Source: Cytophagales bacterium (GTDB lineage Bacteria > Bacteroidota > Bacteroidia > Cytophagales > Spirosomataceae). From it: 59,199 nt of DNA. Position numbers and translations under genes: made by a program. Location: assembly GCA_013298125.1 (NCBI GenBank), contig JAAFJP010000035.1, positions 1 through 59,199 on the forward strand, given 5' to 3'. Position 1 is the stretch's first letter; the number at the start of each line of letters is the position of its first letter. The notes beneath the pieces were generated by a model that saw nothing but the letters and a program-made list of their open reading frames with translations, was not told the origin of the DNA and ran no database searches. This document shows, piece after piece, positions 1-59,199 of the stretch.

Positions 1-836
1 TTTGGAACTTGCCAATACAATAAATCATTTTTTGACATGGTTACGAGCGTATTCTTATTGGCAAATTTGGCAAAACCATCAATGTGCATATCCGTAATTT
101 CTAAGCCTGAAACACCTTCTAACCATATAAAATTGGTAACGCCCAAATATTTCGTAAATATTTCTTCTGCTTCCGTTTGGGTCATATTCGGATTTCTATT
201 CTTATTCAATATAGCACTTTTCGTGGCTAAAAGCGTACCATTCGCATCAATTTCGATAGCTCCACCTTCATTAATCATCACATCATTTAAGTCAATTTTA
301 GGTCGGTTTAGGTCGGCTGCAATTTGTGTTGGAATAGCATCACAAAGTGAAAATTCCGCTTTTTCTCCCCAACCATTAAAACCCCAATCTTCAATCATCA
401 ATTGCCCATTTTTATCTCGCACATAGATGGGTCCATTGTCCCTTGCCCACACGTCATCGGTTTCGTAAATCTTAAATTCAATATTGGTTAATGGCACACC
501 CGCTTTGTTCAATAAATTAGTAATTCTACTTTTTTCAGTCGTATTGAAAGCAACAAGATGAACTTTTTCACCTACCACTAATGCCTTTGTCATGGCTACC
601 CAAGTGGCATCTAAGCGATTGCGGTAGGTATTTCCATATTGAAATTGATGAGGCCACTGCAACCATGTGCCTTCGTGTTGTTCAGATTCATCGGGCATGG
701 TGTATAAAATATTGGAAGCCGCTTCACGAGCATTAACGTCTTCGGTTTTTGCGGTTGCTTGTGTACCGATTTCTTCTTTTTCGCAAGAAGATAATAAGGT
801 AAATAGTGCCATTACTGGGATTAACATACTTTTCAT
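1..836 (-). CDS. Agmatine deiminase / peptidylarginine deiminase family lipoprotein (3' partial)
   Basis: About 278 codons are readable from ATG at 836 leftward with no stop before the window edge, so the C-terminus is missing. The N-terminus is a lipoprotein signal: a hydrophobic segment ending LLSSC, with Cys as about residue 17. The body then has the family motifs MPDESEQHEGTWLQWPH, VWARDNGPIYVRD and DWGFNGWG, plus a NEGG segment. Members hydrolyse guanidino groups (agmatine to N-carbamoylputrescine, or arginine residues to citrulline). The catalytic Cys lies in the missing part. The lipid anchor suggests an envelope location and makes a classical cytosolic agmatine deiminase less likely. 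Substrate cannot be told from this fragment. Confidence 0.85.
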   Translation of the reverse strand, partial: MKSMLIPVMALFTLLSSCEKEEIGTQATAKTEDVNAREAASNILYTMPDESEQHEGTWLQWPHQFQYGNTYRNRLDATWVAMTKALVVGEKVHLVAFNTTEKSRITNLLNKAGVPLTNIEFKIYETDDVWARDNGPIYVRDKNGQLMIEDWGFNGWGEKAEFSLCDAIPTQIAADLNRPKIDLNDVMINEGGAIEIDANGTLLATKSAILNKNRNPNMTQTEAEEIFTKYLGVTNFIWLEGVSGLEITDMHIDGFAKFANKNTLVTMSKNDLLYWQVP

Positions 837-921
837 TGTTTTTGGAATTTAAAATTGTGATAACATTTATGCAAAATTACCGTCAATCTAAATGCCCGTA
901 TTGTCCAAAATTGACAAGTTA

Positions 922-1743
922 TTATTTCTTTAACGGAAAAAGAATTTCGGTTAAAAAATCTTCCTCATGCTCCGTGTTGTAGTTATGAACCACATAATGT
1001 TCAACCACGGGAGAATTATCAAACTCTAATTTTGAACGAAAAAACCAATCTTTATAAATCAGTCTGTAAGTATCCTCAATAGATTCATATTGTCCTTTAT
1101 GAATATATTTTGCGTACTTTCTTCCAAAAATCTCTTTACTCATAAAGGCTCTATTATGAGGCTCTTGATTGATACACGCCTCATATCGACAGTGTTTTTC
1201 AGTCGTTATCAGCGGTTGATCAACTATAATTCCATAATATTCTACATCCTTTTGTTTTCCATACAAACCATCAATTTTATCCCATTGATTTTCAATGTCA
1301 TTATTGTCATAATTACTCGTTTTGATGCTTTGATAGAATATTTTGAGGGGATTTAGGTAAATAATTTCATAAGATATTGAAGCATTTTCGGGATATTGAT
1401 TCACATACTCATTAAATATATTGAGTTTATGCAGACGAGCATCGGAAGGCGAAATATTAAATTGCTTTTTGAAAGATTTGGTAAAGGCTTGAAGGCTCTC
1501 AAACCCAACGATATAGGCAATGTCTGTAATGGTATCATTGGTATAAATCAACTTTTTATACCCATTTTCAAGTTTCAGTCGCTTCTGAAAAGCCCCTAAT
1601 GACTCCTTAAAAATATTTTGAAATACCCGATGCAGATTACGGTAAGAATAACAGCCAATATCTTCCAATACCTCAATCGGGATAGTTCGATGATAATTCT
1701 CTTCGATGTATTTTACGATATGTTGAATTTTTTGTAATTCCAT
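922..1743 (-). CDS. AraC-family regulator with GyrI-like effector domain
   Basis: The N-terminal ~100 residues form an AraC double helix-turn-helix: IEENYHRTIPIEVLEDIG, then the second helix pair with DIAYIVGFESLQAFTKSFKK and ISPSDAR. The remaining ~150 residues resemble the GyrI/AraC effector-binding fold (small-molecule-binding domain of Rob and BmrR type). I place the start at MELQKIQH, where homology begins; an in-frame ATG nine codons upstream (1770) is possible. It is a cytoplasmic one-component transcription factor. No obvious target is adjacent: the neighbouring deiminase gene lies in the same direction 85 bp downstream and could be co-transcribed. Effector unknown. Confidence 0.85.
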   Translation of the reverse strand: MELQKIQHIVKYIEENYHRTIPIEVLEDIGCYSYRNLHRVFQNIFKESLGAFQKRLKLENGYKKLIYTNDTITDIAYIVGFESLQAFTKSFKKQFNISPSDARLHKLNIFNEYVNQYPENASISYEIIYLNPLKIFYQSIKTSNYDNNDIENQWDKIDGLYGKQKDVEYYGIIVDQPLITTEKHCRYEACINQEPHNRAFMSKEIFGRKYAKYIHKGQYESIEDTYRLIYKDWFFRSKLEFDNSPVVEHYVVHNYNTEHEEDFLTEILFPLKK

Positions 1744-1866
1744 TTTGTTGCACACAGAAATATCCTGCAAGGTATGACTTACACTGAAATAAACAAAAGA
1801 AATAACGGGAGTTTGGTGAATGAAAGAGGGAATAGAATAGTGGGGAGCTATTCAGAGGAAATATAG

Positions 1867-1890
1867 AAGACCTTATGGCGGTAAGGTCTT
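1867..1890. repeat. Perfect 9-bp hairpin with TGGCGG / CCGCCA hexaloop
   Basis: AAGACCTTA and TAAGGTCTT flank TGGCGG exactly. It lies 13 bases after the stop of the small gene 1904-2098 and 123 bases before the AraC start. It could be that gene's terminator, although only a weak T-rich tail follows on the minus strand. The loop is identical to hairpins in the nitrate island (see 47137-47506). Confidence 0.6.
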
Positions 1891-1903
1891 GATTTCCATT
1901 TAC

Positions 1904-2098
1904 TTAGGCAACTTTTTGACGTTGCTTTTCGAGTGATTCCTGATAAGAAAATGTCCTCAACATTCCGATTTTGATTTTCTTTTTCAGGGCTGCGGTCTCA
2001 GACTTGTAAGTGTTGTGACCTTTCAATAATTCTTCGGCGATATTCGCCACTAACAAATCGACTGAGTCGGATGTCAGGATAACTGGCACGTTTTTCAT
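1904..2098 (-). CDS. Small hypothetical protein
   Basis: A 64-residue frame starting MKNVPVILTSDS. A start at 2131 would add 11 residues but reads through an unlikely leader. The sequence is charged, with a helical lysine-rich C-terminal half (ALKKKIKIG, then ESLEKQRQKVA), and no signal peptide. I recognise no family. A hairpin follows the stop. It may be real because it fills an otherwise empty 500-bp gap in good codon usage, but support is only moderate. Confidence 0.45.
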   Translation of the reverse strand: MKNVPVILTSDSVDLLVANIAEELLKGHNTYKSETAALKKKIKIGMLRTFSYQESLEKQRQKVA

Positions 2099-2308
2099 CG
2101 GCGGTAACTTTTGGTGGTTAAAATAAAACAAAGTAAATTAATGTGACTACAAAGGCAACAGTTCTTGTAATAACTTCATAATCAAGACGATAAGATAACA
2201 TTAAAGTCATTATTTTGGTTTAAAAATAGGTAATTTTTTTTAATATCTACAATTTCTCTACTATCACAGAAGAATTTTTCGATGAATAAATTATATTTTT
2301 TGACCAAT

Positions 2309-3412
2309 CTAAACCCTCACCTGCACAGGTGTTGTTTTCTCTTTCGTAGCATTCCGAATCGCCACTTGTTGAGCTAATAATTCCGCTGAATTTCTGAAAA
2401 TTTCTGCTACAATTCCCTCCGTCATTACTGCAGGGCGACCTTCGTCGCCTGCCTCACGGATGCCTTGTACGATAGGTATTTCTCCTAATAATTCCGTTTC
2501 GTATTTGGTCGCCATGTTCTTTCCGCCATCTTTTCCGAAAATATAATATTTGTTCTCGGGCAATTCTGCGGGTGTGAAGTATGCCATATTTTCGATGACT
2601 CCCAAAACTGGCACATTGATTTGTGGTTGTCTGAAAAACATCAAACCCTTCGTAGCATCCGCCAAAGCCACTTTTTGCGGAGTCGTTACGATAACCGCCC
2701 CCGTTACAGGCACGAGTTGCACCAAAGAAAGGTGAATATCTGACGTTCCAGGGGGTAAATCAATCAAGAGATAATCTAATTCGCCCCAATGTGTATCGCT
2801 AAAAAATTGACGTAGAGCCTGTGTTGCCATCGGTCCTCGCCACGGTACAGGATTATCTTGTGGAGTAAGGAAACCCATCGAAATCATCTTGATTCCGTAC
2901 TGCATAATCGGCTGAATCATGTTTTTGCCGTCCATTTGGCTCACCATCGGTTGCATATCCTCTGCCCCAAACATCACAGGAATAGAGGGTCCAGAAATAT
3001 CTGCATCAATGATTCCGACCTTAGCTCCCGACTGTTTTAGAGCCATTGCCAAGTTGGCGGTAACGGTAGATTTACCCACGCCACCCTTGCCAGAGGCAAT
3101 CGCAATGATGTTTTTGACATTGGGTAACAACGTTCCGCCCATACGTGAGGACGTAACATCAGCAGTCATATTCACGACTACACTCAGGTCTGCATCCACG
3201 TATGTGTGGATGGCATCGGTGCATTCCTTGCGGATTCTCTCTTTCAGTGGACAGGCGGGAGTCGTTAAAACTACGGTAAAACGCACTTCACCCACGCCCA
3301 ACTCAATGTCTTTAATCATATTGAGCGTTATCAAATCCTGTTTTAAATCAGGTTCTTGAACAGTTGATAAAGCTCTGATAATGTCTTCTTTTTTTATTTT
3401 TAAATCACCCAT
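2309..3412 (-). CDS. mrp: Mrp/NBP35-type P-loop ATPase, iron-sulfur cluster carrier
   Basis: 367 residues. Residues 4-80 are a MIP18/DUF59 domain. A deviant Walker A SGKGGVGKST sits near residue 105, followed by DADISGPSIP, the switch DYLLIDLPPGTSDIHL and TTPQKVALADA. These are hallmarks of the Mrp/ApbC/NBP35 branch of the MinD/SIMIBI ATPases. Family members bind and transfer [4Fe-4S] clusters to apoproteins in the cytoplasm. The CxxC pair that many Mrp proteins carry after ENMxYF is not visible here (the segment reads NMAYFTPAELPENKYYIFG); possible ligands are instead Cys in TPACPLKERIRKEC. It is monocistronic. Confidence 0.93.
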   Translation of the reverse strand: MGDLKIKKEDIIRALSTVQEPDLKQDLITLNMIKDIELGVGEVRFTVVLTTPACPLKERIRKECTDAIHTYVDADLSVVVNMTADVTSSRMGGTLLPNVKNIIAIASGKGGVGKSTVTANLAMALKQSGAKVGIIDADISGPSIPVMFGAEDMQPMVSQMDGKNMIQPIMQYGIKMISMGFLTPQDNPVPWRGPMATQALRQFFSDTHWGELDYLLIDLPPGTSDIHLSLVQLVPVTGAVIVTTPQKVALADATKGLMFFRQPQINVPVLGVIENMAYFTPAELPENKYYIFGKDGGKNMATKYETELLGEIPIVQGIREAGDEGRPAVMTEGIVAEIFRNSAELLAQQVAIRNATKEKTTPVQVRV

Positions 3413-3706
3413 GGTTTTTGACTTTTGGCTATCGGCTTTTGGCTATCAGCAAAAGTCGATAATTTTTTTGCAAAGATAAGGTTGAAAATTGGTTGAGGAA
3501 TAGAGAAAAATCATTTAGTATCTTTGTTTCGGATAGAATAGACGATACAAACTAACGAAAATAGGACTGACGAAAATAAAGGTCTTGAAATAACACGCTG
3601 GGATAGACTAAATTTGGATAACTACAAATTTTAATGTTTATTTTCAACTAATTTTAGGAATTTCTAAAATTCTTCCATAGATTTAACTAAATAAATAGTT
3701 TAAAAT

Positions 3707-4105
3707 ATGAAGCGAATAATAATCTTTCTATTCTTACTGATTTTTTCACTTTCTCTAAAAGCACAAAAAGCTGATAGTGAGAAGTTTGAGTGCATTCTAC
3801 CTGTGGAATGGAATCCAGAATTCAAAGGAGGTCAAAATGCTTTAAAGCTATTTTTGGCTAAAAATCTAAAACATCCCAAGACAAATGCTTGTGTAAATGG
3901 AAAAGTATATGTTCAATTTACCGTTGAAAAAGATGGGAAAATAACTAATCCAGAAATTATAAAATCCTTAGAACAAAAATTTGATGAAGAAGCATTAAGG
4001 GTAGTTCGATTAATGCCCAAATGGATTCCAGGAAGAGATTATCAAGGTAAAAAAGCTATTGTAACAAGGTTTACAATGCCCATTAAATTTGAAATAGAAG
4101 AATAA
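3707..4105 (+). CDS. Secreted TonB C-terminal domain protein
   Basis: 132 residues. A signal peptide (MKRIIIFLFLLIFSLSLKAQ) ends at AQ. The remainder is a single TonB C-terminal fold: GKVYVQFTVEKDGKITNPEIIKSLEQKFDEEALRVVRLMPKWIPGRDYQGK. There is no proline-rich spacer and no membrane anchor, so it is not a complete energy transducer. Short secreted versions are common in Bacteroidota. Function is unknown beyond a possible periplasmic interaction with TonB-dependent systems. It is flanked by genes on the opposite strand, so it is its own unit. Confidence 0.75.
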   Translation: MKRIIIFLFLLIFSLSLKAQKADSEKFECILPVEWNPEFKGGQNALKLFLAKNLKHPKTNACVNGKVYVQFTVEKDGKITNPEIIKSLEQKFDEEALRVVRLMPKWIPGRDYQGKKAIVTRFTMPIKFEIEE

Positions 4106-4221
4106 AAATAAACAAAGAAATACTAAAATTCATGCTATTTCTATGGGTTTAGGTGGAAAGAGCAAATTGAAGATTTATCAAGACTGATTGGCTGATTCGG
4201 GTATTTTGGAAGAGAATATTC

Positions 4222-4638
4222 TCAACCAAACTCTTCCGTAAAATCTTCCCTAAATTGACGATTTCGGAGGGCATAAAACAAGACATAATCCCGTATGTCT
4301 TGTTCTGACATATCATCAATAATGATTTGTAATTGAGACTTAACACCTTCTTTATCAGTACATTCACTCAACATTTCAGCGTCACGGATATAGTATAAAA
4401 CTGCCACCACGTGTTTGCAAACATCACCCCAATCGTAGGGACAATCGCAGGAATGCTCAACAACTTTTCCTTTACTAATCTGAATAAAAACCTCATAATT
4501 CTCAGAGCCTTCAACTACGGCTGAGAATTCTCCATTTCCTAAGTTTTCTACGTCTATTACATTGTCATTTTCGTAGTAATCAAAACCTCGGTCAAGGATT
4601 TTTCGCTCTATTCCTATTTCAAAAGCGGGGAATCTCAC
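4222..4638 (-). CDS. Short SWIM zinc-finger protein
   Basis: 138 residues. The SWIM motif is seen as CDCPYDWGDVCKHVVAVLYY (CxC...CxH), predicted to bind zinc and nucleic acid or protein. Upstream of it lies the usual lead-in FEIGIERKILDRGFDYYENDNV. Bacterial SWIM proteins are commonly much longer. Here the frame stops at EEFG soon after the finger, where longer relatives continue, so this may be a truncated member. It starts 4 bp after the nuclease-like gene upstream, so the two are probably co-transcribed. Confidence 0.7.
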   Translation of the reverse strand: MRFPAFEIGIERKILDRGFDYYENDNVIDVENLGNGEFSAVVEGSENYEVFIQISKGKVVEHSCDCPYDWGDVCKHVVAVLYYIRDAEMLSECTDKEGVKSQLQIIIDDMSEQDIRDYVLFYALRNRQFREDFTEEFG

Positions 4639-4642
4639 AAGA

Positions 4643-5458
4643 TTATTTAGCTTTTATTCCTAAGACGAACTCCACACTAACCCCTACAATAAAGGCAATT
4701 TTTTCTACTGAAAAATCTGTGTTAGTAAGCAAGCTATTTACAAATTCTTGTTTGTCTTTAAGAGCCTGAGTCTCCTTCCCTTGCAAGTACAGTTCGTCTT
4801 CTTCTATTTTGATATACTGCGATATTGAATCCATGATTTCTTGAATTTTAATGTCTAATTTACGAAGCCTTCCTAAGACTAACAATTGCTGAAAGATTTT
4901 TTGCCTTTCAATCGACTGAGGTTCAGAGCTTTCCACCTTCTTTACGATACTTTTAACGATATTTTCTGGTTTTTGATTCTGAAAATTTCCAAGAATTGTT
5001 AAAATTATTTCTTCTGGTTTCTCAGAGTTCAGAAACGTCAAATAATTGATTGTTTTGAAATTGATAAGATGATAATTAAACTTGATGTTTGGGTAACTAA
5101 TTTTAGTTTCCATATTTGGTTTATTACTTCCAAAATATAAAACATATTGCTCAACTCTAATCTTATATTTTCTAATCAATAATGCACAATAATCGTGCAT
5201 TCGATGAACCATCTCAGCATCATTCTCAACCTGATATTCGAGATGCAAAATGAATCTATTTCCCTTATCGTCAGTAATAATCTTCAAAAAATCTGCCTCT
5301 CTTTCCTTTGTTCTTTGTAACCTAAGAACAATTTTTTCAGATTTTATAACATTGACTTTCAATATTTTACGAATAAATCCATCAATTGTAGCATCAATAT
5401 TTTCTTTGAATATTTTATCGTATTTATTACCTTCTTCCTTATTACCCTTCTTATTCAT
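4643..5458 (-). CDS. Rpn-like PD-(D/E)XK nuclease family protein
   Basis: 271 residues. The N-terminal half has the pattern EREADFLKIITDDKGNRFILHLEYQVEND, giving the D...ExQ catalytic signature of the Rpn (recombination-promoting nuclease) / PDDEXK_2 family. After it come RMHDYCALLIRKY and YPNIKFNYHLINF, also typical. The C-terminal ~80 residues are helical and charged. Relatives are often annotated as putative transposases, but I see no transposon ends here. It directly follows trpB (24 bp), the position where trpA would be expected, and so may be transcribed from the trp operon. Confidence 0.75.
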   Translation of the reverse strand: MNKKGNKEEGNKYDKIFKENIDATIDGFIRKILKVNVIKSEKIVLRLQRTKEREADFLKIITDDKGNRFILHLEYQVENDAEMVHRMHDYCALLIRKYKIRVEQYVLYFGSNKPNMETKISYPNIKFNYHLINFKTINYLTFLNSEKPEEIILTILGNFQNQKPENIVKSIVKKVESSEPQSIERQKIFQQLLVLGRLRKLDIKIQEIMDSISQYIKIEEDELYLQGKETQALKDKQEFVNSLLTNTDFSVEKIAFIVGVSVEFVLGIKAK

Positions 5459-5482
5459 TAGTGGTTATAGTTATTCCCATTT

Positions 5483-6676
5483 CTATAAAACGTGCTTCAT
5501 ATAAGTATTCAAATCCTTATCTCCACGCCCTGAAAGGTTTATTACTATCGTCTCATCTGGCTTGGCGTTCAAATATTTCAAAACACCTATCGCATGAGCC
5601 GTTTCGAGGGCGGGAATGATGCCTTCTAATTTTGAAAGTTCCAAAGCTGACTCCAAAGACTCATCATCTGTGATAGCAAAAAACTCTGCACGTTTGGTCT
5701 CCCACAAGTGGGCGTGCATGGGTCCGATGCCAGGATAATCCAAACCTGCCGAAATAGAATGTGGTTCAACTACTTGACCGTCAAGTGTTTGCATCAATAA
5801 ACTTTTGCTTCCGTGAAGAACCCCCATTTTTCCTAAGAAAGTCGTTGCTGCCGACATTCCTGTCGTAACGCCGTGTCCACCTGCTTCAACTGCAATCAAA
5901 CGAGTGTCCATATCATCCAAAAAATGATAAAAAGCTCCTGCCGCATTTGAACCACCACCCACGCAAGCAATCACATAATCGGGCGTTTCTTTACCCGTTT
6001 TTTCTAATAACTGCCATTTTATTTCTTCCGAAATGACCGACTGAAACTTCGCCACCATGTCTGGGTAAGGATGCGGACCTACCACCGAACCGATGATATA
6101 ATGCGTATCGACAGGATTATTTATCCAATGACGCATGGCTTCGTTGGTAGCATCTTTCAAGGTTTTTGAACCACTCATCGCAGGACGAACTTCTGCCCCA
6201 AGCATCTTCATACGAGCCACATTGGGTGCTTGTCTTTCGATGTCGATTTCACCCATGTAAACGATACACTCTAAACCCATCAACGCACAAACCGTTGCCG
6301 TTGCCACACCGTGCTGACCCGCCCCTGTTTCGGCTACAATTTTCTTTTTACCGAGACGCTTTGCTACCAAAATCTGCCCAATCGTATTGTTCACTTTGTG
6401 AGCTCCTGTGTGGCATAAATCTTCACGTTTCAAGTAAATCGTAGTATTGTATTTTTCCGATAAACGTTTTGCCAAAAATAAAGGCGTTGGACGACCTACA
6501 TAGTCTTTCAAAAGGTTCTGAAATTCCTCTTGAAAAGATGGTTCAGCGATAATACTAAGGTAGGAAACTCGCAATTCTTCCACATTAGGATAAAGCATTT
6601 CTGGAATGAAAGCTCCCCCAAATTGTCCGTAATAGCCTTTTTGGTTTACGTTGTATATTGATTCTGTTGTAGTCAT
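5483..6676 (-). CDS. trpB: Tryptophan synthase beta chain
   Basis: 397 residues, normal length. It condenses indole with serine to give tryptophan in a PLP-dependent cytoplasmic reaction. Diagnostic segments are [13 protein letters not shown] at the N-terminus, [13 protein letters not shown] with the PLP-binding Lys, [12 protein letters not shown], the phosphate-binding [10 protein letters not shown], and the C-terminal NLSGRGDKD. It is the last trp gene, 3 bp after the hicA-like gene. The partner alpha subunit gene is not downstream, as it is in most trp operons. Confidence 0.98.
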
Positions 6677-6679
6677 GTT

Positions 6680-6919
6680 TTAAAATATTTGTTCGATTAA
6701 TTCCTCCTTAGTCATATCAAAATGTTCAGCAATACTATTCAATATACCATTAAGCGTTCCTATCTTGATTGGTTTATGATTTGGGATGGTTTCGTAATGT
6801 TCTCCGTTTAATTCTGTTTTAATTCTAATATGACTTCCTTTTTGCCTAACTATTTCATAACCAAATGGTTTCAAGGCTTTTATGAGTTCATTTGCAGTAA
6901 TATCTCTGGGTGTTTTCAT
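6680..6919 (-). CDS. HicA-like (YcfA) toxin-type protein
   Basis: 79 residues. It has the HicA/YcfA mRNA-interferase fold: ITANELIKALKPFGYEIVRQKGSHIRI with the catalytic-type His in GSHIRI, and IPNHKPIKIGTLNGIL. Its start codon overlaps the last base of the preceding gene's stop (TAATG), indicating translational coupling. It lies between trpF and trpB, only 3 bp before trpB. HicA toxins cleave mRNA. Whether this one is toxic or domesticated is unknown. Confidence 0.85.
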   Translation of the reverse strand: MKTPRDITANELIKALKPFGYEIVRQKGSHIRIKTELNGEHYETIPNHKPIKIGTLNGILNSIAEHFDMTKEELIEQIF

Positions 6920-7131
6920 TAGGCAAAAGCAAATACTTCTTCTTTAACAAAGTGTAAACGAATCATTTTAGGCATCTGTTCGGGCGAGTCAAAATGACAT
7001 TCTACGGCATCTTTTATCATTTCCTTTAACTCCTTCATAGTGTCCCCTTGCGTGAAAATATTTTCACCCAAAGCCTTAGCATTGTAACCTCCCTCGGGGT
7101 CTTCTTCGACTAAAAAGATTAATTCGTTCAT
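6919..7131 (-). CDS. HicB-like antitoxin-type protein
   Basis: 70 residues: MNELIFLVEEDPEGGYNAKALGENIFTQGDTMKELKEMIKDAVECHF. This is the partial RNase-H-like fold of HicB antitoxins (EDPEGGYNAKALG; GDTMKELKEMIKDAVE). It has no C-terminal ribbon-helix-helix or HTH DNA-binding domain, so it probably does not autoregulate by DNA binding. It is 16 bp downstream of trpF and precedes hicA, as in antitoxin-first pairs. Confidence 0.82.
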   Translation of the reverse strand: MNELIFLVEEDPEGGYNAKALGENIFTQGDTMKELKEMIKDAVECHFDSPEQMPKMIRLHFVKEEVFAFA

Positions 7132-7147
7132 GTTTTGTATTTTTAAA

Positions 7148-7786
7148 TTAAACTTCGACTAACTCTGGCTTAATTATATTCATCAATTCCTCTATTTTAT
7201 CAATATCTTTCAAGGCTGGACTGATTTCAAATTTACTGTTTACGTCTAATGAATGTATTTTTAACCCTTTGATTTCGAGTGCATTGTGAGCATTTTCTAA
7301 ATCTATTCCACCTGCCAAGAAGAATGGTTTTTCGTTATCGTATTTATTCAAAATAGACCAATCAAACGTTGTTCCATTGCCGCCTCTTTGTTCTCCTTTG
7401 GTATCGAATAGGAAAAAATCGCAGTAGGGTTTATAATTTTGTAATTTTCCAAAATTGAAACTTTCATCCACTGAAAAAGCCTTGATAATATTTACGCCCT
7501 TATGTTTTAGATTCTTACAAAAATCGGGTAATTCTTCACCGTGTAATTGTACGTAATCCAAATTATATTTTTTGTACATTTCCAAGATATAAGCTGCCGT
7601 AGCATTCACAAAAACTCCTACCTTTCGGGTTGTGAAAGGGAAAGATTTTAGTAAATCTTCATCTAAATCTTCACCCACAAAACGGCTTGATTTTTCGTAA
7701 AAAATGAAGCCCATATAATCAGGTTGAAGGGCTAATAATTGACGGATATTTTCCGCCTCACGCATACCGCAAATTTTTAATCTCAT
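7148..7786 (-). CDS. trpF: Phosphoribosylanthranilate isomerase
   Basis: 212 residues, a TIM barrel. It performs the Amadori rearrangement of N-(5-phosphoribosyl)anthranilate to CdRP in tryptophan synthesis. Evidence is MRLKICGMREAENI at the N-terminus with catalytic Cys in KICG, YVQLHGEE, the catalytic Asp region FLFDTKGEQRGGNGTTFDW, and FLAGGIDLENA near the C-terminus with SLDVNSKFE. It lies 84 bp after trpC, with a palindromic repeat at the trpC stop in between. Confidence 0.97.
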   Translation of the reverse strand: MRLKICGMREAENIRQLLALQPDYMGFIFYEKSSRFVGEDLDEDLLKSFPFTTRKVGVFVNATAAYILEMYKKYNLDYVQLHGEELPDFCKNLKHKGVNIIKAFSVDESFNFGKLQNYKPYCDFFLFDTKGEQRGGNGTTFDWSILNKYDNEKPFFLAGGIDLENAHNALEIKGLKIHSLDVNSKFEISPALKDIDKIEELMNIIKPELVEV

Positions 7787-7851
7787 AATAATTTTGTAGT
7801 GGCTTTTTATGGGTATTTATTTTACACAAATTTACTAAAAATAAGTGAATT

Positions 7852-7876
7852 CCGATGTAGAAACATCGGGTTACAG
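7852..7876 (+). repeat. 25-nt REP copy: hairpin plus GTTACAG tail
   Basis: CCGATGT / ACATCGG arms, AGAA loop, GTTACAG tail. It overlaps the end of trpC: the last codons CTG TAA lie in the tail. Copies with compensatory stem changes are at 14080-14104 and 58777-58801. Confidence 0.6.
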
Positions 7877-8659
7877 TTGTGCAATCAAATCCGCCAAAGC
7901 CCTTGCTGGATTTTCAGTTTTCATAAAGGTTTCTCCCATCAAAAAACCTCTGTAACCCACTGATTTTAAAAGTTTTATCGTTTCAACTTCTGAAATACAA
8001 CTTTCTGAAATCTTGATGCAATTTGCTGGGATTTTATCAGCTAATTCCAAAGAAGCATTCACATTTTGCTCTGAGAAATTTTTGAGATTGCGGTTGTTTA
8101 CGCCCACTACGTCTATGTACTCGCAAAGGCTTCTGTCTAACTCTTCTTCGTCATGAATTTCTAAAAGCGTTTCCATGCCTAATTCTTTGGTCAATTTGCC
8201 TAATTCTTTGATTTTCAAAGGACTAAGATTGGCGGCAATCAATAAAATCACATCCGCTCCCAACGATTTTGACTCGATGATTTGGTATTCATCAATCATA
8301 AAATCTTTACGAATCATCGGGATGCTTGGATTGACTTTTCTTGCTCTCAAAAAGTCATCATCTGAGCCTCCGAAGAAATCTATATCCGTCAAAACCGACA
8401 GACACGCTGCCCCCGCTTGTACATACCCACGAGTCACTTCCTCGGGCGTAACGTTGGCGTTGATGATGCCTTTTGAGGGAGATTTACGTTTAAATTCCGA
8501 AATAATACCACTCGAAGCGGGATTTAACAAACTGGTTTTCAGTGAATTAGTCGTCTTGGCAAAATAGCCTTTCATTTCTAATTCTTTGACTGAAACCTGT
8601 GCTTTCCGCTCGGCAACTTCTTCGGTTTTTCGGGTGATTATTTTATCTAAGATAGTCAT
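7871..8659 (-). CDS. trpC: Indole-3-glycerol-phosphate synthase
   Basis: 262 residues from MTILDKIITRKTEEV, the usual N-terminus of the family. The upstream ATG at 8680 reads into an intergenic repeat and is rejected. Catalytic and substrate segments are SEFKRKSPSKG, LIRKDFMIDEYQI, VGVNNRNLKNF, and SESCIS near the C-terminus. It decarboxylates and cyclises CdRP to indole-3-glycerol phosphate. The stop codon lies inside a REP-like hairpin element, so the repeat forms the end of the gene. Confidence 0.97.
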   Translation of the reverse strand: MTILDKIITRKTEEVAERKAQVSVKELEMKGYFAKTTNSLKTSLLNPASSGIISEFKRKSPSKGIINANVTPEEVTRGYVQAGAACLSVLTDIDFFGGSDDDFLRARKVNPSIPMIRKDFMIDEYQIIESKSLGADVILLIAANLSPLKIKELGKLTKELGMETLLEIHDEEELDRSLCEYIDVVGVNNRNLKNFSEQNVNASLELADKIPANCIKISESCISEVETIKLLKSVGYRGFLMGETFMKTENPARALADLIAQL

Positions 8660-8680
8660 GTTTAGCTTTGTTGATGGCAC

Positions 8681-8760
8681 ACGGATTGAACGGATTAGAC
8701 ACGGATTTAGAGGTTTTTTTTAATTTAAAATCCGTGTCTAATCCGTCAAATCCGTGTTCC
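8681..8760. repeat. Imperfect inverted repeat of ATCCGT units between trpD and trpC
   Basis: CACGGATT...ACGGATTAGACACGGAT on the left mirrors ATCCGTGTCTAATCCGTCAA...CCGTG on the right around an AT-rich centre. It could form a long hairpin in the operon mRNA. No T-run follows, so it is not an obvious terminator. Confidence 0.55.
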
Positions 8761-8768
8761 ATCAACCA

Positions 8769-9755
8769 TTATTCTACAAATTTTTTAAACGAATTTAAGG
8801 CTTTTCCACTGATTAAAGACTCTTTTGCCATCAAAACAGCATCCGACAAACTCAAATTATCATCGGCACAATATAAGGCAGTGGCGGCATTTGCCAAGAC
8901 TACCTCGGTTTGTGCTTTTGTGCCTTTGTTTTCGAGAATTGAAATCAAGATTTTTGCTGATTCTTCTACGTTATTTCCTCCGTGTAAGTCTTCTTGTTTA
9001 CATTTTGTGAAGCCTAATTGTTCGGGAGAAATGATTTCTTTTCCTTTTTTGGTAATTAATTCAAAATCAGAGGTTAAAGAAATTTCATCGTAGCCGTCCG
9101 TACCGTAGAGAACGCCAAAATTGCCCCCCGATTTTGAAAATAATTCTCCATAAATATTCAAAACTTCTGGACTATAAACGCCTGTCAATTGCTTTTGAAC
9201 TTTGGCAGGATTGAGGATTGGTCCGAGCATATTGAAAAAGGTTTTCATGCCCAATTCTTTTCGGATTGGTCCTACAAAACGCATGGCTGGGTGAAACAAA
9301 GGAGCGTGAAGAAAACATATACCCGCCGATTCGATTTTTGATTTCAAATAACTTTCGTCATTGGTAAATTTTACGCCCAAATATTCCAAAACCGTCGAAG
9401 AACCCACCGACGACGACACGCCATGATTGCCATGTTTTGCCACTCGCTGACCAGCCCCAGCTACCACGAAAGAGGAAGTTGTGGAGATATTGAAAGTGTC
9501 TTTGCCATCCCCGCCCGTTCCGCATACGTCCATGGGGGAAAATTCGGATAAATCAACCGTCAAAGCTAAGTCCAACATGGCATCACGGAAGCCTTCTAAT
9601 TCGTCTGCCGTAACCATTCTTATCATGTAAGTCGTTAAAAATGAGGCAATTTGGCTATTATTCGCTTCTCCTTTTCCGATGATGGAAAGGGCTTCTTGGG
9701 CTTCTATTTTACTGAGGACTTCGCCTGAGATTCGTTTTTGTAGGTAGTTTTTCAT
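8769..9755 (-). CDS. trpD: Anthranilate phosphoribosyltransferase
   Basis: 328 residues. It transfers phosphoribose from PRPP to anthranilate. The PRPP-binding signatures DVCGTGGDGKDTFNIST and KHGNHGVSSSVGSS are both present, as are GVKF, HPAMRFVGPIRKELGMKTFFNMLGP and the anthranilate-site arginine region. It starts 13 bp after trpG, with no fusion to trpG (some bacteria have a TrpGD fusion). A palindromic repeat of 80 bp separates it from trpC. Confidence 0.97.
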   Translation of the reverse strand: MKNYLQKRISGEVLSKIEAQEALSIIGKGEANNSQIASFLTTYMIRMVTADELEGFRDAMLDLALTVDLSEFSPMDVCGTGGDGKDTFNISTTSSFVVAGAGQRVAKHGNHGVSSSVGSSTVLEYLGVKFTNDESYLKSKIESAGICFLHAPLFHPAMRFVGPIRKELGMKTFFNMLGPILNPAKVQKQLTGVYSPEVLNIYGELFSKSGGNFGVLYGTDGYDEISLTSDFELITKKGKEIISPEQLGFTKCKQEDLHGGNNVEESAKILISILENKGTKAQTEVVLANAATALYCADDNLSLSDAVLMAKESLISGKALNSFKKFVE

Positions 9756-9768
9756 TACATTTTAGTTA

Positions 9769-10335
9769 TCAACTTTTCACCCAATTCTCCACCATTTTCA
9801 CCCCAAACTGCGTCAAATACGCCTCTGGATGAAACTGCACTCCACGCACATCATAACGGGTATGTGCCTCTGCCATCACGAAGTTTTTTTCATCAATTGC
9901 CGTAACTTTCAAATCAGCGGGCATCGTTTCGGGAACTACTGTCCATGAGTGATAACGACATACGTCAAATTCCTTTGGTACGCCCTGAAAAAGCAATTCC
10001 GATGGCTCTGTGATGGTACATTTGGTGGTTACGCCATGTAGCACATCGCCCATGTTGTGGAGCTTTGCCCCGAAGGCTTCCCCAATGGCTTGATGTCCCA
10101 AACATACCCCAAAAATAGGCTTTGTAGAGGCATATTCACGGATAATATCCAACATAATTCCTGCCTCTTCGGGTATGCCCGGTCCAGGAGAAAGTAAGAT
10201 TTTATCGTATTTTTTGACATCTTCCAACGCTATTTTATCGTTACGAAAAACGTCCACATCATTGCCTAATTCTTTGAGGATATACACCAAATTATAGACA
10301 AATGAATCGTAATTATCTAAGACTAATATTTTCAT
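9769..10335 (-). CDS. trpG: Anthranilate synthase glutaminase subunit
   Basis: 188 residues, class-I glutamine amidotransferase. It supplies ammonia from glutamine to TrpE. The oxyanion strand LLSPGPGIPEEAG, nucleophile region FGVCLGHQAIGEAFG and the His-Glu pair in QFHPEAYLTQFG are all visible. HPEA replaces the more usual HPES but keeps the catalytic pair. The same family includes PabA; the position in the trp operon supports TrpG, perhaps amphibolic. A 367-bp spacer with an inverted repeat separates it from trpE. Confidence 0.95.
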   Translation of the reverse strand: MKILVLDNYDSFVYNLVYILKELGNDVDVFRNDKIALEDVKKYDKILLSPGPGIPEEAGIMLDIIREYASTKPIFGVCLGHQAIGEAFGAKLHNMGDVLHGVTTKCTITEPSELLFQGVPKEFDVCRYHSWTVVPETMPADLKVTAIDEKNFVMAEAHTRYDVRGVQFHPEAYLTQFGVKMVENWVKS

Positions 10336-10415
10336 TTTTTGTTGTGTTTATTTTTTGCCACGAAGGCACGAAGTCTCTAAGAAATTGTTTGTTTTTTGAT
10401 TAAAAGTATCCGTTT

Positions 10416-10623
10416 CTGTCATTCTTTAAGAATCTATTTTGTAGCTTCGAAATGTTTATTTAGAGATAAGATACAAATTTTCTTGTTATTTTTGCTAAAA
10501 CGAAATCGTTTCGGACGTTAAAAGGGAAGGGCAGAAAACTGAGCATATACCCGTCGTTTTATTGTACATGAGGTTAATAAGACACTTTTCTAAGCTACTA
10601 AATAGATTCTTTCAGAATGACAG
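10416..10623. repeat. MITE-like element with 31-bp terminal inverted repeats between trpE and trpG
   Basis: The arm at 10416-10446 (CTGTCATTCTTTAAG...GTAGCT) and the arm at 10593-10623 (AGCTACTAAATAG...ATGACAG) are complementary at about 28 of 31 positions and lie 146 bp apart. The interior shows no gene. The rest of the 10336-10702 gap has only imperfect mirrored traces (CCACGAAGGCACGAAG near 10359; CGTCTTTCCGTCCTTGCGG near 10672). Confidence 0.55.
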
Positions 10624-10702
10624 AGCTGGATTTTATTCTTCTATCCAAAATCAACTTACTTTCTCTATTAGCGTCTTTCCGTCCTTGCGGTTAATTTAAT
10701 AC

Positions 10703-12115
10703 TCAAATTCCTACTGCAACCTCCAAAGCCTTCCTTAAAGCCCCCAATTTCAATTTAATCTCCGCCATCTCAGTTTCAACAACCGATTTTGCCACTACGC
10801 CCATGCCCGCTTGGTAGAAAAGCGTATTATTTTTACTCATAAAAGTACGAATGGCGATGGCGTGATTGAAATTTCCGTTAAAATCCATGTAGCCGATTGC
10901 TCCTCCGTAAATGTGTCGATTGACGTTTTCTAAGCGGTTAATGATACTCATGGCATTGTGTTTGGGCGAACCCGAAAGTGTACCCGCAGGGAAAGTGTCC
11001 GCCACCAATTGCAGTGGATTTGTGCCAGCCGTCATGTGTCCCGTCACCTTTGAAACCAAGTGAATTACGTGCGAATAAAATTGCACTTCCTTGAAAGTTT
11101 CCACTTTTACCACATCCGAACTTCTGGATAAATCATTTCTTGCCAAGTCCACTAACATCACGTGTTCGGCAGATTCTTTGGGGTCAGCTAAGAGTTCTCG
11201 GGCTAATTCTGCATCTTTTTCGTCGTCTCCTGTGCGTCTGAATGTCCCTGCAATCGGGTGAATTTCAGCGATATTTCCTTTAATGGCAATCTGTTTTTCG
11301 GGCGATGCTCCGAAGATATGATAGTTTTCGTAATCAAAATAAAACATATACGGCGATGGATTCACGGAACGTAAGGCTCTGTAAATCTGAAAGTCATCAC
11401 CCTCAAAAGTACGGCTGAAACGACGGGAAGGCACTATTTGGAAAACATCTCCCCGCAAACAATGCTTGATACATTCGTTGATAATGACCCGCATTTCGTC
11501 ATCGGTATAATTGGTAATTTCTTCGCTGGTGAGTTTGAAAGGTTTGGTAGAATAATGGGGCATATTCATCAAAAAATCAATTTTTTCAAATGGTTTTGCC
11601 TCCGATTTTTCTTCGCCAAATTGATGTTCATAAATCGCCATTTCGTCCTTGAAGTGGTTGATTGCCACCACATAACGATAGACGTAATAGATTATCGAAG
11701 GGATTTCGGTGTTGCTGTTTTTATCCTGAATTTCGATGTCTTCAAAATATTCAACGGCATCATAACTGATATGCCCAAACATTCCATTTGCCATCGGGGC
11801 ATCTTCCGCCTGACGGGTCCACTCAAAACGATTGGCAAAATTCATCAAGGCTTGCACGGCATCTTTGCGTTTTTCCAAGGGAAAAGTTTCCACAGAACCG
11901 TCTGGAAATGATTGCGTTACAATGTCTTTGTCAATCACAATACTCGCCACAGGGTCACAGGCGATATGCGAATACCCGTGTTCTTTGCCGTGATAATCAG
12001 CACTTTCCAAGATAACCGAATTCTTGAATTGACTTCTGAGTTTCAGGAATATACCCACGGGCGTGATGGTGTCCGCTAATTGTTTTTTTGAGGTTGTTGT
12101 TACTTTGAAATTCAT
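10703..12115 (-). CDS. trpE: Anthranilate synthase component I
   Basis: 470 residues from MNFKVTTTSKKQLADTITP; the ATG at 12169 lies in an intergenic repeat and is rejected. It converts chorismate plus ammonia to anthranilate. The chorismate-binding domain shows PSPYMFYFDY, GASPEKQ, HPIAGTFRRTGDDEKDAELA, MLVDLARNDLSR and GTLSGSPK. The N-terminal feedback-site motif appears as ILESADY (LLES type), so Trp inhibition is likely retained. It is the first protein gene of the operon, downstream of the leader attenuator and tRNA-Trp. Confidence 0.97.
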   Translation of the reverse strand: MNFKVTTTSKKQLADTITPVGIFLKLRSQFKNSVILESADYHGKEHGYSHIACDPVASIVIDKDIVTQSFPDGSVETFPLEKRKDAVQALMNFANRFEWTRQAEDAPMANGMFGHISYDAVEYFEDIEIQDKNSNTEIPSIIYYVYRYVVAINHFKDEMAIYEHQFGEEKSEAKPFEKIDFLMNMPHYSTKPFKLTSEEITNYTDDEMRVIINECIKHCLRGDVFQIVPSRRFSRTFEGDDFQIYRALRSVNPSPYMFYFDYENYHIFGASPEKQIAIKGNIAEIHPIAGTFRRTGDDEKDAELARELLADPKESAEHVMLVDLARNDLSRSSDVVKVETFKEVQFYSHVIHLVSKVTGHMTAGTNPLQLVADTFPAGTLSGSPKHNAMSIINRLENVNRHIYGGAIGYMDFNGNFNHAIAIRTFMSKNNTLFYQAGMGVVAKSVVETEMAEIKLKLGALRKALEVAVGI

Positions 12116-12148
12116 GATTTTTTCAATGAGTGAGTTTATTCTATGAAT

Positions 12149-12252
12149 TTTGTCTGAATTAGGATTCATAGGATTTAAGGATTTTTAGGATTAGATTTTG
12201 AAAGGAAAATCTGGTTAATCCTTAAATCTGGCAAATCCTAGTTCAGACAAAT
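12149..12252. repeat. Imperfect inverted repeat between tRNA-Trp and trpE
   Basis: The outer arms TTTGTCTGAATTAGG and CCTAGTTCAGACAAA are nearly complementary. Inner arms carry repeated AGGATT / AATCCT units (TAGGATTTAAGG near 12169; CCTTAAATCTGGCAAATCC near 12220). The whole 5' side of trpE would fold into a long hairpin. It might help separate the tRNA 3' end from the trp mRNA, but it also resembles other heptamer-repeat elements in this genome. Confidence 0.55.
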
Positions 12253-12284
12253 AGCGGTCAAATATTTTAAATTCTAATTTTTTG

Positions 12285-12357
12285 CACGCCATGCAGGACT
12301 CGAACCTGCAACCGATGGTTTTGGAGACCATTACTCTACCAATTGAGCTAATGACGT
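12285..12357 (-). tRNA. tRNA-Trp (anticodon CCA)
   Basis: A complete 73-nt cloverleaf. The 7-bp acceptor stem (ACGTCAT with ATGGCGT) has one G-U pair. The D stem is GCTC/GAGT, the anticodon stem ATGGT/ACCAT around loop CTCCAAA, and the T stem GCAGG/CCTGC around TTCGAGT. The discriminator base is G73, as TrpRS requires. The 3' CCA is not encoded. It begins only 4 bases after the T-run of the trp attenuator terminator and ends about 170 bases before trpE, so it appears to be transcribed only by read-through of the attenuator. The weak pairs (G10-U25, U4-G69) make it a somewhat divergent tRNA-Trp. Confidence 0.93.
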
Positions 12358-12361
12358 AAAC

Positions 12362-12397
12362 AAAAAAAGGCTTACTGCGTTGAACAGTAAGCCTTTT
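12362..12397 (-). terminator. trp attenuator terminator (helix 3:4)
   Basis: On the minus strand, AAAAGGCTTACTG / CAGTAAGCCTTTT form a perfect stem with a 7-nt loop TTCAACG, followed by a run of seven T. The direction of the T-run fits minus-strand transcription toward trpE. The loop and the inner stem also pair with the end of the leader ORF (antiterminator). Confidence 0.9.
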
Positions 12398-12439
12398 CGT
12401 GATAAATATATCTTTATCGAAAATACATAATGGGACTGT

Positions 12440-12496
12440 TCAACCGACGTTCGTCAATTGCCACCACCATGCTGTATTTTTGAAATTTGTTGTCAT
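12440..12496 (-). CDS. trpL: trp leader peptide
   Basis: An 18-codon frame MTTNFKNTAWWWQLTNVG starts about 10-15 bases after the predicted transcription start and carries three consecutive TGG codons (12461-12469). Three tandem Trp codons in so short a frame, directly upstream of competing helices and a terminator, identify a regulatory leader peptide. The product itself probably has no function; its translation senses charged tRNA-Trp. Confidence 0.9.
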   Translation of the reverse strand: MTTNFKNTAWWWQLTNVG

Positions 12497-12514
12497 TTTT
12501 TCGTTTTGATGTTG

Positions 12515-12544
12515 CAAACTTAGTATTTAAAATTTAAAAACAAA
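12515..12544 (-). promoter_or_regulatory. Promoter of the trp leader transcript
   Basis: On the minus strand the -7 element TAAGTTTG (12515-12522) matches the Bacteroidota consensus TAnnTTTG exactly. A TTTG -33 element (12541-12544) lies 18 bp upstream. It sits just past the purB stop and would start RNA near 12508, a few bases before the leader ATG. Confidence 0.75.
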
Positions 12545-12558
12545 AATATTTATAAAAT

Positions 12559-13905
12559 TTACTCCAAAACCCCCACATAATTAAACGGCGTTATCCGTTT
12601 TAATTCATACTTGATTTTATCGCTAACTTCCAGATTATCAATAAATTCTGCGATGGTTTTTTCAGTGATTTTATCGTTTTTACGAGTCAATGCTTTCAGG
12701 GCTTCGTAAGGTTGTGGGTAATTTTCACGTCTCAAAATCGTCTGAATTGCCTCGGCAACTACTGCCCAGTTATCTTCTAAATCTGCATTGATGGCATCTT
12801 GATTGAGTTCTAATTTATTCAAACCTCGCAACAAAGCTGTCAAGGCAATCAATTGATGTGCAATTGGAACGCCCAAATTTCTCAAAACTGTCGAATCCGT
12901 CAAATCTCTTTGTAATCTTGAAACTGGAAGTTTTGCTGCCAAAAATTCGTATAGTGCATTGGCGATGCCTACGTTACCTTCTGAGTTTTCAAAATCAATC
13001 GGATTTACTTTGTGTGGCATGGCTGACGAACCCACTTCGCCCGCTTTGATTTTCTGTTTGAAATAACCCATCGAAACGTAAGTCCAAACGTCACGATCAA
13101 GGTCTAACACAATGTTATTCAGGCGTTTAAGGTTATCCATTAAAGCCGCCATATTGTCGTAATGCTCAATCTGAGTGGTGAATTTACTGCGAACTAAGCC
13201 CAACGATTTTACAAAATTATTCCCAAAATCTACCCAAGAATTTTCTGGGTAAGCTACGTTATGAGCATTGAAATTGCCCGTTGCACCGCCAAATTTTGCT
13301 GAGTACGGAATCGTTTTCAATAAATCCATTTGACGCTCCATTCTTTCTACAAAAACCTGAAATTCTTTGCCCAAGCGTGTAGGTGAGGCAGGTTGCCCGT
13401 GTGTGTGAGCGAGCAAAGGAATATCCTTCCATTCCGTAGCCAAAGCCTGAATTTTGGCGATTGTTTCGTGTAATTTTGGAATCAAAACTTCATTCATTGC
13501 TTCCATCAATGACGATGGAATGGCGGTATTATTAACATCCTGCGAAGTCAATCCGAAGTGGATAAACTCCAAATATTGCTCAATGCCAAACTTCTCTAAT
13601 TTATATTTTATGAAATACTCAACCGCCTTTACATCGTGATTAGTTTCACGTTCTTTTTCCTTAATCCAAAGAGCATCTTCTTCTGAAAAATTTACGTAAA
13701 TGTCTCTTAATGAATCAAATAACGATTTATTGATTCCTTCTAATTGAGGTAAAGGAATTTCGCAAAGGGCAATAAAATATTCGATTTCGATACGAACTCG
13801 ATATTTGATTAATCCAAATTCTGAAAAATAAGGTGCAAGACTTTCGACTTGCTTACGGTAACGCCCATCAACTGGCGAAATTGCGGTTAATTGATTTAAT
13901 TGCAT
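12559..13905 (-). CDS. purB: Adenylosuccinate lyase
   Basis: 448 residues from MQLNQLTAISPVDGRYRKQ, which matches the family N-terminus (an ATG three codons earlier is possible). It catalyses two fumarate-releasing steps of purine synthesis. The fumarase/aspartase signature is GEVGSSAMPHKVNPIDFENSEGN. HTHGQPASPTRLGKEF carries the catalytic His region, and FGLTSQDVNNTAIP is also present. It lies directly upstream of the trp leader promoter on the same strand. No strong terminator is visible in the short gap, so some read-through into the trp leader is possible. Confidence 0.97.
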   Translation of the reverse strand: MQLNQLTAISPVDGRYRKQVESLAPYFSEFGLIKYRVRIEIEYFIALCEIPLPQLEGINKSLFDSLRDIYVNFSEEDALWIKEKERETNHDVKAVEYFIKYKLEKFGIEQYLEFIHFGLTSQDVNNTAIPSSLMEAMNEVLIPKLHETIAKIQALATEWKDIPLLAHTHGQPASPTRLGKEFQVFVERMERQMDLLKTIPYSAKFGGATGNFNAHNVAYPENSWVDFGNNFVKSLGLVRSKFTTQIEHYDNMAALMDNLKRLNNIVLDLDRDVWTYVSMGYFKQKIKAGEVGSSAMPHKVNPIDFENSEGNVGIANALYEFLAAKLPVSRLQRDLTDSTVLRNLGVPIAHQLIALTALLRGLNKLELNQDAINADLEDNWAVVAEAIQTILRRENYPQPYEALKALTRKNDKITEKTIAEFIDNLEVSDKIKYELKRITPFNYVGVLE

Positions 13906-14040
13906 GATATTCAATGATTGAATGAGAGAGTTAGTGAATGACAGAATATTGGACTTCTCAAATTCAGACTACAAATTTACGAAAGAATAATTTGGGATAA
14001 GGTATTGATGAATTTAAGAATTGTAAATTTGTATAAAATT

Positions 14041-14104
14041 GTAACCCGATGCTTCCGCATCGGAGTTTGGTGTTCATAGCCGATGCGGAAGCATCGGGTT
14101 ACAG
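14041..14104. repeat. Paired palindromic REP elements upstream of the histidine kinase
   Basis: GTAACCCGATGCTTCCGCATCGG (14041-14063) is the inverse of the copy at 14080-14104 (CCGATGC, GGAA loop, GCATCGG, GTTACAG). Each half is itself a 7-bp hairpin with a 4-nt loop. The same unit with changed but still paired stems is at 7852-7876 and 58777-58801. Confidence 0.7.
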
Positions 14105-14114
14105 TATTCTGACA

Positions 14115-15155
14115 ATGATTCTCAACCCCAAAATATTAGCTTTCTTACTCGCCATCGCCATTGCGATTTTTACGACTACATTCCTTTGGTTTGTGCCAGA
14201 GACGAATGCTAATGTCTTGTTCATCAGCTTCATAGCTTCTTTAACGATTGCTGGATTGATGATATATTTTGTCTTGGATTATTTAGTTTTTCAAGAAATT
14301 AATAAAATGTACGACTCTATCAATCGTCTGAAAATGAAGGATTTTGGGGTTACTCGGAAGAAATTACAGAAAGACAACAATCCTCTCCGCAAACTGAATG
14401 ATGAGCTTTTTGTGTATGTTTCCAAAAAAGAACAGGAAGTAACAGAACTGAAACGGTTGGAAAAATATCGTCGAGAATTTTTGGCTAATGTTTCGCATGA
14501 ATTGAAAACGCCCATTTTTTCCGCCCAAGGATTTGTCCATACGCTTTTGGACGGTGCAATGGACGATGAAAATGTACGAGAAAAATTCCTTCAAAAAGCC
14601 GCTAAAAGTTTAGATGGTTTGGATATTTTGGTAAAAGATTTATTGACCCTTTCACAGATGGAAACGGGAGAAATCAAGATGAATCAGTCGAGGGTGGATA
14701 TTCGCCAAATGACGAAGGAGGTTTTTGAACAATTAGAAAATAAAGCTATTTCAAAAAACGTAAAAATGCACATTAAAGCCCCTCAGCCTACGATTTTCGC
14801 ACGGGCAGATGCTCAACGCATTGGACAGGTAATGACGAATTTAGTAGAAAATGCCATCAAATACGGCAATGAAAACGGGAATATTTGGGTTGATTTTGAA
14901 GAAGATAAAAAGGACTGGAAAATCTCAATCAGAGATGATGGACCAGGGATTTCTTCGGAACATTTGAACCGAATTTTTGAGCGTTTTTATAGAGTTGATA
15001 AAGCCCGTAGTCGCACGGATGGTTCTTCGGGTTTGGGTTTAGCGATTGTCAAGCACATTCTTCAAGGGCATCGCACGAAGATTTCGGTGGTGTCGAAGGT
15101 TGAGAAGGGGACTACTTTTTCGTTTCGGTTGGAGAAGTCCTTGAATGGTGTGTAA
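14115..15155 (+). CDS. Sensor histidine kinase (PhoR-like)
   Basis: 346 residues from MILNPKILAFLL; the open frame extends 22 codons upstream through a palindromic repeat, so I reject that start. Two transmembrane segments (about 6-26 and 33-55) are followed by a linker, the H box FLANVSHELKTPI, N box NLVENAIKYGNENG, DDGPGI and GLGLAIVKHIL. There is no sizeable periplasmic domain. It resembles the phosphate-type PhoR kinases of Bacteroidota. No response regulator lies beside it. A strong bidirectional terminator follows. Confidence 0.9.
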   Translation: MILNPKILAFLLAIAIAIFTTTFLWFVPETNANVLFISFIASLTIAGLMIYFVLDYLVFQEINKMYDSINRLKMKDFGVTRKKLQKDNNPLRKLNDELFVYVSKKEQEVTELKRLEKYRREFLANVSHELKTPIFSAQGFVHTLLDGAMDDENVREKFLQKAAKSLDGLDILVKDLLTLSQMETGEIKMNQSRVDIRQMTKEVFEQLENKAISKNVKMHIKAPQPTIFARADAQRIGQVMTNLVENAIKYGNENGNIWVDFEEDKKDWKISIRDDGPGISSEHLNRIFERFYRVDKARSRTDGSSGLGLAIVKHILQGHRTKISVVSKVEKGTTFSFRLEKSLNGV

Positions 15156-15158
15156 ATT

Positions 15159-15195
15159 AAAAGTGCTTGTAGAATTTGTTTCTACAAGCACTTTT
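15159..15195. terminator. Bidirectional terminator between the kinase and prfA
   Basis: AAAAGTGCTTGTAGAA pairs with TTCTACAAGCACTTTT around a 5-base loop. The symmetrical A/T flanks suit both converging genes. Confidence 0.8.
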
Positions 15196-15234
15196 GTATG
15201 ATTAATTGAATATGAAGTTTATAAAACCCTAACC

Positions 15235-16305
15235 CTAAACCGCCCCTTCCTTCAATTTCTCCGCATTATCCGCAATCCTCAATTGCTCAATAAAATCCCC
15301 AATTTCACCATCCATTACTACGGGAAGATTATAAACTGTGTAACCAATACGGTGGTCAGTTACACGCCCTTGTGGGTAATTATATGTACGGATTTTGTCA
15401 GAACGGTCTCCCGAACCTACCATCGAACGACGGTCTCCCGCAATGGCATCTTGTTGTTTGGCTAATTCAATTTCATAAATCCGTGAACGCAAAACGGTCA
15501 TGGCTTTCTCAAAATTCTTGATTTGTGAACGTTCGTCTTGGCACTGAACCACCAAACCCGACGGTAAGTGAGTAACCCGCACGGCTGAGTAGGTAGTATT
15601 TACCGACTGACCACCCGCACCTGACGAACAGAACGTATCTTTACGAATATCATTCATATTGATTTGTACATCCACCTCATCTACTTCTGGTAAAACGGCC
15701 ACCGTTGCCGCCGAAGTATGAATTCTTCCCTGAGATTCGGTGGCGGGTACACGCTGCACACGATGCACACCCGACTCAAATTTCATTTTTCCATACACAT
15801 CTTCACCTTGAATATTTGCCACAATCTCTTTATAGCCACCCGAAGACGCATCTGTATGGTCAATTACCTGAAATTGCCAACCCTGATTGGCACAAAAACG
15901 TTGGTACATTCTGAACAAATCTCCCGCAAAAATCCCCGCTTCGTCTCCACCCGTTCCTGCACGAATTTCCAAGATGATATTTTTGGAATCATTAGGGTCT
16001 TTTGGAATCAACATTTCCTTCAAAAAAGCCTCCATTGCTTCTTTTTGGGGTAAAAGTTCGTCTAATTCACCCTTTGCCATGTCTCTGAAATCTTCGTCTT
16101 TTTCAGTAGCAATCACCTCTTTGGCAGAGTCAATATTCGATAAAATATTTTGGTATTCTTTGTATTTAATGACAATCTTTTCAAGGTCTTTGTACTCCTT
16201 GCTGATGGTTTTGTATTTATTCATATCCGAAACGATTTCGGGTTGCGTCATTTGTTGGGCAACTTCATTAAATCGTTCGTTGATGGCTTCTAATTGTTCT
16301 AACAT
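15235..16305 (-). CDS. prfA: Peptide chain release factor 1
   Basis: 356 residues from [15 protein letters not shown]; the upstream ATG at 16344 is less likely. The GGQ peptidyl-hydrolysis motif is in [24 protein letters not shown]. The anticodon-like tripeptide is PAT ([14 protein letters not shown]), as in RF1 (P-x-T) rather than RF2 (SPF). No programmed frameshift is present, consistent with RF1. It reads UAA and UAG stops. Confidence 0.96.
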
Positions 16306-16485
16306 AATTTTATTTTCTGTATTTCTTTTAAAATCAGGGTGCAAAGATACAAAAAAACTTCGTACTGAATAGGGGTAAACGGTGGACTCGTTGTCTTATA
16401 TTCAGATACCTGAGTGAATGGTTCTACCCTTTTTTAAACCTTTCCGTGATTTTTTATTCTAACAAGAAAATAAAACACAAAGGTT

Positions 16486-16710
16486 ATGAAAAAGGTATTT
16501 GATAAAACATTCTTAGGATTGACTTTGGTAGTCGGTCTTACTATTTTAATGACATCGTGTGGACCTACTTATGTACGCACAAGCCGTCCAGTCGTTTATC
16601 GTCCAGTTGCACCCGCACGAGTAGTCGTTACCCCAGTACCAGTAGTTGTTGTAAGAAAATATACCCCACCCCCAAGACCTAATCGTACGGTTGTGAAGGT
16701 GATATTTTAA
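16486..16710 (+). CDS. Small proline/valine-rich lipoprotein
   Basis: 74 residues. A lipoprotein signal (MKKVFDKTFLGLTLVVGLTI, then LMTSC) is followed by GPTYVRTSRPVVYRPVAPARVVV and a Pro/Arg/Val-rich tail. It is a close paralogue of the next gene: both have the CGPTYVR start of the mature part. Function unknown; probably a surface or periplasmic structural lipoprotein. Confidence 0.7.
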   Translation: MKKVFDKTFLGLTLVVGLTILMTSCGPTYVRTSRPVVYRPVAPARVVVTPVPVVVVRKYTPPPRPNRTVVKVIF

Positions 16711-16770
16711 AGGTTTTAAAGAAGCAACTATCTGATTTTTAGCGTATTAATCATCTAAATACTACATAAA

Positions 16771-17025
16771 ATGAAAAAGCTAAAATTCCAAAAAACGTTT
16801 GTAATGCTGACTTTAATGGTCGGAATTGCCTTAATGGTTGCTTCGTGTGGACCTACGTATGTACGTGGGGATTATGGTTATCGTCGTCCGAGATATAATT
16901 ATCCACCCCCAAGACCTTATCGTTATGCAGCACCCGTGGTGGTTGTACCGAGGTATTGTCCTCCACCTCCACGAAGAGGATATTATGGTAGAGGAAATGG
17001 ATATGGTAGAGGGAGAAGGGGATAA
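16771..17025 (+). CDS. Small Tyr/Arg/Pro/Gly-rich lipoprotein (paralogue of the preceding gene)
   Basis: 84 residues. Lipoprotein signal ends LMVASC, the mature part begins CGPTYVRGDYGYRRPRYNYPPP and ends in a Gly/Arg/Tyr-rich low-complexity tail (RRGYYGRGNGYGRGRRG). The N-terminal 35 residues align with the 16486 gene, so the pair is a tandem duplication with diverged tails. A terminator follows at 17048. Confidence 0.7.
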   Translation: MKKLKFQKTFVMLTLMVGIALMVASCGPTYVRGDYGYRRPRYNYPPPRPYRYAAPVVVVPRYCPPPPRRGYYGRGNGYGRGRRG

Positions 17026-17047
17026 ATTTGAAAAAGCCTTAATCTTG

Positions 17048-17078
17048 AAAAGTCGTAGCATTTGTTACGACTTTTTTG
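17048..17078 (+). terminator. Intrinsic terminator after the small lipoprotein pair
   Basis: AAAAGTCGTA / TACGACTTTT stem with an 8-nt loop and a T-run (TTTTTTG) on the plus strand. Confidence 0.8.
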
Positions 17079-17169
17079 TTGTTAAACTGGTTATCTTTGC
17101 AACCACATAGTAGAGGATAGGTTACATAGTAAAATGTAGTCTTATAAGCTCTTTTAAAAACATAATAAA

Positions 17170-17796
17170 ATGAAAGAATATTCAAAAATATTTGCTTGCT
17201 ATCTCCTGTTCACTTCCTCATTCCTCTTATTAAATAGTTGCGATTTCAGCAAAAGAATAGACACCACAGCGGCAGTAAAGGAACTGAAAGAACGTCAAGT
17301 AAAAAGAGTTACACCCGCTCAATTGACTGCACAAGTGGATGAATGGGGTAAAATAATCGTTGATTCTTTGAATAAAAATTTAGCTATAAATCTTGAAAAA
17401 AGGGCATTAATTGATTCATTATCAAAAAGATACAGAGTTGAGATTTTGACGGGAAGTCCGCTAAGTTTACAAAATCCAGCCTTTGGGAAAAAAGCCAATG
17501 AGATTCTTGATGCTTACCAATATAATGCTGAAAAACATTTAGCCCAAATTGATAATATTCAAAAATCGGATGATGAAAAGCTTTACTATTACACGTCACC
17601 TATCATGCTCAATGCTCAATTTGATGGTATGAAAAAAGCTAAAATGGAGGCTTTGGGGAAGACTGCAAAATTAGATAGTCTATCATTCCGTAAAAAGGGA
17701 GACTTTGTGGGTTTGTGGTTAGTGAAATTTTCAAAAAAAGAAGTTATAAGATTGTCTGACCCGAAGCATTTACGGAAGTTGAGCGATAAACAGTGA
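17170..17796 (+). CDS. Hypothetical lipoprotein
   Basis: 208 residues. Signal segment YLLFTSSFLLLNSC gives a lipobox with Cys near residue 24. The mature part is mostly helical and charged: TPAQLTAQVDEWGKIIVDSLN, later ILTGSPLSLQNPAFGKKANEILDAYQYN and KLYYYTSPIMLNAQFDGMKK. The middle pattern recalls secreted DUF3365-type sensors, but no heme motif is seen and I do not assign it. Likely an envelope protein of unknown role. Confidence 0.65.
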   Translation: MKEYSKIFACYLLFTSSFLLLNSCDFSKRIDTTAAVKELKERQVKRVTPAQLTAQVDEWGKIIVDSLNKNLAINLEKRALIDSLSKRYRVEILTGSPLSLQNPAFGKKANEILDAYQYNAEKHLAQIDNIQKSDDEKLYYYTSPIMLNAQFDGMKKAKMEALGKTAKLDSLSFRKKGDFVGLWLVKFSKKEVIRLSDPKHLRKLSDKQ

Positions 17797-17868
17797 TAGG
17801 GCTGTCGGCATTTGGCTATTAGCTTTAAAAAAAGACAGTTAGGTAATTTCGTAGTTTCCCCTAAAATA

Positions 17869-17904
17869 AAAACCGACCACTTTTCAGCAATCGGTTTCGT
17901 TTTA
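17869..17904. terminator. Possible bidirectional terminator
   Basis: AAACCGA and TCGGTTT pair across a 14-nt loop between converging genes, followed by CGTTTT on the plus strand. Modest strength. Confidence 0.4.
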
Positions 17905-17967
17905 AAACAAGGATTATAATTCAGGTATTAGGTTTTGGGTGTTAGGTATTAGACGTTCAACTAACAC

Positions 17968-18762
17968 CTACTCCCTCACAATTCTCTTAAAAAAATCAAA
18001 CTGTACTTTTATCGCTTTTTGCCAATAGGCTTTGTCGTGTTTGCCAGGTTGTGAGATGTAGGTTGCCTTTACTTTCAACTCATCACAACGTCTCCTGAAA
18101 TCGTTATTTGCCTCATAATTAGGGTCTTCTGTGCCGCAATCGAAGATAATTTCTTTTTGCGAAGCTGCCACTTTTCCTACGTTATGAATCACCGAAAACT
18201 TCCTGAATAAGTCCGTTTCGCCCGACCCCAAGATGTTCTGTAAACTGGCATTGGCAGACTCTACGCTCAAATCTAAAACTCCTCCCGAACTCCCAGCGGC
18301 TTTGAAAACATCGGGTCTTTTTGAGAATAGATACAAAGCTCCGTGTCCGCCCGACGAGATACCTGTGATAAAAACTTGGTCGTCTTCTACTCGGTATTTA
18401 GTTTTGATGGCGGGTACTAAATCTTTAAAGAAAAAATCCTCAAACTTACTCATTTGCTTACGTGGACTATTGATGTACCACGAATCCTTCAAACCATCTG
18501 GACACACGATGATGAACCCGTAAGCATCCGCATATTTTTGGACGTTTACAATGCTATTCCATTGACGATAATTAGCCCCTGCGTCGTGTAGAAGAAACAT
18601 TACAGGATATTTTCTACCCGATGTCATCGAATAATCTTTGGGCGTATAGACCAAGGTTGTGTCCGTATGAGGCACATAAAGCGGATTAAAGTATAATTGC
18701 TCCTGTGCCAACATCGAAAACGCCACCAAGCACATTCCGAATGTAAGGATTAAAGGTTTCAT
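17968..18762 (-). CDS. Secreted esterase, alpha/beta hydrolase (esterase D-like)
   Basis: 264 residues with a signal peptide ending AQ (CLVAFSMLAQ). The oxyanion strand FLLHDAGANYRQW, the nucleophile elbow GISSGGHGAL (GxSxGG), an acidic residue in FDCGTEDPNYEAN and the His in SQPGKHDKAYW make a full catalytic triad. It resembles secreted feruloyl/S-formylglutathione-type esterases of Bacteroidota. The substrate could be an acyl ester on a polysaccharide. It is monocistronic, with a long palindromic repeat at its 5' side. Confidence 0.85.
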   Translation of the reverse strand: MKPLILTFGMCLVAFSMLAQEQLYFNPLYVPHTDTTLVYTPKDYSMTSGRKYPVMFLLHDAGANYRQWNSIVNVQKYADAYGFIIVCPDGLKDSWYINSPRKQMSKFEDFFFKDLVPAIKTKYRVEDDQVFITGISSGGHGALYLFSKRPDVFKAAGSSGGVLDLSVESANASLQNILGSGETDLFRKFSVIHNVGKVAASQKEIIFDCGTEDPNYEANNDFRRRCDELKVKATYISQPGKHDKAYWQKAIKVQFDFFKRIVRE

Positions 18763-18798
18763 ATTATTTCATGTTTTTTATCAGTGATTATGTTTGAA

Positions 18799-18854
18799 GT
18801 ATAACAGGTTTCCAACCTGTTAAGAGTACGAAACAGGTTGGAAACCTGTTATAC
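18799..18854. repeat. Palindromic element (24-bp arms)
   Basis: GTATAACAGGTTTCCAACC... pairs with ...GGTTGGAAACCTGTTATAC around a short centre. It lies 1 bp from the PBP4-type gene's stop codon. Its outer 18 bases are shared with the element at 21618-21705. Confidence 0.75.
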
Positions 18855-18855
18855 T

Positions 18856-20184
18856 CTAATTCTCCTCATGTATTTGCGTCAAAATACCAATAATTTCCTT
18901 CCGAATCTCAGACGTTGGCTTCATAAAATTATTATTCATTGTACTGAAAATCAATGTTTTACCTTTTTTCGTGACTAAAAATCCACTTAAACAGTAATTA
19001 TTATTCAAAGACCCTGATTTGGCAAATATAAACGGTTTATCGGTCTTCATCAGATTCTTCAAAGTTCCCGATTGCCCAGCAGCAGGGAGGATTTTGAAAA
19101 GCCTTTCTTCGGGAACAATGTCATGGATTTTTTGGAGTAACGCTACGATAGCACGTGGTGTAAAAAGGTTCTGTCTCGAAAGCCCCGAACCATCCACCCA
19201 CTTGGGAGCATCTGGAAGGTCGGAAAGGTATTTTTCTTTTGATTTATTGATTCCAACGGTAACGTTCAATTCATTTGCTAAAACGTTGGCATTCAGTACC
19301 ATAAGTTGTTCCGCAATCATGTTATCGCTCACGTGTAACATCCGCTTGTAGAGTGTGTCCGCAGGAAGACTGTAAAATATTTTTGATGATTTTTCTAAGG
19401 ATTTATTGATGATAACTACTTCTTTTTTCAATAAATCAGTCAATAAGGCTGTCGTGACTTCTACGCCCGTTTTGAAGGGAACATCTTGCTTATAATTGGC
19501 TTTGATTTCTTTACCAGCGGGATAACTAAAAAGATTCGCCCCCATGTCTCGTTGTACAGAAAACGTATTTGATTTTGACCAATTATAAGTTTTCTCTGTA
19601 AAGAAATTAGGGCTAATATTGAGTCCATTTTCATTGTTTCCAGTAAATCTGACTACATTTCCATGAATCGGGAAGCCCGAAATCTCGGCGGCGTAATAGT
19701 CGTTATAATCATCCCATGACCAACCATCGCCAAAGAACGAACCCGTGAAATTATCGTTTGAAAAATAGATTTTCTCAGAACGATTTTTCAAGAAATCAAA
19801 GACTTTACTTTTGGGTAAATCAGGATTCAGAAACGAAGGGTCGCCCGTTCCCCAAAGGATCAGAGAATCACCCGAAATTTGATAATGAAAAGCGGGGATA
19901 CTATCACCTAAGGTTTTTAGGCTTGCGTAATACGTAAACAATTTAGTGTTGGAAGCAGGAATAAAGTAGCGGTTAGCATTACGTTCAAGAAGGGTTTTCT
20001 TCTCGGAAATGTCGTACAATGAAAATCCAGTATGATTGTTGGCAAAAACTGGCGATTCGTTCAATCTTCGAGACACTGATTTCATGCTAACTTTCGTAGC
20101 ATTGCAGGCAAAAAAGAGGATTGCCGAAGAAAAAATCGTGAGTTTCGTGAGAAGGTTCAACGTAGAAATTTTTTGAATAAACAA
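18856..20184 (-). CDS. dacB: D-alanyl-D-alanine carboxypeptidase/endopeptidase, PBP4 (S13) family lipoprotein
   Basis: 442 residues. A hydrophobic N-terminal segment ends FFACN, probably a lipobox. The three penicillin-binding motifs are all visible: SxxK as ASNTKLF, SxN as SDNM, and KTG-like KSG as FAKSGSLNNNYCLSG. The family trims peptidoglycan in the periplasm and splits D-Ala-D-Ala or cross-links. It is alone between two palindromic elements. Confidence 0.9.
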   Translation of the reverse strand: MFIQKISTLNLLTKLTIFSSAILFFACNATKVSMKSVSRRLNESPVFANNHTGFSLYDISEKKTLLERNANRYFIPASNTKLFTYYASLKTLGDSIPAFHYQISGDSLILWGTGDPSFLNPDLPKSKVFDFLKNRSEKIYFSNDNFTGSFFGDGWSWDDYNDYYAAEISGFPIHGNVVRFTGNNENGLNISPNFFTEKTYNWSKSNTFSVQRDMGANLFSYPAGKEIKANYKQDVPFKTGVEVTTALLTDLLKKEVVIINKSLEKSSKIFYSLPADTLYKRMLHVSDNMIAEQLMVLNANVLANELNVTVGINKSKEKYLSDLPDAPKWVDGSGLSRQNLFTPRAIVALLQKIHDIVPEERLFKILPAAGQSGTLKNLMKTDKPFIFAKSGSLNNNYCLSGFLVTKKGKTLIFSTMNNNFMKPTSEIRKEIIGILTQIHEEN

Positions 20185-20285
20185 CTGTTCAATGTGGCGG
20201 TTGTACAGACTATGAAATTAAAAAAAATCTTCGGATAATACTATTGATGGGGGTGAATTTTATTTTATGGTATTTGTTTACAGAG

Positions 20286-20412
20286 CCTTTTCCAACGGGT
20301 TAAAACCCGTTATTAGGAAATAGACCGTCCCGATGGGACTTTGAGTGCCTAACATACAAGTCCCATCGGGACGACCTATATCCTAACAACGGATTTTAAT
20401 CCGTTGAAAAGG
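20286..20412. repeat. Long imperfect palindrome in the 20185-20543 gap
   Basis: CCTTTTCCAACGGGTTAAAACC and GGATTTTAATCCGTTGAAAAGG form the outer arms. GACCGTCCCGATGGGACTT and AAGTCCCATCGGGACGACC form the inner arms. The outer units are themselves small palindromes (AACGGGTTAAAACCCGTT). The remaining bases of this gap show no gene. Confidence 0.7.
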
Positions 20413-20543
20413 TATGCTCTCTTATCGACCCTTATATGCTAAACAAACTTTCTTGATTAACTTTGTACCCAATTTCAAAGAAGCCAAAACCTCTTTGTTC
20501 ATTATCCGTTATCATAGAAAAGGAAAATTAAATTATAATCTGA

Positions 20544-21602
20544 ATGTCAGTAAAATATTATCATCTTACAGTAAAAGAAATTATTGAAGAAACGCCCGAT
20601 ACCAAGACGTTTTCGTTTTGGCATCCAATCCATAACACAGTACATTACAAAGCGGGTCAATTTTTGACTTTGATACCTGTCATTAATGGTCAAAAAGTGC
20701 GTCGTAGTTATTCGATGTCCTCTTCGCCCAATAAAGATGCTTCCATTGCTGTAACCGTCAAAAGAGTTGCTAATGGTCTGGTTTCCAATTATTTATGTGA
20801 TAATGTAAAGGTCGGAGATGCCATTGAAATCATGGAACCGATGGGACATTTTGTGGTAGAACCTAATCCAACAAAAGCAAGAAACATCGTGCTTTTTGGG
20901 GGTGGTTCGGGTATTACGCCATTGATGTCTATTTTGAAATCGGTATTGCCCGTTGAACAAAATACGAAGGTCTATTTGGTTTATGGTTCACGAGATGAGG
21001 AAAGTATCATTTTCAAGAAACAATTAGCGGAATTAGAGCAAAAATACGAAGGGCGTTTGAAGGTTTTACACGTTTTGAGCAAGCCTTCATACACGTGGAC
21101 GGGCTACAAAACTCGTATCAATCAGGCTTCGGCGGTTACGTTTTTGAAGCAAGATTTTGCCATTGATATTGCCAATGCCGAATATTTTTTGTGTGGTCCA
21201 GAAGGCATGATGGAGGAAGTAGAAAAGACCCTCAAACTCTTTAATGTACCAACTGACAATATCCACCAAGAGCATTTTGGAAGTGCCGTTCAACACGTTG
21301 AAGAGGCTGACGAAGACGATTCTTTAAAAGAACAAACCGTTACAATCCAATACGAAGGTACTGATTATCAGGTACTTGTAAAACCACACGAGACTATTTT
21401 AGAAGCAGCGTTACGTGAGGACATCGACCTACCGTACTCGTGTCAGGCGGGAATGTGTACGGCTTGTATGGGTAAGTGCGTATCGGGCAAAGTACACATG
21501 GACGAAGAAGATGGATTGACCGATAAAGAGATTCAACAAGGTTATATTCTTACCTGTGTGGCTCATCCAAAAACGAGTGGGGTAGTGATTGAGGTGGAGT
21601 AG
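20544..21602 (+). CDS. PaaE-type NAD(P)H ferredoxin reductase with C-terminal [2Fe-2S] domain
   Basis: 352 residues. The FAD-binding barrel has RRSYSMSSSP. The NAD(P) domain has FGGGSGITPLMSIL and FLCGPEGMMEEVE. A plant-type ferredoxin domain at about 265-352 has CQAGMCTACMGKC...LTC (C-x4-C-x2-C...C). This order is that of PaaE, the reductase of phenylacetyl-CoA epoxidase, and of related oxygenase reductases. No paa genes are nearby. It could pass electrons to another oxygenase, for example the AlkB at 39877, but that is only a guess. Confidence 0.88.
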   Translation: MSVKYYHLTVKEIIEETPDTKTFSFWHPIHNTVHYKAGQFLTLIPVINGQKVRRSYSMSSSPNKDASIAVTVKRVANGLVSNYLCDNVKVGDAIEIMEPMGHFVVEPNPTKARNIVLFGGGSGITPLMSILKSVLPVEQNTKVYLVYGSRDEESIIFKKQLAELEQKYEGRLKVLHVLSKPSYTWTGYKTRINQASAVTFLKQDFAIDIANAEYFLCGPEGMMEEVEKTLKLFNVPTDNIHQEHFGSAVQHVEEADEDDSLKEQTVTIQYEGTDYQVLVKPHETILEAALREDIDLPYSCQAGMCTACMGKCVSGKVHMDEEDGLTDKEIQQGYILTCVAHPKTSGVVIEVE

Positions 21603-21617
21603 ATTTTTAGGTTTTTA

Positions 21618-21705
21618 GTATAACAGGTTTCCAACTGGGACGCATAGTTCTGTCAATCGGACTCCATTGACAGAACTATGCGTCCCAGTTGGAAACCTGT
21701 TATAC
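21618..21705. repeat. Perfect 40-bp inverted repeat
   Basis: Arms 21618-21657 and 21666-21705 are exact complements around an 8-base centre (CGGACTCC). The outer part (GTATAACAGGTTTCCAAC) is shared with 18799-18854; the inner part (TGGGACGCATAGTTCTGTC) is different. Confidence 0.85.
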
Positions 21706-21729
21706 ATTTAATTCTTCCAAAAATAAAAT

Positions 21730-22503
21730 ATGGATTACCAACTACTATTAATGTGCCTTGCTGCCCTCTTGGCGGGTTTTGTGGATTCTATCGTGGGTGG
21801 AGGAGGCTTAGTGCAAGTACCAGCTTTATTTATTTTGTACCCTCATTTCAAGATACCCCAAATCATCGGGACAAATCGTTTTTCATCTTTTATGGGAACA
21901 GCGGTGGCGGGTTATCAATATTCCAAAAAAGTACAAATTCCTTGGCTTACAGTCATATACGCAGGTATTGGAGCGGGTGTGATGGCGTATTTGGGAGCAA
22001 AAATTTCTGATTTGATTGATGCAAAAATCTTGAAACCCATCATCTTGGTTTTGATGACTGCCATTGCCATTTATACCTTCAAAAAGAAAGATTTAGGACA
22101 AGACGAAAAGCTAAAATTTGAACTTGCCAAAGTACCAATTTACGGATTAATCATAGGTTCGATGGCAGGATTTTACAACGGATTTGTAGGTCCAGGAACG
22201 GGTAGTTTGTTAGTTTTTGGCTTCGTGAGCGTGATTGGCTTTGGTTTTCTGAAAGCCTCCGCCGTCTCGAAAGTTGTCAATGTCATTGCCGATGTGGCTT
22301 CTTTGGGGTTTTTCATAACCCAAGGTTATGTACAATTTGAAATCGCCATTCCGATGATGCTTTGTAATATGACAGGCTCATATTTGGGTAGTAAAATGGC
22401 GATTTTGAAAGGAAATGAATTTGTCAGAAACTTCTTTTTGATAGTAATATTTGCTTTGATTTTGCGGTTTGGGTGGGATGTTGTGAAAGGATTATCGTTT
22501 TAA
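21730..22503 (+). CDS. TSUP-family permease (TauE/SafE)
   Basis: 257 residues and about eight hydrophobic segments. The family signature GFVDSIVGGGGLVQVPAL is at the N-terminus, with a second-repeat equivalent GFYNGFVGPGTGSLLVFGF. TSUP proteins move sulfite, sulfoacetate or related organosulfonates across the inner membrane. The substrate is not evident here. It is followed 10 bp later by coaX, probably co-transcribed. Confidence 0.9.
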   Translation: MDYQLLLMCLAALLAGFVDSIVGGGGLVQVPALFILYPHFKIPQIIGTNRFSSFMGTAVAGYQYSKKVQIPWLTVIYAGIGAGVMAYLGAKISDLIDAKILKPIILVLMTAIAIYTFKKKDLGQDEKLKFELAKVPIYGLIIGSMAGFYNGFVGPGTGSLLVFGFVSVIGFGFLKASAVSKVVNVIADVASLGFFITQGYVQFEIAIPMMLCNMTGSYLGSKMAILKGNEFVRNFFLIVIFALILRFGWDVVKGLSF

Positions 22504-22513
22504 AAGTATCAGA

Positions 22514-23233
22514 ATGAACTTATCCATAGACTTGGGAAATACATACGCCAAAACTGGTTTTTTTCAAGACGGAAAACTCTTGGAAACAAACTGGAAATTG
22601 ACTTATCAAGAATTGGTGAATTATGTGCAAAAGGTTCAACCTCAGCGAATTATGGTTTCTTCGGTGAGTTATTCAGAAGAACAATTACGAGACGAATTTT
22701 CAAATATTACGTCTGAAATATACCTTTTGAAAAATATAACGCCTGTGCCTTTGACCAAACTTTACGATACGCCCGAAACCCTTGGGGCTGACCGTGTGGC
22801 GGCGGCAATAGGAGCGAAGGTTTTATATCCGCAGAGCCATTGCGTAGTGATAGACATGGGTACGTGTATTACGTATGATTTGGTGGATGCGGACGATAAT
22901 TTTCATGGTGGAATCATCTCGCCAGGCGTGCGTATGAGGTTTAAGGCGATGAATACTTTTACGAAAAGATTACCGTTATTAGAACCCGAGGAAATCCCTG
23001 ATTTGATTGGAAAAAGTACCAAACACGCCATGCAAAGCGGGGTTATGAATGGACTCTTGGCAGAAATCAACGGCTTAATTGAGCAATATCAAGGGGTTTT
23101 AACAAATATTAACGTCATTTTCTGCGGTGGAGATGCCACTTACTTTGCAAACCGCATAAAATACCCGAACTTTGTAGTTCCAGAATTAGTGCTGATTGGA
23201 CTTAACCGAATTTTAGAATATAATGTTAAATAA
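22514..23233 (+). CDS. coaX: Type III pantothenate kinase
   Basis: 239 residues. The ASKHA fold shows the phosphate-1 motif MNLSIDLGNTYAKTGFF, the phosphate-2 motif VVIDMGTCITYDL, and GADRVAAAIGA between them. It phosphorylates pantothenate in the first step of CoA synthesis. It lies in a cluster with the FadL-like porin and lptC. Confidence 0.95.
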   Translation: MNLSIDLGNTYAKTGFFQDGKLLETNWKLTYQELVNYVQKVQPQRIMVSSVSYSEEQLRDEFSNITSEIYLLKNITPVPLTKLYDTPETLGADRVAAAIGAKVLYPQSHCVVIDMGTCITYDLVDADDNFHGGIISPGVRMRFKAMNTFTKRLPLLEPEEIPDLIGKSTKHAMQSGVMNGLLAEINGLIEQYQGVLTNINVIFCGGDATYFANRIKYPNFVVPELVLIGLNRILEYNVK

Positions 23234-23327
23234 TAATAAAGGATTTAGGATGGACGGCAATCCGTTGATGGTTTTAGGTTTTAGTGATTTTTCACAACCT
23301 AAAATTAATGTTTTATTAAAGAATATA

Positions 23328-24599
23328 ATGAGAACAAATACCTACTGTTTACTGATTACTGCCTACTGCCTATTTTTTACTACAAAAACTAACGCACAGC
23401 AAACCAATTCCCCTTTGTCATATTTGGGGATTGGGGAGGTTTACACGGGCGGGACGGCTGTCAATTCAACGATGGGAGGTTTGGGTGTTGCTAATTCAAA
23501 CGGAATTTATATCAATACTTTGAATCCCGCTTTGTTGACTCGTAATCGCTATACCGTTTTTGAAATGGGGGTGAATATGGAGGGAAAAGCTATGCAAAAC
23601 AATAGGCAACAATCTAATACTTTTGGAGGAACGATTGGACCAATTATGATTGCTTTGCCCGCTTCGCCAAGATGGACTTTGGCTTTAGGACTTGCTCCTT
23701 ACAGTGTGGTGGACTACAAAACGTTTACTTCTCAAAAACTCAATATCGTGGGTACGGATAGCGTAACTTATACGTATAATGGTGATGGTGGTTTGAATAA
23801 AGCCGTGATTGCCAATGGCGTAAGAGTTGGGAAAGATATGTACGTGGGATTGGAAAGTTCGTTTTTGTTTGGGGTGATAAACCGAGATGTGGCGACTCAA
23901 AATTTTAGTGATAATCAAAATTACTTGGTAAAATTGGCTGACCGAACCAACTACTCAGGGTTACATTTTAAATTGGGTTGGGCTTGGAAACCAAAAATCA
24001 ACAAAGATTATTTCTTGAATGTTGGAGCAACGGTTGATTTCTCTCAAAATATTAGTGCAAAGTCATTGAAAAGGTTTACTATTAACGACCGTTCTGGTTT
24101 ACAAACAATCAATGCTGATACTTTGAAGCAAATAGAAGGTAAAATATCGTTGCCCGCTATTTATCGTCTTGGCGTTAGTCTCGAAAAACCCGCAAAATTG
24201 ATGGTGTCTCTTGATTATTCATTGACGCAATGGTCTGGTTTTCAAAATCTTAACGGTTCTTCTGAGAATCTTAAAAACTCTTCAACTATTGCTTTTGGGG
24301 CTGAGTTTATCCCAAAATTTGATGCACTTCATGGGTATTTCAATCACGTAATGTATCGTGTTGGGGCAAATTATACCACTACGCCTTATGCTTTCAATGG
24401 TAAAGATGTAGCAAATGATATGAGTTTTTCGGTGGGAGCATCATTTCCATTGAGAACTATCTCGTACATCAACGTTGCGTATGTGAGAGGGAAAAGAGGC
24501 GTTTTGGCTACGAATGGAATTGAAGAGGTTTATAATAAAGTGGTCGTAGGATTTTCGTTGGGAGATTTCTACTGGTTCCGTAAGCCTAAGATTGATTAA
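23328..24599 (+). CDS. FadL-like outer membrane protein
   Basis: 423 residues from MRTNTYCLLITAYCLFF, a signal peptide cleaved near NAQQ. An earlier start (23223) overlaps coaX and adds an unlikely leader. The mature part begins SPLSYLGIGEVYTGG and TMGGLGVANSNGIYINTLNPALLTRNRYT, typical of the FadL/long-chain transport family of Bacteroidota, with later alternating beta-strand pattern and aromatic C-terminal strands. Probable beta-barrel for hydrophobic substrates. The signal peptide is encoded by a heptamer-like DNA repeat (TACTGCC/TACTGTT units) also found in intergenic repeats. Confidence 0.75.
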   Translation: MRTNTYCLLITAYCLFFTTKTNAQQTNSPLSYLGIGEVYTGGTAVNSTMGGLGVANSNGIYINTLNPALLTRNRYTVFEMGVNMEGKAMQNNRQQSNTFGGTIGPIMIALPASPRWTLALGLAPYSVVDYKTFTSQKLNIVGTDSVTYTYNGDGGLNKAVIANGVRVGKDMYVGLESSFLFGVINRDVATQNFSDNQNYLVKLADRTNYSGLHFKLGWAWKPKINKDYFLNVGATVDFSQNISAKSLKRFTINDRSGLQTINADTLKQIEGKISLPAIYRLGVSLEKPAKLMVSLDYSLTQWSGFQNLNGSSENLKNSSTIAFGAEFIPKFDALHGYFNHVMYRVGANYTTTPYAFNGKDVANDMSFSVGASFPLRTISYINVAYVRGKRGVLATNGIEEVYNKVVVGFSLGDFYWFRKPKID

Positions 24600-24612
24600 T
24601 GCTAATTTGAAA

Positions 24613-25248
24613 ATGAGTCAATTTGAAAATTTGAAGATAAAATTAAATGCCGTGGTCAGTGTCTTCACTGACCACTTTTGTTACAAACAACCACTTCGTC
24701 AAACCTATAAGGTTTTTGAAAACCTTATAGGTTTATTAGTGTGCTTTTTCTTCCTAACGTCATGTGAGGACGATAAAAAGGTAGTCAAAAAAGAAGAATA
24801 CAAAGGTCCAATCTCAGAGATTTATGGAATTAATATGACTTATTCTGACTCAGCGAGATTGGTCGTTAGAATGACAACGGATGTTCAATTGACGATGGCA
24901 ACAGAAGATAAAATTTATCCCAAAGAAATCAGGGTATTCTTTTTTGATAAATTTGGGAATAATACTACGAAATTAAGAGGAGATTCTGCTCGATATATTA
25001 GGACTAAAAACCTTTACCGAGTGATGGGGAGGGTACAAATTGACAACCAAGTAAAACACGAAATCTTGGAAACACCAGAGCTATTTTGGAGTCCTGATAC
25101 CAAGAAAATTTATACTGATAAACAAGTCGATATCAAAACCCCCGACCAAGTGCTGCACGGCGTAGGGATGGATTCTAACCAAGATTTTACGGATTATACT
25201 ATCAGGAGGGTTAATGGGGTGGTTAGTGTGAAGAGTCTTCCTCAGTAA
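24613..25248 (+). CDS. lptC: LptC, LPS export periplasmic lipoprotein
   Basis: 211 residues. A lipobox-like segment LLVCFFFLTSC places Cys near residue 51. The rest is an LptC/OstA beta-jellyroll: GINMTYSDSARLVVRMTTDVQLT, then PKEIRVFFFDKFGNNTTKLRGDSARY and YTDKQVDIKTPDQVLHGVGMDS. This DUF1239-type protein links the LptBFG exporter to LptA. I start at ATG 24613 (a TTG at 24592 would overlap the previous gene). Residues about 14-41 are encoded by two palindromes (see repeats), an unusual N-terminus. Confidence 0.82.
   Translation: MSQFENLKIKLNAVVSVFTDHFCYKQPLRQTYKVFENLIGLLVCFFFLTSCEDDKKVVKKEEYKGPISEIYGINMTYSDSARLVVRMTTDVQLTMATEDKIYPKEIRVFFFDKFGNNTTKLRGDSARYIRTKNLYRVMGRVQIDNQVKHEILETPELFWSPDTKKIYTDKQVDIKTPDQVLHGVGMDSNQDFTDYTIRRVNGVVSVKSLPQ
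24652..24734. repeat. Two palindromes within the 5' part of lptC
   Basis: GTGGTCAGTG / CACTGACCAC (24652-24675) and AAACCTATAAGGTT / AACCTTATAGGTTT (24701-24734) are perfect hairpins inside the coding frame, before the lipobox. Confidence 0.8.
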
Positions 25249-25257
25249 AAATAGTAG

Positions 25258-25316
25258 GCAGTTTTTAGTAGGCAGTGGTCAAGTATTTACTACCTACTGA
25301 AAACTGCCTACTATTT
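25258..25316. repeat. Inverted repeat between lptC and the cytochrome gene
   Basis: GTAGGCAGTTTTTAGTAGGCAGT and ACTACCTACTGAAAACTGCCTAC are arms of a hairpin between converging genes. It may act as a terminator, and it belongs to the same TACTGCC heptamer-repeat class. Confidence 0.6.
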
Positions 25317-25727
25317 ACTACACTTTTCCAACGTCTTCTGCACATCTTTCACATCCGTAATTACCTTTTCATTTCCCCATTCATTATATATGTACGTAGC
25401 GATTTCGGCAACGTCTAATGCTTGTAATTGTGTATTGGAGGGCATGGGTTGGCGGTAAGTTTTGCCATTGACTACGATGGTATCTTTCAAGCCATTTCTC
25501 ATCGAACATAGCACTAAATCTTTATTCTTTTTGAGGAAATCTGAACCTGCAATGGGGGGATAAAGTCCTGCTAAACCTTGCCCAGCTTCTTGGTGGCAAT
25601 TGGCACAATGTAATTTGTAAAGTGCCTGACCGTCAATGTAATACTGTTTGAGTTTTACGTCTTCTTGGCTACATGAAGAAAAGATTAAGCAGTAAGAAGT
25701 TAGTAGTAGATAATGAATAATTTTCAT
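25311..25727 (-). CDS. c-type cytochrome lipoprotein
   Basis: 138 residues. The signal peptide LLLTSYCLIFSSC ends in a lipobox. One heme-c site CANCH with the preceding LYKLH, the class-I glycine/proline loop LAGLYPPIAGSDF, and the axial Met in RQPMPSNTQL. It is an electron carrier anchored in the envelope. It is monocistronic, with no oxidase gene nearby. Confidence 0.88.
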   Translation of the reverse strand: MKIIHYLLLTSYCLIFSSCSQEDVKLKQYYIDGQALYKLHCANCHQEAGQGLAGLYPPIAGSDFLKKNKDLVLCSMRNGLKDTIVVNGKTYRQPMPSNTQLQALDVAEIATYIYNEWGNEKVITDVKDVQKTLEKCSK

Positions 25728-25828
25728 TTTAATTTCTGTTTAGAGGAATTATAAATCCAAACGTACCTTTTTTTGTGGATTTTCTCAAGGGTCTAAACCT
25801 ACAAGGGAGATGTTTGGAAAAAGTAGAA

Positions 25829-26221
25829 CTAACAACTACATTCCTTCTTATATTTCCAATTAAAATAATACGCTAAGGCAATAAATAATGCTCCCAAAGT
25901 ACCTGTTAGAAATTCAAATTTTTCTCCTAACCACACGATTTCTAACAATTTTACGAATAAACTTCCCGCCAATAAAACCAAAGGCAAGGCGTTCAGATGT
26001 TTACGATAATCGTTGAATAAAAGTACACCTGCCAAAATCAAACTACCACCAATAAACCAAATCTCCCAAGAGTGATTTTCTATAAAACTTCCCCCTAAAA
26101 ACGGCAACAAAGTAATCAGGACAGGGGTAGCAATACAGTGTACCGCACAAGCCAGTGAAAGATAAAAACCTATCTTCTCAACCTTACTATGTTCATGTGT
26201 ATGCTTCGCAAATGTAATCAT
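25829..26221 (-). CDS. MerC-domain membrane protein
   Basis: 130 residues from MITFAKHTHEHSKVEK; an upstream ATG at 26248 lies in a palindromic operator-like sequence and is rejected. There are four transmembrane segments. MerC's signature CAVHC is in YLSLACAVHCIATPVLI, and the protein ends in KKECSC. In Bacteroidota such proteins are often metal-regulated and not tied to mercury resistance. No mer genes are present, so a role in zinc or other thiophilic metal handling is possible. Confidence 0.8.
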   Translation of the reverse strand: MITFAKHTHEHSKVEKIGFYLSLACAVHCIATPVLITLLPFLGGSFIENHSWEIWFIGGSLILAGVLLFNDYRKHLNALPLVLLAGSLFVKLLEIVWLGEKFEFLTGTLGALFIALAYYFNWKYKKECSC

Positions 26222-26240
26222 GTTGCAAAAGTAATAGTTA

Positions 26241-26255
26241 TGCAACATGATTGCA
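26241..26255. promoter_or_regulatory. Candidate operator of merC-like gene
   Basis: TGCAA-CATGA-TTGCA is a perfect interrupted palindrome about 20 bases before the start codon. A second copy of half of it (ATGTTGCA) overlaps the start codon at 26220-26227. Position and symmetry suggest a repressor site, possibly of a Fur/Zur-type metal regulator; the regulator is unknown. Confidence 0.4.
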
Positions 26256-26272
26256 AATAAAAAACAAAAAAT

Positions 26273-26384
26273 AAGTCTGTAAGTTGTAGGTCATAAGTCG
26301 TAAGTAAATGAACTCATACCAAATGACATCGTAACCTTACACCTATGACTTACAGACTTATGACTTAATAACTTACAGACTTAA
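26273..26384. repeat. Heptamer-type inverted repeat
   Basis: AAGTCTGTAAGTTGTAGGTCATAAG on the left mirrors CTTACAGACTTATGACTTAATAACTTACAGACTT on the right. A related array (GTCGTAAGTCATAAG...CTTACGACTTACAGACTTGC) is at 31042-31122. Confidence 0.5.
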
Positions 26385-26393
26385 CGACTTCAT

Positions 26394-27821
26394 CTACCCC
26401 AACTGATACTCAGGCAATGAAGCAATACTCTGAGATAAATTCTGAATTAACTCAATACCCATTTTCCCTTCTGATTTACTCAAAATCATATTTTTTTGTT
26501 GAGTAGAAAGTGGTCTTGCCAACAAATATGCATCTAATTTATCTAATAATTCTTGTGGGTTTTGAGTTGAAAAATTATTCTGAAATGCCGTCCAGTTGAT
26601 TGTGGCTTGCATTTGTTTGAGTCTCTTGCTCAAATTTTCAGTATTGACATCACCATCATCTTTTGGTTGGAACTGAATTTCTGAATCCTTAAAAATGATT
26701 TCGGGTAATTTCATACGAGTCATCAGCGTTGAAGAATCTATCCAGTTTTTACCGCCCGACCAACCCGCTACATTGGGTGGGAAAAACAAAATTTGTCCTA
26801 ATGATTTTTGAATAAACAAAACCGATTGTTTTTTCTCAAACTGAATTCCAAAATTTCGTTGCAAACCCACCAACAACTCTATGGGCGATTTGATACGAGT
26901 GCCGATATTCTCAGGACGATAAAACCAATCACTCGTAAAGACGTATTCCATCAAGTCAGCGATGTCATAATCCGTAGAACGAAAACGCTTTGTCATTCGC
27001 TCAACTATTTGATTATCAACATTTTCATTGACAAAATAACGATAAATTTTTGTCGAAATAAAAGTAGCTGTTTGTGGGTTTTGAAGAATAATTTTCAAAA
27101 TATCTTCACCCTTAAAGTTGCCCGTTTTACCTTGAAAAATCTTCTCTCCGTCGTCGTGTTGATTTGCTCTGAACACAAATTCGCCTTGTAGATTTGCCCC
27201 CCAACCCGTAAAGGCACGGGCGGCTTCTTTGATGTCGTGTTCGGTATAATTTCCACGTCCCAAAGTAAACAATTCCATCACTTCACGAGCAAAATTTTCG
27301 TTGGGCGAATTCTTCTTATTTTGCTGATTATTAAGGAATTGCAACATGGCGGGGTCTTTGGAAATTGCTAAAAGCAAGTCCCCAAATTTACCCAAAGCGT
27401 TTTTACGAATAACATTATTTTGGATTTGAACAACAAGAGGTTGCCGAACCCTACATGCAAAATGCCCATGCCAAAAGAGAGTCATTTTTTCCCGTAACAT
27501 ACTTTCGCCCGAAGCCATATTTTTCACCCACAAAAAATTCAAATCCGTAATTTTCTCACGTGCTTCTTTGAGTTGCTCTTTGATTTCATCTGGACTCAAA
27601 CCCTTCATATCCAACATAGTACGCAATTTTTTCTTACGTACTATCATCTCATTTTCTTCATCCATGACCGTCAATGGGATAATCTTTCCAGCATCTTTCA
27701 AAAGAAATTTAAAGGCTTTTTCAGGAGATTTTTCACCAAACTCACGTATCTGTGCGGGCGTAGCACCAAAGCCCGCCCGTTGGAAGAGATGTTCTATTTT
27801 TATCTGATTATTGATTTTCAT
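26394..27821 (-). CDS. DUF1800 family protein
   Basis: 475 residues. Recognisable DUF1800 blocks are HLFQRAGFGATPAQIREF, KMTLFWHGHFACR, NENFAREVMELFTLGRGNYTEHDIKEAARAFTGW and NVAGWSGGKNWIDSSTLMTRM. The family is usually paired with a secreted DUF1501 protein and thought to act in the envelope. No DUF1501 partner follows here, and no signal peptide is evident at this start. Function unknown. Confidence 0.85.
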   Translation of the reverse strand: MKINNQIKIEHLFQRAGFGATPAQIREFGEKSPEKAFKFLLKDAGKIIPLTVMDEENEMIVRKKKLRTMLDMKGLSPDEIKEQLKEAREKITDLNFLWVKNMASGESMLREKMTLFWHGHFACRVRQPLVVQIQNNVIRKNALGKFGDLLLAISKDPAMLQFLNNQQNKKNSPNENFAREVMELFTLGRGNYTEHDIKEAARAFTGWGANLQGEFVFRANQHDDGEKIFQGKTGNFKGEDILKIILQNPQTATFISTKIYRYFVNENVDNQIVERMTKRFRSTDYDIADLMEYVFTSDWFYRPENIGTRIKSPIELLVGLQRNFGIQFEKKQSVLFIQKSLGQILFFPPNVAGWSGGKNWIDSSTLMTRMKLPEIIFKDSEIQFQPKDDGDVNTENLSKRLKQMQATINWTAFQNNFSTQNPQELLDKLDAYLLARPLSTQQKNMILSKSEGKMGIELIQNLSQSIASLPEYQLG

Positions 27822-27879
27822 GTCGTTCGTTATTTTTTTGTAAGACTTGAAAAATGTAAAAAGGTTTATTTGAATTGTG

Positions 27880-27979
27880 AACTTCCCGAAAGTAGAAATA
27901 ACTTTCGGGAAATGAATTCTGCGTTTTATACTTCTCGAAAGTTCTTTTTACTTTCGAGAAGTTATTTCAGAGAATTAAA
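27880..27979. repeat. Double-hairpin dispersed repeat, copy 1
   Basis: Two neighbouring hairpins: ACTTCCCGAAAGT / ACTTTCGGGAA, then ACTTCTCGAAAGT / ACTTTCGAGAAGT, followed by TTTCAGAGAATT. Copy 2, with a diverged second hairpin, is at 52629-52740. Confidence 0.8.
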
Positions 27980-28030
27980 TTCCTCCCAAAACTTATTAAA
28001 CAGTGTATTTCGTCGCAAAATCTAATATCC

Positions 28031-28076
28031 AAAAAACAGAAAAGCCTCCTCAATTCACACTGAGAAGGCTTTTCTG
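28031..28076 (-). terminator. Terminator of the DUF349 gene
   Basis: CAGAAAAGCCTTCTCA / TGAGGAGGCTTTTCTG on the minus strand followed by TTTTTT. One mismatch in a 16-bp stem. Confidence 0.8.
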
Positions 28077-28095
28077 TAAATTTATTCCTAAAAGA

Positions 28096-29376
28096 CTATT
28101 GGTCTAATAATCCTTCAAGTTCTTTCTTGAATTCAATTAGCAACGTTTCTTTCATTGAGATTTTACGTTTTTGGGTATTGATTTTGTTCATCACCAATTT
28201 ATCACCCATCTGTCCGCTATACTGCATATCCGTTATGAAAGCATCCAATTCATTTTTCTCTTTTTTGGTCATGTAATCCATCTGATTAATCATGATTTTC
28301 AACTGTTCAACCCTTGGCTTCAAATCCAAAGAAGGGTGACGGTAGCTGATTACACGTAAGAGATAGTTCATTTCAAAAATCTTATCACAAACATTTCTAA
28401 AACGCTCGGCTATGTTACGGTCAAGGTTTTTGGTTTGTGCTGCCAATTCTTTCCATTTTACTAAATAATTTTTCGCTTTCTCAGATGTCGATGGAATTTC
28501 AGATTGCATTTTCAACAATCCTTCCAATTCCGTAGTCATTTCCTTCATCTGTTGTACACGTGGGTCAATTCTGATGGTCGTAACTATACCTTTCTCACGG
28601 TTATAACGCTCGAAGAAGTAGTCATTAGAACGCTTAAATTGCTTCCAAAGCATACTTTGCTTTTTGGGTGGCACGTTCATAATCGTCTTCCACTCACGTT
28701 GCAAGTTTTTGATGGTTTCAAATGCCACATCCACATCTTTTTCATAACGTAGGTTGCGGGCATCATCCACGATGCGTTGAAGTGTCGCCAATTTTTCGTC
28801 AATAACTCTGTTTTTCTCAGCATAATATTCACGACGACGAACGAAGAACTCATCAACGATTTCCTCAAATTCACCTTCTACGCCATCTTGAAGATTTTTA
28901 TCGACAGGACCAGTCTTCAACCATTTGGACTTAATTTCCATAATGGTTTCGGTAGCCACTGCCCAATCCTCAATTTTACCAGCCTCTTTGAGTTCTTCAA
29001 TCAAGGCTTTCTTGATTTCGAGATTTTTGATTTGATTGTTCAAAATCAATTCACGAAGTTCAAGTTCCAATCCGTCTAATCTTTCGAGAAGTGGAATGAA
29101 ATTACCAAGACCATCAAATTCTGTGAGGGCTTTGCGAAGTTGGAGCAACTTAGTCAAATACGAGCCTTTGTTTTGGGCTTCTTCGACTTGTTCAAACAGG
29201 GTGCTTACTTTGTTTTCAGCAATAGAGAAGCGATTAACAAAATATTGTAGTGCTTCTTCTTCGGAGTTTCTTACTACTCCAATTTGGCGATCTTCGTACT
29301 CAGCGTAGCTTTTCAGAAAAACCTTACCGTCTTTACAGTAGCCGTACTCGGCGGGGTTCTTACTTTTATTTTCCAT
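28096..29376 (-). CDS. DUF349 domain protein
   Basis: 426 residues, almost entirely helical, with repeated DUF349 units marked by W-K pairs: AGKIEDWAVATETIMEIKSKWLKTGPV, DVAFETIKNLQREWKTIMNVPPKKQSMLWKQFK and YLVKWKELAAQTKNLDRN. The family is coiled-coil rich and of uncertain function. It has a terminator at 28031 and stands alone. Confidence 0.88.
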   Translation of the reverse strand: MENKSKNPAEYGYCKDGKVFLKSYAEYEDRQIGVVRNSEEEALQYFVNRFSIAENKVSTLFEQVEEAQNKGSYLTKLLQLRKALTEFDGLGNFIPLLERLDGLELELRELILNNQIKNLEIKKALIEELKEAGKIEDWAVATETIMEIKSKWLKTGPVDKNLQDGVEGEFEEIVDEFFVRRREYYAEKNRVIDEKLATLQRIVDDARNLRYEKDVDVAFETIKNLQREWKTIMNVPPKKQSMLWKQFKRSNDYFFERYNREKGIVTTIRIDPRVQQMKEMTTELEGLLKMQSEIPSTSEKAKNYLVKWKELAAQTKNLDRNIAERFRNVCDKIFEMNYLLRVISYRHPSLDLKPRVEQLKIMINQMDYMTKKEKNELDAFITDMQYSGQMGDKLVMNKINTQKRKISMKETLLIEFKKELEGLLDQ

Positions 29377-29614
29377 TGGTTTGCATTACATGAATAGAGT
29401 TTCTGGCAAGGCTCATCACTCTAAAAGGTTCATGGTTTAGGTTAATTAACTTTTTAGTAGTTTGTTATTAATTTACCGTTTTGGGATTTATTGAATAAAT
29501 TTCACGCAAGTTACTGATTTTCAATAAAAAATCTAATATTTTAACTACATAATCCATTGAGTGGTTATATTTTTTTATTTTTCGGTAATAAATTGCCAAA
29601 AATCAAGCCTATTT

Positions 29615-31021
29615 TCATCCTAAACCCATTTCAACCCCCTCTTGGTGACTTGGAATGTACACATCCGAATACCCTTCTGCCAATAATTTTTCTCTAAAAA
29701 TTGTTTGTACATCTATCTCTCCGTGTACTAAAAATATTTGCTTTACTTTTGATTTATCCTGACATGATAAAAATTGTATTATTTCCTGATAATCACCATG
29801 TGCAGAGAACGAATCCATCACGATTACTTCGGCTCTTACGTCTAATTCTTTTCCAAAAATATTTACCTTTTTCATACCCACTTTCAACTGTCCGCCTAAG
29901 CTGTCGGGCGAGGTATAACCTACCAGAAGCACTGCACATCTTACGTCTTCAATATTATTGGCAATATGATGTTTGATACGACCAGCCTCAGCCATCCCCG
30001 ATGCTGAAATAATGATACAAGGTTCTTGTAATTCATTCAATTTCTTAGAATCTTCCGTCGATGAAACGTAAAATAGATTAGGAAAGCCAAAAGCATCTTC
30101 ATCACCCTGTTTCAAATATTCCAATACTTCTGGATTAAAACATTCAGGATGATTTTTCATAATCTGAGTAGCATTTACCGAAAGCGGAGAATCTACAAAA
30201 ACCTTGATTTTGGGCAATTTTCCTTCATTTTCTAATTGGTCGAGGGCATAGACTAACTCCTGCGTACGGTCAATCGAAAATGCTGGAATTAGTAATTTCC
30301 CCTTTTGTTCTACACAAACTTTTTGGACGATTGCTTGTAAATGTCCTTTGACATCCAATTCGGCTTGGTGTAATTTTGCTCCGTAAGTTGATTCACAAAT
30401 GATATAATCTGCCTGCGGAAATGCCTCTGGGGATTTCAAGATTTTATCATTCGGACGACCAATATCTCCTGAGAAAAATAGTTTTATTTCTTCATTATTT
30501 TCTTTGATGGTCAATGAAATTGCGGCAGAACCTAAGATGTGTCCTGTATCTGTAAAGAAAATACTGACTTCATCGTTCAACCAAAATTTTTCTCTAAAAT
30601 TCACCGCTTCCATCTGGCTCAAAGTCTTTTCAACGTCTTCTTGTGAATATAAATTTTCTAATAAAGGCTCTCCTCTTTTTGCACGACGTTTATTGATTCT
30701 CGCCATATCACTTTCTTGGATTCTGGCGGAGTCTCCCAAGAGAATTGAGCATAAATCTTTGGTAGCTGCCGTACAGAAAATCTTGCCCGAATAACCTTTG
30801 CCAACCAATCGTGGGAGTAGTCCCGTGTGGTCTATGTGGGCGTGTGAGAGAACTACATAATCAATCTCAGCGGGATTGAAAGCAAATTCTTGGTTCAGTT
30901 CTTGGGTATTTAGTCCTTGAAACAAGCCACAGTCCAAGAGAATTCGTGTGCCTTTCTCAGTGATTATCAGATGTTTAGAGCCTGTAACTCGTTGGGCTGC
31001 CCCGTGAAATTGTATTTTCAT
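29615..31021 (-). CDS. Beta-CASP metallo-beta-lactamase RNA-processing nuclease
   Basis: 468 residues from MKIQFHGAAQRVTGSKH (an ATG at 31054 is less likely). Zinc motifs are SHAHIDHTG (HxHxDH), DTGHILGSA, and FFSGDIGRPND; beta-CASP motifs are ESTYG, PAFSIDRTQELVYAL, SASGMAEAGRIKHHI and a C-terminal VHGE. The family cuts RNA (CPSF73/YSH1-like). Cytoplasmic. Confidence 0.92.
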   Translation of the reverse strand: MKIQFHGAAQRVTGSKHLIITEKGTRILLDCGLFQGLNTQELNQEFAFNPAEIDYVVLSHAHIDHTGLLPRLVGKGYSGKIFCTAATKDLCSILLGDSARIQESDMARINKRRAKRGEPLLENLYSQEDVEKTLSQMEAVNFREKFWLNDEVSIFFTDTGHILGSAAISLTIKENNEEIKLFFSGDIGRPNDKILKSPEAFPQADYIICESTYGAKLHQAELDVKGHLQAIVQKVCVEQKGKLLIPAFSIDRTQELVYALDQLENEGKLPKIKVFVDSPLSVNATQIMKNHPECFNPEVLEYLKQGDEDAFGFPNLFYVSSTEDSKKLNELQEPCIIISASGMAEAGRIKHHIANNIEDVRCAVLLVGYTSPDSLGGQLKVGMKKVNIFGKELDVRAEVIVMDSFSAHGDYQEIIQFLSCQDKSKVKQIFLVHGEIDVQTIFREKLLAEGYSDVYIPSHQEGVEMGLG

Positions 31022-31242
31022 GTTGTGATTATTTTTAAAAAAGTCGTAAGTCATAAGTCTTTATGTCGTAAGTTAATAATGAGCTTTTTCCTTACGACTT
31101 ACAGACTTGCAACTTACAGACTTTCTACCCGCAAGTTACCATTTTTCAAAAACTTATCACAAAATTGTTATGCAAGCATACTATTTTGTATATTTGGTGA
31201 CACAATTTATTTTATACTTCTCAAACAAAACTTATTAGTATT

Positions 31243-32406
31243 ATGAGTACAATGACCTTAGAAGGTTTGAACCTTGATTTAACCGAAGAACATTTGGCAG
31301 TACAACAAGCTGCCCGTGATTTTGCACAAACAGAATTACTCCCAGGCGTAATTGAACGTGACGACAAAGAATTTTTCCCAGAAGAATTAGTCCGTAAAAT
31401 GGGCGATTTAGGCTTTTTGGGCATGATGGTTTCGCCTGAGTATGGAGGCGGTGGTATGGACACAGTCTCATACGTGCTGGCGATGGAGGAATTGTCGAAG
31501 GTTGATGCTTCGGCTTCGGTGATTGTATCGGTGAATAATTCATTGGTTTGTTACGGAATCGAACATTATGGTTCGGAGGAACAAAAACAAAAGTATCTTG
31601 TGCCTTTGGCTACTGGGCAAATGGTTGGGGCTTTTGCGTTGTCAGAACCAGAAGCGGGTTCTGATGCTACTTCTCAACACACCACCGCCGAGGATATGGG
31701 CGATTATTATTTATTGAACGGAACAAAAAACTGGATTACCAACGGCGGACGTGCGGGTGTGTATTTGGTGATGGCTCAGACGCATCCAGAATTGGGACAC
31801 AGAGGTATCAATTGCCTCATTGTGGAGAAAGGAATGGAGGGTTTTCAGATTGGGAAAAAAGAACAAAAACTTGGCATTCGTGGCTCAGATACCCATTCTT
31901 TGATGTTTACGGACGTGAAAGTACCGAAAGAAAACCGTATTGGAACGGATGGTTTTGGGTTTAAATTTGCGATGTCCACACTCAATGGAGGGCGTATTGG
32001 CATTGCTGCACAGGCATTAGGTATAGCCTCGGGTGCGTATGAATTGGCAGTAAAATATTCAAAGGAAAGAAAATCCTTTGGCAAACCCATCTGCGAACAT
32101 CAAGCGATTCAGTTCAAACTTTCGGATATGGCAACGTCTATTGAAGCGGCTCGTTTGTTGTGTTTCAAGGCAGCTTTGGACAAAGACAATCACCGTGATT
32201 ATGTGAAATCTGCGGCAATGGCAAAGTTATTTTGCTCGCAAGTAGCAATGGACACGACTATTGAGGCAGTTCAGGTACATGGTGGATATGGTTTTGTGAA
32301 AGAATTTCACGTAGAAAGATTAATGCGTGATGCCAAAATTACACAGATTTATGAGGGTACTTCTGAGATTCAGAAGATGGTGATTGCGAGAGAGATTTTG
32401 CGATAA
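31243..32406 (+). CDS. Acyl-CoA dehydrogenase (short-chain type)
   Basis: 387 residues, full length. MTLEGLNLDLTEEHLAVQQAARDFAQTELLPG is the typical N-domain. FAD/substrate segments are GAFALSEPEAGSD and WITNGGRAGVYLVMAQT. The catalytic Glu is in IYEGTSEIQ near the C-terminus, as in butyryl-CoA dehydrogenases. It oxidises acyl-CoA in fatty-acid or branched amino-acid breakdown; the electron transfer flavoprotein genes are not in the window. A strong terminator follows. Confidence 0.94.
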   Translation: MSTMTLEGLNLDLTEEHLAVQQAARDFAQTELLPGVIERDDKEFFPEELVRKMGDLGFLGMMVSPEYGGGGMDTVSYVLAMEELSKVDASASVIVSVNNSLVCYGIEHYGSEEQKQKYLVPLATGQMVGAFALSEPEAGSDATSQHTTAEDMGDYYLLNGTKNWITNGGRAGVYLVMAQTHPELGHRGINCLIVEKGMEGFQIGKKEQKLGIRGSDTHSLMFTDVKVPKENRIGTDGFGFKFAMSTLNGGRIGIAAQALGIASGAYELAVKYSKERKSFGKPICEHQAIQFKLSDMATSIEAARLLCFKAALDKDNHRDYVKSAAMAKLFCSQVAMDTTIEAVQVHGGYGFVKEFHVERLMRDAKITQIYEGTSEIQKMVIAREILR

Positions 32407-32430
32407 TTCTGTAATACTTTTTCTAAAATA

Positions 32431-32467
32431 AAAAAGGGTCTATTTTCTATGAATTTAGACCCTTTTT
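32431..32467 (+). terminator. Terminator after acyl-CoA dehydrogenase gene
   Basis: AAAAAGGGTCTA / TAGACCCTTTTT, 12-bp stem with a 13-nt loop and T-run. Confidence 0.85.
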
Positions 32468-32551
32468 CATTCAAAACCCATAGTTCCAAATACTTCTTGT
32501 AAATACATTCCGTACTTTTATTAAGTTTGTAAAAATATAAAGTAATCTAAC

Positions 32552-33940
32552 ATGAAAAAAACACTCGCTCTTATTTTTATTTTATTGATTTTCAGTCAAT
32601 TACAAGCTCAAAAAAGGTATGAAGCCACTTGGGAATCCATTGATTCTCGACCTGTTCCTACTTGGTTTGAAGATGCTAAGTTTGGAATTTTTATTCATTG
32701 GGGTCTGTTTTCTGTTCCTGGATGGGGACCAACTGCCAAAGATGGTGTAGGAATTTATGACCGCTATGCCGAGTGGTATTGGAAAGGACTAACTGATGAA
32801 AAAAGAGCCAGTCATGCAGCTTTTCAAAAGTTTCATAATGCTACTTACGGGAAAGATTTTAAGTATCAAGATTTCAGTAAAGACTTCAAATGTGAGCTTT
32901 TTGACCCAAGTGATTGGGCGAATGTTTTTGAGAATGCAGGAGCAAAATACGTGGTACTGACTTCAAAACACCATGAAGGGTTTACGCTTTGGCCCAGCAA
33001 AGAATCTTGGAATTGGAACGCTGTTGATTTAAACCCACACCGTGATTTGGCGGGAGATTTAATCACGGCAGTGCGTGGTAAGGGCTTACGAATGGGCTAT
33101 TATTATTCACTTTACGAGTGGTTCAATCCTGTTTATAAGGCTAACGTCAATAGTTACGTGGATAATCACATGATTCCACAAATGAAAGATTTGGTTACTC
33201 GCTACAAACCAGATGTTTTGTGGACAGATGGAGAATGGGACTACCCTTCTGAAACTTGGAAAAGTACAGAATTTTTATCTTGGTTATACAATGAGTCTGT
33301 TTCCAAAAACGACATTGTAGTCAATGACCGTTGGGGGAAAGAAACTCGTGGAAAGCACGGCGGAATTTATACCACTGAATATGATTTGGTACATGATGCA
33401 AACTCAACTGGAATGGAGATGAGTCGTCCTTGGGAAGAGTGTAGAGGGATTGGCTCATCATTTGGTGTAAGCCGCCACGAGATGTTGGACGACTATTCTA
33501 CTTCGGAGCAATTGGTTCATATTTTGGTAGATAAAGTCGCAAGAGGAGGAAACTTATTACTAAATATTGGACCGAATGCCGATGGTACAATTCCCGTAAT
33601 AATGCAACAAAGGCTCAGAGATATGGGTACGTGGTTGAAAGTAAATGGAGATGCAATCTATGGTACAAGAAAATGGGCAAAATCTCCCAAAGTGGGTAAG
33701 GACACAAAATTATTTTTCACAACCAAGGGAAAAGATTTGTACGTTATCACCACAAAATGGGAAGATTTCCCAATCGTTGTGGAAGGCGTTAATACTCAGA
33801 ATATCAAGTTATTAGGATTCAATGGCATGGTTAAATCAACCCTTAAAGGAGGAAAATTGACTATCACGCCCCCTACCCTATCGCCCGCTACAAATCCATG
33901 TTCGTATGCTTGGGTCTATAAGATTGAGGGAGCGTTGTAA
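32552..33940 (+). CDS. Secreted alpha-L-fucosidase, GH29
   Basis: 462 residues with a signal peptide ending QLQAQ. GH29 marks are WFEDAKFGIFIHWGLFSVPGW, VLTSKHHEGFTLW and the nucleophile region PDVLWTDGEWD, followed by LNIGPNADGTI. It removes alpha-fucose from glycans, presumably in the periplasm or on the surface. It is not in a polysaccharide-utilisation locus: there are no SusC/D genes beside it. Confidence 0.93.
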   Translation: MKKTLALIFILLIFSQLQAQKRYEATWESIDSRPVPTWFEDAKFGIFIHWGLFSVPGWGPTAKDGVGIYDRYAEWYWKGLTDEKRASHAAFQKFHNATYGKDFKYQDFSKDFKCELFDPSDWANVFENAGAKYVVLTSKHHEGFTLWPSKESWNWNAVDLNPHRDLAGDLITAVRGKGLRMGYYYSLYEWFNPVYKANVNSYVDNHMIPQMKDLVTRYKPDVLWTDGEWDYPSETWKSTEFLSWLYNESVSKNDIVVNDRWGKETRGKHGGIYTTEYDLVHDANSTGMEMSRPWEECRGIGSSFGVSRHEMLDDYSTSEQLVHILVDKVARGGNLLLNIGPNADGTIPVIMQQRLRDMGTWLKVNGDAIYGTRKWAKSPKVGKDTKLFFTTKGKDLYVITTKWEDFPIVVEGVNTQNIKLLGFNGMVKSTLKGGKLTITPPTLSPATNPCSYAWVYKIEGAL

Positions 33941-33950
33941 ATTGTCATTT

Positions 33951-34004
33951 ACGAGTTTTATTAATCAAAAGGAAGTCTATTTCAGATTAATAAAACTCGT
34001 TTTT
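33951..34004 (+). terminator. Terminator after fucosidase gene
   Basis: ACGAGTTTTATTAATC / GATTAATAAAACTCGT, 16-bp perfect stem followed by TTTTC. Confidence 0.8.
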
Positions 34005-34085
34005 CTGCAACTTTTAGGCTTCTAACTGCATCTTTATTATATTTGAACGAATAAAGACATACCGCTTCCTGATAAACCCTGAAAG

Positions 34086-35444
34086 ATGCTCCTGAAAAAT
34101 GCCAAAATATTAGCCGTTGATGACGACCAAGACGTATTAGTAGCGGTAAAAATGCTCCTTCGTCCAGAAGTGAAAGAGATAGTTACTGAAAAAAATCCTG
34201 AGAAAATCCCTTTTCTTTTATCCCAAAATCAATTTGATGTAATTCTATTGGATATGAATTACAAAAGTTCCTTGCATACAGGGAATGAGGGTATTTTCTG
34301 GCTTCGTAAAATCAGAGAAATCAACAAAACCGTTGCCGTGATTATGATTACGGCGTACGGAGATATTGATTTAGCGGTTCGTTCTGTAAAAGAAGGAGCG
34401 AATGACTTTGTCTTGAAACCTTGGCGAAATGAAAGGTTGTTGGAAACGATTGAAAGCTGTTATCAACAATCCATTGCGGGTAATAAACAAGGTACAAAAA
34501 AGACTTCTTCAAAAGCTGAAACGTCACTACTTGGTTCATCCGAAGCCATGCAAGATGTCCTATATAAAATCGAAAAAATTGCTCCGACAGATGCCAATAT
34601 TTTGATTTTGGGAGAAAACGGAACGGGTAAAACCGAAGTCGCTAAACTCATTCATCAAAAATCATTACGCCATCAAAAACCCTTCATACACGCTGATTTA
34701 GGCTCTTTGACTGAAAGTCTTTTTGAATCTGAACTTTTTGGACATAAAAAAGGAGCATTCACGGATGCCCGTGAAGACCGTGCGGGACGATTTGAATCTG
34801 CCAATGAAGGAACGCTTTTTTTGGATGAAATTGGGAATATTTCATTGCCTCAACAAGCCAAATTATTGACTGTTTTGCAAAATCGAGAAGTGACAAGATT
34901 AGGTACAAATGCCCCCATCTCGATTGATATTCGTCTTATCTCGGCAACCAATGCTCCCATCAAGGAAATGGCTTCGCAAAATCAGTATCGTAAGGATTTG
35001 ATTTATCGTTTGAATACTATTGAAATCACGCTTCCGCCTTTGCGTATGCGAGGGAACGATGTGGTGCTTTTGGCGGAATATTTTATGAAAAGTTATGGTG
35101 AAAAATATCATAAAAATTTAGTAGAAATTGACGAAAAAGCCCAACAAAAACTTCGTCAATATACCTTCCCTGGCAATATCCGTGAACTTCAACATAGCAT
35201 CGAAAGGGCGGTAATTATGGCTGATAATCAGGCAATTACGGCAAGGGATTTGGATTTGACTTCATCCATCGAAAATCCTGTGATGATGGTGCAAGAGAAT
35301 CCAACTTTGCGAATTGATGAAATAGAAAAATCCACGATTTTGAAAGCCATTGAACGGCATGATGGCAATATCACAAAAGCCGCCCGTGAATTAGGATTGA
35401 CTCGGACGGCTTTGTATAGGCGTTTAGGAAAATACGATATTTAA
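34086..35444 (+). CDS. Sigma-54-dependent response regulator (NtrC family)
   Basis: 452 residues. Receiver domain with phospho-Asp in VILLDMNYKS and DDDQD near the start. An AAA+ domain has Walker A GENGTGKTE, ELFGHKKGAFTDA (GAFTGA variant with Asp for the fifth residue) and Walker B GTLFLDEIGN. A Fis-type HTH (GNITKAARELGLTRTALYRRL) ends it. It activates sigma-54 promoters in response to its kinase. The most likely partner is the NtrY-like kinase at 36708, about 1.3 kb downstream on the same strand. Confidence 0.93.
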   Translation: MLLKNAKILAVDDDQDVLVAVKMLLRPEVKEIVTEKNPEKIPFLLSQNQFDVILLDMNYKSSLHTGNEGIFWLRKIREINKTVAVIMITAYGDIDLAVRSVKEGANDFVLKPWRNERLLETIESCYQQSIAGNKQGTKKTSSKAETSLLGSSEAMQDVLYKIEKIAPTDANILILGENGTGKTEVAKLIHQKSLRHQKPFIHADLGSLTESLFESELFGHKKGAFTDAREDRAGRFESANEGTLFLDEIGNISLPQQAKLLTVLQNREVTRLGTNAPISIDIRLISATNAPIKEMASQNQYRKDLIYRLNTIEITLPPLRMRGNDVVLLAEYFMKSYGEKYHKNLVEIDEKAQQKLRQYTFPGNIRELQHSIERAVIMADNQAITARDLDLTSSIENPVMMVQENPTLRIDEIEKSTILKAIERHDGNITKAARELGLTRTALYRRLGKYDI

Positions 35445-35482
35445 GTTACAATTATTAAAGAAATTTTAGAACATATTAATAG

Positions 35483-36334
35483 ATGAAACTACCTTACATT
35501 TTGGCTTTCTTATTTTTCTCAACTACAACTTTTGGACAGAATTTGACGAAAGAAATTGATGAAGTTTATGACTTTAAACCAAGTAAATTATCCGATAAGG
35601 AACAAGAAACTAAAATACCGTCACTTGATAAGTTTTGGAATAAAGTAAAAAAAGATACAAATCAGTATTTACCAATGCTACGAGCTGAACTCAAAAGTAA
35701 AAATCATAACCCTTATTTTTATTTTGATGGAAGCGGACTACTTTTATCATTAGTAAATAATAAATTGGATAAACAACTTGCCATTGAAGCTATCGCTAAG
35801 TGCGACCTTTCCGATATAAGTCAGAGAGTATATGTGACGACCTTAAACAGCCTTGCAAATGAGGGAATTGATGTGACAAAAGCCGCCATTAAAATTTTAG
35901 GAGAGGAGAAGTATTCATTTTTTATACCGCAACACGCCATGTCATTTGATAAAGAGTTTTGCTTAGCTTATATGCTATTACCTCAACAAGAATCTAAGTA
36001 CATTGACACCTTGATAACTATCTTCAAAGACTTAAAACCCAATTCTCAAATATCAATTCTCACTACTTTATGGTTTGCCTTTTCTTGTAAGGGAGATGAC
36101 TTTATAAAATCTGTAATGTCAGATACTACTCTAAAAAATGAAGTAAGTTTATACGCAAAGAAAATTATGCAACGCACAAGAATTGAGAAAGTCGAAAGAG
36201 ATTATTTGAAAACCTTAAACAGTAACGAACTTAAAAATATGCGAAAACGATCTTTGCAGAGATTTAGTGATGAGGCAGTCGAAGAACTTGATTTGACAAC
36301 TCGACTGATGCGGGAAAAGAATAAATGTCGTTGA
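35483..36334 (+). CDS. Hypothetical secreted protein
   Basis: 283 residues. Signal peptide MKLPYILAFLFFSTTTFGQ. The mature part is mostly helical and rich in Lys/Asp/Asn, with no cysteine pattern or catalytic motif I recognise (YFYFDGSGLLLSLVNNKLDKQLAIEAIAKCDL; HEAT-like helices are possible). It starts 39 bp after the NtrC-type gene, perhaps in the same transcript. Ends shortly before a nested palindrome. Confidence 0.6.
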   Translation: MKLPYILAFLFFSTTTFGQNLTKEIDEVYDFKPSKLSDKEQETKIPSLDKFWNKVKKDTNQYLPMLRAELKSKNHNPYFYFDGSGLLLSLVNNKLDKQLAIEAIAKCDLSDISQRVYVTTLNSLANEGIDVTKAAIKILGEEKYSFFIPQHAMSFDKEFCLAYMLLPQQESKYIDTLITIFKDLKPNSQISILTTLWFAFSCKGDDFIKSVMSDTTLKNEVSLYAKKIMQRTRIEKVERDYLKTLNSNELKNMRKRSLQRFSDEAVEELDLTTRLMREKNKCR

Positions 36335-36341
36335 AGTAATA

Positions 36342-36535
36342 GACTTATTGTGAACTGACTATCAGATAGTTAGCGTTAATATTATTTTTTTGGAAATTTT
36401 AAATGCCACTGAACATCCCCCTACCCCCTTCAAAGGGGGATTTACCATTCGTGCAAGTCCCCCTTTGAAGGGGGTAGGGGGATGTTCAATGGCATTAGAA
36501 TCTGTAACTATCTGATAATCAGCTCACAATAAGTC
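36342..36535. repeat. Nested palindromic element
   Basis: The outer arms GACTTATTGTGAACTGACTATCAGATAGTTA and TAACTATCTGATAATCAGCTCACAATAAGTC are imperfect complements. Inside, AATGCCACTGAACATCCCCC... and ...GGGGGATGTTCAATGGCATT flank a CCCCCTTCAAAGGGGGA-type core repeated in both orientations. GC-rich CCCCC/GGGGG cores of this sort recur inside nirB and nasA. Confidence 0.8.
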
Positions 36536-36559
36536 CATAAATATTTTTACTTTTAAAAA

Positions 36560-36706
36560 ATGGGTAAAAGCAAAGATTTTTGGGATGATTTATCAGATGA
36601 AGATAGAAAGTCTATTGACCGAGGATTAGCGGATATTAAGGCTAATCGTGTGAAACCTTACAAAGAAGTCATGCAAAAAATTAAAAACCGTTTAGCAAAA
36701 AAATAA
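36560..36706 (+). CDS. Short antitoxin-like protein (orphan or truncated)
   Basis: 48 residues: MGKSKDFWDDLSDEDRKSID followed by a basic tail. It matches the C-terminal half of small addiction-module antitoxins, which share the pattern WDxLSxExKxSIxxGLxDIxxxRVxPxxEVMxxIK. The usual N-terminal helix is missing, and no RelE/ParE toxin follows. The stop is 1 base before the TTG of the next kinase. Probably a remnant, possibly still expressed as leader of the kinase gene. Confidence 0.6.
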   Translation: MGKSKDFWDDLSDEDRKSIDRGLADIKANRVKPYKEVMQKIKNRLAKK

Positions 36707-36707
36707 T

Positions 36708-38057
36708 TTGAAAACACGCTACGAAATCAGCCTGACGATTAGAGTCATTTTATTGCTTGTCAGTATTACGGCAGGGGCATTTTGTATTGTTAATCAACGA
36801 TACACTTTGTTGATTTTTGTGGGCTTAATTGTTGTTTTTCAGATACTTAACTTCATTCAGTTTATCAATAAAACCAATACTGAACTCTCGCAATTTATCG
36901 AAGCTGTCCAGTATCGAGATTTTTCTTTACAATTTACTGAAAAAAATGCCCCCGTTTCCGTCCGACAACTTCGTAGGGCTTTTAATCAAATCAACTCGAC
37001 TTTCAAGCAACTTTCTTCTGAGCGAGAAGAGCAATATCAGTACCTCCAAAAAATCTTAGAATTGGTCGATACGGGCATTCTTTCCTACGACCAAGAAGGG
37101 AATGTGGGTTGGATAAATGAGGCGTTCAAACGAATGATGAATGTGCCTTATTTACGGAATATTTCTTCGCTCGAAAAACGGGATGAATCTGTTTATCAGA
37201 CAATAATGAGTCTCACAAATGGGGATAGTCAATTGGTAAAAATAAATCATAAGCAAGTTTTATTGGCAAAAACCACTTTTCTGAATGAAGATATTGAGAC
37301 CAATTTGATTGCCTTTCAAAACGTAAACGAAGCCATTGAAGATACCGAAGCACAAGCCTATCAAAAACTCTTGCGGGTAATGACCCACGAAATTATGAAC
37401 TCTGTTGCACCAATTGCCTCTTTGGCGGAGACGATGGAGGGAGCTATTGCACGGAGAAAGGGAAAAATGGAGACGGGAGGAAAGGAGTTTGGAGGAAAAA
37501 ATGATGATGATTTTGATGATATTTCACTCGGCATTTCTACGATTCGGAAGCGGAGTGAAAACCTTTTGAAATTTGCCGATACTTACCGCCAATTAGCCAA
37601 AGTTTCGATGACTTCTTTCTCAGAATTTTATGTACGAGACTTATTTGAGGGCGTTGAAATTCTTTTAGAAAATCAAATTGAGCAAAAAAATATTGAGTTT
37701 GATGTCGTTATCAAAGACTTTGAAATGAAGATTGAGGGCGATATGGTTTTGATTGAACAAGTGCTTATCAATCTGATTATCAATGCGATAGATGCCGTGA
37801 AGGCTCAACAAAACCCAAGTATAATTCTTTCAGCTTTTAGAAATAATCAAGAACAAATGATTATTGAAGTACGAGATAATGGCGTGGGAATGTCGGATGA
37901 ATTGATGGATAAAATTTTTGTCCCTTTCTTTACTTCTAAGCCCAATGGTTCGGGTATTGGGTTGAGCCTTTCTAAACAGATTATGGCATTGCACAAAGGA
38001 GCAATTACCGTTAATTCTGTGGAGGGGAAAGGGACAGCGTTTCGATTAACTTTTTAA
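36708..38057 (+). CDS. NtrY-like sensor histidine kinase
   Basis: 449 residues from a TTG start that fits the start of homology (KTRYEISLTIRVILLLV). Two transmembrane segments lie at 9-55. A PAS-like region spans about 115-215. The H box is RVMTHEIMNSVAPIASL, with NLIINAIDAV, DNGVGM and GSGIGLSLSKQIM in the ATPase. Organisation resembles NtrY/AtoS kinases that pair with NtrC regulators, here the one at 34086. Followed 3 bp later by another kinase. Confidence 0.88.
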   Translation: MKTRYEISLTIRVILLLVSITAGAFCIVNQRYTLLIFVGLIVVFQILNFIQFINKTNTELSQFIEAVQYRDFSLQFTEKNAPVSVRQLRRAFNQINSTFKQLSSEREEQYQYLQKILELVDTGILSYDQEGNVGWINEAFKRMMNVPYLRNISSLEKRDESVYQTIMSLTNGDSQLVKINHKQVLLAKTTFLNEDIETNLIAFQNVNEAIEDTEAQAYQKLLRVMTHEIMNSVAPIASLAETMEGAIARRKGKMETGGKEFGGKNDDDFDDISLGISTIRKRSENLLKFADTYRQLAKVSMTSFSEFYVRDLFEGVEILLENQIEQKNIEFDVVIKDFEMKIEGDMVLIEQVLINLIINAIDAVKAQQNPSIILSAFRNNQEQMIIEVRDNGVGMSDELMDKIFVPFFTSKPNGSGIGLSLSKQIMALHKGAITVNSVEGKGTAFRLTF

Positions 38058-38060
38058 AAA

Positions 38061-39341
38061 ATGAAAGCAAAGACATTAAGAATATTCGTTGCCTTATCAA
38101 TCTTATTATTGGGAAGCGTGGTCGTGGTGCAATATTACTGGTTCAGACAGGCGTATAACCTCGAAGACCGTGATTTTGACCAACGGGCAACCTCTGCATT
38201 GAGAACGGTGAGTAAAAGATTATTGGAATTTAATAAAAATCCCAATAGTCAATTATTAACCCCTGTCGAGAGAATTAGGTCAAATTATTATACCGTTCAA
38301 GTAAATGACACCATCAATCATTTGATTTTGGAGGAATTTTTGAAGCAAGAATTTGCTCATTCTGACATCCGACTCAACTTTGAATATGGGATTTATGATT
38401 GTTTGAAGGACAAAATTCAGTATTCATCTTTCGTCTGTTTTTCTGAAAATTGTGACCGTTCTGATTCAACCGCTAATTATCGTTTTCCTGATTTGAATAT
38501 TCATAATTATTACTTCGGGGTTCATTTTCCAGATAAAAGATATTTGCTCTTAGGTGACCTCAATAACTGGTTTGTTTCGTCGGCAATTCTCTTGGTGGTA
38601 ATGGCATTTTTTGTCTATTCGTTGATGTTGATTTTCAAGCAAAAACGCCTCTCAGAGATTCAGAACGACTTTATTAACAACATGACGCATGAGTTCAAGA
38701 CACCCATTTCAACGATTTCTATATCCAGTGAGGTCTTAATGAAGCCCGAAATCGTGAATACGCCCGAACGATTATTGAGTTATGCCGCCATCATCCGAAA
38801 GGAAGCCGCTCGTTTGAAAAAGAATGTGGACACCGTTTTGCAGACTGCCAACATCGCCCAAAAAATTGATAAATTAAATTTTGAAGAGGTTGAAGTTCAC
38901 GAACTTTTAGAGGATTTAGCCATTAGTTGCGAGCCTTTATTCAAAGAAAAAAATGCAGAATTAATCGTAAATCTCACTGCCAAAAATACCCTCATCAGAG
39001 CCGATAGATTACATTTTACGAACATTGTCCATAACTTAATTGACAATGGAATGAAGTATTGCGAACGTACGCCCGTGATAAATGTTTCGACTGAAAACAT
39101 TGGTAATGATTTGATTATCAGCATCAAAGACAACGGAATCGGCATTTCAGACCGTGACCAGAGACAGGTTTTTAACAAGTTCTTCCGTGTACATACGGGC
39201 GACGTACATGACGTGAAAGGCTTTGGCTTGGGTTTATATTATGTCAAAGAAATGATAGAAGGACACAAAGGTAAAATTGAACTGAAAAGTAAGATTGGGG
39301 AAGGGAGTGAGTTTAAGTTGATTGTGCCTTTGAAAGAGTAG
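38061..39341 (+). CDS. Sensor histidine kinase with periplasmic domain
   Basis: 426 residues. An N-terminal transmembrane segment (7-27), a periplasmic region of about 145 residues with LEDRDFDQRATSALRTVSKRL, a second transmembrane segment near 175-195, then H box FINNMTHEFKTPISTISIS, NLIDNGMKYCE, KDNGIGISDRDQ and GFGLGLYYVKEMI. It resembles RprX-type kinases of Bacteroidota. No cognate OmpR-type regulator is adjacent. It is 3 bp from the preceding kinase, so the two are co-transcribed. Confidence 0.88.
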   Translation: MKAKTLRIFVALSILLLGSVVVVQYYWFRQAYNLEDRDFDQRATSALRTVSKRLLEFNKNPNSQLLTPVERIRSNYYTVQVNDTINHLILEEFLKQEFAHSDIRLNFEYGIYDCLKDKIQYSSFVCFSENCDRSDSTANYRFPDLNIHNYYFGVHFPDKRYLLLGDLNNWFVSSAILLVVMAFFVYSLMLIFKQKRLSEIQNDFINNMTHEFKTPISTISISSEVLMKPEIVNTPERLLSYAAIIRKEAARLKKNVDTVLQTANIAQKIDKLNFEEVEVHELLEDLAISCEPLFKEKNAELIVNLTAKNTLIRADRLHFTNIVHNLIDNGMKYCERTPVINVSTENIGNDLIISIKDNGIGISDRDQRQVFNKFFRVHTGDVHDVKGFGLGLYYVKEMIEGHKGKIELKSKIGEGSEFKLIVPLKE

Positions 39342-39379
39342 TTGTTTTTGAGTATATTTGACAAAAATCTGATAATGAT

Positions 39380-39874
39380 ATGGAATTATTGATAGAAGAA
39401 GTCGTAGTAGAAAGGGAACTTTCAGACTACGAAATCGAACGAAATAAACCAATGCCAACACTAATTCATGGAATCGTTCAAGCCAATATTGGGTTTGAAC
39501 TTAAAACAGCTTATCGTCAAAAATATTTAATTGCTTCAGAGGTAACATTAGATACTTTGCCCAAAGGCTCAACACCAGATTTGATAGTTTTACCAAATCA
39601 AATTGTAAACCTTAGTGGAGAAGTTCCTGCAAAGTATCAAACTCCTCCCCTGGCAACAATCGAAATTCAATCTGCCTCTCAGAGTTTAGACGAGATGGTT
39701 AATAAATCACTTGTTTACTTTGAATTTGGCGTAAAATCGTGTTGGATTGTTCAACCAAGAATTAAAGCAATCATTGTTTTTAGTGGTCCTGATGAATATA
39801 AATTCTTTCATCACGATGATATTTTGAAAGATTCGACATTAGATATTGAATTAGATTTACAAAAAATCTTTTAA
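39380..39874 (+). CDS. Uma2-family nuclease-like protein
   Basis: 164 residues. DUF820/Uma2 PD-(D/E)XK fold: IVQANIGFELKTAY, STPDLIVLP (catalytic Asp) and LATIEIQSASQSLDEMVNKSLVYFEFGVKSCWIVQP (ExQ). The role of the family in most bacteria is unknown, and copies are dispersed and mobile-like. It is 2 bp before alkB. Confidence 0.8.
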   Translation: MELLIEEVVVERELSDYEIERNKPMPTLIHGIVQANIGFELKTAYRQKYLIASEVTLDTLPKGSTPDLIVLPNQIVNLSGEVPAKYQTPPLATIEIQSASQSLDEMVNKSLVYFEFGVKSCWIVQPRIKAIIVFSGPDEYKFFHHDDILKDSTLDIELDLQKIF

Positions 39875-39876
39875 AA

Positions 39877-40968
39877 ATGAACATCCTCAGAAAATTAGGC
39901 TTTTTTTCAGCCTTCACCATTCCTTTGTTTGCCATCGGAGGCTATTATCTTGGTGGTTGGTGGAATTTTTCTTCCATCATTATTACCTATATCGGACTTC
40001 CTATTGCCGACTGGTTGATAGGTAAAGACTCTGTCAATCCAGACGAAAATACCGTCTCTGTACTCTCAGAAGAACGTTTTTATCGTTTCACGACCTATGT
40101 GTGGACGTACGTACAAGTAGCCATCGTGTTCTGGGGTGCGTATGTATTTGCCTACGGAAACATTGGCGAATGGTACTTTAAACTTGCTTTCCTGATGGCG
40201 ATTGCCAATGCAACGGGTGGCGTAGGTATAACAGTTGCTCACGAATTGGGGCATAAAAGCACAAAAATCGAACAGCTTTATGCCAAAGTTTTGTTGATGA
40301 CAGTTAGTTATATGCACTTTTTTATTGAACATAATAAAGGACATCACGTATGGGTGGCTACGCCAAAAGATCCAGCCACCAGTCGCAAGGGGGAGAGTTT
40401 TTATAGATTCTATTTCCGTAGTGTATTTGGTAGTTTTTTGAGTGCTTGGGAAATTGAAAAAGAGCGTTTGAGACGTAAAAATATATCGGCTTGGTCATTT
40501 CAAAACGACATGATTTTATATACGATTTTACCCTTCGTTTTCTGTGGGTTTTTGATGGTGAGTCTCTATTTTTATTCAGGTTCTTTCTCTTGGAATGTGC
40601 CAGTCTTCTTCTTTATACAAGGTATTTTAGGCTTTTCATTGTTGGAAGCCGTTAATTATATCGAACATTATGGTATCGTCAGAAATGAGATTGCCAATGG
40701 ACGTTATGAGCGTGTGAATCCGCTCCATTCGTGGAATTCAAACTATTTAGTTACAAATTTTTATCTTTTCCAACTTCAACGCCACTCCGACCACCACGCC
40801 AACGCCAGTCGTCGTTATCAAGTGTTGAGGCATTTTGACGAAAGCCCACAAATGCCACAGGGTTATCCTGCGATGATGATGATGGCATTGATTCCACCGC
40901 TTTGGTTTAAGGTAATGGATGATAGGTTAGAAAATTGGAAGAATAGCAATGCGGCAGTATCGGTATAG
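39877..40968 (+). CDS. alkB: Alkane 1-monooxygenase
   Basis: 363 residues, integral membrane diiron hydroxylase. The histidine boxes are all present: HELGHK, EHNKGHH, and LQRHSDHH, plus the NYIEHYG motif typical of AlkB. Six hydrophobic spans. It hydroxylates terminal carbons of medium-chain alkanes with O2 and electrons from rubredoxin. No rubredoxin or rubredoxin reductase gene adjoins it, so its electron donor is elsewhere. Confidence 0.92.
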   Translation: MNILRKLGFFSAFTIPLFAIGGYYLGGWWNFSSIIITYIGLPIADWLIGKDSVNPDENTVSVLSEERFYRFTTYVWTYVQVAIVFWGAYVFAYGNIGEWYFKLAFLMAIANATGGVGITVAHELGHKSTKIEQLYAKVLLMTVSYMHFFIEHNKGHHVWVATPKDPATSRKGESFYRFYFRSVFGSFLSAWEIEKERLRRKNISAWSFQNDMILYTILPFVFCGFLMVSLYFYSGSFSWNVPVFFFIQGILGFSLLEAVNYIEHYGIVRNEIANGRYERVNPLHSWNSNYLVTNFYLFQLQRHSDHHANASRRYQVLRHFDESPQMPQGYPAMMMMALIPPLWFKVMDDRLENWKNSNAAVSV

Positions 40969-41187
40969 GTAGTGAATAGTAATTAGTGATTAGCATTTCA
41001 AACATCTGATTACCAGCATTTTACAAAAAAATCAAAACGTTGTTTAAATTGTACTGATTACTTAAATGATTGGTTAGAAAGTAATCAGTAAAATTTTGTT
41101 CGGAACACGTTGTTTGCAGTAGGCAGTAAATGAAAATATTACTTTATCGCCTACTGTTAATTATTCATTGATAACTGTTAATTGAAA

Positions 41188-41829
41188 TCACCCAATCGCC
41201 ATTTTAACCAAATCAGCCGTGTTTTTTGCCTTTACTTTCTTCATCATGTTTGCACGATGATTATCCACAGTACGAATGCTGAGGAACAATTTATCAGCCA
41301 TCTCTCTACTGTTATATCCTTGCACAATCATACCCAAAATTTGTTTTTCTTTGGGCGTGATTTTTTCAAAAATAGGTCGAGTTTCCTCTTGATTTCCAGA
41401 GGTTTTTGCTAATAAATCATCAATAATTACTTCCGAAATTTCGGGTGGAAAGTATTTTCTTCCTTCTGAAACCACTTTGATTGCCCGCATCAATTCTTCT
41501 TTGCCAGTATCTTTCAATAGATAACCATTTGCTCCATTTTCTACTGAACTGACGATGTATTCACGGTTGTGGTGCATCGAAAAAATAAGAATTTTTACCT
41601 CTGGATATTCTTCTGAAATGACTTTTGCGGCTTCTATTCCAGTCATCTTGGGCATCGTTAAATCCAAAATAACGACGTTTGGCATGAGCATTTTAACTTT
41701 TTCAATGGCATCTAAACCGTCTGAGGCTTCACCAATTACTTTTACACTCTCTTCGTCTTCCAAGAGCATTTTCATGCCTCTTCTTACAACATCGTGGTCA
41801 TCCGCTAATAAAATTGTGATTGGAGTCAT
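41188..41829 (-). CDS. NarL-family response regulator
   Basis: 213 residues. Receiver domain LLADDHDVVRRGMKMLLEDE with phospho-Asp in VVILDLTMPKMTG and Lys in LLKDTGKEEL. C-terminal LuxR-type HTH: ITPKEKQILGMIVQGYNSREMADKLFLSIRTVDNHRANMMKKV. Probable partner of the NarX-like sensor just upstream; together they would control the nitrate genes. Its target sequence is not known. Confidence 0.92.
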   Translation of the reverse strand: MTPITILLADDHDVVRRGMKMLLEDEESVKVIGEASDGLDAIEKVKMLMPNVVILDLTMPKMTGIEAAKVISEEYPEVKILIFSMHHNREYIVSSVENGANGYLLKDTGKEELMRAIKVVSEGRKYFPPEISEVIIDDLLAKTSGNQEETRPIFEKITPKEKQILGMIVQGYNSREMADKLFLSIRTVDNHRANMMKKVKAKNTADLVKMAIG

Positions 41830-41860
41830 ATTGATAAGTTTTTAAGTTGATGAAATTTTT

Positions 41861-41933
41861 AACTTAGAGGATTAGAGAATTAGAGATGGAAAATAAGTAA
41901 AATATTACCTCTATTTCTCTAATCCTCTAAGTT
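41861..41933. repeat. Perfect 19-bp inverted repeat
   Basis: AACTTAGAGGATTAGAGAA and TTCTCTAATCCTCTAAGTT lie between the two-component genes. Built of the same AGGATTAG-type heptamers as other intergenic hairpins here. Confidence 0.7.
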
Positions 41934-41946
41934 ATTAAGTTTTGTT

Positions 41947-43365
41947 TTACTTCGGTATTTCAATTTTAATCGTTGTTCCTTTGCCTATTTTTGATTGAAT
42001 TTTGTAAGAACCATTCAACAATTCCGCACGGGCTTGCATGTTTTTCAAACCACTTCCTCTCAACGATTTTTGAACAGTTTTTAGGTCAAATCCTTCTCCT
42101 TTATCTATGATTGACAATGATACAAACGTTTCATTATCAGATAGTTGTATTTTCACAGAAGGTGATTTTGAATATTTTACGGCATTATGCAAAGCCTCTT
42201 GCGTGATTCTGTAAAGGCAAGTTTCTATGGCTTCGTGCAAGCGTGGGATATTCTGAGACTGAAAATCAATCTTAATATCCGTAACCTTAGATACTTGTTC
42301 CGTCAAAATTCTAATAGCTGGGACAACCCCAAAATCACTCAAAACCGAAGGGGCAAGGTTAAATGAAACGGTACGAGTTGCTTCAATAGTTTCTTGAATT
42401 AAATTTTGTAATTCTTCAAACGATTTTGCTTGTTTTGTGTTTGTAAAATCAAAACTTTTGACCTTTTCGCTGTGCAACCGCAAGCCCGTAAGCATCTGTC
42501 CGATGCCATCGTGGAGGTCGGCGGCTAAACGTTTTCGTTCTCCTTCTTGCCCTTCCATCAACGATGCTGCCCGTATTTTTTCTTCGGCTAATTGAAGTTT
42601 GTATTTCTCTTCCGTTGCCTGAACTAATGCCTCTTGGGTTTTTACTAATTCATCATTGGTTTTACGAAGATTACTTTCTGAATCAGTCAACCGCTTAATC
42701 ACAAAACGAATATTATTGGCAATGGGTCGGAAGATAAATGCACCTTCCAAAATCAAAATACTGAACAAAAGAATGAACAAAAATAGCTCTATCTTTTTGG
42801 TAGTATCAACTCGTTCTCTGGACTCTAAATCGTACTGAAAAACGATTTTATTCATCATTTGCAAAAATGCTCTCTCGTTTGTAAGTATTTGATTTCGAGC
42901 ATTATGTAGAACTTCCTGTTGATTTTGAACGGGTTTATTAATAGTTGATTCTATTGTTTTTGCATTCAATAAAATTACTTGAAAAATAGGGTCAATTTGT
43001 CGAAACATACTGTCTATTTTTTCACTATTTCTGACCGTATAATTTCGTCCGTCGGTCTTCAAATTTTTGTTCTTCAAACCTTCGTGACTGGATTCCCAAA
43101 GTGTAATGATTTCTTTAATATCTTGGGAATAATGTTCGGCATCGGCTTGGAAAACCTGTGGCAAACATAGCAAAACGGCGGTCTTTGAAAGTCGCTGACT
43201 TAGCATCCTTTGTCGCCCTGCAATGTTCACCACATGGGAGTCGTCCAGTAGAGAATTTAGGAATACTTGAATCAATATCTGCCCAACCAAAGACAACAAC
43301 GCCACCGCCAAAAGAGCCATGACGTAGAGCCGTGTTAGTCGTTTAAATATTTGATTATCAAGCAT
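41947..43365 (-). CDS. NarX-like nitrate sensor histidine kinase
   Basis: 472 residues from MLDNQIFKRLTRLYV; the ATG at 43497 would overlap nasA's 3' end and is rejected. A transmembrane segment is followed by a PilJ-type four-helix sensor with VNIAGRQRMLSQRLSKTAVLL, related to the P-box helix of NarX. A second transmembrane segment near 250 and a coiled coil follow. The HisKA_3 domain has ERKRLAADLHDGIGQMLTGLRLHSEKV, then AVKYSKSPSVKI and GSGLKNMQARAELL. It is 33 bp after nasA. Confidence 0.88.
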   Translation of the reverse strand: MLDNQIFKRLTRLYVMALLAVALLSLVGQILIQVFLNSLLDDSHVVNIAGRQRMLSQRLSKTAVLLCLPQVFQADAEHYSQDIKEIITLWESSHEGLKNKNLKTDGRNYTVRNSEKIDSMFRQIDPIFQVILLNAKTIESTINKPVQNQQEVLHNARNQILTNERAFLQMMNKIVFQYDLESRERVDTTKKIELFLFILLFSILILEGAFIFRPIANNIRFVIKRLTDSESNLRKTNDELVKTQEALVQATEEKYKLQLAEEKIRAASLMEGQEGERKRLAADLHDGIGQMLTGLRLHSEKVKSFDFTNTKQAKSFEELQNLIQETIEATRTVSFNLAPSVLSDFGVVPAIRILTEQVSKVTDIKIDFQSQNIPRLHEAIETCLYRITQEALHNAVKYSKSPSVKIQLSDNETFVSLSIIDKGEGFDLKTVQKSLRGSGLKNMQARAELLNGSYKIQSKIGKGTTIKIEIPK

Positions 43366-43397
43366 ATCGTTTTTATTTTCGTAAAAATAAAAGAAAT

Positions 43398-46300
43398 TTA
43401 AGCCTCTACCAATTCGCCTTTCAACACACTCTCCAAAATCGCCCGAATTTCTGGGCGGCAACTTCCGCAACCTGTCCCTGCACCCGTCTGCGTACATAAG
43501 GCTGTAAAATCTTTACAACCCGCTGATATACAAGACTTTAAATTGCCTTCGCCTACGTTATTGCATGAACAAACCAACTTGCCCATTACAGGGTCGGCTT
43601 TCTTTCCACTTCTGAGAAGTTCCAATCTTTTGTCGGATAATTCTATGCCGTTGGCGATTAAATCTTTGAATTCTAAGAACTCAGATTTGTCACCAATCAA
43701 AATTGCACCAACCAATTTATCGTTGTGGATAATACATTTTTTGTAATACCTTTTTGCTTTGTCAATAAACGTAATCTCCTCATAATCAGACGATTTAGGC
43801 GTTTCTATTATGCCCATTGAGCATAATTGTACACCTTGAATTTTCATGATATTTACTGACAATGAGCCTTTGTAATAACTCGCCCAATCGCCTGCAATGT
43901 ATTTCGCAATGGTGTCTGCTTGTTGTTCGGCGGCGGCGGTGATGCCCCACATTTCGCCTCGCCATTGAGCAATTTCTCCTGCCGCAAAAATGTCTGGGTC
44001 GGAGGTTTGGAGATAGTCATTCACCACCACACCACGATTCACTTCCAATCCACAAGCACGGGCAATTTCTACATTTGGGGATGTTCCGATGGCAAAAACA
44101 GCAATTTGAGCCTCAATTTTTCTCCCAGATTTTAATCTTACACCTTCAAATTTTTCTGTTCCGTAAAAGGCGGCAACTTCATCATTATAATAGATATCAA
44201 CACCTAAATTAATCATTTCTTCGTGCAGCAAATCAGAGCCGAGTTGGTCTAACTGTCTATCCATAAAACGACTAATCCGTTGAACGATAGTTACTTGCAC
44301 ATTTATTTCACGCAAGGAAGCCGCTAATTCCAACCCTAATAAACCACCACCAACGATTAGAGCTTTTGGGTTTTCGGTATTAAGGAATGGCATCAGACTA
44401 TCGGCATCCAAACGAGAACGCATATTGAAAATCCCAGGGATTCGTGGCACAGACGGAGGCATAAACGCTCGTGAACCCATGCCCAAAATCAGGCGGTCAT
44501 AAGTATGTTCATCTCCATTGGAATCTATGACGACTTTATTTTTTCTATCAATATTTACAATCTCTAAACCTTTGTGAACCAGAATATTAGCTTCCGTAAA
44601 TTGGTCTTCACGGAGTTTAACTAATTGCTCCCATTCCTGAGTCCCAGAGATATAATCAGGCAACATCACACGGTTATAGAACGGATAAATTTCCTTTGAA
44701 AACACATGGATTTCGTCCGTTTTATTGAGATTTCTATACGAATTGATAAAGCCCAATCCCGCAGAACCTGCCCCGATGATAATTATTTTTTCTACGGGTT
44801 TCTCATACGCCTTAATTTGAACGGCTGAAAACTTAAAATCAGGTTCTTTCGAGCGTGCATCCACGAGCGTATTCGTGAGACTATTTGTTCTACCAAAAGC
44901 ACTCCCCAAGATTTTTCCGAAGTGCATCGGCATAAAACAAACGCCCTGTTTGATGTCTTCGGTGATTTTAGCTTTTACTTGATTTTTACCTCTAATCGTT
45001 TCAATTTCAACTACTTGATCATCTTTTATTCCTCTTGCTGACGCATCTTTTGGATGAATTTCGATGTAAGGTTGAGCGATGTGTTGATTTAATTTATTGA
45101 CTTTCCCTGTCTTGGTCATAGTATGCCATTGGTCACGGATGCGTCCTGTTGTGAGGATTAGAGGGAAATCTTCATTGAGTTTTTCAGATAGATTTTCATC
45201 AGGAACAGCGTGGATTTTGGCACGTTGGTTTGGGGTATAGAATTTATGGTCGGAGAATAGGCGAGAAGTCGAAACAACAACCTCACCCGAAGCGTCGGTC
45301 GCCCCAGTCCCTCTCCTGCTGAGAGGGGAGTTATTCGTCCGCAAAACTCCCCTCTCAGTAGGAGAGGGGTCGGGGCGACCGTCGCTTCGGGTGAGGTTGT
45401 TGCCCCACTGATGGCTCCGATTTTCCTTCAAATACTCATAACTCACCCCCGAAATATCAATATTCGTCCCCTTCGTTGAAAGTACGTGTTCGTCATATAT
45501 TTCACTGTTAGTCAAGTAGTTAAATGATTCTCCGAAGCCCATTTTTTCGGCAAAACGTTTAATGATTTCTGTATCATCTAAGGCTTCGCCTGGGGCATCA
45601 ATTACTTTTGGGAGGAAGGTAATTCTTCTTTCTGAATTGGTAAAAACGGAATCTTTTTCTGCCCAAGCTGCCGCAGGAAGAACTACATCGGCATATTTTA
45701 CCGTGTCTGAACGATTTGAAATATCTTGCACCACTACAAATTTGGCATTTTGTAAACCTTTTTCCACCATATTCAAATCGGGCAAACTCACCATTGGATT
45801 TGTCGTAACAATCCAAATTGCCTTCATGCGTCCGTCCGCAAGGGCTTGGAACATTTCGGTTGCCGTGAAACCAGGTTTATCCGAAATTTTTGTGCCGCCC
45901 CAAAATGCTTGCACTTCCTCACGGTGGGCAGGATTCAATAAATCTCGGTGGGCAGGTAACATATTTGCCAAACCGCCAACTTCACGTCCCCCCATGGCAT
46001 TGGGTTGTCCCGTGAGCGAAAAAGGTCCATTGCCTTCTTTGCCAATTCTGCCCGTAATCAAGTGTAAATCAATGAGTGAGAGGTTTTTATTGACACCCAC
46101 AACCGACTGATTCAAGCCCATTGTCCACATCGACAAAAAGCCTTTTGATTCGTGAATATATTTTGCCGCTAATTGAATATCATTGGCTGAAATTCCACAA
46201 ATTTTAGCGGCTTCCGTGAGTGTTCTGGTAAAAACTTGCTCACGGTAAGCCTCGAAACCGTCGGTGTGATTCGTGATAAAATCTTGGTCAATCCAATTGT

Positions 46301-47024
46301 TTTCGATGAGAATTCTACCGATGATATTAGTTAGAACGATGTCTGTTCCTGGGTTTATTTGAAGGTGTAAATCTGCCTGAGATGCCGTTTGGGTACGTCT
46401 GGGGTCGATTACGATAATTTTTACATGGGGATTTGCCGCTTTGTGAGCCTCCACTCTTCGCCAAATGATGGGGTGACACCATGCAGGATTTGCTCCCGTT
46501 ACGAAGAAACAATCGGCTAATTCAATGTCGTCATAACACACAGGAACAGAATCTTCGCCAAGCGTGAGTTTGTATCCTACCACCGCAGACGACATACACA
46601 AGCGAGAGTTGGTATCAATATTATTTGAGCCAATAAAACCTTTAATGAGCTTGTTGATGATGTAATATTCTTCGGTAGAACATTGTCCAGAAACATAAAA
46701 ACCGACAGAATCGGGACCATATTTTTGGATAAAAGTTTTGAAAATGGCGGCAGTACGGTCAAGGGCAGCATCCCAAGAAACTCGTTGCAAAGGCATATTA
46801 CGATTGAATCGCATTTCGGGGTAAAGCAATCTATCGGATTTGTCATTGACGGTGTAATGCAAATTCATTCCCTTTGAGCATAACATACCCTTGCTTGAAG
46901 GATGGTCTTTATCCCCTTCCACATGAATCTTCCCATTGCCCAAATCCGTGATTTCGACCCCGCATCCAACGCCACAATACGAACACGTGGACTTAAACTT
47001 CTTATCGTATGGTAAGTTGCTCAT
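43398..47024 (-). CDS. nasA: Fused assimilatory nitrate reductase (MopB + FAD/NAD reductase + BFD)
   Basis: 1208 residues. Residues 14-49 bind a [4Fe-4S] (CSYCGVGC...C49). The molybdopterin domain continues to about 740, with the Mo-ligand Cys in NSRLCMSSAV. A NirB/NasB-like pyridine nucleotide-disulfide oxidoreductase follows (GAGSAGLGF, GGGLLGLELA, FAAGEIAQW). A BFD-like [2Fe-2S] closes the protein (CSCNNV...GTGCGSCRPE). It can thus take electrons from NAD(P)H and reduce nitrate to nitrite in one polypeptide, a form I know from Bacteroidota. Residues about 541-583 are encoded by a GC-rich palindrome and fall between SHQWG and STSRLFSDHKFYTP, a loop in homologues. Confidence 0.93.
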   Translation of the reverse strand: MSNLPYDKKFKSTCSYCGVGCGVEITDLGNGKIHVEGDKDHPSSKGMLCSKGMNLHYTVNDKSDRLLYPEMRFNRNMPLQRVSWDAALDRTAAIFKTFIQKYGPDSVGFYVSGQCSTEEYYIINKLIKGFIGSNNIDTNSRLCMSSAVVGYKLTLGEDSVPVCYDDIELADCFFVTGANPAWCHPIIWRRVEAHKAANPHVKIIVIDPRRTQTASQADLHLQINPGTDIVLTNIIGRILIENNWIDQDFITNHTDGFEAYREQVFTRTLTEAAKICGISANDIQLAAKYIHESKGFLSMWTMGLNQSVVGVNKNLSLIDLHLITGRIGKEGNGPFSLTGQPNAMGGREVGGLANMLPAHRDLLNPAHREEVQAFWGGTKISDKPGFTATEMFQALADGRMKAIWIVTTNPMVSLPDLNMVEKGLQNAKFVVVQDISNRSDTVKYADVVLPAAAWAEKDSVFTNSERRITFLPKVIDAPGEALDDTEIIKRFAEKMGFGESFNYLTNSEIYDEHVLSTKGTNIDISGVSYEYLKENRSHQWGNNLTRSDGRPDPSPTERGVLRTNNSPLSRRGTGATDASGEVVVSTSRLFSDHKFYTPNQRAKIHAVPDENLSEKLNEDFPLILTTGRIRDQWHTMTKTGKVNKLNQHIAQPYIEIHPKDASARGIKDDQVVEIETIRGKNQVKAKITEDIKQGVCFMPMHFGKILGSAFGRTNSLTNTLVDARSKEPDFKFSAVQIKAYEKPVEKIIIIGAGSAGLGFINSYRNLNKTDEIHVFSKEIYPFYNRVMLPDYISGTQEWEQLVKLREDQFTEANILVHKGLEIVNIDRKNKVVIDSNGDEHTYDRLILGMGSRAFMPPSVPRIPGIFNMRSRLDADSLMPFLNTENPKALIVGGGLLGLELAASLREINVQVTIVQRISRFMDRQLDQLGSDLLHEEMINLGVDIYYNDEVAAFYGTEKFEGVRLKSGRKIEAQIAVFAIGTSPNVEIARACGLEVNRGVVVNDYLQTSDPDIFAAGEIAQWRGEMWGITAAAEQQADTIAKYIAGDWASYYKGSLSVNIMKIQGVQLCSMGIIETPKSSDYEEITFIDKAKRYYKKCIIHNDKLVGAILIGDKSEFLEFKDLIANGIELSDKRLELLRSGKKADPVMGKLVCSCNNVGEGNLKSCISAGCKDFTALCTQTGAGTGCGSCRPEIRAILESVLKGELVEA
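45276..45402. repeat. 127-bp palindromic element inserted in frame in nasA
   Basis: Arms of about 57 bp (45276-45333 and 45346-45402) are near-perfect complements: CAACAACCTCACCCGAAGCG outward and AACTCCCCTCTCAG inward. The centre is about 12 bp. Base composition is much richer in G+C than the surrounding gene. The reading frame crosses it without a stop. Confidence 0.92.
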
Positions 47025-47136
47025 TTTCAGATAATTAATTAACAGAAATTTGTGACTTTATGATTTTTGTCTCGTTATTTATAGGTAACCACTTTAATAT
47101 CGGAGATTGGGATGGTTATACATTGTCCCATTTTTG

Positions 47137-47163
47137 CCCGCAATGCACCGCCAAGCATTCGGG
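47137..47163. repeat. Hexaloop hairpin P in the nasA 5' leader
   Basis: Plus strand CCCG-C-AATGC-A-CCGCCA-A-GCATT-CGGG: nine base pairs with one bulge and an A-A mismatch. Minus strand (nasA sense) loop is TTGGCGGT. It lies about 115 bases before the nasA start. Confidence 0.7.
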
Positions 47164-47327
47164 TATTTTTGTTTTAAGTATTTTTACTCATTTTTTGTAG
47201 AAATACTGATATTTGCAAGGTTTACGATAAACATAAATTTTCAACGTACATATATTATTTTACTATATACGTTGGTGTGCTATACAATACTAAAATAAAA
47301 TTTTTCTAATTTTTTCTTGCACTTTTC

Positions 47328-47358
47328 TTGCAAAGTCGAATATTATCTTTTATGTTTG
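47328..47358 (+). promoter_or_regulatory. Promoter of the candidate small RNA
   Basis: TATGTTTG (47351-47358) is an exact TAnnTTTG -7 element, with TTG (47328-47330) 20 bp upstream. It points away from nasA, toward the three hairpins and terminator. Confidence 0.6.
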
Positions 47359-47363
47359 TTAAA

Positions 47364-47543
47364 GAAAAAGATGTTCAAACGAACAAAACAACATTCGTAT
47401 CCAAAATACCGCCATATCTTTGGAACACTCTGGGAGACCGCCATTTCCCAGAACGGTACTTAACCATACCAGTTTAATACCTAACCATTACCGCCATTTT
47501 GTTAGGTGCAAAACCCGAAGACTTTAAGACTTCGGGTTTTTTG
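47364..47543 (+). ncRNA. Candidate small RNA with three CCGCCA-loop hairpins
   Basis: Between a promoter-like sequence (47328-47358) and a strong plus-strand terminator lie three hairpins with the same loop CCGCCA. They are 47401-47423 (CCAAA-ATA / TAT-C-TTTGG), 47429-47452 (TCTGGGAGA / TTTCCCAGA, with a G-U pair that only the plus strand can form) and 47480-47506 (CCTAAC / GTTAGG with an internal loop). No open reading frame of note. The region fills the 611-bp gap 47025-47635 together with hairpin P. The opposite reading, as a long nasA leader on the minus strand, cannot be excluded. Confidence 0.6.
47512..47543 (+). terminator. Terminator of the candidate small RNA
   Basis: AACCCGAAG / CTTCGGGTT around an ~8-nt loop, followed by TTTTTTG on the plus strand. 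In the other direction the T-run is only TTTT, so it would serve the nrtD transcript less well. Confidence 0.8.
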
Positions 47544-47635
47544 TTTTGCAACCACAAAAGGCACAAAAGGAAACAAAAGGTTTTTCAATCTTTTATAATT
47601 CCTAAAACCTAACGCCCAACCCCTAACACCTTTTT

Positions 47636-48493
47636 TTAATCTTCGATCGAAAATTTATCAAATAACAAATTCAACAACTCATCGTGTACACGTACATACT
47701 CAGGGTCGTGGGCGATGTCTTTTTTGTTTCTTGGTCTTGGTAAATTGATGTCCACAATTTTCTTGATGGTGGCTTCGGGTCCGTTGTTCATTACCACTAC
47801 TCTGTCCGATAAGAAAATGGCTTCTTCAATATCGTGCGTTACCATGACGATGGTTTTGTTGCGATTGTCCAAATTCCACAACTTCAATAATTCGATGTGC
47901 ATTGAGCCTTTTGTGAGGGCATCTAACGCTCCGAAGGGTTCGTCCAACAACAAAATACTTGGGTTGATGGCGAAGGCACGAGCAATGGCAACTCGCTGTT
48001 TCATTCCTCCCGATAATTGTCCTGGCAATTTGTCTTTGTGTTGAATCAGATTGACCATTTTCAGATTCTCCTCTACTAATTCATGCTTTTCGATAGAAGT
48101 TTTTTCTTTGAAAACAGAATCAACGGCTTCGTAAATGTTCTTGTAAACCGTCAACCAAGGCAATAGAGAGTAATTTTGGAAAACAATCCCTCTGTCTGGT
48201 CCGGGACCTTTTACGATGTTTCCGTTGGCAATTACTTCTCCTTGCGAAGGCGTAACCATGCCCGAAATGGTGTTCATCAAAGTAGATTTTCCGCAACCTG
48301 AGTGACCAATTAGGGCTACGATTTCGCCTTTTTTGATGGTAAGATTAATGTCTTTGATGGCAGTAAAAGTTCCTTTTGAACCTTTGAACGAAACGGTAAT
48401 GTCTTTAATGCTTACTGCCGTTTCTGTACTGTTTATTTTATGAAAGTCACTCGCTGAATCAACGAATTTGACTGAGTTTTCTAATGTTGTCAT
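47636..48493 (-). CDS. nrtD: Nitrate ABC transporter ATP-binding protein
   Basis: 285 residues. Walker A LIGHSGCGKST, signature LSGGMKQRVAIARAF, Walker B ILLLDEPFGALD and H-loop VTHDIEEAI. It lacks the C-terminal NrtA-like regulatory domain of NrtC, so it is the NrtD/SsuB/TauB type. With the permease and binding protein upstream it forms a nitrate uptake system. Confidence 0.9.
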   Translation of the reverse strand: MTTLENSVKFVDSASDFHKINSTETAVSIKDITVSFKGSKGTFTAIKDINLTIKKGEIVALIGHSGCGKSTLMNTISGMVTPSQGEVIANGNIVKGPGPDRGIVFQNYSLLPWLTVYKNIYEAVDSVFKEKTSIEKHELVEENLKMVNLIQHKDKLPGQLSGGMKQRVAIARAFAINPSILLLDEPFGALDALTKGSMHIELLKLWNLDNRNKTIVMVTHDIEEAIFLSDRVVVMNNGPEATIKKIVDINLPRPRNKKDIAHDPEYVRVHDELLNLLFDKFSIED

Positions 48494-48504
48494 GTTCTTT
48501 TTAG

Positions 48505-48592
48505 GTTTTAGGGGTTGGGTTTTAGGGGTTGGGTTTTAGGGGTTAGGTAGCTTCTGAAATCTATAACCTAACACCCAAAACCTAACACCTTT
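48505..48592. repeat. Imperfect inverted repeat between nrtB and nrtD
   Basis: TTTTAGGGGTTGGG repeated direct copies on the left mirror ACCTAACACCCAAAACCTAACACC on the right; TTAGGGGT heptamer-like units. Confidence 0.5.
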
Positions 48593-48593
48593 T

Positions 48594-49367
48594 TTAAGCC
48601 TTTTCCCAAGAAAATAAATTTTGTAAAGCATTAAATCCTTTGTCTAATAATAATCCTACGCCTCCGATGATGAGGATGGCTACGAGGATTTTTTCTAAGG
48701 ATAAACCATTCCAGCTATCCCACACAAAGAATCCGATTCCTACACCGCCCGAGAGCATTTCGCCCGCTACAATTACTACCCAAGCAATACCGATTGAAAG
48801 GCGTAAACCTGTGAAAATATGCGGTAGAGAGTACGGAATGACGATTTTTGTCAAATATTTCCAAGTCGAAAATCCGAATGCTTTTCCTACGTTTTTATGG
48901 TCTTGGGGAATGCTTGATACTCCAAAAGCGGTATTAATTACCGTGGGCCACAATGACGTAATGGCAATGATAAAAATGGTTGCTCCGCCCGAATCTTTGA
49001 AAGCCAAAAGCCCCAAAGGAAACCAAGCCAAAGGCGAAACGGGCTTTAAAATCTGTACAATTGGGTTCAATAAACTCATTCCAATTTTGGTAGAACCCAT
49101 CAACATTCCCATCGGAATTGCGATGATACTGCCCAAGGCAAAACCTGTGAAAACTCTTCCGATTGAACTGAAAAGGTTATTGCCGATTCCTTTGTCGTTT
49201 GGACCTCGGTCATAAAATGGTTCAGCCATTAATTCTTTAAAAACTGCCCATGTTGAAACTGGGCTTGGTATTTCGGCTTTGGTGATAATAGAAATCAATT
49301 GCCAAATTCCGATAAGTATTGCCATGCTTCCGAGGAAATATGCGATGTTTGAGAATGTCTTTTTCAT
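48594..49367 (-). CDS. nrtB: Nitrate ABC transporter permease
   Basis: 257 residues from MKKTFSNIAYFLGSM; the ATG at 49409 lies in a heptamer-type repeat. Six transmembrane spans. NrtB/SsuC features are AIPSPVSTWAVFKEL near the N-terminus, PVSPLAWFPLGLLAF, and the EAA-like loop VGKAFGFSTWKYLTKIVIPYSLPHIFTGLRL. Operon nrtA-nrtB-nrtD. Confidence 0.9.
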   Translation of the reverse strand: MKKTFSNIAYFLGSMAILIGIWQLISIITKAEIPSPVSTWAVFKELMAEPFYDRGPNDKGIGNNLFSSIGRVFTGFALGSIIAIPMGMLMGSTKIGMSLLNPIVQILKPVSPLAWFPLGLLAFKDSGGATIFIIAITSLWPTVINTAFGVSSIPQDHKNVGKAFGFSTWKYLTKIVIPYSLPHIFTGLRLSIGIAWVVIVAGEMLSGGVGIGFFVWDSWNGLSLEKILVAILIIGGVGLLLDKGFNALQNLFSWEKA

Positions 49368-49372
49368 GATTT

Positions 49373-49470
49373 TGGTGGCTTTCGGCTTTCGGCTATCAGC
49401 TTTCGGCAAGATTGTTCTTCCTCTTATTGGAGAAATTTAGCCGATAGCTGACTGCCGAAAGCCGACCGCT
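49373..49470. repeat. Inverted repeat between nrtA and nrtB
   Basis: GGCTTTCGGCTTTCGGCTATCAGC and GCCGATAGCTGACTGCCGAAAGCC; similar TTTTGGCTATC units occur at 3419-3460 and 17804-17826. Confidence 0.55.
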
Positions 49471-49473
49471 CTT

Positions 49474-50682
49474 TTATTTTTTCGTTGCCTTCAAATAATC
49501 ATCAATGTTTGCTGGGTCAAAATTGACATCATAAGTAGTTTTAAAAGGCTTCATGTCTGCCTGCACAGGCACTTGCATTTCTTTGGCTACTTCCGCAAAC
49601 AAATCATCCAAAATCAATTTCTCAGTAATGGCTTTGTAGTTTGGTTCAGATTTTAGCATTCCAAAACGAACATATTGAGCTAAAAACCACATCGCATGAA
49701 CTTTACGAGGTGTATTCACGATTCCATTATTATAAAAAGTCATGTAATCGTCTTTGTATTTTTGTACACCCAAATCACACCCTAAATCATTTGAACCTAA
49801 TAAACGAGACTCAATGGCAGCCAAAGGAGCATTTACGTAATAGGGTTTTGTGAGCCAGCCAGCGGCTTTTTTACGATTTCCCATATTGTCCAACCACTTG
49901 CAGGCTTCGATAATTGCCTTCATTACATTCTTCAAATCTTCTTTGTCTTTTGAAGCAAATTCAGAATTTACGACCAAGGCTTTTTCTGGGTGGTGTTTCC
50001 AAATATCTTGTGAAGCAATGTGGGTAAAACCAACGTTCTGAGCCGCCGCAACACCATTCCAAGGTTCACCTACGCAATAGCCTTCCATGTTATCAACACG
50101 CATATTCGCAACCATTTGTGGCGGTGGAATGGTGATAATACCAACTGATTTTTGATTAATTCCTGATGCTGCCATCCAGTTTCTCAACCAAATATCGTGC
50201 GTTCCACCTGGGAAAGTCATTGCAAAAGTTACTTCTTTACGAGCCTGAACATTTTTCACAGCTGCCGCTACTTTTCCTACTTCTTTAAAACCAACCAATC
50301 CGCAGAAGTCTTTTGAAAGCGTGATTCCTTGACCGTTGTTATTTAAAACCATCGCAATTTTCATTTCTGAGCCTGCCTTTCCACCTATGCCTGTATAAAC
50401 CGAAAGTGGCATTGAGAATAGACAGTGAGCCCCGTCCAATTCTCCATTCAATACTTTATCTCTAATATTTGCCCAAGATGATTCTTTTGAAAGTTCAACG
50501 TCCACACCATATTTGGTAAAAAGTCCTAATTCTTTGGCTGCGACCAATGGAGCACAATCCGTTAGTGGAATAAATCCTAATTTAATTTTCCTGGCTGGCG
50601 GTGTAATCTTGAAAGAAGATACAACCGTCAGAAGCACCATAAGGCACAAAAATGATACTGATTTTTTTAACAGAGTTTGCAT
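49474..50682 (-). CDS. nrtA: Nitrate ABC transporter substrate-binding protein
   Basis: 402 residues with an N-terminal signal/anchor (LCLMVLLTVVSSF). NrtA/CmpA features are KIKLGFIPLTDCAPLVAAKELGLFTKYGVDVELSKESSWANIRDKV, GAHCLFSMPLSV, VTFAMTFPGGTHDIWLRNWM and GYCVGEPWN. It delivers nitrate (perhaps nitrite) in the periplasm to the NrtB permease. A CCCCCA-loop hairpin lies just upstream at 50719-50734. Confidence 0.92.
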   Translation of the reverse strand: MQTLLKKSVSFLCLMVLLTVVSSFKITPPARKIKLGFIPLTDCAPLVAAKELGLFTKYGVDVELSKESSWANIRDKVLNGELDGAHCLFSMPLSVYTGIGGKAGSEMKIAMVLNNNGQGITLSKDFCGLVGFKEVGKVAAAVKNVQARKEVTFAMTFPGGTHDIWLRNWMAASGINQKSVGIITIPPPQMVANMRVDNMEGYCVGEPWNGVAAAQNVGFTHIASQDIWKHHPEKALVVNSEFASKDKEDLKNVMKAIIEACKWLDNMGNRKKAAGWLTKPYYVNAPLAAIESRLLGSNDLGCDLGVQKYKDDYMTFYNNGIVNTPRKVHAMWFLAQYVRFGMLKSEPNYKAITEKLILDDLFAEVAKEMQVPVQADMKPFKTTYDVNFDPANIDDYLKATKK

Positions 50683-50718
50683 AATTTTTTGGTTAAAATG
50701 TTAATAAATTGCTACAAC

Positions 50719-50734
50719 TACGACCCCCATCGTA
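50719..50734. repeat. Hexaloop hairpin upstream of nrtA
   Basis: TACGA-CCCCCA-TCGTA on the plus strand (TACGA-TGGGGG-TCGTA in nrtA sense), 37 bases before the start codon. The hexaloop matches those before the porin and narK. Confidence 0.65.
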
Positions 50735-50740
50735 TAAGGT

Positions 50741-50809
50741 AGTACGGGATTTATCCCGTGAATAAAGTTTAGTTGTGCTGACGCAAGTTCACGGGATAAA
50801 TCCCGTGCT
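50741..50809. repeat. Inverted pair of CACGGGATAAATCCCGTG palindromes
   Basis: Two 16-18-bp palindromes in inverse arrangement between the porin stop and nrtA. Generic repeat element, possibly a terminator for the porin transcript. Confidence 0.65.
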
Positions 50810-50813
50810 ACAT

Positions 50814-52436
50814 TTACTTAATCGCCACTGGTTTTGTATAGAAAAAGTCTGGACGAATATTAATCATGGCATAAAACCATGTACCTGTTTTGTTGAAAGT
50901 AGCCGCCGCTGCATCGGTAGTTGCTTGCCCTTTGGCAAATGCCATATTGTCGTTTGCCATCATGACTGAGTAGCCTAATTCAATATTGGTAAACTTATTA
51001 AGGTTATAACTCAATTGTAAATCTATTTCGTTACCAAGAGAACCATCGCCTAATAACGTTCCATCGCCTTTGGTGGTGATTTTATTTAAGCTAAAAGCAT
51101 GATAATCAGCCCCTAACGACAAACGACTATCAGTATATTTTACCTTGAAGTATGGATTGTTCAAACCTCCTGCGGGCGAGTTTGTGCCTACGTAGAAGTA
51201 ATCCATATATCCCCAGTGTTTGTGAGGTGTACCGTACAATGGGTCAAAGCGATTATTTTTACCTGTTGAAGTAGCTCTGTAATTACCCAATGCACTACTT
51301 CCATCATTGCCCGAAAGTGCCTCATAACCAGCCGTGAAAGCCAATTTACCTTTCTGATAGGTGGCAGATGCCATGTAATGATAGGCATCCATATCATTTC
51401 CTTCACGGTCTTTGCCTGTTTGCAAATAATATGCACCTTGCAAGGAAACTTTACCCCATCCCGAAGCATTACCGAGGGTATGATTTATCATCAAACCGTA
51501 AGTCAAACGTCCTCTTGATTGGTCATAATCGAAGGCATCCGTAGCACTTGCTGGTACGAAACGACGACCATAGACATAGCCCGTAGAGGCACTGCCCGCT
51601 GAGTCGAGGCGATATGCTCCGAAATTATCGGCAAATAATAACCCCGAAAATTTAGTCTGATTGAATTTACGACTGATATATAAACTGGTGAATGACTTGT
51701 AATCCTGACTTGCTCCGTTGGTTGAAGGAGGATTCATCCAAGCCAAACCGCCTGTTTTTGAGCTGTTGTTGTTTATGTTACCACTGGCGGTCAATGGAAT
51801 CATGCCTGAGGGTGTGGGTACTAATGTCCCAGTGTTTGTACGTGTGTAGGCAGCTACGTTGGCGGGTACATACGACGTACCAACAAGGTTGAAAGCATCA
51901 GAATTTTGTCCGAAGGCATAGCCCAAATCCACTTGCCAACCGTGATGAACCGCTTTCAAAAGCACCATATCGTGGCGACGAGCTTGTTGTAACCAGTCTA
52001 AGTTTCCGATTAAACGAACGTCATCGTAAATCAATTCTTGACGACCCAATTTTACGGTCAATAAATCTAAACCTCTAAATTTTACCGTGGTATCGGCTTT
52101 GTTGGCGAGTGTAACTTCTGCCCAACCTTCGTGCAACATCAATCTATTACCATCATTAGTTGAGATAGACGAAGCGTCTTGTCCCCAAACTCTAACATCT
52201 TGAACAGCTGCCCCGAAAAGAACCCTATCCCATTTATAACCAAAATTTAATCTTGTTCTTTGCGACGTAAAAGCCGCTGTTTTTGAATCATTCGGGACTA
52301 AGTTTCCGAGTCCGTTTCTGATTTCTGTTCGAGTTCTCACTTGCCCTTGCAATGTGAACTGAGCCTTTGTTGTGAAATGAGTAGAAATACTCAAAAATAA
52401 AACTGTGGCAAGTTTAAAAATGTGAAATTTTTTCAT
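50814..52436 (-). CDS. Alginate-export-type outer membrane porin
   Basis: 540 residues with a signal peptide ending TKAQ. Family traits are QGQVRTRTEIRNGLG, SQRTRLNFGYKWDRVLFGAAVQDVRVWGQD, KLGRQELIYDDVRLIGNLDWLQQARRHD and repeated amphipathic strands, as in the alginate_export (PF13372-type) beta-barrels. Such porins are common in nitrate/nitrite clusters of Bacteroidota and are thought to let anions pass the outer membrane. Located between narK and nrtA on the same strand. Confidence 0.85.
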   Translation of the reverse strand: MKKFHIFKLATVLFLSISTHFTTKAQFTLQGQVRTRTEIRNGLGNLVPNDSKTAAFTSQRTRLNFGYKWDRVLFGAAVQDVRVWGQDASSISTNDGNRLMLHEGWAEVTLANKADTTVKFRGLDLLTVKLGRQELIYDDVRLIGNLDWLQQARRHDMVLLKAVHHGWQVDLGYAFGQNSDAFNLVGTSYVPANVAAYTRTNTGTLVPTPSGMIPLTASGNINNNSSKTGGLAWMNPPSTNGASQDYKSFTSLYISRKFNQTKFSGLLFADNFGAYRLDSAGSASTGYVYGRRFVPASATDAFDYDQSRGRLTYGLMINHTLGNASGWGKVSLQGAYYLQTGKDREGNDMDAYHYMASATYQKGKLAFTAGYEALSGNDGSSALGNYRATSTGKNNRFDPLYGTPHKHWGYMDYFYVGTNSPAGGLNNPYFKVKYTDSRLSLGADYHAFSLNKITTKGDGTLLGDGSLGNEIDLQLSYNLNKFTNIELGYSVMMANDNMAFAKGQATTDAAAATFNKTGTWFYAMINIRPDFFYTKPVAIK

Positions 52437-52485
52437 ACTTTTGTAATTGATTGTGAAAATTTATAACAGAGTTTGATCAATTCAT

Positions 52486-52521
52486 GCCTGAACGAGACCC
52501 CCATCACGTTCGGGCTTTTTT
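52486..52521 (+). terminator. Hexaloop hairpin upstream of the porin, terminator-like on the plus strand
   Basis: GCCTGAACG-A-GA-CCCCCA-TC-A-CGTTCGGGC then TTTTTTG. The G-U pair at T52489/G52512 forms only on the plus strand. In porin sense the loop is TGGGGG, 62 bases before the ATG. A plus-strand -7 element TACTTTTG at 52436-52443 could start a ~70-nt RNA ending here. Confidence 0.6.
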
Positions 52522-52551
52522 GTGTGTGTTAGTGGTGATTTTTTTGTTTTT

Positions 52552-52753
52552 AATTAATTTTCAATGTCCAATTTCCAATGTAAAATGTTCAAGTGTTTGA
52601 CTCAGATTAACATTATGAACTTGATTGGAACTTCCCGAAAGTAGAAAAAACTTTCGGGAAGTAAATTCGGTGTTTTATACTTCTCGAAAGTTCCTTACCC
52701 GCAGTGGAGCTGTTTCGAGAAGTTCTTTCAGAGAATTGAACATTGAAAATTAA
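52552..52753. repeat. Nested repeat in the narK-porin gap, with double-hairpin copy 2
   Basis: Outer arms TTTTCAATGTCCAATTTCC and TTGAACATTGAAAATTAATT; inside lies copy 2 of the double-hairpin element (52629-52740), with ACTTCCCGAAAGT / ACTTTCGGGAAGT intact and the second hairpin altered by a short insertion. The outer arms resemble 58207-58297. The rest of the 52437-52768 gap holds the hexaloop hairpin. Confidence 0.7.
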
Positions 52754-52768
52754 TTATTAAAACTTTCA

Positions 52769-54064
52769 TTAAGCTACCTCCAATGCTCCCTTCGTCTCAA
52801 CCAAAACCTTCTTATCAAACTTAATCAAAGCTGTCAATGCTCCAACTGCCGCTACCGCCAAGCCAATGTAAAGGAAGGCTTGTGCGTAAGAAATCGTTTC
52901 AGATTTGAAAAGAAAACCAGCCAAAACGCCCCCTAAATTTCCTCCTGCACCCACGATTCCAGCAACTGAGCCTACGTTTTTAGTATCTACGAAAGGTACG
53001 ATGGCGTACGTTGCACCGTTTGCCATTTTCAAGAACATGGCAAAACCTAACATTGCAACCACTGCCATTGTCAATGAACCTGTTTGGGCAAAAAGAGCGA
53101 TTCCAATGCCTTCCATGATTAAGAAAGCTGCCAATAACCAGCCTTTGCCTCTCATGCCGTAAGAATTACCAATTTTATCCGCCACAATTCCACCAATGGC
53201 ACGAGCAAAGAGATTCATGAATCCAAAAAGTCCCGCTAAAAGTCCAGCCGTTTTGAGGTCGCAAGAGAAGTTTTCAGAGAAATACAATGCCGCTACGTTG
53301 TCAAAAGTGATTTCAATTCCGAAACACGCCCCGTACGCCAAAAACAAAATCCAAGTACGATAATCTGATGCTGCCGAAAGGAAAGAGCCTTTTGCTTGTG
53401 GTGTATTACTTCTATCTATTTCTGAATAATTACCTTCTGGCGTATCTTTTGTGAATTTATAATAAACAAAAGCCATGACCAACAACATTGCCCCAGGAAT
53501 AATCATGGCATAACGCCAAGCCTCTGGTTTTGAGTAACCTAAGCCTACAAAAGCTGCCAAAACCAAAGGCATCAACATATTGGTGATACCTCCGCCAAGG
53601 TTTCCCCAACCGCCTGCAACGGCGTTTGCTGTGCCTTTGATTTTGGGAGCGAACATGGCGGATGTGTGATATTGTGTGATGACGAAAGATGCTCCAATTA
53701 CGCCAATGGCTAATCTGAACAATAAAAAACTCTCGTAACTGTGTGCTAATCCAATAGTCATTACTGGAATTGAACCAATGACTAAAAGTCCTGTGTAAGC
53801 TAATCTTGGTCCAATAGTATCGCAAAGACGACCAATTACTAAACGAGCAAAAATCGTTGCCGAAACTGAGGCGATGATAATATTTCCAATTTGTCCTTTC
53901 GTTAATCCTAAATCATCTTTTACAATTTTCATTAAAGGTGCAATCCCGAACCATCCAAAGAAACAGAAGAAAAAGGTAATCCAAGTAATGTGGAAAGTCT
54001 GCATTTGAATGCCTTTCCAAGAGAAAATTTTAAGCGAATCTAAGGGTTTGTTTAACGTATTCAT
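52769..54064 (-). CDS. narK: Nitrate/nitrite MFS transporter
   Basis: 431 residues, 12 transmembrane spans. The nitrate signatures of the NNP family are VAGGWGNLGGGITNML and GIVGAGGNLGGVLAGF. Also seen are the first-loop DDLGLTKGQIGN and RLCDTIGPR. It imports nitrate or exchanges nitrate and nitrite at the inner membrane, in parallel with the ABC transporter. First gene of a block cobA-narK-porin-nrt on the minus strand. Confidence 0.93.
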   Translation of the reverse strand: MNTLNKPLDSLKIFSWKGIQMQTFHITWITFFFCFFGWFGIAPLMKIVKDDLGLTKGQIGNIIIASVSATIFARLVIGRLCDTIGPRLAYTGLLVIGSIPVMTIGLAHSYESFLLFRLAIGVIGASFVITQYHTSAMFAPKIKGTANAVAGGWGNLGGGITNMLMPLVLAAFVGLGYSKPEAWRYAMIIPGAMLLVMAFVYYKFTKDTPEGNYSEIDRSNTPQAKGSFLSAASDYRTWILFLAYGACFGIEITFDNVAALYFSENFSCDLKTAGLLAGLFGFMNLFARAIGGIVADKIGNSYGMRGKGWLLAAFLIMEGIGIALFAQTGSLTMAVVAMLGFAMFLKMANGATYAIVPFVDTKNVGSVAGIVGAGGNLGGVLAGFLFKSETISYAQAFLYIGLAVAAVGALTALIKFDKKVLVETKGALEVA

Positions 54065-54096
54065 GATTGTTTTTGATTGCTAAATATCTGATTTTC

Positions 54097-54113
54097 AAAT
54101 ATTTAGTATTAAT
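54097..54113. promoter_or_regulatory. Shared AT-rich palindrome upstream of narK
   Basis: AAATATTTAGTATTAAT, differing by one base from the sequence at 54995-55011 before cobA. The related palindrome form is AATACTTAGTATT. Candidate co-regulation site or promoter element. Confidence 0.35.
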
Positions 54114-54119
54114 ATATCT

Positions 54120-54135
54120 TCTCGCCCCCACGAGA
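54120..54135. repeat. Hexaloop hairpin upstream of narK
   Basis: TCTCG-CCCCCA-CGAGA on the plus strand (TGGGGG loop in narK sense), 56 bases before the start codon. A second, unrelated hairpin TTCAACTTGCGTTGAA lies at about 54143-54158. Confidence 0.65.
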
Positions 54136-54190
54136 GACATTTTTCAACTTGCGTTGAAGGGAAAACTTTTTAGTTCTGGGTACTGAGTTC

Positions 54191-54958
54191 TTAGTTAAGT
54201 TGCATTTGGTCTTTCAACTCAGAACTCAGAACTCCAAACTCAGAACTTAAAGAAACCACCTCCCCAATTACAATAACCGCTGGGTTGGTTATATTTTCTG
54301 AAACTGATTTTTCTATAATTGTTGAAACTGTACCTACTACCGATTTCACGTTTTTGCGAGTACCGTTTTGAATAATTGCCATCGGCATTTCTGATTTTTC
54401 GTTTGATTTAAATATCTCACAAATCTCAGCTAACTTGCTCATTCCCATCAAGATAACTATCGTGGCGGATGACTGAGCGGCTAATTCGATATCTTTTGAA
54501 ATTTCACCTTTCTTGGTTGTGCCAGTGATTACCCAAAAACTTTCTGCAAAACCTCTACTCGTTACGGGTATGCCTACGGAGGCGGGTGCGGCGATGGCAG
54601 ATGTCACGCCAGAGACTACTTCGCATTCAATATTAAAATTCTTGGCGTATTCTATTTCTTCAAAACCTCTTCCGAATACGAATGGGTCGCCACCTTTTAG
54701 TCTTACCACGTGTCCGTATTCCAGAGCTAAATAGACAATTTTTTGATTTATTTCTTCTTGGGTGTAAACATATTTACCAAGACGCTTTCCAACATATATT
54801 CTTAAAGCATCAGGATGAGCATATTCCAAAAGCTCTTGATTGGCGAGTGCATCATATAAAATCACATCCGCAGACTTGATGGCTCTGATTCCTTTTAAGG
54901 TTATCAGTTCAATATCTCCTGGACCAGCACCAATTAAAGTTAATCTTGGAATATTCAT
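54191..54958 (-). CDS. cobA: Uroporphyrinogen-III C-methyltransferase
   Basis: 255 residues. SUMT signatures: LIGAGPGDIELITLKGIRAIKSADVILYDAL, VRLKGGDPFVFGRGFEE, and VVSGVTSAIAAPASVGIPVTSRG. It makes precorrin-2 from uroporphyrinogen III and SAM for siroheme, the NirB cofactor. The dehydrogenase/chelatase step (CysG N-terminal domain) is not fused and not nearby. Divergent from nirB across a 595-bp spacer. Confidence 0.94.
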   Translation of the reverse strand: MNIPRLTLIGAGPGDIELITLKGIRAIKSADVILYDALANQELLEYAHPDALRIYVGKRLGKYVYTQEEINQKIVYLALEYGHVVRLKGGDPFVFGRGFEEIEYAKNFNIECEVVSGVTSAIAAPASVGIPVTSRGFAESFWVITGTTKKGEISKDIELAAQSSATIVILMGMSKLAEICEIFKSNEKSEMPMAIIQNGTRKNVKSVVGTVSTIIEKSVSENITNPAVIVIGEVVSLSSEFGVLSSELKDQMQLN

Positions 54959-54994
54959 ATTATAAGCTATTATACTCTATTTTTGGTTAATCGT

Positions 54995-55011
54995 AAATAC
55001 TTAGTATTAAT
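54995..55011. promoter_or_regulatory. Shared AT-rich palindrome upstream of cobA
   Basis: AAATACTTAGTATTAAT; the core AATACT-T-AGTATT is a perfect palindrome. Matches 54097-54113 at 16 of 17 positions. Confidence 0.35.
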
Positions 55012-55318
55012 TCTGACACAAATATTGTCTAAAAATGTTAAAAACCAAAATATAAGTTAAAAAATTAACTATATTTTTAAATTTATTTGTAAAATATGAA
55101 TTTTTAAGTTTAAATTTGAACTGTAAATAAAGGAAGAAATGAAAATTTATCAAAAACAGGTTATTGATTTAGTACAATTATTGAATTATTAAATTTTATC
55201 TTGAAATAGTGATAAATGCTTAGTGAAAGAGGAGAAATGGAGTTTGGAGGAATGAAATAAGCGAAGAAATGATAGTAATAATTGAGTATTTAATATACTT
55301 GTTATTTACATGAGTTTC

Positions 55319-55476
55319 TAAGGTTGAGCTTCTCCGAAGCTATTTAACTCTATTGGTTTATTACTACAAAGGTTAAACTTCTCCGAAGTTGTGTTAAATA
55401 CCTTACTTCGGAGAAGTTTGACCTTTGTAGAAAAGTATTAAAACGAGAACGTTAGCTTCGGAGAAGCTCAACCTTA
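55319..55476. repeat. Nested palindrome in the cobA-nirB divergent region
   Basis: The outer arms (24 bp, perfect) TAAGGTTGAGCTTCTCCG... and ...CGGAGAAGCTCAACCTTA. The inner arms CTACAAAGGTTAAACTTCTC / GAGAAGTTTGACCTTTGTAG. All four arms share the unit CTTCTCCGAAG. The remaining spacer (54959-55318) is AT-rich and holds only the shared palindrome above; I see no gene in it. Confidence 0.8.
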
Positions 55477-55553
55477 AAATTTGTGTAACATTTAGAATTA
55501 TAGCTCTCAATTAAAAAAAATCAAATGTCGTTAATCAAAATTTTATATAAAAA

Positions 55554-58187
55554 ATGAAAAAAATCGTCGTCGTGGGGAACGGAATGGTTGGTTACAAGTT
55601 TTGCGAAAAACTTGTCAATAAAGACGTTTCCAAGCAATGTGAAATTATCGTATTTGGTGAGGAAATACGTCCCGCCTACGACCGTGTGCATCTTTCAGAA
55701 TATTTTGCAGGAAAAACTGCCGAAGATTTAACGATGGCACCTGCCGAATGGTACGCTGAAAATGGAATACGTCTTATTCTATCCGACCCAGTGGTCGATA
55801 TTGACCGTGAGGCAAAAACCGTTCGCTCGCATCATGGTTTAGTCGAGAGCTATGATTATTTGGTAATGGCTACGGGTTCGGGGGCTTTTGTGCCGCCCAT
55901 TCCTGGGGTTGAGAAAGATGGGGTTTTTGTGTATCGTACCATCGAAGATTTAGATTTGATGCAATCGCACGCACGCAAGGCTACCAAAGGTGCGGTGATT
56001 GGCGGAGGATTATTAGGTCTGGAAGCTGCCAAGGCACTTTTAGACTTAGGTTTGAAAGAAGTTCACGTAGTAGAATTTGCTCCAAGATTGATGCCGAGAC
56101 AAATTGATGAGGCAGGTTCGAGAGTGCTTCAAGCTAAATTAGAAACGCTTGGTTTACAGATACATTTGAATAAAAATACCCAAGAGATTATTGGTAATGG
56201 CGTAATTGAGGCAATGCAATTTGCGGATGGCTCTCGTTTGGATGTAGATATGCTCGTGATTTCGGCAGGCATCAAACCCCGTGACGAAGTGGCGAAAGTG
56301 GCAGGTTTGGAAGTGGGTACTCGTGGCGGAATTATAGTAAATGATGCCTTGCAAACTTCTGATCCGAACATTTTTGCGATTGGCGAATGTGCTTTGGCTC
56401 ATCAGATGATTTACGGTTTGGTTGCCCCAGGGTATGAAATGGCGGAGGTTGTGGCGAAACAAATAGCCCCCCCTGCCCCCAGAGGGGGAGCTTTCCAGTC
56501 CGAAATAGCCCCCCAACCCCCAGAGGGGGAGTTTGAGACTTCGACTTTCGACTCAAAATTGGAGTCTAATTCTGCGTCAAAAGCTCCCCCTCTGGGGGCG
56601 GGGGGGGCTTCTTTCCTCCCTTTTGATATGTCCACCAAACTAAAACTTATCGGTGTGGATGTAGCCAGTTTTGGAGATGCGTTTATCCAAGAGCCTAATG
56701 CTCAGACGATTGTGTTTGAAAATTCGGCAAAAGGGATTTATAAAAGAATCAATATTTCAAACGATGGTAAGTATCTATTAGGCGGAATTTTGGTAGGAGA
56801 TGCCGAGCAATACAATATGCTTTTGCAAAATACCAAGAACAAAACTTTGCTCCCACCCGACCCAGAAGATTTAATGTTGGGTTCTCGTGGAGGGGCAGAA
56901 AGTGGAGCTTCGGGTGTGATGGCATTGCCAGATGAAGCCCTGATTTGCTCTTGCGAAGCCGTTACAAAAGGAGCAATTTGTCATGAAATCGTTGAGAATA
57001 AGGTAATTACACTTGATGGTATCAAAAAATGTACAAAGGCAGGAACAGGTTGCGGCGGTTGTGTGCCAATGGTGAAGGATTTAATCAATGAAACCATGAA
57101 GTCGCAGGGTGTTTTTGTGAGAAATGTTATCTGCGAACACTTCAATTATACCCGTCAGGAATTATTTGATTTAGTAAAAATTAAAGGTTTCAGAACTTAT
57201 GACGAAGTATTGGATAACCTCGGACACGGAGACGGTTGCGAGTTATGTAAACCGCCCGTAGCGTCTATCTTAGCAAGTTTGTGGAACGAAATGATTTTGG
57301 AAAAAGGCAACGCCACAGTCCAAGATTCCAATGACCGTTTCTTAGCAAATATTCAAAAAAATGGTACTTATTCAGTCGTTCCAAGGATTCCAGGGGGAGA
57401 AATCACGCCCGAAAAATTGATTGTGATTGGACAAGTAGCTTTAAAATATAACCTCTACACTAAAATCACGGGTGGGCAACGAATAGATTTGTTCGGAGCC
57501 CATGTTGGTGATTTACCTGATATTTGGGAACAATTAGTAAACGCTGGTTTCGAGTCGGGTCATGCTTACGGAAAATCTTTGAGAACCGTAAAATCTTGCG
57601 TAGGCTCAACGTGGTGTAGATTTGGGGTGCAAGATGCGGTGAGTTTTGCCATCGAAGTTGAAGAGCGTTATCGTGGTTTGCGTTCGCCTCATAAATTGAA
57701 ATCGGCGGTTTCGGGTTGTACTCGTGAGTGTGCGGAGGCTCAATCAAAAGACTTTGGAATCATCGCCACTGAAAAAGGTTGGAACTTGTATGTATGTGGC
57801 AACGGAGGCGTGAAACCTCGCCACGCTGAATTATTGGCAACGGATATAGATTCTGTAACTTGCTTGAAATACATTGACCGTTTCTTGATGTTTTATATCA
57901 AAACGGCAGAACCATTGACTCGTACCGCACCGTGGTTAGATAAAATGGAAGGCGGTATTAATTATTTGAAATCAGTAGTAGTTGATGATGTTTTGGGCAT
58001 GGGTGAAACTTGGGATGCTGAAATGCAACTATTGGTAGAAGCCTACAAATGCGAATGGAAAGAAGTAGTAGATAATCCAGAATTACGCAAAAGATTTACA
58101 CACTTCGTAAATGCTCCAAAAGTCAAAGACCCAAATGTGAAATTTGAGCCGATGAGAGAGATGGTGAAGGCGGGAGAGTGGAAGTAG
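55554..58187 (+). CDS. nirB: Nitrite reductase large subunit
   Basis: 877 residues. FAD/NAD oxidoreductase at 1-300 (VVVGNGMVGYKF, GGGLLGLEAAKAL, FAIGECALA). A BFD-type [2Fe-2S] near 465-510 (CSCEAV...GTGCGGC), a second C-x2-C (GCELCKPP), a ferredoxin-like domain (TGGQRIDLFGAHVGDL) and the siroheme/[4Fe-4S] domain with SCVGSTWCRFG and SGCTRECAEAQ. It reduces nitrite to ammonium with NAD(P)H. Residues about 304-352 (PPAPRGGAFQSEI... to ...PPLGAGGASF) are encoded by a GC-rich palindrome and are absent from typical NirB, in which the reductase domain runs directly into DMSTKLKLIGVDVASFGD. Confidence 0.95.
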   Translation: MKKIVVVGNGMVGYKFCEKLVNKDVSKQCEIIVFGEEIRPAYDRVHLSEYFAGKTAEDLTMAPAEWYAENGIRLILSDPVVDIDREAKTVRSHHGLVESYDYLVMATGSGAFVPPIPGVEKDGVFVYRTIEDLDLMQSHARKATKGAVIGGGLLGLEAAKALLDLGLKEVHVVEFAPRLMPRQIDEAGSRVLQAKLETLGLQIHLNKNTQEIIGNGVIEAMQFADGSRLDVDMLVISAGIKPRDEVAKVAGLEVGTRGGIIVNDALQTSDPNIFAIGECALAHQMIYGLVAPGYEMAEVVAKQIAPPAPRGGAFQSEIAPQPPEGEFETSTFDSKLESNSASKAPPLGAGGASFLPFDMSTKLKLIGVDVASFGDAFIQEPNAQTIVFENSAKGIYKRINISNDGKYLLGGILVGDAEQYNMLLQNTKNKTLLPPDPEDLMLGSRGGAESGASGVMALPDEALICSCEAVTKGAICHEIVENKVITLDGIKKCTKAGTGCGGCVPMVKDLINETMKSQGVFVRNVICEHFNYTRQELFDLVKIKGFRTYDEVLDNLGHGDGCELCKPPVASILASLWNEMILEKGNATVQDSNDRFLANIQKNGTYSVVPRIPGGEITPEKLIVIGQVALKYNLYTKITGGQRIDLFGAHVGDLPDIWEQLVNAGFESGHAYGKSLRTVKSCVGSTWCRFGVQDAVSFAIEVEERYRGLRSPHKLKSAVSGCTRECAEAQSKDFGIIATEKGWNLYVCGNGGVKPRHAELLATDIDSVTCLKYIDRFLMFYIKTAEPLTRTAPWLDKMEGGINYLKSVVVDDVLGMGETWDAEMQLLVEAYKCEWKEVVDNPELRKRFTHFVNAPKVKDPNVKFEPMREMVKAGEWK
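56465..56609. repeat. Palindromic element inserted in frame in nirB
   Basis: The 30-bp arms 56465-56494 and 56580-56609 are complements with one mismatch (runs of CCCCC / GGGGG around TCTGGGGG-type cores). A further copy of the unit (ATAGCCCCCCAACCCCCAGA) lies at 56506. The insertion preserves the frame. Confidence 0.9.
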
Positions 58188-58206
58188 AGAGTTAATAGAA
58201 ATAATT

Positions 58207-58297
58207 AATTTTCAATATCCAATGCTCAATGTTCAATGTTCAAGTGACTGATTTTCAGACTTGAACATTGAACATTGAGTATTGAACATTGAAAATT
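58207..58297. repeat. Inverted repeat between nirB and nirD
   Basis: Arms of about 39 bp made of CAATGTTCAATGTTCAAG / CTTGAACATTGAACATTG units. Splits the nirBD pair by 167 bp; whether it terminates or processes the mRNA is unknown. Confidence 0.75.
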
Positions 58298-58354
58298 TTA
58301 AAATAATACAATTCAAAAATTTGAAACTGTATTGAGTTAAAATATTCAAAATCA

Positions 58355-58702
58355 ATGCTTTTAGAACAAACAATAACATGGCACTTAGCGTGCAGTACAG
58401 ATGATATTCCTGCCAACGGTGGGGCTTGTGCCTTAGTAGAGGGCGAACAAATTGCGATTTTTAATTTTGAACGTCGTGGAGAATGGTATGCTACCCAAAA
58501 CCTTTGCCCACACCGCCAGCAAATGGCACTTTCGAGAGGAATGATTGGCTCGACAGGGGCTGAGGCAGAACCAAAAGTTGCGTGTCCATTTCACAAAAAG
58601 ACATTTTCTTTGAAGTCAGGCGAGTGTATGAGTGGGGATGATTATGTGATTAAGACGTATCCTGTGAAGGTGGAGGGGAAAGAGATTTTTGTGGGTTTAT
58701 AA
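58355..58702 (+). CDS. nirD: Nitrite reductase small subunit (Rieske)
   Basis: 115 residues. Rieske [2Fe-2S] ligands in QNLCPHRQQMALSRG and VACPFHKKTFSLKSGEC, with DDYVIKTYPVKVEGKEIFVGL at the C-terminus. It is the NirD-type partner of NirB. Note the longer-than-usual loop SRGMIGSTGAEAEPK between the ligand pairs. Confidence 0.92.
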   Translation: MLLEQTITWHLACSTDDIPANGGACALVEGEQIAIFNFERRGEWYATQNLCPHRQQMALSRGMIGSTGAEAEPKVACPFHKKTFSLKSGECMSGDDYVIKTYPVKVEGKEIFVGL

Positions 58703-58708
58703 ATATGT

Positions 58709-58755
58709 TTCGAAATAAAAAATAGGGAAGTCATCTTTCGATAGACTCCCCTATG
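58709..58755 (+). terminator. Possible terminator after nirD
   Basis: ATAGGG-AAGTC and GACT-CCCCTAT pair loosely around CATCTTTCGATA. No long T-run; low confidence. Confidence 0.3.
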
Positions 58756-58776
58756 ATTTGGAGGTTAAAATTTTGT

Positions 58777-58801
58777 CCGATTTTGGAAAATCGGGGTACA
58801 G
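58777..58801 (+). repeat. 25-nt REP copy with GGTACAG tail
   Basis: CCGATTT / AAATCGG arms, TGGA loop, GGTACAG tail, ending 3 bases from the stop codon of the next gene. Same layout as 7852 and 14080 with a third stem sequence. Confidence 0.6.
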
Positions 58802-58804
58802 TCT

Positions 58805-59199
58805 CTAACGAATCGCAACGATAATATCACGATTTATAATTTGATTTGTTTTGATTTCAAATGACTTAGAATCAACTACATCAACGTTTGAAGTAACCAC
58901 TTCGATGGTGTATTTTCCATCCGACAAATTAGAAAAATCAAATGTTTTGGCAAATTTGAGTTCCTTTGGACTCACATATTCACGGTGGATTTCGTTTTTA
59001 TCAGCATCCAAAATTACAACTGATACTTTTTTGCCCGAATTTTCAATCCAAACATTGAAATTCAATGACTTACTTACCTGAGCAATTTTTGTTTTGATAG
59101 ATGCCGAAGCTCCATCATTTGTATTGTTAGCTAATGAAGATAAATTCGATGTGCAAACCATAGCAACGGCTACGATAAATGCTTTTACTGTGTTCTTTT
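58805..59199 (-). CDS. Secreted protein with an Ig-like beta domain (5' partial)
   Basis: The frame is open to the window edge. Reading inward it gives KNTVKAFIVAVAMVCTSNLSSLA, a signal peptide whose Met must lie just outside. The mature part (about 100 residues) has beta-strand character: SLNFNVWIENSGKKVSVVILDADKNEIHREYVSPKELKF and FDFSNLSDGKYTIEVVTSN, like small secreted Ig/DUF3244-type domains. Function unknown. An internal ATG at 59161 is not the true start. Confidence 0.6.
   Translation of the reverse strand, partial: KNTVKAFIVAVAMVCTSNLSSLANNTNDGASASIKTKIAQVSKSLNFNVWIENSGKKVSVVILDADKNEIHREYVSPKELKFAKTFDFSNLSDGKYTIEVVTSNVDVVDSKSFEIKTNQIINRDIIVAIR

Follow-up and report, generated by a model that had tools for sequence, protein, structure and literature searches.

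The window analysed here, a 59,199-nucleotide (nt) stretch of Cytophagales DNA taken at its full length, contains a nitrate gene cluster on the minus strand. Read along that strand, it comprises genes for a narK-like MFS transporter (52,769–54,064; Pfam MFS_1) and an outer-membrane porin of the Alginate_exp family (50,814–52,436; Pfam), followed by an nrtA-like nitrate-binding protein (49,474–50,682), an nrtB-like gene downstream of nrtA (48,594–49,409), an nrtC-like gene downstream of both (47,636–48,493) and a nasA-like nitrate reductase (43,398–47,024). A PilJ-type histidine kinase (41,947–43,497) and a NarL-like response regulator (41,188–41,829), both assigned by Pfam, complete the cluster. 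We infer the names narK, nrtA, nrtB, nrtC and nasA from the Pfam domains.

Seven hairpins with a common hexaloop had been reported in this cluster by an initial annotation, and all seven loops lie where it placed them, each reading TGGSGG on the minus strand, which is the coding strand of nasA, nrtA, the porin gene and narK. With start-codon distances counted from the loop, TGGGGG hairpins precede narK by 61 nt (54,116–54,142, loop 54,125–54,130; folding z −3.1), the porin gene by 62 nt (52,486–52,515, loop 52,498–52,503; z −1.3), with an A run ahead of the hairpin, and nrtA by 42 nt (50,712–50,742, loop 50,724–50,729; z −1.6). A TGGCGG hairpin with an outer CCCG/CGGG stem lies about 124 nt 5′ of nasA (47,137–47,164, loop 47,148–47,153), and similar leaders occur in two related loci, L032 and L033. 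The gap between nrtC and nasA also holds two tandem TGGCGG hairpins (47,400–47,424, loop 47,409–47,414, z −2.0; 47,429–47,452, loop 47,438–47,443, z −2.7) and an element in which TGGCGG (at 47,491) sits within a 15-nt loop on a 7-base pair (bp) outer stem (47,479–47,507; z −1.7; similar in L032). By eye, this last element directly follows a terminator-like hairpin 3′ of nrtC.

At least five of eight possible Watson–Crick pairs flank TGGSGG in six of the seven hairpins, the exception being that at 47,491. Such hairpins averaged 0.02 (maximum 2) in 2,000 dinucleotide shuffles of the four leaders, and the antisense strand of these leaders held none by the same pairing criterion. The nasA hairpin at 47,148 is weak beside its loop, and once the outer stem is left out it does not outperform shuffled sequence (z +0.58; 142 of 200 shuffles fold as well). 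The annotation had allowed a single further copy, at 1,876, in the other intergenic regions of the window; this was nearly right, since the 1,876 site is there but is joined by an extra weak hairpin at 20,248 (E value 1.2).

The hairpins are genuine and conserved, and they did not arise by chance. Using TG[AG][CG]GG as the search core for related loci, we found that the loop in the window's family follows R-UGRSGG-Y and reads UGGSGG or UGAGGG. In an alignment of 28 hairpins, all ten stem pairs vary on both sides, and the loop shows no covariation. Paired cells made up 80% of this alignment, against 45% in shuffles and 37–46% when the arms were slid, figures that lean upward because the hairpins were chosen partly for their pairing. 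A second count, covering 26 related loci and the window, with sites chosen by the loop and Watson–Crick pairs only, showed that the flanks pair at 73 of the 97 sites in leaders, compared with 12 of 194 beyond the ten cluster genes and 20 of 415 within these genes. The closing pair is A-T at 33 of the 73 paired sites, G-C at 32 and another pair at 8. Among 472 stem cells of 59 distinct hairpins, mismatches comprised 31 G-T, 10 A-C and 67 others, and the excess of G-T over A-C favours an RNA read in the sense direction. The annotation had proposed an RNA structure in which the loop stays the same while the stems vary, and had named a lack of stem conservation in orthologous leaders as evidence to the contrary; the stems instead covary around a constant loop, on a favoured sense strand, and their pairing is kept in relatives.

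These observations bear on two readings at the DNA level or on the other strand. A DNA-binding protein, such as the NarL-like regulator, might bind the inverted repeats: NarL- and NarX-like genes stand in the cluster, where the NarL-like regulator and PilJ-type kinase are presumed to form a DNA-level nitrate switch with no known contact with the hairpins, and palindromes without this loop lie ahead of Flavobacterium nitrate genes. We regard this as extremely unlikely, as it is the pairing and not the arm sequence that is conserved, and the hairpin also occurs in two clusters (L043 and L172) whose fetched stretch shows no match to narL or narX. Alternatively, the hairpins could belong to the opposite strand, for instance as terminators; there, an A5 run 5′ of a hairpin would read as a hairpin followed by a T run, and such a run stands ahead of 25 of the 61 distinct hairpins, including 18 of 28 at the porin gene. 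It precedes none of the 11 distinct nrtA hairpins, however, and the mismatch bias points to the sense reading, making this explanation very improbable.

Across the loci examined in the window's family, the hairpin is present in the leaders of 24 of 26 porin, 15 of 21 narK, 11 of 23 nrtA, 4 of 22 nasA and none of 17 nirB genes. The nearest copy usually lies 40–70 nt ahead of the porin, nrtA or narK start codon and farther before nasA. Hairpins occur singly or in tandem, with one to three per positive narK leader and just one in many leaders; tandem loops are mostly 35–43 nt apart, once 29 nt and in some cases 90 nt or more. Three loci (L048–L050, from genera g30, g5 and g23) have a nitrate cluster and, at the most, a single doubtful hairpin, and eight Flavobacterium loci examined had no leader hairpin of this kind.

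A covariance-model search, which the annotation had suggested, yielded 41 matches in 150 genomes of the family, 28 of them inside nitrate clusters and 13 outside, so that the tie to nitrate genes holds in relatives. Nine of the 28 came from seven genomes without a training sequence, some of which are close kin of training genomes. Hundreds of copies unrelated to nitrogen genes would have spoken against this tie; each genome scanned gave at most 11 matches at E values up to 10 (up to 150 candidates being scored in each). The TGGSGG core is not enriched in the window's genome (316 occurrences against 356 in a reversed control), and an 800-kb sample of this 5.85-Mb genome held, among the matches listed, one TGGSGG hairpin with at least eight of ten pairs, inside a reading frame. 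A genome-wide repeat or REP-like mobile palindrome was rejected on the grounds of few copies per genome, the lack of core enrichment and the concentration of strong matches in nitrate clusters.

The hairpins could also be plain processing or stabilising elements between the cistrons of one long operon, with no regulator involved. In the window and near relatives they do lie between co-directional genes separated by short gaps, but a stability hairpin needs no fixed 6-nt loop, and in L175 the element precedes both porin and nirB genes, each with a divergent upstream neighbour; we give this explanation little credence. Intrinsic termination on the gene strand calls for a U run after the hairpin, and a five-T run lies within 20 nt 3′ of 1 of the 61 distinct hairpins. 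Among 66 leaders examined, six contain a full promoter-like match; all six are hairpin-bearing leaders of narK or porin genes, and in each the match lies upstream of the gene-nearest hairpin, a position favoured by the greater length of the upstream stretch. Strict −7 promoter boxes were found 11 times upstream and twice downstream of hairpins, a split that is uninformative because the searched lengths alone would give it. A short open reading frame that begins with the RUG in the loop was dropped as a general explanation, since its length and frame vary among species by eye; RUG is common there because the closing pair is A-T or G-C at 65 of the 73 sites.

A second short element often lies downstream of the hairpin. 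In the window, AAACTCTGTTA matches on the minus strand 3′ of the porin hairpin (52,464–52,474) and in codons 2–5 of nrtA (50,668–50,678), and genera g1, g2 and g10 likewise have it at porin and nrtA genes and, in part, at narK. A pseudoknot between loop and second element was rejected: judged by eye, L180 and some Mucilaginibacter leaders could form it, and L172, L320 and L342 could not.

In other parts of the phylum, a hairpin with a different loop, such as CGGCAA in Adhaeribacter and GGUCGCA in Mucilaginibacter relatives, occupies this position in many porin leaders. The TGGSGG loop, taken by the annotation as the defining feature, thus holds for the window's family, but the element is wider. 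Within single genomes a loop can be reused: CGGCAA stands at both porin and nirB genes in Adhaeribacter and one close relative, and five Mucilaginibacter-type genomes (six with L178) have GGUCGCA at the two genes, 53–65 nt before the ATG. Such reuse at nirB is a minority pattern (2 of 5 Adhaeribacter-family and 6 of 25 Mucilaginibacter-family genomes), and the two Adhaeribacter-family genomes are nearly identical there. In the second family, 5 of 30 porin leaders have CGGCAA or CGGCCA at this place. The GGUCGCA set covaries more weakly, and sliding it by one column scores as well. GGTCGCATTCC occurs once at the porin gene in each of three Mucilaginibacter genomes, twice elsewhere in Niastella and in neither of two other genomes; counts of GCGGCAAC were uninformative. 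The families also give a by-eye impression of a shared BGCR loop core, from which UGGGGG, CGGCCA and GGUCGAAG deviate.

Together with the second element, this pattern of loops that differ between families yet can be common within genomes bears on whether a small RNA kisses the loop and pairs with the element near the start codon. The annotation had offered base pairing as one mode of recognition. Loop position 4 alternates between G and C, which lowers the likelihood of a single small-RNA partner: UGGGGG and UGGCGG coexist in one genome, and no one RNA could pair well with the two. We also rejected an antisense RNA directed at AAACTCTGTTA, as its other copies in nine genomes (exact 11-mers; 30 of 38 places inspected by eye) look like genes or chance. 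We therefore consider small-RNA pairing unlikely.

We judge it probable that the hairpins act in cis, as RNA elements in the leaders of a nitrate regulon, and that a trans-acting factor reads their loop. That factor, most likely an RNA-binding protein, would recognise the exposed loop, which the stem merely presents, and would act on the nitrate genes after transcription has started, presumably in response to nitrate or nitrogen state. The effect would likely fall on translation or stability of the downstream cistron rather than on intrinsic termination, because almost no hairpin has a sense U run 3′ of it. Counting against this reading are the empty nirB leaders, the few positive nasA leaders and the 12 of 23 nrtA leaders that lack the hairpin, as well as the clusters of L048–L050, the Flavobacterium loci, the 13 model matches outside nitrate clusters, the minority status of loop reuse at nirB, the low share of CGGCAA or CGGCCA in the second family and the weaker covariation of the GGUCGCA set. 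This analysis found no reader factor; for the RRM-type protein suggested by the annotation, the genome has a single RRM_1 match, which nothing ties to the loop.

More tentatively, and at somewhat less than even odds, several Bacteroidota families may have an RNA-based nitrate regulon in which the loop reader and its hairpins have coevolved, each family with its own loop (UGGSGG, CGGCAA, GGUCGCA and others). To our knowledge, few RNA-binding regulators with known sites have been described in Bacteroidota, where nitrate control is, as far as we know, regarded as a DNA-level process. Such a coevolved regulon, at homologous porin places and further nitrate genes, would represent a new class of post-transcriptional nitrogen control, and the change of loop between families with reuse in some genomes would record RNA and reader changing together. 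The element is short enough to synthesise as bait in a search for the reader, with the natural loop variants as built-in controls.

Comparison with known systems agrees with the annotation's remark that it knew of no described motif of this form: none was found in Rfam or in a literature search of open-licence papers. Rfam 15 gave two gathering-level matches in the window, neither at the hairpins, and only sub-threshold matches in 47,020–54,200. Csr/Rsm sites likewise lie near start codons and present a fixed motif in the loop of hairpins whose stems are free, but require GGA in the loop, which UGGSGG, CGGCAA and GGUCGCA lack. The glnA and Downstream-peptide RNAs of cyanobacteria are also nitrogen-related leader RNAs, sometimes in tandem; (PMC2864571) they belong to another phylum and are proposed riboswitches, and the present hairpins have no Rfam match.

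ANTAR-target RNAs (NasR/nasF, EutV/eut and AmiR/amiE) are alike in their short stems, hexaloops, frequent tandem arrangement, several sites per locus and nitrogen genes, and the parts of PMC3369931 and PMC8164766 that treat them stress the closing pair and a loop with A as its first and G as its fourth nucleotide. The present hairpins could accordingly be antitermination or attenuation sites bound in tandem by an ANTAR-type or similar regulator, and their hexaloops, frequent pairs and several sites per nitrate cluster recall the NasR and EutV targets (PMC3369931, in part). Their loops, however, begin with U and carry either G or C at position 4. ANTAR targets comprise two hexaloop hairpins, whereas more than one hairpin is found here in part of the leaders, many having one; ANTAR linkers measure 5–12 nt (eut) or 2–25 nt (Actinobacteria), and tandem loops here are mostly 35–43 nt apart, the linker itself depending on where the stems end. 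The terminator overlapping the second ANTAR hairpin in Firmicutes and Proteobacteria also has almost no counterpart in the T-run count. A search for ANTAR proteins gave no match in the window's genome and was uninformative, as control genomes gave none either. On balance, we think an ANTAR-type mechanism improbable. RbpB of Bacteroides, an RRM-1 protein, is described in the relevant parts of PMC11697453 and PMC12119571 as recognising 5′-GUAGGAUA-3′ in mostly single-stranded ligands; this site differs from the hairpin loops. RbpB shares with the proposed leader elements its phylum and the post-transcriptional action of an RNA-binding protein.

The genes named in the initial annotation are backed by Pfam domains: a nasA-like molybdopterin reductase, a porin (Alginate_exp) and a narK-like MFS transporter, all on the − strand, an nrtABC-like ABC system with nrtA on the − strand, a LuxR-type response regulator with a PilJ-type kinase, a tetrapyrrole methylase and nirB. 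The proposed sense orientation also holds, as all four hairpin-bearing genes lie on the − strand, where the loops at 54125 (narK), 52498 (porin), 50724 (nrtA), 47148 (nasA) and 47409, 47438 and 47491 (nrtC–nasA gap) read TGGSGG. In the four leaders (the stretches 5′ of the start codons), the flanks form at least 5 of 8 Watson–Crick pairs around six TGGSGG copies, whereas 2,000 dinucleotide shuffles averaged 0.02 such copies and never gave more than 2; the opposite strand of these leaders holds no such copy. The seventh copy, 47491, is a wider loop carried by an outer stem. Folded singly against 200 shuffles, 54125 and 47438 are matched by only 1 and 2, respectively, and 47409, 47491, 50724 and 52498 fold better than all but 10 to 23, while 47148, folded in shortened form, does no better than shuffles. 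In 800 kb of the same 5.85-Mb genome (G000), sampled in 40 stretches, nine TG[AG][CG]GG-type hairpins with at least 7 of 10 pairs stand among the matches listed, the sole listed one with 8 pairs lying within a reading frame. The ATGGSGGT core is not enriched in G000 (316 copies versus 356 in the reversed control). Hairpin 1876 (window 1862–2100, − strand) is terminator-like, lies directly 3′ of a 64-residue open reading frame and is probably unrelated to the nitrate set.

Other features of the window were observed alongside. The nirB reading frame carries, at about 56465–56615 (+), an in-frame insertion of ~40 residues, built of C-rich repeat hairpins and absent from Mucilaginibacter NirB; its 15-mer CTCCCCCTCTGGGGG is also present in four further stretches retrieved from G000. 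Two similar palindrome-like stretches, AATACTTAGTATTAAT (54996–55011, in the gap separating the cobA-like gene from nirB) and AATATTTAGTATTAAT (54098–54113, in the narK leader), are perhaps sites of the NarL-like regulator. The Bacteroid-trp leader (RF01692) has an Rfam match at 12386–12516 (−), barely above the cut-off.

The element is an RNA hairpin at a fairly steady distance from the start codons of nitrate genes, with a conserved loop on a changing stem, bearing out the proposal of an RNA structure with a common loop and variable stems. In a set of 28 hairpins, selected partly by pairing, all ten stem pairs vary on both sides, and 80% of cells pair, compared with 45% in shuffles and 37–46% in slid versions. 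A second selection used the loop and Watson–Crick pairs only (at least 5 of 8), counting repeats of one hairpin separately; paired flanks were found at 73 of 97 leader sites, 20 of 415 sites within ten cluster genes and 12 of 194 sites outside them, the last set including other genes. The loop-closing pair is A–T in 33, G–C in 32 and another in 8 of the 73. Among the 472 cells of 59 distinct leader hairpins, the non-Watson–Crick combinations comprise 31 G–T, 10 A–C and 67 others, which favours RNA of the sense strand, since this tolerates G–T and not A–C.

A search of 150 genomes of the window's family found NrtA in 33, and the surroundings of nrtA in 20 genomes served for comparison. The narK, porin and nrtA leaders of these relatives carry the same hairpins, with stem letters differing in part of them. 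Across 26 loci and the window, including L180 from a Cytophagales genome whose family is not stated, hairpins precede 24 of 26 porin, 15 of 21 narK, 11 of 23 nrtA, 4 of 22 nasA and none of 17 nirB genes examined. Porin and narK leaders often carry two or three. Some matches are doubtful: those at the porin in loci L048 and L049 could have arisen by chance, and in L047 and L270 the hairpin falls on the start of the reading frame.

The proposed enrichment at nitrogen genes was recovered with a covariance model trained on the 28 hairpins. When at most 150 candidates per genome were scored in 12 genomes, nitrate clusters held 14 of the best 20 matches. A search of 150 genomes with stricter filters (E up to 0.06) returned 41 matches in 24 genomes, of which 28 lie within nitrate clusters by position and neighbours, nine of these coming from seven genomes without any training sequence. 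The window's nasA hairpins were not recovered, even though the model had been trained on two of them; it therefore overlooks true members. Seven of the 13 remaining matches lie within reading frames and six wholly or partly outside them. One in G005 lies 3′ of a uvrA-like gene, as in G036, one in G110 lies 5′ of a trpF-like gene, as in G094, and G053 and G078 have one each 5′ of the same gene, as does G037; G066:C34 and G065:C98 are singletons. In two genera, a TGGCGG hairpin lies between the uvrA-like gene, directly 5′, and an MFS-like gene (L114 3011–3044, L115 3078–3111), and in two species of one genus a TGGGGG hairpin lies a few bases 5′ of the trpF-like gene (L116 2933–2966, L127 3029–3062); uvrA and trpF were named by eye from the first residues, and MFS likewise by eye.

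Porin leaders of other families carry a hairpin at the equivalent position with a different loop. It reads CGGCAA in Adhaeribacter and GGTCGCAT in Mucilaginibacter; a single Chitinophagaceae genome has GTCGCAT, and L176, L181 and L182 show the reverse complement (TTGCGAC or TGCGAC). GGTCGCATTCC occurs once per genome, at the porin, in the three Mucilaginibacter genomes searched, and GAG[CGGCAA]CTC stands at both porin and nirB in Adhaeribacter. Among 26 porin loci of the Mucilaginibacter family, ten have GGTCGCA 59–65 nt 5′ of the start codon. GTCGCAA occurs in four and GGTCGAAG in two; another seven have different loops with GCA, GCG or the like, and three show no recognisable loop. The Adhaeribacter-family porins are more distant; five of 30 loci have CGGCAA or CGGCCA at that place and 25 have neither, and one further CGGCAA copy, in L309, lies outside any such hairpin by eye. 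Of the 30 nirB leaders surveyed in these two families, GGTCGCA occurs in 6 of 25 from the Mucilaginibacter family (53–57 nt 5′ of the start) and CGGCAA in 2 of 5 from the Adhaeribacter family. GGTCGCA precedes porin and nirB alike in G151, G425, G319, G430, G387 and, via L178, G152. Its stems are weaker at nirB. Covariation over 15 such hairpins exceeds shuffles, but a one-column shift scores equally, and pairing is poor in mid-stem. In L318 and L319, CTTTAACA with a TAAA stretch 3′ of it flanks the porin hairpin on either side. Eight Flavobacterium loci showed no such hairpin in their leaders. The regulon reading gains from the recurrence of a single loop at several genes and from the differences in loop from one family to the next; the many leaders without a hairpin weaken it.

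A second element accompanies the hairpins. AAACTCTGTTA lies 3′ of the porin and nrtA hairpins, and partly also at narK, in three genera of the window's family (g1, g2 and g10), its copies standing in different reading frames; other copies in nine genomes look by eye like genes or chance. Many porin and nirB leaders of the Mucilaginibacter and Adhaeribacter families have YGCTTTAACA near the start codon, 3′ of the hairpin position.

A sense U-run follows only 1 of 61 distinct hairpins, so they more likely act on translation or stability than as intrinsic terminators. A factor would recognise the hairpin loop, and the protein behind the one RRM_1 match in G000 is a candidate reader. The nitrate-leader hairpins matched no Rfam family. 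ANTAR targets are hairpins of a similar kind, and according to PMC3369931 and PMC8164766 their rule is A1 and G4 in both hexaloops, a pattern from which the nitrate-leader hairpins depart. In its manner of working, we infer a leader hairpin of the protein-read kind, which on the features tested stands outside the known families.
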